Assembly: GCA_003168075.1 (NCBI GenBank)
Contig: PMTL01000098.1
Coordinates: forward strand, 1-56,868
From: Acidimicrobiaceae bacterium
Lineage (GTDB): Bacteria > Actinomycetota > Acidimicrobiia > Acidimicrobiales > RAAP-2
Direction of reading: 5' to 3'
Length of the DNA: 56,868 nt
Made by a program: the position numbers and the translations under genes. This document shows, piece after piece, positions 1 through 56,868 of this stretch; position 1 is the first letter of the stretch, and each line of letters begins with the position of its first letter. The notes under the pieces were generated by a model, which had not been told where the DNA came from, ran no database searches, and saw only the letters and a program-made list of their open reading frames with translations.

Positions 1-2211
1 CTGAGACAGGTGCTGACCGGACTCAGTCCGAACACCCTCTACCACTACCGCCTCGGCGCTGGCATTGACGGGAATGTCGTGATTGGAGCGGATAAGACAT
101 TCACCACGAACATCGGCTTAGGCATTGTCGAATTGCAAGGCGCCTTTGGAGTCCTTGACGTGAATACAACGTATCCCGCGATCACGTCGTTCAGTCTCAG
201 GAACCCCGACGGGTCGATGCCGACCCAAGCCATGGTGGGCGGTAGCGGGAGCGCCCAAACCTCTATTTCTGACGCGTCGACCGGGCAGACTTACCAGAGT
301 TCTCAGGTGTCTCCAACGAAGGTCGTCGTAACAAAGAATGGTCAGGGTGTGGTCACCGGAGTTTTTCTAGGAGGCATTGCCGTGGTACCGGGGCAAGAGA
401 CTGAGGATTGGACTATCACGACAGCGAATAACGGTGAAACGGTGCGGTGGGTAGTAAACCAGCACTGGTCTACGAACTTCGCTGGTAGCAATGATTCCAT
501 GAACCTTCCATTTTCGCCCAAGATAACGGGGGACGTGTGGGTTCTGCCGAATGACATCTATGCGCCGTCTTGGGACTCGAATCCGGACGGCGAGGGCGGC
601 AGTTCTGACTATTCCGATACGTTGACCCAGCGCAACGCCTGGTTGATCGAAAAGTTATATTCGCCTTATGATTTCGGCTCCGATTTGAAGTTGGCCGTCT
701 CCGGCGGATACCTCAACGAAAGCGGCTCCTTGCAACTTGGCGCCGTTACGGCGGTCCAAGGCAGCTTTACCGAACGATCGCATTCAAATTCGCAGATTTC
801 ACTTTCTCTTTCGGGGGTGAACAAATACTCGACCGGCCAGCAATTGAGCGTCTCGATTCCCGATACCGCGATGCAGAGCTCCCTCAAGGACATGTACGAC
901 TCCGTGCTGAACGGCGGCGCGCTTTCGGGACAGAAGGCTTATTTGTTCGGCAACGAAACCAGAGGGGTCATGTCGGGATACGGTGCGTTATTCGACGCAT
1001 CCGCTTTCGCCAATGGGATTCAAGCAACAGGCGCTACCAGCAGTTCGCCTTACTCTATGAAGCAAGCCATTCGGGGTTATCTACAGGCAGAGTTGGAATC
1101 TGTCGATCTCACCAACGGTCAGATTAATTATGGTATTTCAGGGGGTGGCTATGGTGCGGGTGGCTATCAAGACGTCGGAATCAACACTTTGCAAGGGCTC
1201 TACGCGTACACCTGTGCCACCGGCGATTTGAGCCTCATAGAACAGTATCAACACCAGGTCGATGCGCTATTGAATAAATGGATCGGTCGAATTCAGCCGA
1301 ATGGACTGATTCTCTCTTATCAATCAGATGGGGGATATGACGACACCGACTTCTTCGGGAATTCCTCCTACGATCTTTACCTGAACGACTTTGCTTATGA
1401 AGCCCTGCTGGATATGTCCCAGTTGGAAATAGGCGTGGCGGCTCAGACAAAAGATGCCGCCACTGCCAACAATCTTCGTTTAGAAGCCAATGCCTGGACT
1501 GCCGATGCCGCAACCATCAAGAACGGGATTAATACGGTTCTATGGACGCCGAACTCACCTAATGGACCGATGTACGCAGACTGGATCAACCTCGACAACA
1601 ATCAGAGGTATTACATTTTTAAGTCAGACGACCAGTACCCAGCTATTCAGTTCGGAATTGCCAGCAAAGCCCAGGCGACCGCCATACTTGCTACCGCTGA
1701 TGCCAGACTGGCTGTTCTGTCGACAGAAGGATATGTCGGCGACGCAACACTAACTAGTCTCTGGCCCGAGGATTCGACAACTAATATCTTTAATTACTGC
1801 GGTTTTGGGTGCTACTTCGACGGTGGATCGTTCATGGGGGAAACGTATTTCGAGGTTATGGCACGTGCAGACGCCGGTGACGCGGTGGGCGCCTATCAAA
1901 GGCTCCAGAATTTCGCGGCAGACTACGCGGCCACCGCCTTCTATGGAGACAACTGGGCGCCGTGGAACGGTATTCCCGGTACCGGTCCATTTGTTGAAGG
2001 TGAACCGTATCTCGAGGATATGGTGTACACAGCGTCTTCATTGATCCAAGGAATCCTTGGTATTAACCAATCGTGGAATGGTCTTGAAGTAACGCCCCAC
2101 CTACCGCCTGGATGGATCAACGCCAGCGCGACCGTGATGTACAAAGGTCGGCAAGTGTGCGTGACAATTACTCAGCGAACAAACGTCTCAGAGAGTCGAG
2201 GGCACTGCTAA
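1..2211 (+). CDS. Secreted/large glycoside hydrolase-like protein (FnIII-like N-terminus, six-hairpin glycosidase-like body), 5' truncated by window edge
   Basis: Frame open from base 1; 'LTGLSPNTLYHYRLGA' FnIII-like strand, then GGYQDVGINTLQGLYAY / WPEDSTTNIFNYCGFGCYFDGGSFMGETYFEVMARADAGD / GLEVTPHLPPGW typical of (alpha/alpha)6 glycosidases. Confidence 0.65.
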   Translation: MRQVLTGLSPNTLYHYRLGAGIDGNVVIGADKTFTTNIGLGIVELQGAFGVLDVNTTYPAITSFSLRNPDGSMPTQAMVGGSGSAQTSISDASTGQTYQSSQVSPTKVVVTKNGQGVVTGVFLGGIAVVPGQETEDWTITTANNGETVRWVVNQHWSTNFAGSNDSMNLPFSPKITGDVWVLPNDIYAPSWDSNPDGEGGSSDYSDTLTQRNAWLIEKLYSPYDFGSDLKLAVSGGYLNESGSLQLGAVTAVQGSFTERSHSNSQISLSLSGVNKYSTGQQLSVSIPDTAMQSSLKDMYDSVLNGGALSGQKAYLFGNETRGVMSGYGALFDASAFANGIQATGATSSSPYSMKQAIRGYLQAELESVDLTNGQINYGISGGGYGAGGYQDVGINTLQGLYAYTCATGDLSLIEQYQHQVDALLNKWIGRIQPNGLILSYQSDGGYDDTDFFGNSSYDLYLNDFAYEALLDMSQLEIGVAAQTKDAATANNLRLEANAWTADAATIKNGINTVLWTPNSPNGPMYADWINLDNNQRYYIFKSDDQYPAIQFGIASKAQATAILATADARLAVLSTEGYVGDATLTSLWPEDSTTNIFNYCGFGCYFDGGSFMGETYFEVMARADAGDAVGAYQRLQNFAADYAATAFYGDNWAPWNGIPGTGPFVEGEPYLEDMVYTASSLIQGILGINQSWNGLEVTPHLPPGWINASATVMYKGRQVCVTITQRTNVSESRGHC

Positions 2212-2779
2212 GCGAACGCCGTCAATTCAAATGAGCTTTCGTGTTGCATCGTGGACATCTGGAATGTCGAGTGATTGGCGTTGCCCATGAGTTGCACAAG
2301 GACCCTGCAGTTAGGAAGTGGGCGGAGGTCGCGAGGCGCTGACAGAAATGCGCATCTCCGAATCGATGGTTGAACGCTGCCGATGGGAGGCCCTTGGTCT
2401 AAGTACAAATGTACAAGTTCGACGTGTGGGTGGACTGTCCCGTTTTCTAGACCTCTCTCGAACGCTCCCGGGAGCGATTCACCCATCTTGCGGTCGCGTA
2501 TTGATCCATTCTTATGGCCACGTGCGGACTCCGATAGTCTCCGGCGTGGCCGAATTCCTCGGATTACGCAGCCACGGACATGGGAGTTGGAAACTATTTC
2601 TGGCTCGATCGTGGGGAATGACCTTGTGGGTGCGTCCAAGAATCTCGGCGGACGACTTCGGCGACGATGCTGCATCAACTCGCCGTGAACAGGACTGGCC
2701 TGGACCTGACGAAGTTTCCTTGGCTTTCGGATAGAGCCCACAACAATCGACCAACTTAACCCTTGCAGCTTCTTTGTAA

Positions 2780-2821
2780 ACCCGGCACCGTTTTCAGTTG
2801 AGGTTGGAAGCGGTGCCGGGT
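2780..2821. terminator. Inverted repeat acccggcaccg...cggtgccgggt (11-bp perfect stem, 20-nt loop) between convergent genes
   Basis: Seen directly; lies just beyond the stop of the minus-strand GGDEF/EAL gene. Confidence 0.45.
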
Positions 2822-2825
2822 GATC

Positions 2826-4970
2826 TTAGGCATACGGTGCCTCTCCAAGCATGGTCACGGCCTGCCCGATTGGCACGGCGGGTGACCACAGGAAACCCTG
2901 GCCGAGATCGCAGTGAAGGCCGTGAAGGTGCTCGAGTTGTGCAGGAGTTTCGATGCCCTCGGCGAGGACGATCATGTCGAGTTTGTTGCCCAGCGTGACG
3001 ATGGCCTCGAGCAGTGTGTTGCTCCGCTCCAGATCGCGCTTGGGCCGAACGAACGATTGGTCGATCTTGATGATCTTTGGATTCAAGGCTGCGAGATACG
3101 ACAGCGAGGAGTATCCCGTGCCAAAGTCATCGAGCGCGATACCAATCTTCAGTCGATTGATTTGCTCCATCACGATCATCGTTTCGGCGATATCGAGCAG
3201 CGCCACGCTTTCAGTAACCTCGAGGATGAGTCGCTCCGGATCAAGCCCGCTTTGCTTGAGCTCCCTCGTAATCATTGGCACGAGGTTTGAGTCGTGAAAC
3301 TGGTGCGCGGAGAGATTGACTGTCACGTATGGCGCGTTGGCTCGAGCGCCTTGTGGCTCCCAGCAGCTAGCTGCGGCGATAGCTTCATGTAGGGCGAATG
3401 CGCCAAGCTCCAGAATCAGATCGCTCTGTTCAGCTAGCGGAATGAAAACGTCGGGTGGCACCCATCCCCGTTCGGGGTGGTTCCAGCGCATCAGAGCTTC
3501 GAAACCCACTACATCCGAGGTCCTGAGATCGATGATGGGTTGATAGTGCATTTCAAGTTGGTTTGACGCCAGAGCGTGGCGCAGTTCCTGAACGATCGCG
3601 AAACGGCTCACGGCAACTTGACGAATGTCGGGCGTGAAGACGACCACGTGGCCGTGGCCTCGGCGCTTGGCTTCATACATCGATGCGTCAGCGTTTTGGA
3701 CTAGTTCGACATTATCGGTATTAGCACTCTTGCCATCCCACACGACAATTCCGACACTCGCGCGCTGTTCGATAAGCGCATCATCGAACGAGAACGGCTC
3801 GGCGAGGGCGCCGAGGAGGCGCTCGGCTATCTTTTCAGCCTCATCGGGCGACGTCAGCCCCTCCGCCAGGTAGAGAAATTCGTCGCCTCCGAAGCGGCAC
3901 AGCGTGTCAGATGAACGGGTGATTTCTTCGAAGCGGTGAGCAATTGTCACAAGAAGTTGATCGCCAATCAAGTGGCCGTAGACATCGTTGACTCCCTTGA
4001 AGTCATCGAGGTCCAGCAGCAACACGGCACCAATTTCGTCCGCGCGGACCATTCTTGCTCTCGTCTGGACGAGCCGGTCATCAAAGAGCGCTCGGTTGGC
4101 GAGTCCGGTTAGCGGGTCGTGAAGTGCTTGGTAGGAGAGCTGGTTCGTGAGTGCTCGTTCCTCCGTGATATCGCGCACCGAAGATACGCAGTAAAGCATA
4201 TTGCCACTCTCGTCACGGGCCGCACACTTTGATACTTCGGCAACGATAACCCGCCCGCTCTTGTGCGAGTACCGTTTGCTGAACCGGAACTGATCAATAT
4301 CTCCCGAGATAATCCGCTGATTGATCTCTTCGGAAATGCCGATGTCCTCTGGATAGGTGTAATGCTGCGAGTCGCGTCCGAGGAGTTCCTCTCGGGTGTG
4401 TCCAATCATCTGGCAGAAAGAGTCATTGATCTCCAGCAGCATTCCCTCTCGACTGGTGAAGACCGTGGGAGCCATATTTCCCTCGAACGCGAGGCGGAAG
4501 CGCTGCTCGCTCTGTGCGAGCGCGGCAGCAGCGGCGACCTCCACCGCTGCCGTATGGCCTTCGGCCACGGCTCGGGCCTCTTCGGCGTCTCTTTGGGCCG
4601 AGTTGTCGATAATTGACACCACGGCCCACAACTGGCCGTCAAGTTCCATGAGCGAGTAGGAGAGGTCGACGGACAGTATTCTGTTGCCGTCTTGGGACAA
4701 GACGTTGAGGTCCTGGTTGGTAAGTGCAGTTGGCGTAACTGTGTCATCTGCGTACTCGCGATGATTCTTCAAGTGCGAATCTCGTTGAAATTCCGGCAGA
4801 ATCATTCGAATGTCTTGGCCGATTAGATCGCCCAATTCGTAGCCGGTCATTGCCGCGAGGCGTTGGTTGAGATCGCCAATAATGCCGCGATCATCAATGA
4901 GGGCAATCCCGCTCGGCAGTGATTCGAGTACGTTGTGTACCGGAACAGGATGATCCTCGAAATACCTCAT
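2826..4970 (-). CDS. PAS-PAS-GGDEF-EAL cyclic-di-GMP signalling protein
   Basis: Two PAS-like segments; intact RFGGDEF and FEALMRW (EAL) motifs; DDFGTGYSSLSYL. Confidence 0.95.
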   Translation of the reverse strand: MRYFEDHPVPVHNVLESLPSGIALIDDRGIIGDLNQRLAAMTGYELGDLIGQDIRMILPEFQRDSHLKNHREYADDTVTPTALTNQDLNVLSQDGNRILSVDLSYSLMELDGQLWAVVSIIDNSAQRDAEEARAVAEGHTAAVEVAAAAALAQSEQRFRLAFEGNMAPTVFTSREGMLLEINDSFCQMIGHTREELLGRDSQHYTYPEDIGISEEINQRIISGDIDQFRFSKRYSHKSGRVIVAEVSKCAARDESGNMLYCVSSVRDITEERALTNQLSYQALHDPLTGLANRALFDDRLVQTRARMVRADEIGAVLLLDLDDFKGVNDVYGHLIGDQLLVTIAHRFEEITRSSDTLCRFGGDEFLYLAEGLTSPDEAEKIAERLLGALAEPFSFDDALIEQRASVGIVVWDGKSANTDNVELVQNADASMYEAKRRGHGHVVVFTPDIRQVAVSRFAIVQELRHALASNQLEMHYQPIIDLRTSDVVGFEALMRWNHPERGWVPPDVFIPLAEQSDLILELGAFALHEAIAAASCWEPQGARANAPYVTVNLSAHQFHDSNLVPMITRELKQSGLDPERLILEVTESVALLDIAETMIVMEQINRLKIGIALDDFGTGYSSLSYLAALNPKIIKIDQSFVRPKRDLERSNTLLEAIVTLGNKLDMIVLAEGIETPAQLEHLHGLHCDLGQGFLWSPAVPIGQAVTMLGEAPYA

Positions 4971-6211
4971 GAAGCACCGTGGCCAATACGGCTTTCGTTA
5001 CTCAGTTGTCCGAACGCCCCATCGCGACTAAGTCTTTGCAGACTTTCTTGGTCGAACCCGAGTAGTTCGGTAAGGACCTCGGCAGTATGTTCGCCGAGGA
5101 ACGGGCCGCGTCGTCGGATGGGTTCGAACTCACCCACCCTGACAGGACCGGCAATCTGTCGAACGATGCCCAGGCTTGGATGGGCGGTTTCGATAATCAT
5201 ATGGCGCTCGGCAACGAGGGGATCGGCGAGCGCTTCGGCAACGTCATTCACTGGTCCACAAGGAACTCCTGCAGTCACTAACTGCTCCAATAATTCGCTC
5301 GTCGAGCGCTTCGCGATTAATCGCTCGAGCGTAGGAAGCAGAACTGCCGAATGCGTTTTCCGCAACGCGAAGGTCGCGTACCTTGCGTCAGTTGCGAGTT
5401 CAGGGGCTTCAAGGACGGCAACAAGTCGAAGCCAGAACTTCGTCTTTGCGCAGGCCACAACGATCCAGCCATCATTCGTCTGAAAGTTCTGGAACGGCAC
5501 CAAAGACGGGTGAGCCGAATTAGCTGTTCGAGCAGGGAGGTAGCCGCGACTCAAGTGCCAGGTTCCAACGTAGGTGAGCATTCCGATAGCTGTGTCAAAA
5601 AGGCTGACGTCGCAGTCTGTGCCCTTGCCTGTACGTTGAGCAGCGTGAACAGCAGCAATGATCGCCGCCGCGGCCGCGATTCCGGTGCAGTAGTCGACGA
5701 GCGAAAGTCCCGTTTTCTCGGGAAGGCCACCGGGTTCGCCGGCGAGGGACATCCAGCCGGCCCTACCTTGCATGATGTAGTCGTATCCGGGTGTGTCTTG
5801 CTCGCTGCCAGTCATTCCGTACGCCGTGAGGAAGCAGCAGACAATCCTTTCGTTCGACAGCCTTAGGTCTTCGTAGCGCAAGCCGAGCTTTGCCGAGACA
5901 TCGCCGCGAACGTTGGCAAAGACTACGTCGGCGTTCTTCACGAGTCCTTCGAATACTTCACGTCCGGCGGCATTGGCCAGGTCGAGTGAGACGCTGCGCT
6001 TTCCTCGGTTGAACGTTTCGAAAAAGAGGCTGGCGTCGTCAGTAGAATAGGGAGTGACGCTCCGGGCAATGTCGCCTCCGCTCGAAGGGTCCTCGATCTT
6101 AATTACGTCCGCGCCGAGATCTACGAGCTGCATCGTGGCGAAAGGGCCAGCTGCATATTGCTCCACCGCGAGGACTCGAATGCCGTCGAGCGGTCGGAGC
6201 TGACCCGTCAT
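4967..6211 (-). CDS. CaiB/BaiF family (type III) CoA-transferase
   Basis: LDGIRVLAVEQYAAGPFATMQLVDLGADVIKIEDPSSGGDIAR...NRGKRSVSLDLANAAGREVF. Confidence 0.95.
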   Translation of the reverse strand: MTGQLRPLDGIRVLAVEQYAAGPFATMQLVDLGADVIKIEDPSSGGDIARSVTPYSTDDASLFFETFNRGKRSVSLDLANAAGREVFEGLVKNADVVFANVRGDVSAKLGLRYEDLRLSNERIVCCFLTAYGMTGSEQDTPGYDYIMQGRAGWMSLAGEPGGLPEKTGLSLVDYCTGIAAAAAIIAAVHAAQRTGKGTDCDVSLFDTAIGMLTYVGTWHLSRGYLPARTANSAHPSLVPFQNFQTNDGWIVVACAKTKFWLRLVAVLEAPELATDARYATFALRKTHSAVLLPTLERLIAKRSTSELLEQLVTAGVPCGPVNDVAEALADPLVAERHMIIETAHPSLGIVRQIAGPVRVGEFEPIRRRGPFLGEHTAEVLTELLGFDQESLQRLSRDGAFGQLSNESRIGHGAS

Positions 6212-6343
6212 TGGAACTCTGCCCTCTGCTCGAACTCCTCTTCAACGATGATCGAGGCTCTCATTGAATCGACGATCCTTGCATTTGCGTCGCGAACCGG
6301 GCCGATTTTGATTGACGAACTTCAAGTGGCGCTGGCTCACGTT

Positions 6344-7459
6344 TCAAGCGTCGCCCCTGAACTTCTGGACAAAGTCTTTGTCGAGTTCCCAACCGAAGCC
6401 TGAGCGTTCTGGAAGTCTAAACATTCCGTCCTCTAACTCAGGTCGGTTGGCGAGCATCTGCCAGAAGATCGGGTCACGATCTGGATGAAATGCTTCGACA
6501 TAAGTACCATGTGGAATTGAAGCGAGCAGGTGGCTGGCGACTTGCGCTTCTTCGTGATGAGCCATTTGCACTCCGAAACTCATTGCCATCTGCGCAACGC
6601 GCCGCCACTCCGTTGGGCCTCCGCCCCAAGAGGCGTCGAAATTCGAGACGTCGATGGCCTTGTCGAGCATCATGTCGCGCATACCGATTCGGGTGATCTC
6701 CATTTGACCGGCTGCAACGTCGACGCCAGTTTTGATTCGAACTTCATTCATCGCACGGCGGTCATCTGGCCATTGGCAAGGCTCTTCGAACCACCGGAGT
6801 TCGACGAAATCGGAGGTGCGGTTCACGAACTCAACGGCCTGTTCAACGGTCCAGGCCTGGTTGGCGTCGACGAGGAAACGGAACCCTGGTCGGGCGCATT
6901 TCACGGCTCGACGCAGTCGCTCGGAGTCCTCCTCGGGGGAAGCCTTCCCAATCTTGAACTTCATGCCGATGTACCCACCATCGGAGAAAAAACCGACCTC
7001 CTCCTCGATGCTGCCTGGGTCATCGGTGTAGTACCCGCCAATTCCAATCATCGGGAGAGAGTCTTGAAAACCACCCCAAAGCCGATGTAGCGGCATCTCG
7101 AGTGCTTTTCCTATGGCATCCCAAATAGCTGAATCAACGCAACCTATTGCCTGCATTGCAAAACGTCGGTCACGAAGTTGATCAAATGTGACTTTTCGCA
7201 TTAATTCCCAGCATTTCTCGACGGCAAAGATGTCGAGGCCGAGGAGCATCGGGGCAATCTCGTCGTGGATAATTCGCATGATCGTTAACTGTTCTTCGTC
7301 GGCGTCGGCGTTGTAACATTCGCCGACAATTCCTTCTTCCGTCACAATTCTTGTAATGATCGTGCACCTGCGGGGCATCTGATAGTGGCTACCTTGGTAC
7401 AACTTCGAGAGCGTCACTCTCACCGGAATCGTTTCGATCGAATGGACCCGTAGTTTCAC
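6344..7459 (-). CDS. Enolase superfamily (mandelate racemase/muconate lactonizing enzyme-like) protein
   Basis: KFKIGK, LVDANQAW, WFEEP, NFDASWGGGPT, HHEEAQVASHL motifs. Confidence 0.92.
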   Translation of the reverse strand: MKLRVHSIETIPVRVTLSKLYQGSHYQMPRRCTIITRIVTEEGIVGECYNADADEEQLTIMRIIHDEIAPMLLGLDIFAVEKCWELMRKVTFDQLRDRRFAMQAIGCVDSAIWDAIGKALEMPLHRLWGGFQDSLPMIGIGGYYTDDPGSIEEEVGFFSDGGYIGMKFKIGKASPEEDSERLRRAVKCARPGFRFLVDANQAWTVEQAVEFVNRTSDFVELRWFEEPCQWPDDRRAMNEVRIKTGVDVAAGQMEITRIGMRDMMLDKAIDVSNFDASWGGGPTEWRRVAQMAMSFGVQMAHHEEAQVASHLLASIPHGTYVEAFHPDRDPIFWQMLANRPELEDGMFRLPERSGFGWELDKDFVQKFRGDA

Positions 7460-7486
7460 AGTTAGAAGCTCCTCGGTATGTAATTT

Positions 7487-7502
7487 TAGGAATCGATTGC
7501 AG
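7487..7502. promoter_or_regulatory. Candidate LacI-family operator (taggAATCGATTgcag)
   Basis: Matches recurring AATCGATTCCAA palindromic motif; 28 bp upstream of the enolase-superfamily start. Confidence 0.5.
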
Positions 7503-7841
7503 TCTAACTAAGGCTTAGATGATGTGTCAAGAGAGACCTGCAATGAGAGCCGACTCGCGTACCGACATCGTGCGATTATTTCGGTCGGTGTCTTACTGCG
7601 TCTTGTTAAGCAACGACATGGAGTACGAATCACGCATCACTGCCGAAGGGGGGGGTAGAAATTGAGTCGGTCAGCAAATCGATCTGAAGTTCAAATGAAC
7701 GCGGAAGCCCAGCATAAGACCAAGTACGTGGAATCGTTTTTTCACTTACAGAAACGTCGCCGATTACTTTGGACACATTCAGTTTACCATCAACTCGCTA
7801 TTCCTATTCGCGAGATTCTGTCAGTCAATCTTGGAATGCCA

Positions 7842-8642
7842 CTACTCGCTAAGAATCTTTCGGGCTCTCGCCACGACCGGTGCATCAACCATTTCGCCGT
7901 TCACGATTAAGACACCGCCTCCGCAATTCTCGTAGGCGTCAAGCACTTCATGAGCCCACCGTTTTCTCGACCAAGACGCGCGAAAGATTGAGTCGACGAC
8001 CGCAATTTGCTTGGGATGAATGCAGAGCTTTCCACCCATGCCGAGCATGAGTGCGACTCTTGCCTCCTCGCTCAATCTGTCATTGTCGTGAATAGCGAGA
8101 GTCGGACCGTCTATCGGAGGTGCGAGACCCGCGGCAGCCGAGGCAACCACTAGGCGGGATCTCGGGTACTCGAACAGTCTTTCATTAGGCTCTGCACCGA
8201 GTTCAGCGGCGTAGTCGGCGCTACCAAACAAGAGACGTCTGACGCCTGAATTGGCGATCTCCTCTAAATCAACGATGCCCTGCGCCGATTCAATTAGGGC
8301 CAAGATGGGCACCTCGTTTTTGACCGCATGGCGAAATCGCTCCACTTGCGACGCCGAGTGCACCTTCGGTATTGCAATGGCGCTCACCCATGGGCACACT
8401 GCAATAAGAGCAACGTCATCTTCGAAGTGGCTCGTCGTCTCGTCGTTGATTCGAATGCATGCGCTTCTGCTTGGATGCAATGAAGCCAAGTTTTGCCGTG
8501 CCTGAACTTTGTCTTCGTCCCGCACTGCGTCTTCTAAATCGATGATAACGACATCAGCCTTCGTCGCAAGGGCCTTTTCAATTCTATCGGGACGCGTCGC
8601 TGGGACGAAAAGGAATGTGCCAGCGGTCTTGATTAGGTCCAT
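7842..8642 (-). CDS. HpcH/HpaI aldolase / citrate lyase beta (CitE)-like protein
   Basis: TFLFVPATRPDRIEKALATKADVVIIDLEDAVRDEDK; LIESAQGIVDLEEIA; CIHPKQI. Confidence 0.93.
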   Translation of the reverse strand: MDLIKTAGTFLFVPATRPDRIEKALATKADVVIIDLEDAVRDEDKVQARQNLASLHPSRSACIRINDETTSHFEDDVALIAVCPWVSAIAIPKVHSASQVERFRHAVKNEVPILALIESAQGIVDLEEIANSGVRRLLFGSADYAAELGAEPNERLFEYPRSRLVVASAAAGLAPPIDGPTLAIHDNDRLSEEARVALMLGMGGKLCIHPKQIAVVDSIFRASWSRKRWAHEVLDAYENCGGGVLIVNGEMVDAPVVARARKILSE

Positions 8643-8789
8643 ATCAACTCGCAGAAAGTCACTCCAGCACAGGCAGAATTATTTTGGAATTGAATGAGCA
8701 CTCGGTGATCCCTTTAAGGCCGTTGATTATTTTTGCCGGTGTCAAAAGCCACGTACACAGATTTCGAACTATTACGGAGATGAGCATTT

Positions 8790-9302
8790 CTATGTCCAAA
8801 CGTCATCAACGTAAGGACGGCGGCGGGGTGGGGCAAATGATTGCTTCCAGACCATGAACTTACGTTGGAAGCAACAGACCTCTAATCCGTTTTGGTTAAA
8901 GCCCTTGGTCTCCACCCTTATGATTCCCCGATCACTCTTAGTCCTTGAGGCAACCTTGTCCAGAACCCGCGATTCAGCGTAAATTGTGTCACCGTGGAAT
9001 GTTGGGTTCTTGTGAAGCAGCGACTCAATCTCAAGATTTGCGATGCACGAGCCAGAAAGGTCAGGAACGCTCATGCCAATTAGGAGTGAGTACACGAGAT
9101 TCCCAACAACTACGTTTTGGCCCTGCACGCTTTCGTGTTCGCCAAACCAAACGTCCGTGTGCAATGGATGGTGATTCATGGTCATCATGCAGAACAAGTG
9201 GTTATCAAATTCAGTGATCGTCTTGCCGGGCCAATGTTTGAACACGTCGCCAGCATTGAATTCCTCGTAATAACGGCCGAAGGGGCGGTCATATATCGTC
9301 AT
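8790..9302 (-). CDS. MaoC family (hot-dog) dehydratase/hydratase
   Basis: RYYEEFNAGDVFKHWPGKTITEFDNHLFCMMTMNHHPLHTD. Confidence 0.93.
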   Translation of the reverse strand: MTIYDRPFGRYYEEFNAGDVFKHWPGKTITEFDNHLFCMMTMNHHPLHTDVWFGEHESVQGQNVVVGNLVYSLLIGMSVPDLSGSCIANLEIESLLHKNPTFHGDTIYAESRVLDKVASRTKSDRGIIRVETKGFNQNGLEVCCFQRKFMVWKQSFAPPRRRPYVDDVWT

Positions 9303-9556
9303 GGCTCTCTCTTCTTGGGTTTTCGTAGTTCATTTCTTTATCGTCAAATCATCGCCAAGCCAAAATCTGAGCGTTGGCTCTTTTGGAAGCGTTGGCGCTT
9401 TCGGATCCAGGTACAGAATGGAGCGACCAAATCTGTGCCTGCAAGGCCGCGTCGTATTGCTGTCGAACCACGCGAGTCGCCGCCGACCGATGAAATGGGA
9501 GAGGACAAATGCATTCACAATGAATTTGTTCGATGAATGGTGCACCGTCATATGCA

Positions 9557-10753
9557 TCACTCCGTGAAGGCACCGGCTGCAAAAAGTGCCTCAATGGCCG
9601 CATCGTTGTAGCCCAACAACCCTGACAAAATGTCTCGGGCGTCTTCGTTTCGTAAGGGAGCTCGGCGATACGCAACTCTTTCCAATCCCACATTGACGGG
9701 GCTGGCGACCTGTCTAACCTCTCCAAATCTCGGGTGTTCGGTAGTTACGATCATCTGACGAGTCACTGCCTGAGGGTCTTCGAGCGCTTCAGCCAGCGTA
9801 TTCACCGGTCCGCAGGGGACGCCGCAATGCCTAAGTCGCGTGAGCCAGAACGCAGAATCTTGCTTGAGAAACAACTCGTCCAAAATTGGTATGAGGAACT
9901 CTTCGTTCGCGCGTCTCGCCGAAAATGAGTCGAACCTTTGATCGTCCACCAAGTCATGGCGATCCAGTGCACCGCAAAGTCGTTGCCAAAACTTTTCCTT
10001 CGCGCACGCCACAATCATCCATCCGTCGGATGTTTCAAACGCTTGGAATGGGACAATCGAAGGGTGCGCGGAATGACGTGTCCGTTCAGAGACCAAACCT
10101 CGGTTGAGATACCAAGTTGCCGGATAGGTCAACATCGAAAGTGCTGTATCGAAGAGACTGACGTCACAGTCGGAGCCAATTCCATCGCGTCGAGCAGCGT
10201 GGAGACCAGCGAGTATCGCCAGCGCCGCGACAAGGCCGCCCGAATAGTCAACGACCGACAGTCCAGACTTAGTAGGTGGGTCAGCGGGATCACCTGTGAG
10301 GTCCATCCATCCGGCCATAGCTTGAAAGATATTGTCGTAGCCGGGCTCGGCTTTCAGGGGGCCGGTCATGCCAAATCCTGACAGGCTGCAGCAGACAATT
10401 GCGGGGTTAACGTGCTTTAGATCGTTGTACGTAATCTTGATCTTCTGCGGGACGTCGCCGCGAAGATTAGAAAACACTACGTCGCTCTGTCGTACGAGGT
10501 CCTCAAAGACTGTTCGGCCCGAAGCGTTGGTGATGTTGAGAGACAAACTTCGCTTGTTTCGGTTGAACGTCTCAAAAAAGAGACTGTCCTCTCCTTCTTG
10601 AAAAGGCGGTACGTAACGACCGATGTCTCCACCCGACTTTGGGTCCTCGATCTTGATGACGTCAGCTCCCAAATCGGCGAGGTGAACACTGCCGTAAGGT
10701 CCCGCACCAAACTGCTCTAGTGCGAGAATCCTCACATCCTCCAAAGTTCGCAT
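9557..10753 (-). CDS. CaiB/BaiF family CoA-transferase (second copy)
   Basis: RTLEDVRILALEQFGAGPYGSVHLADLGADVIKIEDPKSGGDIGRYVPP; start placed at internal Met 10753. Confidence 0.95.
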   Translation of the reverse strand: MRTLEDVRILALEQFGAGPYGSVHLADLGADVIKIEDPKSGGDIGRYVPPFQEGEDSLFFETFNRNKRSLSLNITNASGRTVFEDLVRQSDVVFSNLRGDVPQKIKITYNDLKHVNPAIVCCSLSGFGMTGPLKAEPGYDNIFQAMAGWMDLTGDPADPPTKSGLSVVDYSGGLVAALAILAGLHAARRDGIGSDCDVSLFDTALSMLTYPATWYLNRGLVSERTRHSAHPSIVPFQAFETSDGWMIVACAKEKFWQRLCGALDRHDLVDDQRFDSFSARRANEEFLIPILDELFLKQDSAFWLTRLRHCGVPCGPVNTLAEALEDPQAVTRQMIVTTEHPRFGEVRQVASPVNVGLERVAYRRAPLRNEDARDILSGLLGYNDAAIEALFAAGAFTE

Positions 10754-10873
10754 TATCTGTTCGCGTCCGTCCAGCAATGGGTACGCTCATTTCGTTGTCT
10801 CATGGGCACTCAGCGGTCGATATAGATTCAAGACGGGCGCACTCGTGAAGTTGGATCGTGACAAAGAATATGA

Positions 10874-11818
10874 TCATGTGGCCCGACCGAGTTCACGCCG
10901 TAAGAATCCCGCCTGCTCCTCTAAGGCGAGCTCGCTGAGTAAGGTTCCCGGCGCAATGATGTCGAAACCGTGAAATGTTCTAGGAAAGTGATGCAACTCA
11001 ACTGTGTTTCCCGCCAACAGCAATCGCTGGGCGTACGCAATTGCTTCGTCGCGTAAGGGATCTTCCTCCGTCGTCATAACGTAAGTTGGCGGTAAGTTGG
11101 CGAGGCATGTGGCACGGGTGACTGACGCATACGGCGATACGTTGTCGGAGTCATCACCGAGGTAGGCCATCCACATCTTGCGAGTTCGCTCGCCGTCCCA
11201 TGGAACATGTTGATAGAACTGCTCAATTGAAGTTGTCTCGGCTTGGTTGTCCAGCGCGGGGTAGATAAGCATTTGAGCCCGAAGCCAAGAGCCTTCGCTA
11301 TCGCGCGTACGAAGTGCGAGCCCGGCCGCCACTGCTCCTCCGGCACTTGCGCCGCCAACCCCGATCCTTTGGTGGTCAACATTGAGGAATTCCGTATTAC
11401 GTCGCAACCAATTCAGTGCAGTCGCTCCGTCGTCGATTGCCGCTGGAAAGGGATTTTCAGGAGCAAGTCGGTAGTCCACCGAAACGACCATGCATTCACC
11501 TCGGTTGGCAAGACGCAGACAGCGTTCGTGCTCGCTTTCCAAGCCGCCAAAAACAAACGCTCCACCATGAAAGAAAAGGAGAGCGCCGGAAGGTTTGGTT
11601 GCCGCCTCGCTGCGATATATCCGAATCGGTACCTGACAATTGTTCAAGACGGCATCTGTAACTTCGTCATGCCAACTCATGCCTGGGAGGGGCGAACCCC
11701 GTTGGGCGATTTCTTCTTCGACGAGAATGGCAGCGAGTCGACGTGTAGTTGTGATGTCATCCATATCGTTCGGAGGAGGATCGCTAAGGAATGCGGCAAG
11801 TTCACGGTCAATCGCCAT
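10874..11818 (-). CDS. Alpha/beta hydrolase (HSL-type carboxylesterase)
   Basis: LLFFHGGAFVFGG (HGG), GVGGASAGGAVAAGLAL (GxSxG-like), EDPLRDEAIAYAQRL; start chosen near end of upstream ORF. Confidence 0.85.
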   Translation of the reverse strand: MAIDRELAAFLSDPPPNDMDDITTTRRLAAILVEEEIAQRGSPLPGMSWHDEVTDAVLNNCQVPIRIYRSEAATKPSGALLFFHGGAFVFGGLESEHERCLRLANRGECMVVSVDYRLAPENPFPAAIDDGATALNWLRRNTEFLNVDHQRIGVGGASAGGAVAAGLALRTRDSEGSWLRAQMLIYPALDNQAETTSIEQFYQHVPWDGERTRKMWMAYLGDDSDNVSPYASVTRATCLANLPPTYVMTTEEDPLRDEAIAYAQRLLLAGNTVELHHFPRTFHGFDIIAPGTLLSELALEEQAGFLRRELGRAT

Positions 11819-12188
11819 CCGTGTCCTCCAAGGAATCGACGAATCCATTGATTTCTCGACCGATTTCGAGTCCGGGCGGTAGGCCGAGACACTGTTCGGC
11901 GAGATCGTGTCGACCAAGAGGAGTTACTTGTATATCCAAGTAGGGCCACAGCGGCAGGCTCACGATCGACTCGTGCAGGCGAGTTGCATCTGGAGCTGAC
12001 CAAATTGCACGGTTGGCGAAGCGTCCAGGAACTCGCCAGATGGCACGCAAGATGCCCTCAGCCGCTAGCTCGGTACCGCGAAGTCTTTCGGCAGCGATGA
12101 GCCGGTTTCGTTCGTCTTCGGTAATGTGAGACGGAAGCCGAACCTCAATTGCGAGTAGAAACTCCACGGTCATCTCCTCAAGTTTCAA
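11808..12188 (-). CDS. Muconolactone delta-isomerase-like protein
   Basis: MEFLLxIEVRLP...ERLRGTELAAEGILRAIWRVPGRFANRAIWSAPDATRLHESIVSLPLWPYLDIQVTPLGRH. Confidence 0.8.
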   Translation of the reverse strand: MKLEEMTVEFLLAIEVRLPSHITEDERNRLIAAERLRGTELAAEGILRAIWRVPGRFANRAIWSAPDATRLHESIVSLPLWPYLDIQVTPLGRHDLAEQCLGLPPGLEIGREINGFVDSLEDTDGD

Positions 12189-12313
12189 TCACATCGGTGT
12201 CGCCACGTACTTGGATATTCTTCGCAATTCGCCTTCATTGAATTCTCTAAGTCGCCATCGCGATAGGGCACGTTGCTCGGTTCTTACCCAGACAAATTGC
12301 GACCAATGCATCT

Positions 12314-13480
12314 CTAGGCTGAATTTGCATTAGTACTTAAAGCTGATTCGGGAGGCGATCCCTTACCCGCAACGAAAACATCCGATTCCGGCTCCACACT
12401 ATGTTCCGGAGTTCCGCTTTTCTTCTGACCCAGGTTGGAAGTCAAGCTGACCGGTCCAACGCTTTGCCTCGCAACGTAGCTCGTTGACACAGTTTGAGTT
12501 CGCGGTGAAGTGCCCGCAAGTAGTTCGAGCATTAGTGAAGCTGCAATAACGCCAATCTCGTAGGGGACTCGGTCGATGGTAGCCAAGGGCGGAACGAGAA
12601 ATTCTGCAAGCGGCGCTTTGTCACATGTGATTAAGGAGATGTCATTGGGAATTCGTTTTCCTGCTCGCCGTAGCTCACGAAGTACTCCGACCAGAATCTG
12701 ATTACTGCCGACCACGATGGCGGTGGGTGGTTCGGCCTGAGCGAGCAGATTTGCGGTGGCTCGCTCACCGTGTTCGGCGTTGATTCTTCCTGAACGCACC
12801 GAACACAGGAGCCCTAGTTGAAGGGATATCTGGCGAAATGAGGCGGCGCGCTCGCGCGCTGGTCGAAGGCTGGCTGGTCCATTGACCAGAGAAATTCGAC
12901 GATGCCCGAGCGAGGCCAGATGGCGCACGGCTTCGGTGATACCCATGCCGTGATCAACCAGGACAGCGGACGTCGGTCCGCTAACGCGTAGGTCTCGGTC
13001 GATCAAGACGACAGGAAGACCAGCCTTATCTACCGCCTCAATGGTTTCCTGCCGATTCTCATTTGATATAGACAGCAGTAATCCGTCAACCCGGCGCTGA
13101 GAAAACAATCGGATGTGTTTGGCGTCGAGTTCGGCATTATCTATTGAATTGGCGAGCAACATCGAATAGCCGGCCGGGCGCAAACTTCTCTCAGCGCCGA
13201 GCGCGATCTCCGACATCACTGGATTGGATATGTCGCCGACAACGAAGCCGACGGTCAGCGTTTCTCCGCGTCGCAAGCTTTGAGCGAGAAGGTCTGGTTC
13301 GTAGCCCAGAGCTGCGACGGCGTCAATGACGCGGTTTCGCATTACCGCACTCACGTTGGGGTGTCCCGAGAGAACTCGAGAAACGGAAGACGGCGCGACG
13401 CCAGCTCGCTTTGCCACCTGCTGCATGCTTGTTCTACTCGCGCTGCGCCAATTGTTGCGTTTTTCTTCAGATACCGCCAC
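12314..13480 (-). CDS. LacI family transcriptional regulator
   Basis: MQQVAKRAGVAPSSVSRVLSGHPNVSAVMRNRVIDAVAALGYEPDLLAQSLR HTH plus periplasmic-binding-like domain. Confidence 0.95.
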   Translation of the reverse strand: MAVSEEKRNNWRSASRTSMQQVAKRAGVAPSSVSRVLSGHPNVSAVMRNRVIDAVAALGYEPDLLAQSLRRGETLTVGFVVGDISNPVMSEIALGAERSLRPAGYSMLLANSIDNAELDAKHIRLFSQRRVDGLLLSISNENRQETIEAVDKAGLPVVLIDRDLRVSGPTSAVLVDHGMGITEAVRHLASLGHRRISLVNGPASLRPARERAASFRQISLQLGLLCSVRSGRINAEHGERATANLLAQAEPPTAIVVGSNQILVGVLRELRRAGKRIPNDISLITCDKAPLAEFLVPPLATIDRVPYEIGVIAASLMLELLAGTSPRTQTVSTSYVARQSVGPVSLTSNLGQKKSGTPEHSVEPESDVFVAGKGSPPESALSTNANSA

Positions 13481-13482
13481 GA

Positions 13483-14700
13483 TTACTCCGCTCGGATTTG
13501 ATGTTGCTCTATGTACTCCATATTTAGTTGCCAGCCCAGCCCGGGTGCATCAGAGAGCACAAGTTCGCCTTCTTCGAGGGAGGGACGGTTGGCGATGAGA
13601 TTCCACCAAAACGGGTCCCGGTCAGGGTGGAAGCATTCGACGACTGAACCGTGCGTTTGGCTCGCGACGAGGTGCGCGGCCACCTGTGGTTCCTCATGGT
13701 GTCCGACGGCGACACCGTAAGAGCCTGCGATGGCGGCCATACGCCGCCAGACTGTCGGGCCTCCGGACCACGACGCGTCGAAATTACAAAAGTCGATTGC
13801 TCCGATGCTCATTAGGTTACGACAACCTACGGGTGAGTGCTCGCTCTGCCCGGCGCAGACCGGCAAAGGCCCACGCATGCGCACGTCACGCATACCTTGA
13901 GCGTCATTGTCCCAACCGACGGGTTCCTCGAACCAAATTATGTTGAGATCGGCGATTCGTTGGGCAAGTTCGATTGCTTGCGCGACGTTATATCCCTGAT
14001 TGGCATCGATGGCAATTTTGAATCCCTTTGGCGAAGCGGCGCGAGCGCGCGCGACCCGCTCGGCATCTTCGGCTGGTGAACGGCCACCGACCTTGAATTT
14101 CACGCCCGCCAGGCCCAGACTTGCGTACGACTGCATTTCCTCCTCAATTGTGCCTAAAGGATCTCCGTAGTAGCCACCGATCGCGATTAGCGGCACTCGT
14201 CGGCGGTAGCCGCCCCATAATCGCCACAGCGGCTGACCCAGAGCTTTACCCACGGCATCCCAAATTGCTGCGTCGACACCGGCTAACGCTACAAGTCCAA
14301 TTCGTCGGTCCCGAAGTATGTCGTAAGTAACCGGATAGCCCGCAAGCCAGCACTGCTCGGTGGCCATGGCGTCGAGTCCGACGATCGCCGGGGCTAATTC
14401 CGAATGGACAACTCGTTGTATTTCCATGAGGTTGACGTCCTCGTCACCCGCGTAGGCCTCACCAATGATTCCGTCGGCCGTGTACACCCGAGTAATGAGT
14501 GTTGCCCGATGCGTCATATGGTAATGGCTACCCTTGAAATCAGTAGTAAGCGGTGCCCGAATGGGAATTGTCTCAATACGGGTGATCTTGAGTGGTGAGT
14601 TATTTTCTATTTCACGGCCGCCAGAACTCGCCTCTGGAGTCAGAATATGCCTCACTGGTCTCCTCACTGTGCGCGTGTCGCACGAACGCTTAAAAGACAT
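13483..14700 (-). CDS. Enolase superfamily (mandelate racemase/muconate lactonizing enzyme-like) protein, second copy
   Basis: KFKVGG, AIDANQGY, WFEEP, AGQSEHS, NFDASWSGGPT, HHEEPQVAAHL; start moved inward because the ORF-track start overlaps a candidate operator. Confidence 0.9.
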   Translation of the reverse strand: MSFKRSCDTRTVRRPVRHILTPEASSGGREIENNSPLKITRIETIPIRAPLTTDFKGSHYHMTHRATLITRVYTADGIIGEAYAGDEDVNLMEIQRVVHSELAPAIVGLDAMATEQCWLAGYPVTYDILRDRRIGLVALAGVDAAIWDAVGKALGQPLWRLWGGYRRRVPLIAIGGYYGDPLGTIEEEMQSYASLGLAGVKFKVGGRSPAEDAERVARARAASPKGFKIAIDANQGYNVAQAIELAQRIADLNIIWFEEPVGWDNDAQGMRDVRMRGPLPVCAGQSEHSPVGCRNLMSIGAIDFCNFDASWSGGPTVWRRMAAIAGSYGVAVGHHEEPQVAAHLVASQTHGSVVECFHPDRDPFWWNLIANRPSLEEGELVLSDAPGLGWQLNMEYIEQHQIRAE

Positions 14701-14709
14701 GGTATTGCC

Positions 14710-14727
14710 TTGGAATATCGATTCCAA
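14710..14727. promoter_or_regulatory. Candidate LacI-family operator TTGGAATatcgATTCCAA
   Basis: 7-bp perfect dyad arms; upstream of the minus-strand enolase/LacI unit. Confidence 0.55.
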
Positions 14728-14777
14728 ACTTACCAGAAGGATGGTTCGGCGGTGAAGATGTGCGGAAAGAATGCCTC

Positions 14778-14795
14778 TTGAGATTCGATTCCATT
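14778..14795. promoter_or_regulatory. Candidate LacI-family operator (ttgagattCGATTCCATt)
   Basis: Same motif in the divergent region upstream of the ABC importer operon. Confidence 0.4.
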
Positions 14796-14960
14796 AGAGG
14801 AAATTAGCCTATATACAGCACCTTAATTCTCCATAGGCTTTCTCCTGCCTTGCATCGCAACATTCGTTTTGGTATCGTTTCCAGCACAGCATCCCGCTTC
14901 GAGTCGGGATGGAGTAAGAGACACTTGGCGAATCGTCAGGAGTAGGCGGGGGAGTAGTAG

Positions 14961-16553
14961 ATGTGCTGCGGAGTCGGTCAGGGTGGTTTTGAACTGGGAA
15001 CGCCGAGTACCTCCATCTCCGACGGTGTCGATCAGTCGGATAGGGCTGTCGACAATGGAACACCAATTATTGAGATGGTCGATATTCGGCGCAGCTTTGG
15101 CGGCCTTCAGGCTTTGAGCGGCGTAAGCCTATCGCTGCTCCCCGGAGAGATCGTTGGTCTGTTAGGTGAGAACGGAGCAGGGAAATCCACGCTTGTAAAG
15201 ATTCTTACTGGCGTGCTCGAGCCTGATGGTGGACGGATTCTGATTGATGGAGTTGCCCAACGAATATCAAATCCACGTGTCGCTAGGGAGTTCGGCATTG
15301 CAGCGACGTATCAAGAGCCGGCGGTCTTTCCCGACCTTGATGTGGCGGAGAATGTCTTTGCTGGACGCCAACCGACGCACCATGGTCTTGTCAATTGGCG
15401 TGAGATTTATCAGAAGACCGAAAGGGCATTCGCCGAAATCGGAATTGATCTAGACGTGCACGCTCCTGTCTATCAACTCGGAATCGCTGATCGTCAACTT
15501 ATTGAGATTGCGAAATCGTTGATATCCGGAGCACGCGTACTGGTTCTCGACGAACCTACTTCGGTGCTCTCTTCTCGCGAGGTTGATTCGCTGTTTGCGC
15601 TCTTGAGGTCGCTGCGTGCTCGAGGTATTTCTCTGGTATTTGTTAGCCACAAGCTCGATGAGGTGGAAGCCATTACTGACCGAGTGGCGGTACTTCGCGA
15701 TGGACGACTCATCGCCGAACGAGCCACTGCAGATGTCTCGATACCAGAGTTGATCCAAATGATGTGCGGTCGCGAGATTGGTAACTTGTACCCGACGCTC
15801 TCGCGCACGAGTGGTGAAATTCTTCTGGAAGTAAAGGGCCTTACTCGCACTGGCTACTTCCAGGACATATCGTTCTGCCTTCGCCGTGGTGAGATCCTGG
15901 GATTGGCCGGACTCGTGGGGTCCGGTCGCACTGAGCTCGCTGAAGCGATCTTCGGTATCACACCTGCAGAGTCTGGAACGATGACACTTGACGGGTACCC
16001 CTACGCGGCGAAATCGCCTCATCACGCTGTGCGTTGCGGGATCGCCTACCTGCCTGAAGACCGTCTAGCCAATGGTTTGGTTATGGGGATTCGCGTTCCT
16101 TTCAATATCACAATGACCGTCTGGGGGCGCATTGCTAATCGATTAGGTCGATTTCGCACGCGGGTCATGTACCGACAAGCGATCGATCTGGCAAAGCGGG
16201 TCCAGTTGCAAGCGGGGCGGCTGGATCAACTCACAAGCTCACTTTCTGGTGGAAACCAGCAGAAAGTGGTTTTGGGTAAGTGGCTCGCTACTGAACCACG
16301 GATACTAATTCTCGACGAACCTACGCACGGAATCGATGTTGGCACGAAGGCAGAGGTCTTGGGCATTGTGGCCGAACTTGCCAAGTCGGGAGTCGCCGTG
16401 ATCTTCATTTCGTCAGAACTTGAGGAAGTTCGCGCCATGAGCACCAGATTGATAGTGATGCGCGAAGGAAGAATCGTCGCCGAGTTTCCCACTCCTACCG
16501 AGGCACACGTCATTTTGGAGGCCGCCTCTGGCGTGCTGTCGGGGCCGGCTTAG
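14961..16553 (+). CDS. Ribose/monosaccharide-type ABC transporter ATP-binding protein (two ABC domains)
   Basis: GLLGENGAGKSTLVK, VLVLDEPTSVLS, SLSGGNQQKVVLGKWLATEPRILILDEPTHGIDVGTK; exact start uncertain. Confidence 0.95.
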   Translation: MCCGVGQGGFELGTPSTSISDGVDQSDRAVDNGTPIIEMVDIRRSFGGLQALSGVSLSLLPGEIVGLLGENGAGKSTLVKILTGVLEPDGGRILIDGVAQRISNPRVAREFGIAATYQEPAVFPDLDVAENVFAGRQPTHHGLVNWREIYQKTERAFAEIGIDLDVHAPVYQLGIADRQLIEIAKSLISGARVLVLDEPTSVLSSREVDSLFALLRSLRARGISLVFVSHKLDEVEAITDRVAVLRDGRLIAERATADVSIPELIQMMCGREIGNLYPTLSRTSGEILLEVKGLTRTGYFQDISFCLRRGEILGLAGLVGSGRTELAEAIFGITPAESGTMTLDGYPYAAKSPHHAVRCGIAYLPEDRLANGLVMGIRVPFNITMTVWGRIANRLGRFRTRVMYRQAIDLAKRVQLQAGRLDQLTSSLSGGNQQKVVLGKWLATEPRILILDEPTHGIDVGTKAEVLGIVAELAKSGVAVIFISSELEEVRAMSTRLIVMREGRIVAEFPTPTEAHVILEAASGVLSGPA

Positions 16554-17668
16554 TGAGTAGCGCTCAGATCAAGAGCGGTAACGAAGCGGCGTCGAAGCCT
16601 GCTCTGCGTCGATTCTTTGGCAGATCCATATTCCGACGCAGCGACACGAGCCTTCTGGCACTCGTCGTGGTCATCACGCTGATTGCGGCTAGTGCACTTT
16701 CAGACTTTCGTACTCTCTCCAATATCAACAACCTGTTGAACACCACGGCTCTGATTGCGATTGTCGCGATTGGTGAAGCGGTGGTGATCCTTGCTCGGCA
16801 AATCGACCTCTCCGTAGGTGCGATTGTCGGTATTTGCGCCTACTTGGTTGGTGAAGGGTCGGGACACTTTTCGGGCCCAATTGGACCGGTCATGGGTGTG
16901 CTCATGGCCCTTGGGTTGGGCGCCGCGTTTGGCCTTGGCAACGCCGTTTTAGTCGACGGCGTGAAGATGCCCGCGATCATCGCTACTCTCGCTACGCTGT
17001 CGATTTACACCGGATTCCAGATCATTGTGAACAACGGCTCCCAGTTGTACTTGACCCAAGTACCTGCGTGGTTGGCGGGGCTGCGCGGGAATGCGTGGTT
17101 TGGGATCGGCACTTTCATATGGATTGCCGCCATCTGTCTCGTCGTCGTGAGTTTCCTCTTGAGAAAGACCAGGTTCGGCCGCGACGTCTACGCCCTCGGT
17201 TCGAATCCGGGCGCTGCCATTTACTTGGGAATTCGCGTGCGTTTGCGTACGTACCAGATCTTCGCGCTGTGCGGGGCTCTGGCGGGCCTGGGAGGACTTC
17301 TCTACGTCTCGGAATTCGGCAACGTTGATGCGACCGCGGGGAGCGGAATGAATCTGACCGTTATCGCAGCCGCAGTTGTTGGCGGAGTTAGTCTCTTTGG
17401 AGGGTCAGGCACAGCCTTGAATGCGGTACTCGGAGCGCTGCTGCTCGGTGAGATTCAGAATATTCTCGAGCTCACCCACATATCAGTTTTTGCTGAACAG
17501 ACACTTCAGGGTGCAGCGATTGTGGTTGCGGTAGCCGTTTATGCCGTTGTGAGCCACAGGTTACGTCGCCCGGTGCGACGCGAGTCAGCCAATAAGCCTG
17601 AAACAGAAGTAGCGAATGCTTTGGGAAATAGTCACGGCCACTCGACTGGGGAGACGGCGAATGACTAA
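16553..17668 (+). CDS. Sugar ABC transporter permease (RbsC-like)
   Basis: GEAVVILARQIDLSVGAIVGI...GSNPGAAIYLGIRV..GGLLYVSEFG; GTG start overlaps upstream stop. Confidence 0.95.
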   Translation: MSSAQIKSGNEAASKPALRRFFGRSIFRRSDTSLLALVVVITLIAASALSDFRTLSNINNLLNTTALIAIVAIGEAVVILARQIDLSVGAIVGICAYLVGEGSGHFSGPIGPVMGVLMALGLGAAFGLGNAVLVDGVKMPAIIATLATLSIYTGFQIIVNNGSQLYLTQVPAWLAGLRGNAWFGIGTFIWIAAICLVVVSFLLRKTRFGRDVYALGSNPGAAIYLGIRVRLRTYQIFALCGALAGLGGLLYVSEFGNVDATAGSGMNLTVIAAAVVGGVSLFGGSGTALNAVLGALLLGEIQNILELTHISVFAEQTLQGAAIVVAVAVYAVVSHRLRRPVRRESANKPETEVANALGNSHGHSTGETAND

Positions 17669-18683
17669 AGTCCTCAAGCTACTTATTCGCTGGGAAATTG
17701 GCCTGATCCTTCTAATTCTGATTATTTTGATTGTCGGTCAGGCAGCGGATCACGATCTCATTTCGAGCTTCAATCTGCAAACAACGTCATTGAATAACGT
17801 CGTACTACTGTGCCTGGCTTTTGGACTCACGCCGGTGATTATGACCAGTGACATCGACCTTTCAGTTGTGGGCACTCTGGCACTCGTAGGAGTCATTATC
17901 GGTGACCTTTTCGCTCACGGAATGAAGACGTGGTTGGCCGTCGCTATTGGTCTCTTCGTAGCCCTGGTCTGCGGCCTCATCAATGGCGTGCTCGTCGTCT
18001 TGTTCGATCTTCCCGCGTTGGCGGTGACGCTGGGAACCATGGGTGCTTACACCGGTGTTTCCTTCTTAATTCTAAAGGGACTAGCCATTACGTCATTCCC
18101 GAGTGTCATTGTGACTTTGGGTAGTTCAAATTTCATGGGTACTCAAGTCCCAATAGCCGTGATCGTCTTGCTCGTGATTGGTGTGCTCATGACGTACCTA
18201 TTACATGGAACCATTTTTGGAAGGTCGGTGCTCGCCATTGGCGGTAATCGACAGGCGGCATTGTTCTCCGGAATCGCCGTGAGGAGAGTTCGCATCTTGA
18301 CCTTTGTCATTTCGGGGTTCCTCGCAGGATTCGCGGGATTGCTGTTCATTGGCAACTACCAGACGGCACAGGCTGGCATGGGTGCTTCTGAATTACTACC
18401 TGCGGTCACGGCCGTCATCTTGGGAGGTGTGAGTGCCTACGGGGGAACGGGAACAGTTCCGGGAGTTGCTCTCGCGGCGGTTCTGCTTGCACTGCTGCAG
18501 TCGGCGTTGGGCTTGCACAACTTCTCGGGAGAAGGTCAGACCATTGCAGTTGGAGTGCTGCTCATCGTTGCGATTGGCATTCCACCGCTGGCACGTTCTT
18601 ATCAAGATTGGAACCGACGTCGAGGTTCCAAAGTTTTGAAGTTCGCTAGCACTAGTTCTAGTAGTGGCGAGAAGGGAGGGTAA
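17661..18683 (+). CDS. Sugar ABC transporter permease (RbsC-like), second
   Basis: ALGLTPVIMTSDIDLSVVGTLAL-like region; AIGGNRQAALFSGIAVRRVRILTFVISGFLAGFAGLLFIG; ATG at 17661. Confidence 0.95.
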   Translation: MTKVLKLLIRWEIGLILLILIILIVGQAADHDLISSFNLQTTSLNNVVLLCLAFGLTPVIMTSDIDLSVVGTLALVGVIIGDLFAHGMKTWLAVAIGLFVALVCGLINGVLVVLFDLPALAVTLGTMGAYTGVSFLILKGLAITSFPSVIVTLGSSNFMGTQVPIAVIVLLVIGVLMTYLLHGTIFGRSVLAIGGNRQAALFSGIAVRRVRILTFVISGFLAGFAGLLFIGNYQTAQAGMGASELLPAVTAVILGGVSAYGGTGTVPGVALAAVLLALLQSALGLHNFSGEGQTIAVGVLLIVAIGIPPLARSYQDWNRRRGSKVLKFASTSSSSGEKGG

Positions 18684-18761
18684 ATGCAATTCACGTTGTT
18701 GAAATACGCAGCAATGCCGTTAACTACATGGTTTTCGGTTATCTAAATGAATGGGGAAATT

Positions 18762-19808
18762 ATGAAACGAATAGGCATTTTCAGGAAACTAGCGGTGGCA
18801 CTCACTTTAGTGAGCGTCGCACTCATTCCTGTTGGAGTGTTGGCTAGTTCCGGTACCGCGGGTGCCGCCGGCAAAGTGAAGGTGGTGAAGGTGTTCATGC
18901 TCCCGAAGTTCACGGGCATCGCACCATTCACCCAGGCCGCCGCCGGTTGCAAGAAAGAGGGCAAGATCTTGCATCTCAACTGCTTGTATGGAGGTCCAAC
19001 TACGGGATCAGCGACGGACCAGATCAACTTCATTAACAACGCGGTTGCTGCTGGCGACAAGGGAATCTTCATATCTAATGATGACGCTGCCACCACCAAC
19101 CCCGCGTTGGTGCGCGCAGAGAAGCACGGTGTGAAGGTTGTGACCTTTGACTCAGACGCACTCCGTACTGGGCGAACTGTTTACGTCGAAGGAAGCAGCA
19201 ATGCGGCCATCGCGATTAGCGAGTTGGACATGGTTGGCTCCCAGATGACGCCAGCGTATTCTGGGAGTTTTATCATTCTGTCGGCTCAGGCAACGGACTC
19301 TAACCAGGTTGCCTGGAACGCGGCACTGAAGGCGGACTTGTCAATGTCGAAGTACTCAAACATGAAGTTATTGGCAATTATCAATCCGCCCTCAGATTCT
19401 GCGGCCGATGCGACGACCAGTCTGCAAGCAGCTCTTGCAACGTACCCGACTGCAACTGGCATTGTCGCGCCAACGACAGTTGCGATTGCCGCGGCGGCAC
19501 AGTATTTGACTACTAACAATCTGTGCAGCAAGTACGTGTTGACTGGTTTGGGTGACCCCGATCAGATGGAGCCGTTCATGACCACTGCCAACAACTGCGT
19601 GCACAGCTTCGCACTTTGGAACTTCACCCAAGAGGGCGTTGTGGCAGCATGCGCAATGCACTACGTCTTGGCTGGAACACTGAAGGGCAAGACTGGAGAG
19701 AAGTTCAAGTGTGGCTCGACCACGGAGGTCGTTCTTCCCGGTCAGACTGTCAGCGCTGGTGCTCCGGTGGTGTACACGATGGCCAACGTAAAGAGCGCAG
19801 GTTATTAG
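18762..19808 (+). CDS. Sugar ABC transporter substrate-binding protein
   Basis: Signal peptide MKRIGIFRKLAVALTLVSVALIPVGVLASSG; periplasmic-binding fold motifs (GIFISNDDAATTNPALVRAEKHGVKVVTFDSDA). Confidence 0.93.
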   Translation: MKRIGIFRKLAVALTLVSVALIPVGVLASSGTAGAAGKVKVVKVFMLPKFTGIAPFTQAAAGCKKEGKILHLNCLYGGPTTGSATDQINFINNAVAAGDKGIFISNDDAATTNPALVRAEKHGVKVVTFDSDALRTGRTVYVEGSSNAAIAISELDMVGSQMTPAYSGSFIILSAQATDSNQVAWNAALKADLSMSKYSNMKLLAIINPPSDSAADATTSLQAALATYPTATGIVAPTTVAIAAAAQYLTTNNLCSKYVLTGLGDPDQMEPFMTTANNCVHSFALWNFTQEGVVAACAMHYVLAGTLKGKTGEKFKCGSTTEVVLPGQTVSAGAPVVYTMANVKSAGY

Positions 19809-19824
19809 TAATTCACAACGTTTT

Positions 19825-19859
19825 ATCAGAGCCCGGGGACGAAGTCCCCGGGCTCTGAT
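19825..19859 (+). terminator. Intrinsic terminator, 16-bp perfect stem, GAA loop, followed by tttc
   Basis: atcagagcccggggac gaa gtccccgggctctgat then ttt, 17 bp after the substrate-binding gene stop. Confidence 0.92.
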
Positions 19860-19929
19860 TTTCGACCGTGGATCAACCGTTTTCGCATTCTTGTGTAACT
19901 GAAGTTCCTTCTCATCATCGCACACGACT

Positions 19930-21054
19930 TCAGTGCATTCGGTAGCTTTCGACCACGGACTCGATCACTTCGATACCTAATCCAGGCCCCCGCGGAACCG
20001 AAATCAGCCCATCGTGTTGAGTGAACGGTTGGGTGATCAGTTCATCGTGCATCGGATTGGGTAACGGCTTCATCTCAAAGATCATGCAGCGATTGGTGCT
20101 CGCCGACAGCGCAATACTGGCGGCAGTCGTCACGGCACTGCTCCAGGCGTGCGCATTGAACCAGACGTTCGCGGCTTCCACAAGTTGAATGACCTTCAGC
20201 CCAGCGGTAATGCCGCCCGCCCGTCCAGGGTCGAAGCCGACTACGTCGCTGATGCCGCTCGCGACGAGCCTTTGGTAGCCGCGTACGGTGAACTCTCGCT
20301 CGCCCGTGCCAATCAGGCACGAGACCTGCTGGCGGAGTCGGCGAAATCCTTCGACGTCTTGGGGTTCGAGCGGCTCTTCCATCCAGGCAAGTCGATATTC
20401 GTTGAAGGCCTGGGTCCGTCGGATTGCTTCGTCTACGTTCCACGACAAACTCTGCCCGCGATCCATGATCAACAGCGCTTCGGGCCCGATTGCTTCTCGC
20501 AGGCCAGCGACGAAGTCGACGTCGCGATCGAACTCGTAACCAAGTCGCGCCTCACCGCGCTTTCCCATGCCAATCTTTATGCCGCGGAAGCCGTCGCGTT
20601 GAACGTAAGCCCCGTGCCGCTCGATCTCGAAGTCGAGGCTCGAGTTGAAGGCATGGGTCGATGCGATCACGGGTAGTTCGTGGCGTAGAGCACCACCAAT
20701 CAGCTCACTGACTGGTCGACCCAGGACTTTGCCTTTTAAATCCCACAATGCCACGTCGATGGCGCTCATCACGAAGGCGCCGATGCCGCCCTCGTACGTG
20801 TACCACCAGGACCGTCGTTCCAGTTCGGCGAGAATCGAGTGGTGTTCGAGGGGATCGCGCCCAATCACCGCGTCGGCCAGTCCCTCGAGCAGGACGGCTG
20901 CCGCGCGCGAGGCTTCAGGGAACTGGGTGATGGCCTCGCCCCACCCAACAATCCCATCGGAGGTCTCAATGCGACAGAACATAAGTGATCGTGTTGAATT
21001 GGAGTCGTTCGGCTCCGTGTAGGCAACTGGTATCGCTTCGATCTTGGTTATGGT
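19930..21054 (-). CDS. Enolase superfamily sugar-acid dehydratase-like protein (third, divergent)
   Basis: TITKIEAIPVAY; GIKIGMGK; IMDRGQ; WMEEP; GTGERE; NAHAWSSAVTTAAS; LPNPMHDEL. Confidence 0.88.
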   Translation of the reverse strand, partial: TITKIEAIPVAYTEPNDSNSTRSLMFCRIETSDGIVGWGEAITQFPEASRAAAVLLEGLADAVIGRDPLEHHSILAELERRSWWYTYEGGIGAFVMSAIDVALWDLKGKVLGRPVSELIGGALRHELPVIASTHAFNSSLDFEIERHGAYVQRDGFRGIKIGMGKRGEARLGYEFDRDVDFVAGLREAIGPEALLIMDRGQSLSWNVDEAIRRTQAFNEYRLAWMEEPLEPQDVEGFRRLRQQVSCLIGTGEREFTVRGYQRLVASGISDVVGFDPGRAGGITAGLKVIQLVEAANVWFNAHAWSSAVTTAASIALSASTNRCMIFEMKPLPNPMHDELITQPFTQHDGLISVPRGPGLGIEVIESVVESYRMH

Positions 21055-21070
21055 CATGGTCGTTTTGACC

Positions 21071-21388
21071 TCAGTTGAGGTGCCAAACCTCCTCCAGTCC
21101 CTGCATGTTTCCATCTTCATCGGTCAGTGACACGATGATTTTCTCAAACCACTCACTCCATCGCACATTGACCTCCGCGTGAGCAAGCGCTCCGAAGCAG
21201 GTTTTCGCATCGGGTTCACATTCGACGTACCCCACAATTCGTTCGTCGCTGTAGCGAAAGAGGGTGTAGTTAGCGAGTCCCGCCGCCTTCAATTCCACGA
21301 CCAACTCTGGCCAGATCATTTCATGACGACGCTTGTATTCGGCGAAGGTTCCAGGACGAATCTCGAATGAGAAGCACTGTCGTTGCAT
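21071..21388 (-). CDS. L-rhamnose mutarotase-like (RhaM/DUF718) protein
   Basis: QRQCFSFEIRPGTFAEYKRRHEMIWPELVVELKAAGLANYTLFRY...WHLN. Confidence 0.88.
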   Translation of the reverse strand: MQRQCFSFEIRPGTFAEYKRRHEMIWPELVVELKAAGLANYTLFRYSDERIVGYVECEPDAKTCFGALAHAEVNVRWSEWFEKIIVSLTDEDGNMQGLEEVWHLN

Positions 21389-21396
21389 GGTTCTCC

Positions 21397-22467
21397 CTAG
21401 GGGTTCTTGGTCTCGATAGTGGCTACTGCGCCACTGCGCGCACTGCGGTAACAAGCGTCGAGAATATCCACGGTACGCGCTCCCAACCATCCAGGTGAGC
21501 AGTTCTGTACATCCTCGCCAAGTGCCAAGTCGACCAGGGCGTGCGGCGGACCAATACAGTCGTAGAGTCCGGCGTTCGGTTCAAGCTGCGGCCGGATGTT
21601 GGTGTCCGGCGCCCGAAAGAGCCAGAGAGCTTCGCGTTCTAGGTCGAGTTGGAACTGTCCCTCGGAGCCAATGACTCGCAGCTCGAGCTGGTTCTTGTTG
21701 TCGCCAGCATTCACGTGCGCCGAACCGCCGTCCATCGTGCCAATCGCTCCGCCCACGAATCGCAGGGCCACCGCGTCGTGGAGTTCGACGTTAGCGCTGT
21801 CGGGTGCAGACATGAAAGCGAATGTCTCAGCGCCGCGAAGGCCCGTCAGCCACAGTGCAACGCCGAGGGCGTGAGTCAACTGGGCCATTGCGTAGCCCCC
21901 TCCCGAAAGCGAGGGATCAGTCCAGGTTCGCGATTCGGGTGCCGCTTCGGGAGAAGCGTCCGGATATGCCCCGGTGCCGAGAAGAAGCTCGCGGGTGACC
22001 GACGCCATGTGCAGCATTAGTTGTTCAATCTGGCCGACACCGTGATCATCCATGAGTCTCTTAGCCGTTCGCATCATGGGTTGGTAGTTCCATCCGAAGC
22101 TGACTAGTAGGTGACGCGAGAGACGCTCAGACGTGTCCACCAGGTCCCATGCATCGTCGGGACGAATGGTCATGGGCTTCTCCACGAGAACATGAGCGCC
22201 GGACTCCATTGCGGCCTTGGCGTGTTCATGGTGAAAGCCTGTCGGGCTCGCGATGAGGCAGATGTCGACACCGGCATCAAGCACGTCAAGGTAGTCCTCG
22301 CTTGCGTGCTCAAAACCCCAATCGAGTTGGATCTTCTTCAGCAACTCCGGTCCTTTGCGCGCGACCGCCACGAACTCAACCTGGTCAGCGCGCTTTGCAA
22401 ACTCCGGCAGGTGTGAGGCCACTGCCCATGATCCCGCTCCTATGACTCCGAGCCGCAACTTCGCCAT
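21397..22467 (-). CDS. Gfo/Idh/MocA family oxidoreductase
   Basis: LRLGVIGAGSWAVASHLPEFAK; DICLIASPTGFHHEHAKAAMESGAHVLVEKPMTI. Confidence 0.94.
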   Translation of the reverse strand: MAKLRLGVIGAGSWAVASHLPEFAKRADQVEFVAVARKGPELLKKIQLDWGFEHASEDYLDVLDAGVDICLIASPTGFHHEHAKAAMESGAHVLVEKPMTIRPDDAWDLVDTSERLSRHLLVSFGWNYQPMMRTAKRLMDDHGVGQIEQLMLHMASVTRELLLGTGAYPDASPEAAPESRTWTDPSLSGGGYAMAQLTHALGVALWLTGLRGAETFAFMSAPDSANVELHDAVALRFVGGAIGTMDGGSAHVNAGDNKNQLELRVIGSEGQFQLDLEREALWLFRAPDTNIRPQLEPNAGLYDCIGPPHALVDLALGEDVQNCSPGWLGARTVDILDACYRSARSGAVATIETKNP

Positions 22468-22512
22468 TCCTACCTCTCTAACTATCGCTGGATTTTGATC
22501 TCGAGCGGCCGA

Positions 22513-22755
22513 TCAGGCAGACCCGTCAACTATTGCGATGGGCGCGCCAATCTCTACCTCGTCCTCGATGGTAACGAGCTGTTCAACGAGGATGCCCGCG
22601 AAAGGTGACGGAACCTCGACGATCGCCTTGTCCGATTCGACGGCTACCAACGGCTGATCCACCTCAACACTTTCACCAACGGCCACCAACCACTTATCGA
22701 TAACGCCGTATCGAGTGGTGTCGCCTAAGACCGGTAATTTCACCGTATATCGCAT
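22513..22755 (-). CDS. Stand-alone biotin/lipoyl-attachment domain protein (80 aa)
   Basis: VDQPLVAVESDKAIVEVPSPFAGILVEQLVTIEDEVEIGAPIAIVDG (ESDKA lipoylation motif). Confidence 0.92.
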   Translation of the reverse strand: MRYTVKLPVLGDTTRYGVIDKWLVAVGESVEVDQPLVAVESDKAIVEVPSPFAGILVEQLVTIEDEVEIGAPIAIVDGSA

Positions 22756-22774
22756 GGGCGCCGTCTCCTAGTTC

Positions 22775-23791
22775 TCAGTGATGCGTAGGTGCCAGGACAT
22801 GGGCGAACATCTGAGGTATTGAACTCGGGGGGCTCTCCAGCGCTAGGCCCTGAGCGACGTCAATGAGTTCGCTTTGACGATGTCGCATCTGTTCGACGTT
22901 GGCACTGTTGATGGCACCGTTCCTTATCAACTCAGCGGCGAAGAGTTCGATGGGATCACGGGCGAGCCATTCCTCAAGTTCACCATCGGGACGGTACGTA
23001 GCTTTGTCGGACCGAGAGTGTCCCACGTAGCGATAGGTCTTGGCTTCAATCAGCGTGGGACCATCCTTGGATCGGGCACGATCTACTGCGCGCTCTACAG
23101 ACTCGAATACGGCGTCTATGTCCTGGCCGTCGACAACCTCGGTCGCCATATCGTACGCGAGTGCGCGGGTCGAGATCTCGGTGACGGCAGTGGTAGTGGC
23201 GATAGGGCTGTACTCGCCGTAAAGGTTGTTCTCGCAGACGAAGACGACGGGCAAATTCCAAACCTTCGCGAGGTTAAGACCTTCGTGAAATGCACCAATG
23301 TTGGTAGTCCCATCGCCGAAGACGCTCACCGCTACGCCGTCATTCTTAGTGGCGGCGAAAGACAACGCCGCACCGACGGCAATGGGAATGCCCGCTCCCA
23401 CGATGGCGAATGTCGGCAACAGACCAACGTCGGGATCACTCAGGTGCATGGAACCGCCGAGTCCACCCATGCAGCCGATCTGGCGCCCGAGGACCTCTCC
23501 GAGGACCACTTCTGGTCTAATGCCGAGGGCGAGTGCCAGGCCATGTCCGCGGTAGGTACAGCAAACCACGTCGGTTGGACGTGTGGCCGAGGCGACGCCA
23601 ACGGCCACCGCCTCTTGGCCTTGCGAAGTGTGGGTTGTCCCGCTGATGAGGCCCTGAGCAAACAAGTCCTGAATCCGGTCCTCGACAAGGCGTATTTCCA
23701 TCATGCGTTCGAGGCGAATAAGACGGTTCGAACGCAACTCGAATCGGCGGCGCACGTGCTCATTTGGCCGCTCTGGACGAGAATCGGTCAT
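22775..23791 (-). CDS. 2-oxoacid/acetoin dehydrogenase E1 component alpha subunit
   Basis: GTTHTSQGQEAVAVG; GGSMHLSD; FGDGTTNIGAFHEGLNLAKVWNLPVVFVCENN; ATGA overlap with E1 beta. Confidence 0.94.
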   Translation of the reverse strand: MTDSRPERPNEHVRRRFELRSNRLIRLERMMEIRLVEDRIQDLFAQGLISGTTHTSQGQEAVAVGVASATRPTDVVCCTYRGHGLALALGIRPEVVLGEVLGRQIGCMGGLGGSMHLSDPDVGLLPTFAIVGAGIPIAVGAALSFAATKNDGVAVSVFGDGTTNIGAFHEGLNLAKVWNLPVVFVCENNLYGEYSPIATTTAVTEISTRALAYDMATEVVDGQDIDAVFESVERAVDRARSKDGPTLIEAKTYRYVGHSRSDKATYRPDGELEEWLARDPIELFAAELIRNGAINSANVEQMRHRQSELIDVAQGLALESPPSSIPQMFAHVLAPTHH

Positions 23792-24792
23792 TCGAACTCC
23801 TTCCACCACGGTTTGGGCAACTGCTTGGTTGAAAGAAGGGCACTCACTTGTTCCATCACGTACTCGGGCGAAGGGATGAACCGCTGTTCGAGGCCTAGCC
23901 CGTACGGGACAGGTACGTCGGGAGCGGTGATGCGCAATATAGGAGCCTCGAGGTCGTTGAAAGCCTTTGCCGCTACGTACGCGGCGATTTCGGTGCCCCA
24001 CCCGCCCGTGTACTGATTTTCTTCAATGATGACGAGGTGACCGGTGGACCGTACCGAGTCCACCACAACATCCTTATCCCAGGGCATCAAGGACCGTAAG
24101 TCCAGTACTTCGGCCGACCAAGAGGCCTCCTTCGCCGCGGCCAGCCCCACACGGACGGTCTGACCAAGTGTGACAAAAGTTACGTCGGTGCCCTCGCGCA
24201 GGATTTCCGCTGTACCGAGTTCAATGATTGACTGCTCACCCGGCTCGACGTCCTCACGTTCTCCGTAAAGAATGCGCGGTTCGAGGATGATCACAGGATT
24301 ATCGTCGCGGATAGCGGCCCGAGTCAGACCATAGGCAGTCCGTGCACCCGAGGCGACCGCAAGTTTCAGCCCCGGGGTGCCGAGGAGCCATCGTTCGAGG
24401 GTCTGAGAGTGCTGGCAGCCGAATCCGAGACCGGACCCGACAGAGGCTCGAACGACCATCGGCACTTTGAAGCGGCCGCCAGAGAGGTAGTGCATTAGCG
24501 CCGCTTCGGTGACCACCTGATCAAAGGCCACGCCGACGAATTCGATGAACATGATTTCCGCGACGGGTCGCAGCCCCGTCATTGCCGCGCCGACCGCAGC
24601 GCCGAGGAATCCCATTTCTGAGATTGGAGTATCACGGACTCGGTCCGGTCCGAACTTATTGAGGAGGCCTTCGGAGGTCTTGAACGGCCCTTCGGCCACG
24701 GCAACGTCCTCGCCGAAGACAACGACGTTTGGATCTCGCTCCATTTCTTCGGCAATTGCGAGAGTAATCGCTTGATTCATTCGCAGTCTCAT
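23788..24792 (-). CDS. 2-oxoacid/acetoin dehydrogenase E1 component beta subunit
   Basis: AEEMERDPNVVVFGEDVAVAEGPFKTSEGLLNKFGPDRVRDTPISEMGFLGAAVGAAMTGLRPVAEIMF. Confidence 0.95.
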   Translation of the reverse strand: MRLRMNQAITLAIAEEMERDPNVVVFGEDVAVAEGPFKTSEGLLNKFGPDRVRDTPISEMGFLGAAVGAAMTGLRPVAEIMFIEFVGVAFDQVVTEAALMHYLSGGRFKVPMVVRASVGSGLGFGCQHSQTLERWLLGTPGLKLAVASGARTAYGLTRAAIRDDNPVIILEPRILYGEREDVEPGEQSIIELGTAEILREGTDVTFVTLGQTVRVGLAAAKEASWSAEVLDLRSLMPWDKDVVVDSVRSTGHLVIIEENQYTGGWGTEIAAYVAAKAFNDLEAPILRITAPDVPVPYGLGLEQRFIPSPEYVMEQVSALLSTKQLPKPWWKEFE

Positions 24793-24890
24793 CGGCCTTG
24801 TTCCACTCCATCTCCTTGTCGAGCTGCCGTCACTGCGAGAGTTCTCACGATGGTGCCACCCCGCCGTTACTTTGACGTCCGCCACTCATT

Positions 24891-24906
24891 TTACAATCGA
24901 TTCCAA
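24891..24906. promoter_or_regulatory. Candidate LacI-family operator ttacAATCGATTCCAA
   Basis: Same motif, upstream of the E1 beta start. Confidence 0.5.
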
Positions 24907-24971
24907 CACTAAGGCCACCGTAGTGGGCCTGTCAAGTTTCTGGTGGGCGTAGCAAACATTATGAGCAGTAT

Positions 24972-25850
24972 CTAGTCGAGCCGATACACCATAGTGGCAT
25001 TGCGGAAAAACAACGCCTCGCGCTCCGCAAGAGTCAAGTCGGAAATTAACTCCTCATAGGCATTCACCAGCGGATCGTAGGAACTGAAGAGGCGGTCGAC
25101 CGGCCAGTTGGTAGCAAAGAAGCAGCGTTCCACGCCGAAGATCTCAATGCAGGCCATAACCCATCGCCGCAGGCTATCCGTGGTCCAGCGGCGGTCGAAC
25201 ATGCCCAGGCCAGAGATCTTGCACCAAGTGTTCTCAGCTTCGGCCAGCGCGGTAAGCCCTCGACGCCAATCGCTGAAGTATTCGTCGGTTCGTGATCGTG
25301 GGTAGCCAGCGTGTTCGAGGACAAGAGGGGTATTTGGGAATTTCAGGGCGACGTCACGCGCCTTACCCATGTCTTCCCACGAACAGTCCAAGTCGCACAC
25401 CAAGTTAAAACGCTCCAAAAGTCGGTAACCTCTCAGCCAGTCGAACGAGACGAGGTAATCACCTTCGGCGAAGTCACGGATACCGCGCACTCGTGATGAG
25501 GCGTCAATATGTCGTTCGAGGACTTCTTCAACCCTGGGATCCGCAAGGTCTGCGTGCGCCACGATTCCGTTGGGGCAGCCTGTGCGATTGGCAAGTTCCT
25601 CTAGCCACACGGTCTCGGCGACGGGGTCCGCAGCGCCGATCGCAGCCTGGACGTGCACGACCTTCGAGACATTCGCAAATCGGGTCTCCGAGAGAAACGC
25701 ATCGGCGGCATAGACGAGGGTCTTGATTCCGTCGATATCACCGAGCAGCGGATGGATGAAGTCGGGTTGAAGCCAGGAGTACACAAGATCTTTGCGATGC
25801 AGATCATAAAAGTGAACGTGAGTGTCAATAAACGGTAATTTAGCCACCAC
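24972..25850 (-). CDS. Amidohydrolase-2 / lactonase-like TIM-barrel hydrolase
   Basis: LPFIDTHVHFYD; NGIVAHADLADPRVEEVLERH; CFFATNWPVDRLFSSYD. Confidence 0.9.
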   Translation of the reverse strand: MVAKLPFIDTHVHFYDLHRKDLVYSWLQPDFIHPLLGDIDGIKTLVYAADAFLSETRFANVSKVVHVQAAIGAADPVAETVWLEELANRTGCPNGIVAHADLADPRVEEVLERHIDASSRVRGIRDFAEGDYLVSFDWLRGYRLLERFNLVCDLDCSWEDMGKARDVALKFPNTPLVLEHAGYPRSRTDEYFSDWRRGLTALAEAENTWCKISGLGMFDRRWTTDSLRRWVMACIEIFGVERCFFATNWPVDRLFSSYDPLVNAYEELISDLTLAEREALFFRNATMVYRLD

Positions 25851-25916
25851 TTCTCCCTGTAATCGTTGGATTCTTGTCTAATTGCGGATAAGCCAACTTC
25901 AATGGTTCTTTGCGCA

Positions 25917-26681
25917 TCAATACATGAGATAGCCACCGCTCACGTTGATTGTTGCGCCGGTGATGTATCGAGCATGTTTGCTCGCTAGAAAGATGACAAC
26001 GCCCGAAACGTCATCCGGTTCTCCGACATAGCCAAGAGGCGTTTCTTCTCGCATCTTCTCGTAGATCGCGGGGTCGAGGTCATTGAGCAGCATTGGCGTG
26101 TTGATCTGGCCCGGCGCCACGGCATTCACGGTGATGCCGTATTGGCCGTAGCTGCGCGCCAATCCTCGTGAGAGCGAGACAACTCCGCCTTTTGATGCTG
26201 CGTAAACTGCAGCGCCTCCAAATCCTCCCGTCCACCAACTCTGCGAGGTGAAGAGGACAATACTCCCGCGGCCAACCTTCTTCATTTCGTTTGCAGCACG
26301 ACGGCATAGAAAGAAAGTGGTCTTCAGATTCGTGTCAATCTGTGCGTCCCAGTCGTCCTCGGTGACGTCATCTAGGTTACTGCGACGAAGGAGAAGGGCC
26401 GCAGTGTGAACCAGCACGTGGACACCGCCCAGTTCACTGACCGCACGTTCCATTAGAGATTCTTGTGATTCGAAACTCGTAAGGTCCATCGCCATGGCAA
26501 GATGCCCTTCACCCGGAATCTCCAACAGCAGTGTATCCAGTCGGTGTTGGTCAAGATCGGTGGCGAGGATACGCGCTCCCGTGGCGGCAAAAGCGTGCGT
26601 GACGGCTTGGCCGATGCCGCCGGTTGCACCGGTGATCACCACCGTTTGCCCCTCAAGACCTGCTCCGACGCTCCAATTCAT
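25917..26681 (-). CDS. SDR family oxidoreductase
   Basis: VVITGATGGIGQAV; YAASKGGVVSLSRGLA; YITGATINVSGGY. Confidence 0.95.
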   Translation of the reverse strand: MNWSVGAGLEGQTVVITGATGGIGQAVTHAFAATGARILATDLDQHRLDTLLLEIPGEGHLAMAMDLTSFESQESLMERAVSELGGVHVLVHTAALLLRRSNLDDVTEDDWDAQIDTNLKTTFFLCRRAANEMKKVGRGSIVLFTSQSWWTGGFGGAAVYAASKGGVVSLSRGLARSYGQYGITVNAVAPGQINTPMLLNDLDPAIYEKMREETPLGYVGEPDDVSGVVIFLASKHARYITGATINVSGGYLMY

Positions 26682-26799
26682 CGGCGTACCTTTCTTGTAG
26701 CTGTCTGTGCGCAATGGACAACTTAGTTCGACTGCAGTTTGTCAATTTTTACGAGCCGACGGTCGGTCCGGAATCCGTGACCTTAATTCTAAATTGCTC

Positions 26800-26815
26800 T
26801 TGCAATCGAATCCAA
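26800..26815. promoter_or_regulatory. Candidate LacI-family operator ttgcAATCGAATCCAA
   Basis: Same motif upstream of the SDR gene. Confidence 0.45.
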
Positions 26816-26890
26816 GGATAGTAACATAATGATGTCCGTATCATCAAGTCCAAGTTGAACGAATCCTCTCGGGACTGGACATCGGGCAAG

Positions 26891-26945
26891 TACAAACAAC
26901 TCCAGGTGTTGCATCTCCCAGCCCCGACACCTGGAGTTGTTTGTA
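26891..26945. repeat. Perfect 19-bp inverted repeat (tacaaacaactccaggtgt ... acacctggagttgtttgta), 17-nt loop
   Basis: Read directly from sequence; intergenic. Confidence 0.9.
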
Positions 26946-28165
26946 TCACGGGTTCATTGACTCCGGAACCGTGATGATCGGGGCGACCGGACTCAGACGA
27001 ACTTTCGGTCACAGATACCAAATTGAAGGCGCTGGTGCGGTCAGTCAATGAAGTTTGGCAAGTGCGTTTGAGATCCCCAACTTTTAACGAATTTGAGATT
27101 GAAGTGCCCAAAAGACTTTTCGAAGCTTGACCCAGAGTGACGGCCTTCGATTTCAAATCTCTCAAATTTGTGATGGACCTCTTCGTTTTGTTTGGACTAT
27201 CTTTCGGGACTGGCGAACTCTAGGCAACGAGCATGTCCCCACGGCTCTTTGTTGTCCGGACTGATTTCTGAGTACTGAACTATAAGACGCGTGAGATATT
27301 CACGCGCAGCATTTCAGTGCGTTCACATCAATCCCGTCGAGGTGGATTGAGAGAAGTAGCCACCGTCAGGTACATGGTTTAAGCCCTGCAGCAATCTCTT
27401 GTGCCCATGCCCGTATCTCTTCAGGGGTCATCTGGCTCGGTGGTTTTGGCGGCTTCGACAGAACCAATCGAGGCTTCGCAGATATTGACTTTTTTGGCAC
27501 TCCTTGACTTTCCCGTGGGCAACATGTCAAATTAGCTGCTTAATTGACAATCGCAAACTAAAGTTTCGCCGTGCCAACGAATCGCTAGGCCGTAAGTCTT
27601 AGCACGAATTATTGCCTTCAACATGAACTTTCATCGCTTACGAATAGGCTCGCGTCGATTCATCTGATCGCCTTCAGGTTCAAGAATGATCTTTCGCTTC
27701 CTTACCCGGTTATGGAAACCTGCGGGTTCGAGGCCAGGTGAGTGCAAATGTGGACACTGACGGAATTTGCAATTTGTGAAGACCGGCTTGGAAATTGATG
27801 CGCGCAACTCAATTTTCGAAGGCAAAAGCCAGTTGATTTCCGGGAATGGCTGAGCGGTCATCTACCTTCTTCGGATAGAGGGTCAAGAGGTTCGATCGCC
27901 TTGATCTGTATGTTTGAGTTGATGTCAACAGCAATTGTCAACAACTGAGTGGTCCAGAAACCGATCGGAGCACCTGAGCGGCGACCAAACGGCCTTCGAT
28001 AATTTGCTCGCTCGTGAGGTTAAGTCGTCGTGACCACTTGGCTTGCCCGTGATTCGATGATGTCGAGTTCCTCTTGCTGATCCAACATTTTGAGCCCGCT
28101 CGTGGTTAGTCCAGTCAGATCGTTAGTCCCATGATTCCGATATTGGAAACTAGTGCCAGAACTCC

Positions 28166-28203
28166 TAGACGTTTGCGGGTCGGCATGCACTCACAAACGT
28201 CTA
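28166..28203. terminator. 10-bp inverted repeat tagacgtttg...caaacgtcta just past relaxase stop (possible terminator, no clear U-tract)
   Basis: Read directly. Confidence 0.4.
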
Positions 28204-28214
28204 AGCCTCGATGG

Positions 28215-31200
28215 CTAGCGGTCGAAGCCAAAGTCCCGGGTCGGCGACTCGAAGAGTTCATCGTCCGACAGCAGATACGCAGGCTTCGCAGGCGCGTCCT
28301 CGACCACGGCGAGCGCGCTGGCTCGTCGCGCCGTACGCAGAACACGACCGCGCTGGACCTCTTGTTCGTGACTGATAAGTGCATTGTCGTGGATGGTGTC
28401 AGCGTTGTCAACTCCCCAGCGGTCAAAGTAAGCCGCGCCGGCGGCAACTTCTAGTACCCACTGCTCATAGAGCTCATCCGTCTCAGGAGCATCGCCGAAG
28501 TCCAACACCCAAGCGTCATCACGCTCGATAGCAATCATGGCGAGCTCGCGAGCTCGCCGTTCGATGGCGTCGGCACGATCGTTCAGTGCCTGCTTGACAT
28601 CGGGGTCAGCAATCCCGGTTGGCCGAGGGAAGATGCCAGCCACGAGCTCGCTCGCACTTGGGGCAGGGTAGCCCACTCCGGTGATGTAGCGATCGATGCG
28701 GTAGTGCAGGACACTGGCAATGTCGTCGGCGTCTTCGAATGGGCGACCTGCGAACAGCATCGGCAGTTCGGTTTGAATGTCGAATCCGCGACTTTCCGCG
28801 TCTCGTAGCTGCGCGAGCAGCGTTGCGTAAGCGGGTGACACTTTGGCCTGAACCAACTCGGTGGCGCTGAGCCCTGACTGGCTAAGCACGTCGTCCCAGC
28901 GTCCACCGTCGGCCAAGGTGATGATTGTGTCGTATTCGGCAACGAGTACCGCGATGGACTGGGTCTGGGACCGACGGATCATGTCGGTAGCGGACACGTC
29001 GGCCCCCTCGTGGCGCAGTACGCCGGCGAGGACTTCCAGAGCACTCGGAATCTCGCTCAGCCCGTCGTGGCCGGTTGACGGATCAGGATCGTAATGCGTG
29101 TCCACGTAGAGATGGTTGGACTCTGAGCCGCGTGTCAGGGCCACGTACAGTACTTCGCGAGTGGTCGTGGGACTGGCGAACGCGTGCGCGGTATCGATGG
29201 TGCGTCCCTGGGCGCGATGCGCGGTCGAGGCGTAGGCGAGTTCGACGTTATCGGCGACGTAACTGGCGGGCAAGAGGACCGTGCCGTGTCCGTTGACTCG
29301 AGTGACGGTTATAGAACCATTGGCGTGCGTCGCCGAAACGGTCCATACGTCACCGTTCTTGACCCAGCCCGTGTCCGTTGAAAGACGTCGGTTGTTCTCG
29401 CGCGTCACCACGTGATCATTGACGCCCGCAGTCATGGCACCCGCAACGTTGACCCCTTCCTCGATGACTTCGCCACTGGCGACACGCTGCGCGCGGGCGC
29501 GAGCATTGAGTTCGTTGACGGTCGCGGTGTCGCTGGCCAGCATCAACGAGTGCAAGCCACGATCCGTGTCGGTTTTCCACGCTGCGTAGAGCGCGTTGAG
29601 CATTTCGTCACGAGTTCCGTCAGTGATTCTTCCGCGCGTCGCGTAGGTGGCCAAAGCCGAACTAGAGCCGTTGCGGACCCCGAGGCTGGCCTGCTTCTCC
29701 CAGTTGGCCCTGAAGCGGCGAACGTTCGCGAGGGTCGCTGCACCGTCACCCCGATCACGCACGAGAGTGCGAAACATTCCCCCGGCGTCCACACTGGAGA
29801 GTTGTGCCCAATCACCGACGAGGACGACTTTGGCTCGCGCGTCGAGAGCGGCAGACATCAGTTCATCGAGCGCGAAAGTGGAAGCCAAACTGGCCTCGTC
29901 AACCACCACCAGTTGACCTGCGCGAAGACTCCAGCGAGTAAGTGTTTCCTCGTGTTGGCGAATGCTCGCGGCTAGCGCGGGACGACTTTTGAGCAGCCGG
30001 ACCTTTTCGCGCAGCTGTTCGAGTTCGCGAAAGCGCTGGCCGTGTTGGCGGTGTTCGTAGAGCCATTTGGCGAGATTGTCAGTGTCGATGCCCATGTCGT
30101 CGCCCAGGACTTCGGCGGCCGCCGCCGAGGGCGCGAGGCCGGTGACCGAACCGGCACCGTGCTCGACTTCCCAGGCGGCTCGCAGCCCCGCCATGGCCGT
30201 TGACTTACCCGTGCCCGCCGGCCCCACCAACACGTCGAGGACCCGGCCCGAGGTCGTGATCTTCTCGACGCAGAGGGCCTGGTCGTTTGAGAGCTTGAAG
30301 CTTCTTCCAAGTAGTCGTCGCTCGGTAACGCCCGCCACCGTGGCGCGGCTTACGACTGCCGAGTCGAGGCGCTGGCCCGCGTCGAGTAGACGTGCTTCGG
30401 CGGCAAGCAGCGTCGTCGAGGTGTAAAGCCAGTGATTGGTTCCCTGGAACTTAGAGGAGCCGTTTGCCCGAAGCAAGAAACGTGCCGTGTGATGCAGGTT
30501 GGGAGTGGTAATGACTAGTGCCTGGGCGACGGCCAGGTCGGTAGCGCGAGTAGCCGCGAGAATCCGCTCTGCGGGCTCGGTGAAACGAACACCCTGCACC
30601 TGGCGAAATACCTCCGCTTGAACATTGGCTCGAGAGAACGTCGGGCGCTTCGCGCTGACGACTTCGAGGGCCGCGTTAGCAATGTCGAGCAAGATCTCGT
30701 CCTCGAAATCTTCGCTGGTGAAAGCGCGCACGTCTCTGCCACCGAGCTCGTGCACCCACGCCATTGGTTCATCATCGAGGTACGGTGCGGCCCGAGCAGT
30801 CCACTCTTCGGTCAGGTCTCCGAGTCCCAGGCCCTGCTTGACCCGTCGGGTAGAGAGGGTGGCCGTCTGGCGGAGTTTGAGAACTTCCACGTCGGAAGGA
30901 GCGCGGTGGTGATCCACTTCGAACTGGTTGATGAGACGGTCCTTCGCATTAACGATGGCGGTCGTGCGCTGAGAGAACTCGTCCATAAGACGCGTCGACA
31001 CGCCGGCCACTTCCCACTTTGCGACCGAGCTCGAACGACGAGTGTGTGCCTCCCAGTCCCAGCCGAGCTCGGCCGTCAGAAAGTCGGAAAGCACGCCTTG
31101 GTGCATCTCCGAGAGCATCACAATTGACGCGAACAACTGTCGACTGTCGAGGGTGCGCCACACGCCGTCACTCTTGGCCCGGGCGCGGTTGAGAATGACC

Positions 31201-31751
31201 ACGTGGTCGTGCAGCTGGGGGTCGCCGTCCCTGGAATCGAAGTGGGTGAAGCTCGTCGCTATGACGCCAACAATGTCCTCTTCGACGCACCCCTGCTTTC
31301 CTGAGCGAGAGTGGAAGACCTCAGTCTCGGCGTAGGTGAGAACTTCCGCGATCGCTAACTCGTGACATAGGTAGATCGCTTCGCGGGTCTCTCGGTCGGC
31401 CAAAGCCCAAGCGGTGGAGACGCTCTTGGTGGGGCTGAACGTCAAGTCGAAACCACCCACGGCCTTCGTGCTCGGAACCCTTCCGAGCACCTCGCCGGTG
31501 ATCGGATCGGCGCAGTCCTGCAGTAACCTCTGGAGGTTTTCCGCCGTCACGGACCGCCCGACAGCTACACCAAGTCCGTTGTTGAGACCGACGAGTCCGG
31601 CGCCGAGAAAGACTCCCGGGGGAGTGCCAGTTTCGCTGTAGTAACGAACCAGGTCCGACTTGTCGGTGCCTTCGGGACCGTCGCCCACGGCGATTGATTT
31701 GAGCAGGTACTTGTAACCCGCTCCGATGCTGAGGCGTCGAATTGTCATCAT
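28215..31751 (-). CDS. MobF-family (TrwC/TraI-like) conjugative relaxase with C-terminal SF1 helicase
   Basis: FDLTFSPTKSVSTAWAL; THFDSRDGDPQLHDHVVILNR (3-His motif); DVLVGPAGTGKSTAM Walker A; VVVDEASLASTFALDEL; AYASTAHRAQGRTID; start placed at MMTIRRLSIG. Confidence 0.95.
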   Translation of the reverse strand: MMTIRRLSIGAGYKYLLKSIAVGDGPEGTDKSDLVRYYSETGTPPGVFLGAGLVGLNNGLGVAVGRSVTAENLQRLLQDCADPITGEVLGRVPSTKAVGGFDLTFSPTKSVSTAWALADRETREAIYLCHELAIAEVLTYAETEVFHSRSGKQGCVEEDIVGVIATSFTHFDSRDGDPQLHDHVVILNRARAKSDGVWRTLDSRQLFASIVMLSEMHQGVLSDFLTAELGWDWEAHTRRSSSVAKWEVAGVSTRLMDEFSQRTTAIVNAKDRLINQFEVDHHRAPSDVEVLKLRQTATLSTRRVKQGLGLGDLTEEWTARAAPYLDDEPMAWVHELGGRDVRAFTSEDFEDEILLDIANAALEVVSAKRPTFSRANVQAEVFRQVQGVRFTEPAERILAATRATDLAVAQALVITTPNLHHTARFLLRANGSSKFQGTNHWLYTSTTLLAAEARLLDAGQRLDSAVVSRATVAGVTERRLLGRSFKLSNDQALCVEKITTSGRVLDVLVGPAGTGKSTAMAGLRAAWEVEHGAGSVTGLAPSAAAAEVLGDDMGIDTDNLAKWLYEHRQHGQRFRELEQLREKVRLLKSRPALAASIRQHEETLTRWSLRAGQLVVVDEASLASTFALDELMSAALDARAKVVLVGDWAQLSSVDAGGMFRTLVRDRGDGAATLANVRRFRANWEKQASLGVRNGSSSALATYATRGRITDGTRDEMLNALYAAWKTDTDRGLHSLMLASDTATVNELNARARAQRVASGEVIEEGVNVAGAMTAGVNDHVVTRENNRRLSTDTGWVKNGDVWTVSATHANGSITVTRVNGHGTVLLPASYVADNVELAYASTAHRAQGRTIDTAHAFASPTTTREVLYVALTRGSESNHLYVDTHYDPDPSTGHDGLSEIPSALEVLAGVLRHEGADVSATDMIRRSQTQSIAVLVAEYDTIITLADGGRWDDVLSQSGLSATELVQAKVSPAYATLLAQLRDAESRGFDIQTELPMLFAGRPFEDADDIASVLHYRIDRYITGVGYPAPSASELVAGIFPRPTGIADPDVKQALNDRADAIERRARELAMIAIERDDAWVLDFGDAPETDELYEQWVLEVAAGAAYFDRWGVDNADTIHDNALISHEQEVQRGRVLRTARRASALAVVEDAPAKPAYLLSDDELFESPTRDFGFDR

Positions 31752-31796
31752 GTCGGAGGCGCCTGCATGCAACCCAACTGTCGCGATAATTCCCGT

Positions 31797-31815
31797 TCTG
31801 GCCTCAAGTGCCAGA
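31797..31815. promoter_or_regulatory. Possible oriT-associated inverted repeat (tctggc ctcaagt gccaga) upstream of relaxase
   Basis: 6-bp dyad followed by gtgtgagacaac; position upstream of MobF gene is where an oriT may lie. Confidence 0.2.
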
Positions 31816-32049
31816 CGTGTGAGACAACAAAACTGAGCCTGACGGAATGTGGAGAGAGCGCTAAATAAAGGGAAGCGCAGACGGGTTAGACAAACATAGG
31901 GCTGAAAGACATGAGAGAGGGGTGTGAAATCGGCACGGTGAGTAGGAGCATGGAAAGCGAACGCCGAAGCGAAAATGTAACACCCTGGTGATAAAAACAC
32001 GCCGGCGGGCGTAATCCCAATACCGCCAATGAGGTAAGGGAGAATCTAG

Positions 32050-33369
32050 ATGACTTTTCCATCAAGGAGGTCGACGACCTTCGAGGAGGCGTTGGAGTAC
32101 ATAGCGGCCGAACCGTCAATATGGATTCGATCCGCTGCCGTTCGCGATGATGCCGACTGTTGGCGCGTTCACCTTATGGAGTTGGCGAGCGGCGACACTC
32201 CGCCGAGCTGGGAAGAGAGATTCTGGGAATACCCCGACGTCGTTTTCGCTACCTTCAAGCTTTCCGGGGGTGAAACCTCAAAGTTCCTTCAGGAGAGAAA
32301 ACTGCAATTCGGGAATTATGTGATCGATTTGCCGCAGATGCAGACCACGGTGTCCTGGGAGCGACGACAGAGTCGATCCCAAGCGCCATATGAGACGCTC
32401 GACTGGCCGGTCGTGGAGGCGACGCTCTCAACGAACAGTGGCGTACTCAACCATCCTCAGGGGCATCAACTGTCGGCCGGGGACGCACCCTCGTTCGTGA
32501 CCTTCGATGCTGCGGCCGCGGCGTTCTTTGGATTTAAGTTGCAGCAAACTGGTGGACAACTTATTCAAGGCATCATGTTCCGGAGTCAGGATCTTCGCGG
32601 GCGCATTGACACTGTCCGTATCGGCATCGAAGCCATCGAAGTGACTGTTTATGGAAACAAACTTGACGAACTTGAAGTCGAAATCGCGGGAGACATCCCT
32701 GGTCCGTCGGAAGCCATTGGCGTTAAGGGCGACGAAAAAACTACGACAATGAATTTCATTCTCATCGACGGTTTGCCGTCAGGCGCGTGGGTACTGCTGC
32801 GAAAGGGAAGTGAGTGGATCGATCGAAGGTTTTTGACAAATTCCTACGTACGAGGAACTCAAGTCGGAGTCGAGGTCATCGTTGACGCAGGGACCAAACT
32901 CGAAGTCCTAGTGTCGAGTCGCGAACGCCAGTATGTCGAATTCAAACGACAACTCCCGACCGACAATCAATCAAAGCGAAAAATCATGAAGACGGTCTCG
33001 GCCTTTGCCAATGGTGGAGGTGGATCAATACTCCTCGGCGTGGACGACGACCGAAATCTCGTGGGCCTCGATCCAAAGAGCGTGGATCAACTTCGAGATC
33101 AAGTGACCCAGATGATAGGTTCCTGGATCGAACCATGGCCCCCCATGGATTTCGAGGTGTTGCCGGTTGTGGATAGCGAGAAAGTGGTCCTAGAAATTCA
33201 GGTCGGATCGGGTTCAACACTCTACGCTTGTGGCCAGCCCGGAGAGGTTCGTACTCCTTATGTTCGTCACCACGGTGTAACAGAGAAAGCGTCAGTCACG
33301 GAAATTGAAGCGATTATTCGCTCGCGAACGCTTCAGAGTCCAGATTTGTCCATCTTCGGGCGCGGCTAG
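32050..33369 (+). CDS. AlbA_2/Schlafen-like putative DNA/RNA-binding domain protein
   Basis: YVEFKRQLPTDNQSKRKIMKTVSAFANGGGGSILLGVDDDRNLVGL. Confidence 0.85.
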   Translation: MTFPSRRSTTFEEALEYIAAEPSIWIRSAAVRDDADCWRVHLMELASGDTPPSWEERFWEYPDVVFATFKLSGGETSKFLQERKLQFGNYVIDLPQMQTTVSWERRQSRSQAPYETLDWPVVEATLSTNSGVLNHPQGHQLSAGDAPSFVTFDAAAAAFFGFKLQQTGGQLIQGIMFRSQDLRGRIDTVRIGIEAIEVTVYGNKLDELEVEIAGDIPGPSEAIGVKGDEKTTTMNFILIDGLPSGAWVLLRKGSEWIDRRFLTNSYVRGTQVGVEVIVDAGTKLEVLVSSRERQYVEFKRQLPTDNQSKRKIMKTVSAFANGGGGSILLGVDDDRNLVGLDPKSVDQLRDQVTQMIGSWIEPWPPMDFEVLPVVDSEKVVLEIQVGSGSTLYACGQPGEVRTPYVRHHGVTEKASVTEIEAIIRSRTLQSPDLSIFGRG

Positions 33370-33431
33370 TTCAGCGATGAGCAAGCTGCGTTCGGGAGAA
33401 CTAAATTACGAAATTACTTTTGTTGGGTTCT

Positions 33432-34274
33432 ATGACTGACGCAAGACCTTACCCAAGTTCGGCACTCCGCGAGGCACAAGAAAAACGCGAGGCCGCCACC
33501 GGAGACGCTATGGCGGCGTCTTTGGGACCCGAGTTCGCGTCGACGCATCTCGGGGGCAGCGACGAAGTTGATTGCATCATTACGAAGAATGGTGCAACGT
33601 TCGCTGTCGTCGAGATTACCGCGGACGTGGATGAGGACTTCCAACGTGATTTGTCATTCTCATACGACAACCCGGATGAAGTAATACGAAATCTCCCGCG
33701 CGGCTACGGCGAGTGGGCGATCCAACTTGCGCCGGGAACCAGACTGAACGCGCTCGGCGATGCGTTCTTTCTTGATTTGATTCACGACCTGATGGAATCG
33801 GGTCGAACTGATATTGATCGACAGGAGATCTTGTTGGGTAACGATTCGAGGCTTCTTCACTATGTCGAAGCAGGAATGCAATTCGTGTTCAAGATGCCGA
33901 TGTCGCAAGAAGATCGCGCTCAAGTCATGTTTGGCCAACGGCCAGATTCAATAGTCATCTCGAGTGATCAGAATTTGTACGCTGACTATCTGGATGAGCT
34001 TCTCACTAAGAGGTCCATCAGAGGCAAGATCGATCGATTAATTGATCGAAGGGACGACTCGCCCGCGTGGTTCGCAATAGTTGTTGGCAGCGGTTCGCCG
34101 AATTCAGTCAGGTTTCGCACTCGCGGTGCCTCCTACGATCCCGGATTGCCGAACCGAGTGGTGACGATCCCGTCTGGACTCGAATACATCTGGATATTGA
34201 ACGAGGATCTAGCTCCACAATTCGTCGTCGATGCCGATGGCACGTTTCTCGCGATCGAAGAGACAGACACCTAG
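33432..34274 (+). CDS. Hypothetical protein, possible PD-(D/E)XK-like nuclease-fold remnant
   Basis: ORF within operon; EVDCIITKNGATFAVVEIT segment is only weakly nuclease-like. Confidence 0.6.
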   Translation: MTDARPYPSSALREAQEKREAATGDAMAASLGPEFASTHLGGSDEVDCIITKNGATFAVVEITADVDEDFQRDLSFSYDNPDEVIRNLPRGYGEWAIQLAPGTRLNALGDAFFLDLIHDLMESGRTDIDRQEILLGNDSRLLHYVEAGMQFVFKMPMSQEDRAQVMFGQRPDSIVISSDQNLYADYLDELLTKRSIRGKIDRLIDRRDDSPAWFAIVVGSGSPNSVRFRTRGASYDPGLPNRVVTIPSGLEYIWILNEDLAPQFVVDADGTFLAIEETDT

Positions 34275-34285
34275 TATCAACGGCG

Positions 34286-35740
34286 ATGGAAGTTGAAAAC
34301 TTTGTTGAGAAATATGGCGAGGCAGTGGAGGCCCACCGTGCCACGGTGCTCGTAGGCGCCGGTCTTTCTATGGGCGCCGGATACCCTTCATGGAACAATC
34401 TCCTCGAACCTCACCGAATCGAACTTGGCGTTCCGTCAGCCGTGATCGACTTACCGATGATGGCCCAATACGTAGAGAATAATGACGGTGGACGCGAGCG
34501 ATTGGTGCAAACCATTTGTGCGACGATTAGTTCGGTCACCCCGACTCCAACGGAGAGCCACATACTCTTGGGCCAACTGCCTCTCGATGAGATCTGGACC
34601 ACAAACTACGACCCTCTTGTAGAGATGGCTGGTAGTGGTTCAGTCGTCGTCGAGTTGGAAGATGACTTCCTTGAGGCTGGAGCCGCGACTCGACGTGTTT
34701 ACAAAATGCATGGGTCTATTAGGCCAGGTGACGCCCCTCCTGTTGGCGGCGTTGGCAATCTCGTTATATCCCAAGAGGACTTCGACATGTACGAGATTCG
34801 ACACCCGAGATTCTGGCGTCTACTCCAAGCACAGATTCTTACCAAGAGTTTTTTGTTTTTGGGATTCTCATTCAGTGACCCAAACTTCGAAGCTGCACTG
34901 CGACTGGTTCGAACAACCACTCGTGGTCGACTCATGAACCATTTTGCGGTTATGTTTTGTGAGCCAGGCAATGAGACGATCTTCGAGCTCAAGGCAGGCG
35001 AACTCCTGCGGTCAGGTGTCCAAGTTGTAACGACGGCGAGTTATGACGAAGTAAACGATATTCTGCGAAAGCTCGTCGCTAGAACGCGACCGAGCCGGTT
35101 GTTTGTCTCAGGCTCTCAGCCCGGACCACGATCTTCCTCAGATGATTCAGACGGTAGTGCAAGATACCCAGTTGCCGAATCAATTGGACCCGAACTTGAG
35201 GACATCGCAAAGACGCTCGGTAAACGACTCGCCCGTGCGGGCGTCAGCGTTACCACATCAAGTCTGCTCGGTGCAACGGTTGGGTATGCCCTGTTAGAGG
35301 AACTCGGCGAAGACTATGACGCCAATCGAATGATGCTGGTGCGACGCCAGAAAGATGAGCCTGTCGACATGCCCAACATTCGAAAGGGCGCCATCACATT
35401 CATTGGTGAAGACAGCGAGGAACTCCGAGATGAGGTATTCAGCCAGATTCGTTCGATCGTAATTCTTGGTGGAAGCGACGGGACCCATCGAGAGGTCGTT
35501 CGGGCCAAGGAACGAGGGATGGGCGTTGTACCGGTGGCATGTACCGGCGGAACAGCTTTCGAAGTTTGGGAGACGATGAGCGCCGACCTCAGTGGATTCG
35601 AGCTTGGCGCTGGACTAATTAATGCGACGACCTTTGCGGCCCTGAACTCGAACGTCACTGCAGACGCACTCAAAGCTGCGGAGGATCTGATACTGCAAGC
35701 GATGTATCTCCCGAACCCGACCAAACTCGATGAAAAGTGA
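34286..35740 (+). CDS. SIR2-like NADase domain + C-terminal SLOG/STALD-like domain (ThsA-like architecture)
   Basis: VLVGAGLSMGAGYPSW; EIWTTNYDPLVE; VYKMHGSI; C-terminal IRSIVILGGSDGTHREVVRAKERGMGVVPVACTGGTAFEVWE. Confidence 0.88.
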   Translation: MEVENFVEKYGEAVEAHRATVLVGAGLSMGAGYPSWNNLLEPHRIELGVPSAVIDLPMMAQYVENNDGGRERLVQTICATISSVTPTPTESHILLGQLPLDEIWTTNYDPLVEMAGSGSVVVELEDDFLEAGAATRRVYKMHGSIRPGDAPPVGGVGNLVISQEDFDMYEIRHPRFWRLLQAQILTKSFLFLGFSFSDPNFEAALRLVRTTTRGRLMNHFAVMFCEPGNETIFELKAGELLRSGVQVVTTASYDEVNDILRKLVARTRPSRLFVSGSQPGPRSSSDDSDGSARYPVAESIGPELEDIAKTLGKRLARAGVSVTTSSLLGATVGYALLEELGEDYDANRMMLVRRQKDEPVDMPNIRKGAITFIGEDSEELRDEVFSQIRSIVILGGSDGTHREVVRAKERGMGVVPVACTGGTAFEVWETMSADLSGFELGAGLINATTFAALNSNVTADALKAAEDLILQAMYLPNPTKLDEK

Positions 35741-36641
35741 ATCCTTCGCTGTCGCACCTGAGTTCTATCATCACGACGTGACCATCTCCGCCTCCGAGTT
35801 AGACGAGATCTCCACGTTGCTCATTGAAGGTCAGGGCTACCGGGACAACTGGCTGCCGCTGAAAGGCGACCGGCCGTCGGGATTCGATCATCCTGAAGGT
35901 AACGTTGACAATGAGCGTCTCACCTCACACTCGGCTGATGTGAATACGCTGGAAAAGGTTCGACGAGAGCTGAAGAAATTACTGTCCGACTCGAAAGTAC
36001 AAGTTGTACTCTCGACTTCAGTTGATTACCCGCATCGTCTACGAGATCTCGACGGACGTCCAGCTCTCTTGTTTGTTCGTGGAGACATGGGTGATTCGAA
36101 AACACCAACGCTCGCCGTTGTAGGAAGTCGGCGGGCCTCCGATGATGGAATCAAAGCAGCTCATCTTCTTGCGAGCAGCGCGGCGAGCGCGGGTTTCATG
36201 ATTGTTTCCGGATTGGCTGTCGGTATTGACTCGGCAAGTCATCGAGGAGCCCTTGATAGTGACGGACAGACAATTGCTGTGTTGGGAACTGGCCTAGGCA
36301 AGGTATACCCAATTGAAAATCGTGGGCTAGATCTTCGGATCGCGAGACGCGGCGCTCTGGTGACACAGTTTCCACCCATGCAATCTCCGACGAAAACGTC
36401 CTTTCCCTCTCGAAATGTGCTCATCGCCGGTCTCTCCGATGCCACCTTGGTCGTCGAAATGAGTGAACACAGTGGAACTCGAATTGAAGTGAATTGTGCG
36501 ATCGCGCAAGGTCGACGAGTGTTTTTGTGGGCGCCCATTCTAGGATCAGAGGAATGGGCGTGTCAGTTCGCCGAGCACCCACAGGTCACATTTGTTAAGA
36601 ACGAGGACGAACTCCTCGTCGAGCTTTCGGCAACGAATTGA
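35730..36641 (+). CDS. DprA/Smf-like SLOG (Rossmann) protein
   Basis: LAVVGSRRASDDG; IVSGLAVGIDSASHRGAL; IAVLGTGLGKVYPIENRGL; FPSRNVLIAGLSDATLVVEMSEHSGT; overlaps upstream stop by 11 bp. Confidence 0.93.
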   Translation: MKSESFAVAPEFYHHDVTISASELDEISTLLIEGQGYRDNWLPLKGDRPSGFDHPEGNVDNERLTSHSADVNTLEKVRRELKKLLSDSKVQVVLSTSVDYPHRLRDLDGRPALLFVRGDMGDSKTPTLAVVGSRRASDDGIKAAHLLASSAASAGFMIVSGLAVGIDSASHRGALDSDGQTIAVLGTGLGKVYPIENRGLDLRIARRGALVTQFPPMQSPTKTSFPSRNVLIAGLSDATLVVEMSEHSGTRIEVNCAIAQGRRVFLWAPILGSEEWACQFAEHPQVTFVKNEDELLVELSATN

Positions 36642-37375
36642 ACCACGGGCAACTGGTCGACATCACTGACGCAATCCTTAATGAACTGGTTCCAATGCCG
36701 CCAGACGCACCCGACGTGTGTCCTTTCTGTCGTTCCGGCAAGAGTCTGGACTTTGCGAACTGTTGGAGCTGCGGTCACGTAAGGGCTCAGGTAGCCTTCC
36801 CATGCCCAATCGTGATCCCAGTTAGTTTCTATCGAAAACCGTCATCCTTGCGAGAGCGAATGCACGACTACAAGGAGAGTCCGGACGCGTTGGTTCGACT
36901 TGCTCAATCACGAATTGTGGGCGGGATAATCGTGCGTTATTTCGAGGAGAATCGCGGGCGTCTCGCCGAAACATTTGGAATGTGGGATGCGGTGGTTCCT
37001 GTTCCCTCGACGAAGAATCCAGCACCATCGGCACTTACTCGCGCAATCAATGAAGATTACTCGGAGTTTGTGAATCCCGTTGAGTTGTTAATCCGTGGCA
37101 CGGGCTCGATGACTTTCAACAAAGCATCTGAATCTGGTTTCCAAGTCGCTGCCGATGTTCGCGGAGCCAAGGTCTTACTCGTTGACGATACTTTTACGAC
37201 AGGCGCGCGGGTCAATTCCGCTGCTCACGCTCTCCAGGCAGCCGGCGCAGAGATTGTTGCGGGTCTGGTGGTCGCTAGGAAGATAAATCCTCCCGAGTTC
37301 AATACGAGTGATCTCTGGGAACGACAGACGGCGATTCCCTTCGATTTTACCGACGCGCCGTGGTGGGCAAATTAG
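36638..37375 (+). CDS. ComF-like phosphoribosyltransferase with N-terminal zinc ribbon
   Basis: CPFCRSGKSLDFANCWSCG; VLLVDDTFTTGARVNSAAHAL; TTG start overlapping the dprA-like stop (TTGA). Confidence 0.9.
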   Translation: MNHGQLVDITDAILNELVPMPPDAPDVCPFCRSGKSLDFANCWSCGHVRAQVAFPCPIVIPVSFYRKPSSLRERMHDYKESPDALVRLAQSRIVGGIIVRYFEENRGRLAETFGMWDAVVPVPSTKNPAPSALTRAINEDYSEFVNPVELLIRGTGSMTFNKASESGFQVAADVRGAKVLLVDDTFTTGARVNSAAHALQAAGAEIVAGLVVARKINPPEFNTSDLWERQTAIPFDFTDAPWWAN

Positions 37376-37597
37376 CTGTGTGAAATGGTCTGAGGCATAG
37401 CGACGGAGCCCTGAGACAAGTGGCGTCATGCGCTCTAAGCGAGTCGTCCAATCAAAGGGGCCTCTAATGCGTGGTGACAGAACGCTTGTTGCTGATGGTT
37501 CCCCTTTCTCTTGCACGACGTTCAATGTAAACAACCGTGCAAGCAACCCAAAAAGGGCTTGGAGTTTTAAATCGCTCCATAACCCTTCGTGTTACTG

Positions 37598-37635
37598 GTG
37601 GGCCGCCCGGGTCTCGATCCCGGCACCTTGGGATT
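37598..37635 (-). repeat. att core copy 0: tRNA-Lys 3'-fragment-like 38-bp core (gtgggccgcccgggtctcgatcccggcaccttgggatt)
   Basis: Identical to copy A core; sequence diverges immediately after gggatt. Confidence 0.9.
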
Positions 37636-37738
37636 CGAGCCAGATAGTGCACGCGCGTCCGTCCTTGTCAGCGTGTCCTGGTCAGAGGCTTCCGTGGATC
37701 CGCCAACGTCCGCTGATGTCCTTTCGAGTCTGCTTCCC

Positions 37739-37758
37739 TGGCTACATGATTGGCTACA
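37739..37758 (+). repeat. Candidate integrase arm-type site pair tggctaca-N4-tggctaca
   Basis: Same 12-bp-spaced pair recurs at 45171-45190 at the other end of the element. Confidence 0.6.
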
Positions 37759-38082
37759 CAACTTCGGAAGTGGGGTGGCGAACGTTGTTCAAATTTGTGG
37801 TTCTGATGACCTCAAAATTGAGGTCCGTGTCGAGGGGCCAACTCGTTGAGACGGCAACGACGAAGGCCGCCCGTACGATTCGTATCTAGAACTCACTCGG
37901 GGGTCTCGGGGACGCCGCCCGCACGCGGAGCGCGCGCCGGCGGCACCGGGACCGCGAGGGAACTGGGGCAATCGTTCGGTGCGACGGCATCCGCGATCGC
38001 CGAGCTGAGAATCCGACGTGAGGTTTCACGGCGGAGACCCGAAGCAACAGATCTGCCACCAGTCACTGGCGACTCGAGCCTG

Positions 38083-38985
38083 TCAAGCCGTAGGGGTGTC
38101 CTCGCGGGGCTTGACTTGTACTCGAATTTGAGTGACTTCGTCTTGCTCGTTGAGGAGAGCGACCACTAAGGCATCAAGCTCACTCAACTGGGTCCGTCCG
38201 TGAGCAAATGGTTGTTCGAGCCAGTTGCGTACCTCGAGGTCAAGAGGTGCTTGATCAAAGTTGAATTCGCCGGCTATTTCAACGTTGGTGATGTGGTGGT
38301 AGGCGGTGGGGTTCTCGTGACGCAAGTACAGTTCAAGCGATCCGTAATTGGCACTGAGGGTGAAACTCTCAATGGCATCGCGCTCGGGATGACTGTGTGC
38401 TCCTACTAATAGTCTTCGGATCGCTTCTGGATCCTGAACAATCATGTCGCAAAGATCCCTTGCAGTGCCTCGGAACTCTCCATCTTTTGAGCACAGAACA
38501 AAGTCTTGCTCCAACAACACTGTTCCCGATCCTCCTTCGGGAAGTTCTACAGTTGCCACCACGCGCTGGGGGCCTATGTACACCATGTCTACGAAGAGGT
38601 TCTTAATCTCAGGGCCGTCGTTTCCCTGAACGACTTGAGGAACTATCAGGAATGTATCGTTGGTTTGATTAATGAGTGCTTGAGCAGCCTCGGTGGCTCC
38701 GTTCCACGGCACCAAATACAGACGGTCGGTGCCAAGATTTTTGTGCTTGGCGATCATCTGTTCAGCCCAAGTGATATCTACCGGACCCGCCTGCGTAGTT
38801 ACCTCGTAACACTGACGCCAAGTTTCTCCCTCGTTCTGGAATTCTGCGACCACATCGACTTCGCGCAAAATACCTAATAGAGAGTCTCGAATCATCTTCG
38901 ACTCCGTTACGTCGCAGCCTGCCCCACTGAGCAACTGACGAAGCATAAGGATGATCTTCTGGCGCTCATTGGATCGTGGCGGCAC
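38083..38985 (-). CDS. Predicted restriction-endonuclease-like-fold protein (unknown function)
   Basis: GILREVDVVAEFQNEGETWRQCYEVTTQAGPVDITWAEQMIAKHKNLGTDRLYLVPW. Confidence 0.55.
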   Translation of the reverse strand: MPPRSNERQKIILMLRQLLSGAGCDVTESKMIRDSLLGILREVDVVAEFQNEGETWRQCYEVTTQAGPVDITWAEQMIAKHKNLGTDRLYLVPWNGATEAAQALINQTNDTFLIVPQVVQGNDGPEIKNLFVDMVYIGPQRVVATVELPEGGSGTVLLEQDFVLCSKDGEFRGTARDLCDMIVQDPEAIRRLLVGAHSHPERDAIESFTLSANYGSLELYLRHENPTAYHHITNVEIAGEFNFDQAPLDLEVRNWLEQPFAHGRTQLSELDALVVALLNEQDEVTQIRVQVKPREDTPTA

Positions 38986-39121
38986 CGCCTCAGTATGACA
39001 GACGCGGCAATTCCGGCACTCGAAGATTGTTGGTGTGAGAGAGCCGACGTCGACAATCTCCGATTGGAGGATTCAATTGTGGACTGGCGCTTGAGGCATC
39101 GGAATGTGAAATGCTGTCACC

Positions 39122-39835
39122 ATGCGGCCACGTAATGGTCTTGTCGATTGGTTGTGCGAGCACGTGCGAGGCGTCAACACACTCCTGGTTTGGGTCGGGT
39201 TGTTCGTCGGATTTACAGCGATTAAAGACCCGGTGGCCGGAGCAAATGGCTGGGGGCCGAGTTGGATTGGCCCGGTCATCATCATTGGGAGCATCGGCGG
39301 AGCTTGGGCGATTTGGCGCTTCACTTTTCGCATTGAATCACGGACTACAGGTGACACACACCGTCGCCCACCTCGGAGAAGGGGCGGGTGGATGGCAGTC
39401 GAGTGGGGGCGCGCTCGCATCGGGTTCACCGTGACTGAAAGGGAGATGCTGACGGGATCGATCCAAGTTTTTATGGAGCGAGACAGCGAATGGGAGCCCC
39501 ATCGCTCAATCTATTTGCAGACCAGCTACATGCCGGGAATCATTCACGAAGCTCAACTCGCGGGGATGCTCAAAAGAGGCGAGACGCCCGAAGTGGTGGA
39601 GATCGACATTCCGGTGGCTGAGCTCGGAACTTACGTCGACCACGTACTCAAGCAGATGGGCTGGCGCCGCGTTTCGAGGTTAGACAGTTGGCTGGCGACT
39701 GAGCCAGCCTTTCCGGGGGAATCTCCCAATCGGGCGGCGGAATGCGAAGTGATACGTGGCAGAAACGAGCGCCAGTACCTTAAGCGCATGGACGCTGCTC
39801 GAAAAGAACATCGACTTCGAGAGGGGCTACGCTAG
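39122..39835 (+). CDS. Hypothetical protein with two N-terminal TM segments
   Basis: TLLVWVGLFVGFTAI and WIGPVIIIGSIGGAWAIW hydrophobic segments. Confidence 0.55.
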   Translation: MRPRNGLVDWLCEHVRGVNTLLVWVGLFVGFTAIKDPVAGANGWGPSWIGPVIIIGSIGGAWAIWRFTFRIESRTTGDTHRRPPRRRGGWMAVEWGRARIGFTVTEREMLTGSIQVFMERDSEWEPHRSIYLQTSYMPGIIHEAQLAGMLKRGETPEVVEIDIPVAELGTYVDHVLKQMGWRRVSRLDSWLATEPAFPGESPNRAAECEVIRGRNERQYLKRMDAARKEHRLREGLR

Positions 39836-39860
39836 CTCTCTCGCCCGGGCCGAGACAAAG

Positions 39861-41729
39861 TCATTCTGAAATATTGAATCCAGCGAGAATGTCTTTGCGC
39901 AGATCCTGAAACATAATTGGAAGCGCTGATGTCGCGATTCGCTCGGCAATTAATTTGCCATCCTTAACCTTGTTGTAGCCAGTCCCGTGTGACTTGTACA
40001 ACATTGTTAGAAGTCTCTCACCAGGGACCAGGATCTTCCATTCGTTGTCCCACCGAGATACGGTGTCCTCCTGACACTGCTTCCAGGTTGCTTCAACTTG
40101 TTCTTGATCTGGGATCGACACACTCAGCTTGTGCAAGATGGCAACCATGTTCGCAACATTCATTTCTCCAATGTCCTTGGGCCGACTGATGTTAAAACTC
40201 TTTCTGTCGATGACTTTATGAATCAAGTGTCGAGTTCGGAGCCATACGACTTCATTCTGGAGTTGATCCGCCATAACACGGAGTTGACTTTCGATTTCCA
40301 CCGCTGTCAAATGCTCGACCCTAATCTTCTTTGACATCGCGAAACAGATGCTTTCCGGCGAATCGAGAAAGTAATTCTCGATTTCGCGGCGTTTGAGTTG
40401 TAGCCAACGGCTTCGTGTGTTTTCGTTGGAGTCACGCTCGTCCCTGTCAGCCAAAACGAGAATGCTTTCATCATCGAGTTCCGGCAAAGATCGCAACGCC
40501 TCTTCGAAATTTGCGAGATTTTTCGCACCCTCAGCTTGGACGATCGCAATGTCGTGCCGGATCAAGTCAATGAGCAATAGACGCGAAAGAATCAACTTGT
40601 CAGATGCGCCCTCCACTATCAGCGCATACCTGGCTTGTAGAAGGCCAAAAGCGCCGACGCCAATAATGTCAAGTGCGTCTCTAAGACTGCCCGACACATC
40701 TAGCACTTCAGATGAAATGGAAGTACGCGTGACAAGATGGATTCGGTCACCTTCATCGAGTGCCTCGAGCACATATGGCGAATGTGTCGTCAGTATCAAT
40801 TTGCGATCTGCGAGAAGGTGACGGAGAGTTGCAGTCAAGTTTCGTTGAGCCTGTGGGTGAAGCCCGGACTCGGGCTCCTCTATGATGACAACGCAATCTC
40901 TGGGCACCGACGCGATCGCGGTGGTCGCCGCCGCCGCTTGCCCTACACCGCCGCCTACCTGATTCAATCGAAGTTGAAGGTCATTTGAATCGGTCAATAC
41001 AAGATTGGCTTGTGTATCCGCTAGTCGAACACCTAATGATCCAATAGTCGGGAATATGTCTTGCAAAGATTCAATGATCGATCGAGTTATTCTGGGCATT
41101 GAGCCCTGCAAACTGTGAAATACATTCGTTAAATTTTGTGCGTCTGGAGAAAGTCGAGAGTCTTCGCGGACCATTGAATTGTCTTGCCACAATCTCGGAT
41201 GTGCGAAGTAAAAAATTTCCGGCATTTTCCATTGACCCTTGATTGCGTCGTAGAATCGCTTCGAAATCATTGGAGTCGAAGTTGTTGATTCGTTAGGCTG
41301 AATCTTTAGCATTCCATTATTGGATTGAAAGTCGGGCGTTAGAGGCCACCAAAAACGACCTGTTGGATGTTCTTTCAGGTGTGGTGAGTTCTGATCTTCC
41401 GGACGGGAATCGAAAACGGCGAATTCCGTCGGATTCCCGGTGGAGCCAACTTCTATTCCAAAGGAGCAAACCTCGGAATCTAGGAAGGGGTTTCGAGTTG
41501 TTCGCTGCTGACTGTATTCGCTCTTAATATCCCACTCGAGATAGTGCCGCTCTTCTGATTGAACATATTCTTCAGGTTTTAACGTGGAAACCAGTGATTT
41601 CACGAGGAATGTCTTGCCTACATCATTCTTCCCGACAATCGTGACAATGCCGTTGCCTGACAAGTCGATCGTGGCATCACGAAGAATGCCCCGGTTCACG
41701 ACTCGAAATGATGACAACTCTTGAGTCAA
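39861..41729 (-). CDS. OLD-family ATP-dependent endonuclease (AAA ATPase + TOPRIM)
   Basis: IVTIVGKNDVGKTFLVKSL Walker A; VVIIEEPESGLHPQAQRNL; TTHSPYVLEAL; ALIVEGASDKLILSRLL ... ILVLADRDERD TOPRIM residues. Confidence 0.9.
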   Translation of the reverse strand: MTQELSSFRVVNRGILRDATIDLSGNGIVTIVGKNDVGKTFLVKSLVSTLKPEEYVQSEERHYLEWDIKSEYSQQRTTRNPFLDSEVCSFGIEVGSTGNPTEFAVFDSRPEDQNSPHLKEHPTGRFWWPLTPDFQSNNGMLKIQPNESTTSTPMISKRFYDAIKGQWKMPEIFYFAHPRLWQDNSMVREDSRLSPDAQNLTNVFHSLQGSMPRITRSIIESLQDIFPTIGSLGVRLADTQANLVLTDSNDLQLRLNQVGGGVGQAAAATTAIASVPRDCVVIIEEPESGLHPQAQRNLTATLRHLLADRKLILTTHSPYVLEALDEGDRIHLVTRTSISSEVLDVSGSLRDALDIIGVGAFGLLQARYALIVEGASDKLILSRLLLIDLIRHDIAIVQAEGAKNLANFEEALRSLPELDDESILVLADRDERDSNENTRSRWLQLKRREIENYFLDSPESICFAMSKKIRVEHLTAVEIESQLRVMADQLQNEVVWLRTRHLIHKVIDRKSFNISRPKDIGEMNVANMVAILHKLSVSIPDQEQVEATWKQCQEDTVSRWDNEWKILVPGERLLTMLYKSHGTGYNKVKDGKLIAERIATSALPIMFQDLRKDILAGFNISE

Positions 41730-41910
41730 ACGCCCCCCCAGCTAATGCTCGGCAATATTCGGTGTGCCGTGTCCCTGAAATGCTAGTAGTGGCGTATTAC
41801 ACGACCTGGAGGAGGCAACATCGTTGGAAGAACCCGGGAGATGTATTGGTGAACGGTATCCGGTCGTCGACAATCAACGTCAGGGGTGGCCCGAGTGGGG
41901 GGCGAGACTT

Positions 41911-42381
41911 CTAGCTCTGCTCGAGCAGCGCGTCCACGAGTGACTCAATCAATTGAACCTTCGCTTCAGTCAATCTTTCGAGCTTGTCGTAGAGGCTGCG
42001 GTACCGCCAGGGTTCTATGTCGGAATGGGGCTGAGTAAATCCCGGTATTGAAATCAAGTTAAGGGGGTCGATTGAAACTGCTCTTAGTACTTTCGAAAGG
42101 CTTTCGGGCCGTGGGTTCGGCAGAATGAGCTTTCCACTGACCCACTTTCCCCCGGCCTCGAGCTGGCGCCAAAATGAATCGGATATTCGGGCTCGTTGCG
42201 CAGCTTCACGTTTACTCAGTTGCAGTTTTTTCCGAGCGTCAAAGAGCGCTTCACCGATTGATCGCCATGGTTCCCCATAGTCCCTTGCTAGTGGATACAT
42301 GCTGTAATACCTGTCAAGTTCGGCCTGATCAACTGCGGGCTTCCACTCGGCTTCTAAGGCGTTTCGTCGAGGCATAAACAC
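41911..42381 (-). CDS. XRE-type HTH transcriptional regulator
   Basis: IGEALFDARKKLQLSKREAAQRARISDSFWRQLEAGGKW. Confidence 0.75.
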   Translation of the reverse strand: MFMPRRNALEAEWKPAVDQAELDRYYSMYPLARDYGEPWRSIGEALFDARKKLQLSKREAAQRARISDSFWRQLEAGGKWVSGKLILPNPRPESLSKVLRAVSIDPLNLISIPGFTQPHSDIEPWRYRSLYDKLERLTEAKVQLIESLVDALLEQS

Positions 42382-42397
42382 ATACTGTCAGTATTTT

Positions 42398-42517
42398 GTC
42401 GAGAGCGCAATAGTTTGCTGCGCTCTTGACACGCGCTGTTCTGCGCTCTATCCTAGTCACGATGTGGTTTTCCCTCAGCGCAAGAGTACCCGATAGCGCG
42501 CTTTTCTGCGCTCTATC
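42398..42517. promoter_or_regulatory. Operator/iteron-like repeat array with tgcgctct boxes between regulator and rep
   Basis: 12-bp imperfect IR gtcgagagcgca/tgcgctcttgac (42398-42430) plus direct repeats ttctgcgctctatc at 42439-42452 and 42504-42517. Confidence 0.7.
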
Positions 42518-42538
42518 GTCTCAGCGACGGGGCGGAAA

Positions 42539-43468
42539 ATGAATATCGAGTGTCAATTTCACGATTCGGGCAAACACCGATGGATTTACGGGGGCGCGGC
42601 CAAGGAGCGTCACGAAAAGTGTGATCGACCTCATTGGATGGTCTGTCTCTGTTCCGAGAAAGTACTGGCCAGGTGCAATCGGACTGCGCGAACGGTCTGT
42701 GCACCGTGCTCGGAGAGCTACCGACGGCGGGTTGGCCGAATCTTCGAATCTGGCTGGACTGATCATCCGAATGACCGAATACTGCTCGTTACGATCACGG
42801 CACCAGGTGACTCCGAACACTTCTTGCCGAGCGGCGCGCGATGTCCGTGTACGGGTCCAGACGGAATAGATGTTGCTGTTTATAACGCGACGGCGTCCAA
42901 GCGGTTCAACAGATGGGTACAAGATCTGCGAAGAAGTTACGGGCGCCTTCAATACGCGAGAGCGGCCGAGATTCAAGACGGCAAACGTCGCGCTGACGGC
43001 GTTGGTCGTGGCGCACTGCACTTCCACGTTCTGGTGCGGGCTGATCGCCCTGACCTGATTCTTCGTGACTATCGAGTTTTCGACCCGCACTGCTCGATGC
43101 GCCTGCTGGTAGAAGAGCACGGTTTTGGGCATGAGCTTGACGTAAAAGTCGTGGCGGTTACGAAGTCGTGGTACTGCGCCAAGTACGTGAGCAAGTCCGC
43201 TGACGCGCGATATTCGATGCCTTGGCTCGATCTCAGCACAGGTGAACTCGTCAATGGCTATGGGCGATATCGAACGTGGACTGCGTCACGAGGGTGGGGT
43301 CTAACTATGAAGGTGCTTCGTCAATTCCAGAAGGCTTGGGCCGAATGCGAGTGGCATTTGGACGACCAGACAATGAAGTGGCTGGCGGCGCAAGCCGCCA
43401 ACGCCGCCGAAGGCGGCGCTCTTGATCTCAATACGTTGAGTTACACAAGGGTGAGGGAGAAGACTTAG
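42539..43468 (+). CDS. AICE-type replication initiator (RepSA-like HUH) protein
   Basis: GRGALHFHVLVRA (HUH) and SWYCAKYVSKSAD (catalytic Tyr region), Cys-rich N-terminus. Confidence 0.88.
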   Translation: MNIECQFHDSGKHRWIYGGAAKERHEKCDRPHWMVCLCSEKVLARCNRTARTVCAPCSESYRRRVGRIFESGWTDHPNDRILLVTITAPGDSEHFLPSGARCPCTGPDGIDVAVYNATASKRFNRWVQDLRRSYGRLQYARAAEIQDGKRRADGVGRGALHFHVLVRADRPDLILRDYRVFDPHCSMRLLVEEHGFGHELDVKVVAVTKSWYCAKYVSKSADARYSMPWLDLSTGELVNGYGRYRTWTASRGWGLTMKVLRQFQKAWAECEWHLDDQTMKWLAAQAANAAEGGALDLNTLSYTRVREKT

Positions 43469-43759
43469 ATGTCGAAGCGAAACCGGTCGAAAAGGCGCGG
43501 CAACAAAAGTGAGTCATCAGTTCGAATTACGTATTTGGAAAGTGGGAGAGTAAAGGACTTTTTTAAACCCGTGCACTTCGACACTCATAGCATTCTCGCA
43601 GCGCATGGGATCGACCATTGTCACGGAGTGGAGATTTTTCACAAGGATGGGACGGCGTCCTGTTCTCTTGGATCGGATTGTTACGGTTCAGAAACAGTCC
43701 ACATTGACGGTCAGTCTTGCGGACTCACGACAGTCTGTGAACGGTGTCGGGCAAAATGA
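43469..43759 (+). CDS. Small Cys/His-rich hypothetical protein
   Basis: ORF directly abutting rep stop; HCHGVEIFHKDG...CERCRAK. Confidence 0.45.
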   Translation: MSKRNRSKRRGNKSESSVRITYLESGRVKDFFKPVHFDTHSILAAHGIDHCHGVEIFHKDGTASCSLGSDCYGSETVHIDGQSCGLTTVCERCRAK

Positions 43760-43944
43760 GTACCGAGGAGTCTCAATTGCTATTTACCGTCAAAGAGGTC
43801 GCGTCGATCTTGCAGATCAGCCGCACCACGGTCTACGAACTGATCTACGCGGGCGTACTGCTATCGGTCAAGATAGGCGCCTGCCGCCGAATTCGGCGCA
43901 GCGACCTTGAGGACTACGTTCAAGGTCTGGTGGCGAACTCGTGA
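43756..43944 (+). CDS. xis: Excisionase-like (HTH_17/MerR-like) protein
   Basis: LLFTVKEVASILQISRTTVYELIYAGVLLSVKIGACRRIRRSDLEDYV. Confidence 0.93.
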   Translation: MSTEESQLLFTVKEVASILQISRTTVYELIYAGVLLSVKIGACRRIRRSDLEDYVQGLVANS

Positions 43945-43993
43945 TGATGTCGGTCTCAGGTCGCGGATTTAGGTGTGAGGCGTAGGGGGAGAG

Positions 43994-45319
43994 ATGGGCA
44001 AACGACGGGGCAAAGGCGAAGGCTCGATTTACCAGCGTGATGACGGACTGTGGATTGGCGCGGTCGATCTCGGCTGGAGCGCTGGTAAGCGAGCACGGAA
44101 GGTGGTGAACGGTCGGACTCGCGCGGAGGTGGCGAAGCGAATGCAAGAAGTGCAGCCAACCGTGGCCCAAGGTCTCACGCTCGCGCCGGATCGTCTCACC
44201 GTTGGGACCTATTTGAGCGATTGGATCTCGAAGCGAGTTCCGGGCAGCGTGAGCCTTAGGACTGAGGCTCTGTACCTCCGGGCGGTGAACGTCTACATAA
44301 ATCCTTCGATCGGAAAAGTGAGGCTGACCAAACTCACGCCGTCCGACGTGAGTCGGATGCTCGGCGACTTGGAAGCCAAGGGCTATTCGCCCTCGACTCG
44401 CCGGATGGCTCGCGCGACTCTTCGTCGGGCGATTCGTTTTGCCGAGCAGGATGGCCTGCTCTCTCGTAACGTGGCCGCCATCGCGGAGGGTCCAAAACTG
44501 GATCATCGCGAAGGGCGTTCGCTGACTCCCGAGCAGGCGCAGACCTTCCTCGAAGCGGTGATTGATAATCGTTTGGAAGCGGCCTACGTCCTCACCCTGG
44601 CGCTGGGGCTTCGCCGGGGTGAGATCCTGGGACTCTCGTGGGAGGACGTCGTACATGCCGAAAATGCAGTCGTCTTGACGGTTCGTCGTCAGTTGGTCCG
44701 TGACAAGTCTGGCGTGCATCTGAGCGACCTCAAGACGGCTGGGAGCAGGCGAAAGCTGCATCTTTCAGCGCCCCTCGTCGAGGTACTTGACCGTCATCGA
44801 ATGCGCCAAGAGGCGGAGGAGCTAGTCCGTGGCAAGCGGTGGCACAACGAGTGGGATCTCATCTTCACGTCGACGATCGGCACGCCGCTCGATCCTGAGC
44901 AGTTCGGCAAGACCGTGCCGAGGATCTGTGAGAGCGCTGGCCTGGGTCACTGGTCGATCCACGAGCTTCGTCACTCGTGCGCGTCGCTCATGATCGCGAT
45001 GGAAGTTCCACTGGAAATTGTGTCTGAACAGATGGGCCACGCGTCGATTCGAGTCACGAAGGACGTCTACGGCCACCTCATGCCGAAGGCGCGAGCCATG
45101 GCTGCCGAAGCTATGCGTTCAGTGCTCTTTGACGAAATCATTCCTACACGTCCGCTCGCGTTTGTCGGTTTGGCTACACAAATGGCTACATCCGATGTAG
45201 CCAATAGTTATTCCGAGCCTGTGAATAGGTCATTCGTGGGCCGCCCGGGTCTCGATCCCGGCACCTTGGGATTAAAAGGAACTTGCGAATGGTTGCGTGG
45301 TGTCGGTCTGGTCGCGTAG
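43994..45319 (+). CDS. int: Tyrosine-type site-specific recombinase/integrase
   Basis: ALGLRRGEILGLSWEDV; HELRHSCASLMI; MGHASIRVTKDVYGHL; 3' end runs through att core. Confidence 0.96.
   Translation: MGKRRGKGEGSIYQRDDGLWIGAVDLGWSAGKRARKVVNGRTRAEVAKRMQEVQPTVAQGLTLAPDRLTVGTYLSDWISKRVPGSVSLRTEALYLRAVNVYINPSIGKVRLTKLTPSDVSRMLGDLEAKGYSPSTRRMARATLRRAIRFAEQDGLLSRNVAAIAEGPKLDHREGRSLTPEQAQTFLEAVIDNRLEAAYVLTLALGLRRGEILGLSWEDVVHAENAVVLTVRRQLVRDKSGVHLSDLKTAGSRRKLHLSAPLVEVLDRHRMRQEAEELVRGKRWHNEWDLIFTSTIGTPLDPEQFGKTVPRICESAGLGHWSIHELRHSCASLMIAMEVPLEIVSEQMGHASIRVTKDVYGHLMPKARAMAAEAMRSVLFDEIIPTRPLAFVGLATQMATSDVANSYSEPVNRSFVGRPGLDPGTLGLKGTCEWLRGVGLVA
45171..45203 (+). repeat. Arm-type site cluster tggctaca-N4-tggctaca plus inverted tgtagcca
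   Basis: Read directly; matches pair at 37739. Confidence 0.6.
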
Positions 45320-45403
45320 GTCGTTTATTTTCAAGGAATCGTGTTGTCCTGTGTCGCTCTGGTCTCGTGGTGTTGCAGAAATATGAGGCCTAAAATGAGG
45401 CCT
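45236..45403 (-). repeat. 168-bp core+arm unit, copy A
   Basis: 38-bp tRNA-Lys-like core then conserved arm ending gaggcctaaaatgaggcct. Confidence 0.93.
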
Positions 45404-45497
45404 GTCTAGCCGAAGGTGTATATCGCAGTATCTTGCGTCTAAGTGCTACCGCCGCGTAGATGGAATTAATCGCGGCAGAGGTCTTGGTGGCTGCAAC

Positions 45498-46103
45498 TCA
45501 CATTTCAATACCGAAATCGCGATTCCGTTTAGTCTCAGCCTCAGAGCCCGATTGACTTTGTTCGGGGAGTGGTGAACGCTCTCGCTCCCGAATGTCATTG
45601 AGTTCGGGAAGAGCTTCGCGGTCCTTTTCGCGATTGGCGAAGGTCTTTGCCGCGATGATGTCGTCAACAGATGCGACGCGCACCACAAAGCCGTCACCAT
45701 GAACGACGAGCGAACGCGTAAGCAATTCTTCATAAGGAACCGATCGCCCTTCGAAATCCTTCAAATCGTTCAATACGTCAAAGGGTCCGGCGTCAGTTGT
45801 CCAGGTCGAGTTCCCGGTCGTCTCGAGCATCATGCCGTCAACTTGTACCGGCAGCGCTTTGGCTTCCTCGTCGCTCATTCGTGCGACTCGCAGTCGAGCA
45901 TGTAGTTCTCGTAGGGCTGAGGCAAGTCTCTCTAGGTTGGCGCGTTCGCGACGCACTACGCAATCGGCATCCTCGGTTAAACGCGAGGCCCCTAGGAATC
46001 CTGCTGCCGATCCGCCGACGACCACAAAGTCGACATCGTTTCGCGTGAGTACCTCAAGCAGTCGGTTGAGATCAAGCGGTGGCCCGCTATTTGTTGGCGT
46101 CAT
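45498..46103 (-). CDS. Nucleotidyltransferase-fold protein (MNT/AbiEii-like, possible toxin or abortive-infection component)
   Basis: NDVDFVVVGGSAAGFLGASRLTEDADCVV...VASVDDIIAAKTFANREKD. Confidence 0.75.
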   Translation of the reverse strand: MTPTNSGPPLDLNRLLEVLTRNDVDFVVVGGSAAGFLGASRLTEDADCVVRRERANLERLASALRELHARLRVARMSDEEAKALPVQVDGMMLETTGNSTWTTDAGPFDVLNDLKDFEGRSVPYEELLTRSLVVHGDGFVVRVASVDDIIAAKTFANREKDREALPELNDIRERERSPLPEQSQSGSEAETKRNRDFGIEM

Positions 46104-46281
46104 CGGTTGCGGCTTCCAGTCTCCGAAGGGCCTCCAACTCCCTGAGCCACGACTCAACGGACTCCCTCGAGTCGAGGCGACGTCCATCGAGAAGAACAGT
46201 GACGTCGTCCTCTGTAGGAGGTTCCGCAGAGTGCATTCGCTCCGCCCATTCGGCGACGGTGGTCGCGCGTTGTCTGATCAC
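46087..46281 (-). CDS. Small partner/antitoxin-like protein (GTG start)
   Basis: Overlaps downstream nucleotidyltransferase; VIRQRATTVAEWAERMHSAEPPTEDDVTVLLDGRRLDSRESVESWLREL. Confidence 0.5.
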   Translation of the reverse strand: MIRQRATTVAEWAERMHSAEPPTEDDVTVLLDGRRLDSRESVESWLRELEALRRLEAATDDANK

Positions 46282-46466
46282 GCCTCCATTGTAGAGGGGT
46301 GTTACCTGCGATGATGCTGATCGCCATCGGCCCAAATGCATCGGTGTAGCGCCCTTACGCCGTTGACGTTCGGATGTCACCGCGTCGCTCAGTCGGCGTA
46401 CGTTACGCCGGCGAATTCATGGGTATTGTCGAACATCTGCGATGGGGGAGGAGCGTCGGGACCGGC

Positions 46467-48827
46467 ATGAACGATGAAGAACTCCAAATTGTCGCGAACC
46501 TTCGCGGAGAAATCGAGAAATTGAAGCGAGAAAATGATCGCTTGACAGAGATTCTGGGATTGAAGTCCTCGAGGAACCGCGAACATCCCGCGGTTAACCA
46601 AAGTGGACCCACCGAACATGAGACTCCGCTCTCTCTCGTCGATCGTTCTTCGTCACCACAGTCGAAGGTTGCATTCTTCCAGTCGCTTTTTGTCGGTCGT
46701 GTCGACGTTTATGCGCTCCGGTGGGAAAGCGAAAGGACGGGAAAGCACGGTTGGTCGCCCGCGGTTGTGGGGGGTTTTGCCAACGCTCGATCGACGGACA
46801 AGGAGTATTTGCCGTTGACGTCGAGCGTGATCGCTGATCACTTGGCAGGGAAGATTCACGGCGGACTCTATCCGCTGCTCGGTGATGACAGCTGCCACCT
46901 GATTGTGTGCGATTTTGATGGACCAGGCTGGGCGCTAGACGCGCTCGCCTACTTCGACTCCGCACAGTCGATGGCAGTAACCTCGGCGCTCGAACGGTCG
47001 CGCTCGGGCGACGGCGCACACGTGTGGATCTTCTTTCGTGACTCTGTGCCCGCGACACTCGCCCGACGACTCGGCACGCTGCTTCTCCGCGAAGCGATGA
47101 ACCTTCGAGGAGAACTCGACCTAGCGAGTTATTGCCGATTGTTTCCCGCGCAGGACATCATGCCGAAAGGATCGTTCGGTAACTTGATCGCGTTACCTTT
47201 GCAGAAGGAATGTCGAGATCGCGGAACCACCGCATTTCTCGACCCTGGCACGATGAAGCCAATAGAGGACCAGTGGGCCTATCTTTCGACCCTGAAGCGA
47301 ATGTCGCTGATTGAAGTTGAGTCGATTCTCTCGAACTCTGCAGAGGTCGGAGCGGGACCAGAAGAAAAAACGTTCCAGCGTTCTCGGGTCGTGGTTCCCA
47401 TCGCAATGCCCGACGCGGTCGTCGGCGTCGCTGCGGCAATGTTGGAGATCGAGAGGTTCGGTCTTCCACCGGCGCTGCTTGCAGCGCTCAAGCATCTCGC
47501 GTCACTACATAACCCTGCGTTCTACGAGAAGGAACGGCTGAGATTCTCAACGTGGAATACGCCGAGGATGATCCGCTGTTACGGTGAAAACCTCGAGTCG
47601 TTGCTCCTTCCTCGAGGTCTCACCGAGAAAGCAGCAAGTGTGGTCGCGGAGGCGGGTAGCCGATTAGTGATCCGCGAGAATCGCCCGGATCCCGAGCCAA
47701 TTGTTTTCGCGCCCACTTTCAAGCTTCGGGAGGATCAAGAAGCGGCACTGCTAGCGCTCCGCGATCACGAACTGGGCGTCCTCGTCGCCGCGCCGGGGGC
47801 CGGAAAGACCGTTGTCGCCTGTGCACTTATTGCGCACCACCAACGGCCCACTCTGATCATCGTCGATCGCAAACCACTATTGGAGCAATGGACTGAGCGA
47901 CTAGCAACGCACCTGGGCCTCTCCGCGAAGGAGATTGGCCAGATCGGCGGCGGCCGGAACAAGACCACCGGTATCGTCGACGTCGCTATGGCACAAAGCC
48001 TTGCTCGACGAGAAGATCTCGACGAGATGTCATGCCGTTACGGACTCGTCGTTGTAGACGAATGCCACCACGTGCCGGCGGTGACGTTCGAGCGATGCGT
48101 CAAGCAGATAGGTGTCCGGCGGTGGCTCGGTCTAACCGCTACGCCCTACCGGCGCGATGGCCTTCAGGGCTTGATCACCATGTACTGCGGGCCCATTCGC
48201 CACCGAATGAATGAGAAAGTTGACGTAGAGAACGACTTCCGCCGAGAACTTATTGTGCACCAGACGAGTTTTGAAGCGAACGAGGACGTTACACACATCC
48301 AGGACCTGTTTCGCGCTTTGGTGGACGACGAAGCTCGAACGATCGCTATCTGTGATGACGTGGCTTCCGCAGCCGCCAAAGGCAGAAACTGTCTGGTGCT
48401 GACGCAGTGGACTGAGCACCTTTCGTCGATCGTGTCCGTACTTGGTGCGAGGGGAGTCACTCCTTTCGTCCTCCAGGGTGGAATGGGGAAGAAGGCTCGT
48501 GCCAAAGTCATGGCGGATCTGGACGACGCATCCAAGCGAGGTGGGCTCGTGCTCGCGGCGACCGGCAGTTTCCTCGGCGAAGGGTTCGATTGTCCACCGC
48601 TCGATACCGTATTCATGGCGTTCCCGATCGCCTTTCGTGGAAGAGTTGTCCAGTACGTTGGCCGTATTTTGCGACCCTTGGATGGCAAATCATCCGTTGA
48701 GGCTCACGATTACGTCGACGCGCAGAGCCCGGTGCTCGCCAGAATGCATCGAAAGAGACTTCCAGGGTTCGCCGCTCTCGGTTTCGACGTCGGTAAGGAT
48801 CGCAAGATGCGAAACGACACCAAGTAG
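46467..48827 (+). CDS. TOTE-type archaeo-eukaryotic primase + SF2 helicase protein
   Basis: DDSCHLIVCDFDGPGW primase DxD; SGDGAHVWIFF; helicase GVLVAAPGAGKTVVA, VVVDECHH, GLTATPYRRDG, QYVGRILRP; start approximate. Confidence 0.85.
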   Translation: MNDEELQIVANLRGEIEKLKRENDRLTEILGLKSSRNREHPAVNQSGPTEHETPLSLVDRSSSPQSKVAFFQSLFVGRVDVYALRWESERTGKHGWSPAVVGGFANARSTDKEYLPLTSSVIADHLAGKIHGGLYPLLGDDSCHLIVCDFDGPGWALDALAYFDSAQSMAVTSALERSRSGDGAHVWIFFRDSVPATLARRLGTLLLREAMNLRGELDLASYCRLFPAQDIMPKGSFGNLIALPLQKECRDRGTTAFLDPGTMKPIEDQWAYLSTLKRMSLIEVESILSNSAEVGAGPEEKTFQRSRVVVPIAMPDAVVGVAAAMLEIERFGLPPALLAALKHLASLHNPAFYEKERLRFSTWNTPRMIRCYGENLESLLLPRGLTEKAASVVAEAGSRLVIRENRPDPEPIVFAPTFKLREDQEAALLALRDHELGVLVAAPGAGKTVVACALIAHHQRPTLIIVDRKPLLEQWTERLATHLGLSAKEIGQIGGGRNKTTGIVDVAMAQSLARREDLDEMSCRYGLVVVDECHHVPAVTFERCVKQIGVRRWLGLTATPYRRDGLQGLITMYCGPIRHRMNEKVDVENDFRRELIVHQTSFEANEDVTHIQDLFRALVDDEARTIAICDDVASAAAKGRNCLVLTQWTEHLSSIVSVLGARGVTPFVLQGGMGKKARAKVMADLDDASKRGGLVLAATGSFLGEGFDCPPLDTVFMAFPIAFRGRVVQYVGRILRPLDGKSSVEAHDYVDAQSPVLARMHRKRLPGFAALGFDVGKDRKMRNDTK

Positions 48828-48840
48828 AAACTCATCAGCG

Positions 48841-49102
48841 GTCGCTGAATCGCGACTGGTTTGCTGGAGGGCCAAATCACTTCCAACAGGGAATTGTCGC
48901 TTGGCGATGTGCTTTCGCAGATTTGAAGAAATCGGAGGCCTAAATTGAGGCCTGTAGCTGTCGCGCGCCGCATTTCAGAACCAAAGTCAGTGTGGTGTTG
49001 CGAAACGGAGAATAGTTCGAAAATCTTCGACGTTGCTGCCGAGTCGCCGCGACCGTTGGGATCCACGAGCGTGAACGTTCAATTCCATCTAGTGGGCATT
49101 TA
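48841..49102 (+). repeat. Second-arm (L) unit, copy B
   Basis: ctgaatcgcgactgg...aaatcacttccaa...gaggcctaaattgaggcct...gagcgtgaacgttcaattc, homologous to units at 53471 and 55417. Confidence 0.8.
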
Positions 49103-49270
49103 GTGGGCCGCCCGGGTCTCGATCCCGGCACCTTGGGATTAAAAGGAACTTGCGAACTGTTGTCCCGTGTCGGTCTCGTCGCGTGAGTCGATTGTTTTCA
49201 AGAAAACGTGTTGTCTCATGTCGGTCTGGTTGCGTGGTGTTGCAGGAATATGAGGCCTAAAATGAGGCCT
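49103..49270 (-). repeat. 168-bp core+arm unit, copy B
   Basis: Same length and order as copy A. Confidence 0.93.
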
Positions 49271-49511
49271 GAGGTGTGACCTGTTAAAGCGCGCGGCGTC
49301 GCTCGCGACTCCCTCAGCCTCCACTTATTCCAGGCCGATTCACCGGCGGGCTTAAAGGGGTCAACTCAACACTTGGTGGTCAGCATTGATTTATTGATCT
49401 AACCGCGAGGAACCAGATGGACGAAGCGCCTCCACCCAAATTGGTCACGAGATGAATCGGAAGTTGAACTGGCCACGATCTTGTGAAGGAGTCGTAGCAT
49501 GCCGTCTATGA

Positions 49512-50079
49512 ATCATCTTGACCTCATTGAAGGGCGGTGTCGGCAAGTCGACGTCCTCGATTTACTTGTGCGCCGCTGCAGTAGAGCGGGATTACGACCC
49601 CGTAACGCTCATCGACGCCGACCCGCATGCGTCGTCGGCCGAATGGCTTGAAACGTGGCCTCTACCTGGCATAACTGTCGTCGATGCCTCGTGAACGTAC
49701 CGCGACACGGGCCATGGGGCGAGTCGAGGGCCTGGGAATCGTCGACACGCCACCGGGTAACGAGCGGATCACTCAGTCGGCGGTCGCCCTAGCCCGTAGT
49801 CGTCCCGACGCGCGCGGGAGGTATTGAGCACTCGCGTGTTCTCGCCACGCTCGAGTTCATCTCCACTCGGATGCCGAGGGCGTCGTGATTTGCGCCGCAC
49901 GACTGGGCACGAACGACCTCGAAGCAGCGATCGCTTGGTGGAAGGAACAGAAAGTGGATCTTTGGGGAGTGATTCCCGAGCGTGTCGGCATCGCCGCGGG
50001 ACCCGAAGCGCGCCTCAGCCACGAGGGCCTTGAGGGCTACGACGCGGTGCTGCGTCGAGCGCTGCGCGGGTGGCACTAA
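49512..50079 (+). pseudogene. Frameshifted ParA/MinD-like partition ATPase remnant
   Basis: IILTSLKGGVGKSTSSIYLCAAAVERDYDPVTLIDADPHASSAEWLETW then stop; VDTPPGNERITQSAVAL in another frame; C-terminal part in ORF 49885-50079. Confidence 0.8.
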
Positions 50080-50523
50080 TACACCTGGCGTCACGGTATG
50101 CAACTTAAACCAGCCTCTCGACTCGTACGAGTCAAGGGGCTGGTGGGACTGGAACGACGTTGCCGCTTACGTGTTCGAATGCACTTATCCAACTCAGAAA
50201 GTGTTCCATCGAACATTGCTCACTGAATTGGCGAGTGAAAAATGGATTCGCAACGTTTGGGGCGTTTCAACCGTCCTATTTTCGATCTCGACCAAGCGTG
50301 GCGTGCGAACCCAGTATCCCAATTGCGGGTCACCACCGGATGCCAAGCGCACTTCGCCGGTCAGTTGGTTGCCTATCCGTTTCCACCTCAGCGAGCGACT
50401 GGTGTCACGCTTGATCACTCATGGCGCAAGGATGCTCACGATGCGTGGAGTTCTCATTCGCGGCGAGAGCGAAGAAGCTCTCGTTAGCGGCGAAACTCCG
50501 TGGTAAATTATTAATTGATCCAT

Positions 50524-50623
50524 ACGGGAGCTCGGATGTACCGGGCTGAGAGGGTGGCTGGCCAGCACTGGCCGAAGCGTCACCGACCGTTTGAACTTGA
50601 CCGGGTAATGCCGGCGTAAGGAG
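50524..50623 (+). promoter_or_regulatory. TPP riboswitch (THI element)
   Basis: gggagctcggatgtaccgggCTGAGAgggtggc...gaccgtttGAACttgaccgGGTAATGCCggCGTAAGGAga, immediately upstream of transporter. Confidence 0.9.
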
Positions 50624-50629
50624 ATAGTC

Positions 50630-52033
50630 ATGCCAGCCACGTCAGATGCAGAGTCGTTCACCATCGTCGTGGGCGACAAGCACTCCGAAGTCCCCCTTAC
50701 CCTTAACGAGCCAGTTCCTCAGGCGCTCGGACTGTTCGATCAGTTCGGGCTGTGGGGGAACCTCGGCGTGAGCCTGCTCGGTTTTACCGGAGCCATCTTC
50801 GTGTTGCAGCCCGGGGGCACCGCCTCACCAGAGCTGTCGTTAGTCGCTGGACTCTCGGCAATCGTGCTCGGAACGATACTGGGCACGCTCGCGGTCGCGT
50901 TGAGCGGCGTCGCCGGGGCTCGTACCGGGGCACCGGCGATGGTGCTGCTGCGCGGCCTCTTTGGCATAGAACTTTCGTATCTGCCCACCATTCTCAACGT
51001 CGTGCAGTGCCTCGGCTGGGGCGTCTTCGAACTCGTCACGATCGCGACAGCCGCTCACACAGTGGCACCGGCGTTGCCGCGCTGGAGTTACATCGTCCTT
51101 GCGGGAGTGGTCACTGGTCTGCTCACGCTCCGCCCGCTCGGTGCCGTCCGCATCCTTCGCCGCTTTGCTACCCCGGCCGTGACCGTCGTCCTTGGCTATC
51201 TCTTTGTGGAACTCGTGCGTTATCGACTGCCCGTATTCGATCACGGCACTTGGTCGGGGTACTGGGCCGCCACCGATACCGTCGTCGCGGCGGCTGTCTC
51301 GTTCGCCCCGCTGGCCGCGGACTACACCCGTCACTCACGCTCAGAACGAACGGCGTTCTGGGGAAGCTTCGTTGGCTACAGCGTCACCCAGATCCTCTGC
51401 TACATCATTGGACTGCTAGCGCTCGTGACGGTTGCGCGCAACCCGTCGGATATCTACGGCGCGTTCATCGCCGTGCCGCTAGGGTCGATCTGCTTCGCAC
51501 TTCTCGCGACGCGCGAACTCGATCAATCGTTCGCCAACGTGTACTCGACGGCCGTATCAATCCAGAATTTTCGCCCACTGTTAGATCGCCGCATACTGGC
51601 GCTGAGCATCGCCTCACTCGCCACGGTGCTCGCGCTTTGGACCAACGTTGCTGACTACGAGAACTTCCTCGTTCTCCTAGGTTCGGTCTTCGTTCCGATG
51701 TCCGCCGTCTTCATTGTCGACTTCTTTGTACTATCGGACGGACACTGGAATCTGTCGCTTCGTGCGCCGAAACGCGTTGCAATGTTGGTGCCGTGGAGCA
51801 TGGGCTTCATCACGTATCAGTTGATCAATCCCGGTTATATCTCGTGGTGGGTATCGCTATGGATGAACGTTGGGCGCCTCATCGACTTCAGACCGGCGAG
51901 TTGGATGTCCGCGTCACTCTGCTCTTTCTTCGCGGCGGGTGCAGTGACGCTCCTCGGCGGCGTCGTCGCGGGAATCACTCGCCGGCGTCGAGACCGACGA
52001 CGCCCGACATGCTCTCGAAGCACGATTGGATGA
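50630..52033 (+). CDS. NCS1-type cytosine/purine/HMP permease-like transporter (CytX-like by context)
   Basis: Polytopic; LGLFDQFGLWGNLGVSLLGFTGAIFVL; ARTGAPAMVLLRGLFG; riboswitch context suggests thiamine-precursor transport. Confidence 0.88.
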   Translation: MPATSDAESFTIVVGDKHSEVPLTLNEPVPQALGLFDQFGLWGNLGVSLLGFTGAIFVLQPGGTASPELSLVAGLSAIVLGTILGTLAVALSGVAGARTGAPAMVLLRGLFGIELSYLPTILNVVQCLGWGVFELVTIATAAHTVAPALPRWSYIVLAGVVTGLLTLRPLGAVRILRRFATPAVTVVLGYLFVELVRYRLPVFDHGTWSGYWAATDTVVAAAVSFAPLAADYTRHSRSERTAFWGSFVGYSVTQILCYIIGLLALVTVARNPSDIYGAFIAVPLGSICFALLATRELDQSFANVYSTAVSIQNFRPLLDRRILALSIASLATVLALWTNVADYENFLVLLGSVFVPMSAVFIVDFFVLSDGHWNLSLRAPKRVAMLVPWSMGFITYQLINPGYISWWVSLWMNVGRLIDFRPASWMSASLCSFFAAGAVTLLGGVVAGITRRRRDRRRPTCSRSTIG

Positions 52034-53214
52034 TGGAAAACGAGATGTCAGCAAGTTCAACCAGTGGACTCGTGCACGGGATGGGCCAGACGCTCGTCGA
52101 GGCGGACTGGCCCACGCTCACCGACAACGAAGTGCAGGCAGTTCTTCGTCACTTCGATCAACACGAAGGGGTGTCCACGAGCCAAGCGGCTGTTGTAACG
52201 TGGCGCAGTCCACGACCGATGTCTGCCGCGGCTCTCGTTCACTTCGCGAACGAAACGGTCTTCGTGAAGCGTCACCAGGCAGCGGTGCGCACACCGGAGC
52301 GACTTCGCGTCGAGCATCAGTTCTCGAGTTACTTGCGAGCCCGGGGTCAGGCACTACCCGCAGTCCTTCGTTGCGCGAACGGTGACACGGTGGTGCTAGA
52401 CGGCGACTTCCTTTACGAGGTCCACGCGAGAGCTACCGGCGTGGATCTCTACCGCGACGTGCCGTCGTGGCACCCCTTCACCAGTCTCGACCACGCCCGA
52501 GCGGCGGGTCGCGCGCTCGCGCGCTTTCATCGGGCCGCCAGGGGCTTCTCATTGCCGCCATCCGCGCCGGGAGTTCTCGCGAATTCCACGACAATCGTCG
52601 CCGCCGCCGACCCGTTGGCCGAGCTGGGCCGGATTATCGCCGCTCGCCCGGGCCTCGCGCGCGTCGCGACCCATCGCTCCCTTGTGGAGGACTTCGCCCA
52701 TTACCACCTCCCCACAATCGAGAGGGCCGCCCCACTACTGCGAGCACTCTCGTCGCAGTGGGGCCACGGAGACTGGCACCCCTCGAACCTCACGTGGAGT
52801 TCGACGAGCCCCAGCGTCATTGTGGAAGGAGTATTCGACCTCGGTCTCTCGAATCGCACCTTCGCTGTTCACGACCTGGCGGTGGCGCTCGAACGCAGTA
52901 CCGTCGATTGGCTCGACCTCGCCGGGACCGGACTCGTCGCCGCGGACCTCGGGGGCGCCGATGCACTCCTCGACGGGTATGAAGAAGTGCAGCCGCTCGA
53001 CGAGTCTGAATTAGCCGCGCTCGTCGCGGTACTACCCGTTGCCCACCTTGAATACGCGCTCTCCGAGGTTGAGTATTTCGCCGAGGTCGTGCGCTCGCCG
53101 GTCAACGCGAACCTCGCCTATGACGGCTACTTCATCGGTCACTCTCGCTGGTTCGAAGAGACTGCGGGGTTAGTCCTTCTGGAGCATCTGCGACGACGCG
53201 CCCGACGGTACTGA
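52030..53214 (+). CDS. Aminoglycoside phosphotransferase/choline-thiamine kinase-like protein
   Basis: QWGHGDWHPSNLTW (HGDxxxxN), VFDLGLSNRTFAVHDLAVALER; ATGA overlap with transporter. Confidence 0.85.
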   Translation: MMENEMSASSTSGLVHGMGQTLVEADWPTLTDNEVQAVLRHFDQHEGVSTSQAAVVTWRSPRPMSAAALVHFANETVFVKRHQAAVRTPERLRVEHQFSSYLRARGQALPAVLRCANGDTVVLDGDFLYEVHARATGVDLYRDVPSWHPFTSLDHARAAGRALARFHRAARGFSLPPSAPGVLANSTTIVAAADPLAELGRIIAARPGLARVATHRSLVEDFAHYHLPTIERAAPLLRALSSQWGHGDWHPSNLTWSSTSPSVIVEGVFDLGLSNRTFAVHDLAVALERSTVDWLDLAGTGLVAADLGGADALLDGYEEVQPLDESELAALVAVLPVAHLEYALSEVEYFAEVVRSPVNANLAYDGYFIGHSRWFEETAGLVLLEHLRRRARRY

Positions 53215-53470
53215 GAAAGCACCAAAGGAGTTGCTCATGGATGGCGAGATTATGGCGCAGAACTGCCCAAACATGTATTGATGATTTCACTAAATGGGAT
53301 TGATGTCATTTTAGTTGTCACCTTGACCTGTGAGGATTCGCCTCGCGGAATGTCTGTCTCAATTCTTTACCGCTGTGGTAGCGCGACGAATCGGTACAAA
53401 GCGCGGGATCTCGGATTGGCGGCAGAAGAATAATTGTGGAAGCTCCAGTCATTGCAGACTTATAGTGGCG

Positions 53471-53726
53471 AGTCTTTGAATCGCGCCGGGTTTACGGGAG
53501 ACTAAATCGCTTCCAATGCCATGTTCTCGGCTGACCCTCTGATTTCAAAGTATTGCGGAGATGCGGGGCCTAAAAAGAGGCCCGCAACCTATCACCGCGG
53601 CCGGACCCACCAACATTGGATTACGCCAACCACTGACGCGAATTTCGATTTCCTTCATATCCCTTCTGGGGAGCCGCGACCGTTGTGATTCGCGAACATG
53701 GAACGAACATTAAAAATTTCTGATTG
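53471..53726 (+). repeat. Second-arm (L) unit, copy C (most diverged)
   Basis: tttgaatcgcgccggg...taaatcgcttccaa...ggggcctaaaaagaggccc. Confidence 0.7.
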
Positions 53727-53894
53727 GTGGGCCGCCCGGGTCTCGATCCTGGCACCTTGGGATTAAAAGGAACCTTCCATCGGTTGTTCTGTGTCGGTTT
53801 CGTTGCGCATGTCTATTCTTTTCAAGAAAACGTGTTGTTTTGAGTCGGTCTCGTCTCGTGGTGTTGCAGAAATATGAGGCCTAAAATGAGGCCT
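53727..53894 (-). repeat. 168-bp core+arm unit, copy C
   Basis: Same length and order as copies A and B. Confidence 0.93.
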
Positions 53895-54032
53895 ATCCGG
53901 ACCTAGAAGTTCGCAATCTTCTCGGCGAGTTTCAAGAACGGTCTGCTTCGGTTCGCTGACGGGTTCGCGTCGGGCCTCGGACGCCAGTGGGTTCAAGGCT
54001 AAGCGAATTGGGCTTCGCAGAAATCGAGCACG

Positions 54033-55283
54033 TCAAATAGTTGCGGCATCAATGCGCGCGTTGCGAAACTCCGACAATCCGAGTGTGATTGCCACGACGA
54101 GAAACCCTCCCGAAGCAATCCAGAGCATGGGTCGGTACCCGATTGCGTCACCGAGAAAGCCGCCCGCCGGCGCTCCAATCACGATCATCGCTCGGTTGAT
54201 CGAGCGCCTCGTTGCGTTCATCCGGCCCTGTAGGGCGTCAGGTGTCACCGCTTGCCAATAACCCATCTCGTTTGCGTTCTCCGCGCCCATCGACAAGCCA
54301 AGCAGCAATTCCCCCGCGCCCAACATGACCCAGCCCGACAAGCGAGGATGGCTGAGGGCCATCAACGCCCATGAGACTGCCGTCGTCACGCGGCAGGTTA
54401 CGACTACCCGACCGCAGCCGAAGCGCGCGCCCAATCGTGTTGCGGCGAGACTACCCACCAGCGCGCCGACACCAGCGACGGACAGCGCTACGCCATAGCC
54501 GAAAGCACTTATACCGAGGGTCCGCAAGACGAAGAGGGGTAGAACCGTACTGGCGACCGCGGAGCAGAGAAACCAGCCTTGGGTGCTCAGTGCGAGCGGC
54601 CGGAGGGTGGCGTGCTTGTAGATCCATTGCAGACCTTCTAGCGCTTCACGCCGTACGCTACGAAGGGACACCGGTCGGCGCGGAGGTTCGGAAACCGGTA
54701 TGCGCAGAAGCAGGAGGCCGGATGCGACGTAACTCGCCGCATCGATCAGCACGGCCCAAGGTGCGGTCAATAGTGAAATGAGCCCACCGCCGATCGCTGG
54801 ACCGGACGACTGTGCGACCGCTCCACTTTGGTCAAGTCGAGCGTTGGCAGAGGTTAACTGGTTGGCTGGCACCAGTCTCGGCAGAAAGGACTGAGAGGCG
54901 GCGTCGTTGAGAAGCGACATCAGCCCGAATACCGCCATGAACAACATTAAGACCACCAGCGAAAGGTGGTGAATCAATGCGAGCACTGGCACGACGACAA
55001 GCAGAAACCCACGAACCAGATCCGTGAAGACCAGTAGTGGGCGCCGACGGGAATGTTCGACCAGAACACCAGCCACCAGGCCGAACAAAGGATACGGAAG
55101 CCAGCGAGCGGCACTGACGAGTCCCACGCCAGCGGCGCCTTCGTGGAGCGTGAACACCACAATGACTTGGATGGCGATCGTGCTGATGTAGGTTCCGAAG
55201 TCCGAGACGGTGGAGGCCATCCAGAAGCGCAGAAAGCCCGGGCAGTCCTGCAGACGCTCCCTACGTTCTTTCGCGTCTGTCAC
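54033..55283 (-). CDS. MFS transporter (EntS-like exporter)
   Basis: CPGFLRFWMASTVSDFGTYISTIAIQVIVV; AGVLVEHSRRRPLLVFTDLVRG; polytopic. Confidence 0.92.
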   Translation of the reverse strand: MTDAKERRERLQDCPGFLRFWMASTVSDFGTYISTIAIQVIVVFTLHEGAAGVGLVSAARWLPYPLFGLVAGVLVEHSRRRPLLVFTDLVRGFLLVVVPVLALIHHLSLVVLMLFMAVFGLMSLLNDAASQSFLPRLVPANQLTSANARLDQSGAVAQSSGPAIGGGLISLLTAPWAVLIDAASYVASGLLLLRIPVSEPPRRPVSLRSVRREALEGLQWIYKHATLRPLALSTQGWFLCSAVASTVLPLFVLRTLGISAFGYGVALSVAGVGALVGSLAATRLGARFGCGRVVVTCRVTTAVSWALMALSHPRLSGWVMLGAGELLLGLSMGAENANEMGYWQAVTPDALQGRMNATRRSINRAMIVIGAPAGGFLGDAIGYRPMLWIASGGFLVVAITLGLSEFRNARIDAATI

Positions 55284-55416
55284 GCATCGATCCTATTTGT
55301 TGACTTATCCATCGCAGAGGAGCGTGAACCCGCTTGAATGCGTAAAGAAACTTCTCACACGAGAGAGAATTCCTCTCAGGCCTGAACATTGTTTTGGACG
55401 GCCTCGAGTCATCATT

Positions 55417-55656
55417 GAGCACGTGAATTGCGCCGGGAAAGTTGGATACCAAGGAACTTCCAAGACGGCATTGTCGCCTTCCAGGTCGCTTTCGCAGTGC
55501 TGCAGAAATTGGAGGCCTGGAATGAGGCCTTTGGCGCCGAACGTGGGGAGCCTTCAACCCGCTAGGCCCTCGACCAAGTCCTAGAAGCATTTGACGCTCG
55601 AGTAAGAAATGGGGTGACCGTTGGCATCCAAGAGCGTGAACGTTCAATTCTGCTCA
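55417..55656 (+). repeat. Second-arm (L) unit, copy D
   Basis: gtgaattgcgccggg...acttccaa...attgtcgcc...gaggcctggaatgaggcct...gagcgtgaacgttcaattc. Confidence 0.8.
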
Positions 55657-55824
55657 GTGGGCCGCCTGGGTCTCGATCCCGGCACCTTGGGATTAAAAGG
55701 AACTTGCCATCGGTTGTTCTGTGTCGGTCTCGTTGCGCATGTCATTTGTTTTCAAGAAAACGTGTTGTTTTGAGTCGGTCTCGTCGCGTGGTGTTGCAGA
55801 AATATGAGGCATAAAATGAGGCCT
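55657..55824 (-). repeat. 168-bp core+arm unit, copy D
   Basis: Same length and order; aggcataaaatgaggcct variant. Confidence 0.93.
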
Positions 55825-55951
55825 ATTCGCAGGCCTACGTGCCGCTCGCAACACTCTTTGTCCAGCATTGCCGAGACACTGAGGACCCGATGCCTCTCGC
55901 GTTGACGAAGCCCGATTTAGGACATTCCTCATCTCACGTCCTGCAAAAGAG

Positions 55952-56812
55952 TTGTGGTGGCAAACCATCGTCCCTATGCTCCAAGTGATGACTGCGCTCA
56001 TCGAATACGGTTCGCCGGGCCCACTCACCGAGTTCGAAGGTATCAACGTAGAGATTCTGGCCAACCTCGGCACCGAACCTATCGAGCTCTGCATGCCGAC
56101 CCATTCGCTTGTCATTCAGCCGAGCGATGCAGAGTCGATAGCCCTGCCTACAGAACGTTTCGTTACGAACCAAGTCCGCCCCGCTTGCGCGCTTGTCAAG
56201 GCGCTATTGCGACTCGACCCCGCGCCGGTAGACGTACCACGTGAAGCCAGCAATCGAATTGTCGGGACATGTCGCCACTTTGCGGTCCTTAGCTGTGCAT
56301 TCCTCCGATACCGAGGAATCCCCTCGCGGGTCCGCTGTGGCTTCGCCACTTATTTCCAAGCCGGGCAAGCTGTTGATCACTGGATCACTGAGTATTGGAG
56401 CGACGTCGAATCCCGGTGGGTGCGCGTTGATTCTGAGATTCTCGGGGGTGAGGTGTTGGAGCATCCAGAGGACTTGCGGCCTGGCGAGTTCCTCTCCGGT
56501 GGCGAGGCGTGGAGCTCTTTTCGCAGAGGTGACATCGACGCCACGACCTTTGGGGTCTTCGGGACCGACAATTGGGGAGCGGCAGAGATTCGCGGCAATG
56601 CCGTCAAAGACCTCGCTGCGCTGAACAAGTTTGAGATGCTCCCTTGGGACGAATGGGGCCGCATGACAGATGCTTACGATGGCAATACTGGTCCCGATTA
56701 CGACGAACTCCTTGATGCAGTCGCGGCAGCGTGTGCCACTGATGACTCCCGTGTCGCATCGCAGCTTTACAAACTCGTCGACCTCCACGTGCCCAATGAT
56801 CTTGTTCAGTAA
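55952..56812 (+). CDS. Transglutaminase-like superfamily protein
   Basis: GTCRHFAVLSCAFLRYRGIPSRVRCGFATYF ... VDHWITEYWSDVESRWVRVDSE (Cys-His-Asp core). Confidence 0.88.
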   Translation: MWWQTIVPMLQVMTALIEYGSPGPLTEFEGINVEILANLGTEPIELCMPTHSLVIQPSDAESIALPTERFVTNQVRPACALVKALLRLDPAPVDVPREASNRIVGTCRHFAVLSCAFLRYRGIPSRVRCGFATYFQAGQAVDHWITEYWSDVESRWVRVDSEILGGEVLEHPEDLRPGEFLSGGEAWSSFRRGDIDATTFGVFGTDNWGAAEIRGNAVKDLAALNKFEMLPWDEWGRMTDAYDGNTGPDYDELLDAVAAACATDDSRVASQLYKLVDLHVPNDLVQ

Positions 56813-56868
56813 CGAACACGTGTCAAACAACTCGCCAGTCTCGGATCCTGGTGGGCCTGGTGGGCCTG

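Follow-up and report, generated by a model that had tools for sequence, protein, structure and literature searches.

The operon described here lies in a window of 56,868 nucleotides, the whole stretch of DNA analysed, from an Acidimicrobiaceae bacterium (GCA_003168075.1, contig PMTL01000098.1). Five genes follow one another on the + strand: gene 1 (32050..33369, 439 aa) encodes an AlbA_2 protein (PF04326); gene 2 (33432..34274, 280 aa) has no family match in domain scans or PADLOC; gene 3 (34286..35740, 484 aa) encodes a SIR2–STALD effector of the ThsA family; gene 4 (35730..36641, 303 aa) a DprA-like protein of ShosA-like type; and gene 5 (36638..37375, 245 aa) a ComF-type phosphoribosyltransferase (PRTase). 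Gaps of 62 bp and 11 bp separate genes 1/2 and 2/3, respectively. Genes 3 and 4 overlap by 11 bp, while genes 4 and 5 share the letters TTGA, the TTG start lying on the TGA stop. These ORFs, their coordinates and their junctions had been set out in a preliminary description, and both the ORF list and a direct reading of the sequence agree with it. A TrwC/MobF-type relaxase-helicase (28215..32000, − strand; TrwC 2.5e-68, AAA_30 1.1e-55) diverges from the operon, which ends 216 bp before an att-like repeat (37591..37635, − strand).

What is the product of gene 3? The domain scan returned SIR2_2 (8.4e-24) and STALD (7.6e-9), PADLOC matched ThsA (1.6e-65) and the best PDB match was ThsA 6lhx. The SIR2 motifs GAGLS, WTTNYD and KMHG are intact, as had been reported, and the STALD and ThsA matches uphold the earlier proposal of a SLOG/STALD-like C-terminus in the architecture of ThsA. 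The SLOG assignment is one of sequence profiles, the AlphaFold model, made from a two-sequence alignment only, having a mean pLDDT of 38.5. In BcThsA, N112 and H152 are both required for the cleavage of NAD+ (PMC7272460). They correspond to N107 and H142 of the window protein, and equivalents are kept in all six members of the SIR2–STALD clade described below. We consider gene 3 very likely to encode an NADase effector.

Which of its neighbours belong with this effector? Relatives were sought with the SIR2 protein alone as the query, a search blind to the neighbouring genes. It led to five further members of the clade: one in Ornithinimicrobium, two on Mycolicibacterium plasmids and two in Ornithinimicrobium-order genomes (G529 and G530). 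At these five loci the PRTase is adjacent in 5/5 and DprA in 4/5, so that with the window the core comprises the PRTase at 6/6 loci and DprA at 5/6. In Ornithinimicrobium laminariae (locus L002, genome collection) the SIR2–STALD protein (7995–9407), DprA (9420–10346) and PRTase (10274–11044) are 40, 32 and 34% identical to those of the window. The best two matches in the plasmid collection, on plasmids of Mycolicibacterium vanbaalenii and M. chubuense, preserve the same order of SIR2, DprA and PRTase. A profile search of 396 Ornithinimicrobium-order genomes gave two new full-length matches, at 506 and 385 bits, the next standing at 87. The G530 locus carries SIR2, DprA and PRTase. At G529 the SIR2 ORF, intact at 476 aa despite a flagged stop, is accompanied by a convergent PRTase with a 23-bp overlap; no module DprA lies within 16 kb, and the one other DprA of that genome is of housekeeping length. 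DprA may therefore be dispensable or replaceable.

PRTases of this type score above 80 bits in 8/397 sampled genomes of the phylum and at or below 55 elsewhere; since the type is so rare, its adjacency at 5/5 loci is not a matter of chance. DprA/PRTase pairs do occur without SIR2–STALD (L039, L112, L114, L116 and L117), as do PRTases with neither SIR2–STALD nor DprA (L111, L113 and L115). It follows that the dependence of the SIR2 clade on the PRTase is stronger than that of the PRTase on the clade, and that the pairs can act alone. We are highly confident that genes 3–5 (34286–37375) constitute a conserved module: a ThsA-like SIR2–STALD protein coupled to a ShosTA-like DprA/PRTase pair without ThsB, much as the preliminary description had perceived, is real and recurs in the neighbourhood search at the five further loci. 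The Thoeris effector family and the DprA/PRTase defence pairs are already known; the combination appears to be new. No description of it was found in the literature searched, although an earlier mention, e.g. in Burroughs 2015 (SLOG networks), is conceivable.

The five genes had also been taken together as a single defence operon. This stands as the layout at this locus but not as a unit, since only genes 3–5 are co-conserved. Neither the AlbA_2 gene nor gene 2, the two upstream neighbours, was seen at the five other module loci, and each has relatives that live without the module. The AlbA_2 protein, whose SLFN_AlbA_2 match (2.9e-16) occupies aa 292–410 in its last third, has full-length homologues of 30% identity on Streptomyces plasmids devoid of the module. 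Gene 2 has a paralogue (45%) elsewhere in the genome, with ABC-transporter and sigma-factor-like genes next to it, and one genome of the same genus holds a distant relative; neither is accompanied by SIR2. Gene 2 showed no similarity to the primase-like protein described below or to the genes that follow the AlbA_2 homologues of Streptomyces. A system of all five genes, in which AlbA_2 and gene 2 would serve as sensor or nuclease, could draw on the common strand and short gaps in the window genome, but in view of these absences we think it very improbable and have rejected the five-gene unit. The AlbA_2 gene and gene 2 are neighbours, not parts of the conserved module, and are possibly co-transcribed with it here.

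A different gene touches the module at 3/6 loci. It encodes an archaeo-eukaryotic primase (AEP) 1D-like protein (PF24387), convergent with the PRTase at L002 (1.9e-31), just before SIR2 at L080 (5.9e-42) and just after the PRTase at L038, the M. chubuense locus (9.9e-48). The proteins of L002 and L080 are 35% identical. We did not find the gene in the window, L037 or L079, and PADLOC 2023 has no model matching its product. It could be the signal enzyme instead of the PRTase.

Might genes 4 and 5 simply be the competence or DNA-processing genes dprA and comF, with SIR2 a chance neighbour? The names match. Gene 4 was recognized as PF02481 (DNA_processg_A) at 2.6e-58 and by the PADLOC model ShosA at 1.4e-64. 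The latter match is no proof of ShosA; it is unspecific, housekeeping DprA also matching at about 1e-50, and for this reason we classified DprA by trees and domain content. Pair-type DprAs stand apart from housekeeping DprA (100/99), with those of the module grouping at 85/85, and the winged helix present in housekeeping DprA was not found in module DprA. There is no further dprA elsewhere in the window's metagenome-assembled genome (MAG), nor any in 36 same-genus genomes. Ornithinimicrobium has two dprA genes besides that of the module, and housekeeping dprA is an additional presence both there and in G530. That gene 4 might be the sole housekeeping dprA of its genome, a possibility raised earlier, proved not to be so. 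The survey of dprA, the extra copies in Ornithinimicrobium and the trees led us to reject a housekeeping identity, and the chance-neighbour reading is scarcely credible.

Gene 5 matches Pribosyltran (PF00156, 4.8e-7) and TIGR00201 comF (4e-8). It contains a CxxC..CxxC arrangement and the PRPP loop VLLVDDTFTTG; the loop and both CxxC pairs are kept in 6/6 module PRTases. Its match to the PADLOC model ShosT (3.7e-8) is confined to aa 172–225 of 245, the region of the PRPP loop. The same model matched the PRTase of G530 (2.7e-8, aa 117–236) and gave no match to that of G529. In the PRTase tree, which long branches make unsure, the module PRTases group weakly (77/70).

How close is the module to known DprA/PRTase systems? 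A DprA/PRTase pair from the P2-hotspot protects against T7 and lambda, and homologues of DprA serve as the antitoxins of ShosTA, SyrTA and RqlHI (PMC9122126). With ShosTA and the P2-hotspot system the module shares the tandem DprA-like and PRTase genes and a pair-type DprA distinct from the housekeeping form. ShosTA, however, consists of two genes with no further effector, whereas the module adds a SIR2–STALD effector co-inherited in 6/6 members of the clade; moreover, the window PRTase matches the ShosT model around the PRPP loop only, the N-terminal CxxC..CxxC looking ComF-like. PsyrTA/RqlHI also pairs a DprA-like partner with a PRTase, there a domain of a RecQ-like helicase. The module has no helicase, and its match to PsyrT is restricted to the PRPP-loop end (3.3e-5).

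If the effector is of the ThsA family, where is its TIR partner? Known type I Thoeris signalling relies on TIR enzymes that make cADPR isomers. Among more distant ThsA relatives sampled from plasmids, 11/11 have one or more adjacent TIR genes; none of the six module loci has any. A search with ThsB_TIR/TIR_2 gave no match in the window's MAG (G000), G452, G529, G530 or the M. chubuense plasmid; on the M. vanbaalenii plasmid a single TIR gene turned up, about 50 kb from the module. The earlier remark that no TIR-domain ThsB partner is visible is borne out for the operon itself. Because the MAG that holds the window is 84.7% complete, a TIR acting in trans is conceivable. In the SIR2–STALD tree the six module proteins group as a single clade, apart from 12 TIR-linked ThsA proteins (100/100).

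Does the sensor domain differ as well? In ThsA, 3′cADPR is coordinated by R371, K388 and E403 of STALD (PMC10022894). We compared the six module proteins with 11 TIR-linked ThsA relatives, numbering residues on BcThsA. All 11 TIR-linked proteins keep R371, K388 and E403, together with F357. By contrast, K388 is absent from all six module proteins because the loop that bears it is shorter, while E403 is kept in 6/6. At position 371 an arginine is aligned in three of the six (the window, L002 and L080) and a valine in the other three, a column sensitive to the alignment; more reliance can be placed on K388 and E403, which have conserved glycines on their flanks. The module clade has STALD features of its own, namely FRxK-like and RxGTAI-like stretches and, in most members, a GGxxTxxE loop, which we take to be akin to the PGGxGTxxE motif of the LOG phosphoribohydrolases. 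Judged from these alignments, the STALD pocket is rebuilt in the module clade. The missing ThsA lysine and the rebuilt pocket are compatible with a ligand that is not a cADPR isomer, and the ligand of the module STALD probably differs from that of Thoeris.

The module thus shares with type I Thoeris the effector family and its architecture, the catalytic Asn and His and the STALD/SLOG sensor domain. It differs in that DprA and PRTase occupy the place of the adjacent TIR gene, and in that its effectors form a separate clade without K388. By its predicted domains the module is Thoeris-like at its effector end, yet it falls outside Thoeris, having neither a TIR-domain ThsB next to ThsA nor the complete R371, K388 and E403 pocket.

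What, then, might the module do? We infer a defence function and a mechanism from its parts. The module is probably anti-phage, and we read it, with a probability of about 0.5, as a Thoeris-like NADase abortive-infection system in which a ShosTA-like DprA/PRTase pair replaces the TIR enzyme ThsB. Replacement of TIR by a DprA-like protein and a PRTase in a conserved, mobile set suggests a different activating signal. In such a system the DprA-like protein would act as a sensor of phage or damaged single-stranded DNA, or else of a nucleotide, restraining the PRTase until then. The ComF-type PRTase would make or remove a PRPP-derived nucleotide, which STALD would read through the pocket containing the GGxxTxxE loop; the SIR2 domain, once activated upon infection, would destroy NAD+, and abortive infection would result. 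That the nucleotide signal comes from the PRTase we hold to be somewhat short of an even chance. More tentative still is the full proposal of a TIR-free, Thoeris-like branch, in which the DprA/ComF-type PRTase pair, joined at some loci by the AEP 1D-like primase, would make a PRPP-derived messenger in place of a cADPR isomer, to be read by the rebuilt STALD and answered by NAD+ destruction through SIR2.

The chief rival dispenses with a diffusible nucleotide. DprA and PRTase might bind and restrain SIR2–STALD as a two-part antitoxin or sensor, and contact of DprA with phage DNA, or a disturbance of the complex, might release the NADase. The overlap of the genes hints that the proteins are made in matching amounts, the antitoxin role of DprA homologues offers a precedent (PMC9122126), and the lysine known to bind the signal is lost from STALD. 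But a pure scaffold would not need the PRPP loop kept in every module PRTase; the pocket retains E403 along with residues conserved specifically in the clade; and G529, if functional, manages without a module DprA. Control by such a complex seems to us rather unlikely. A further alternative separates the genes into two independent systems, an orphan ThsA-like effector beside a stand-alone ShosTA-like pair in a defence island. The solitary DprA/PRTase pairs and a mobile setting that includes an OLD-like ATPase and a TOTE primase-helicase are what it would lead one to expect. Set against this are the 6/6 adjacency in loci as distant as 27–40% identity, the agreement of the SIR2 and DprA trees, the overlapping ORFs and an effector that has no TIR to use, and we regard the alternative as improbable.

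A TIR-less module that combines a ThsA-type effector, a changed pocket and a DprA/PRTase pair suggests that SIR2 NADases may be gated in a second way. It also offers a handle on the chemistry of ShosTA-type PRTase/DprA pairs, the likely readout, NAD+ loss, being easily measured.

The module moves with mobile elements. The att-like repeat near the operon, which on the minus strand we read as the 3′ half of a tRNA-Lys, is present five times in the window, where 0.12 copies would be expected, and 23 times in the genome, against 0 in a reversed control; within the window ARAGORN detected no complete tRNA. Three profile scans of viral contigs (SIR2, PRTase and gene 2) gave no relative and phage records gave weak matches only, so that there is no clear sign of the module being carried by phages. 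A pSAM2-type Rep and a tyrosine integrase lie between the first two copies of the repeat, and the other module loci stand beside recombinases or on MOBF plasmids. The stretch is rich in defence genes, among them those for the OLD-like ATPase and the TOTE primase-helicase.

How is the DNA downstream of the module, that is, of the SIR2-STALD, DprA-like and ComF-type PRTase genes, divided? An att-like repeat is dispersed through it, with five copies in 18 kb of the window (37591-37635, 45229-45273, ~49115, ~53739 and ~55669) and 23 in the window's own genome. Read on the minus strand, its sequence resembles the 3' half of tRNA-Lys. Its copies are probably att scars left by integrative elements stacked at tRNA-Lys ends, and these scars probably divide the region into cassettes.

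The segment between the first two copies (37591-45273) encodes an OLD-like AAA_15/TOPRIM protein (39861-41729), a RepSA-type Rep (42539-43468) and a tyrosine integrase (43994-45319). It resembles a small integrative element of the pSAM2 type with a further defence gene as cargo. A TOTE conflict-system primase with a ResIII-type helicase (46374-48827; AEP-TOTE, 4.6e-74) is likewise flanked by att-like copies, one on each side.

Gene 2, the upstream neighbour of the module, has a paralogue (45%) elsewhere in its own genome, on contig C91 (L126:3705-4574). This contig also terminates in the att-like repeat, and gene 2 may travel with att-bounded cassettes.

Housekeeping dprA appears to be missing from the genus of the window genome; it was found neither in that genome nor in any of 36 same-genus relatives, and dprA is present in 23 of 24 genomes sampled from other families of the same order.

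What might accompany the module's genes elsewhere? On a Streptomyces plasmid (L039:4888-8442), a DprA/PRTase pair is followed by a 555-aa protein that matched nothing in Pfam or PADLOC, possibly an alternative partner gene. At three of the six module loci, an archaeo-eukaryotic primase 1D-like gene (PF24387) is linked to the SIR2/PRTase module: in Ornithinimicrobium laminariae (L002:11018-11800), on an M. chubuense plasmid (L038:11226-11930) and at a third locus (L080:8564-9316).
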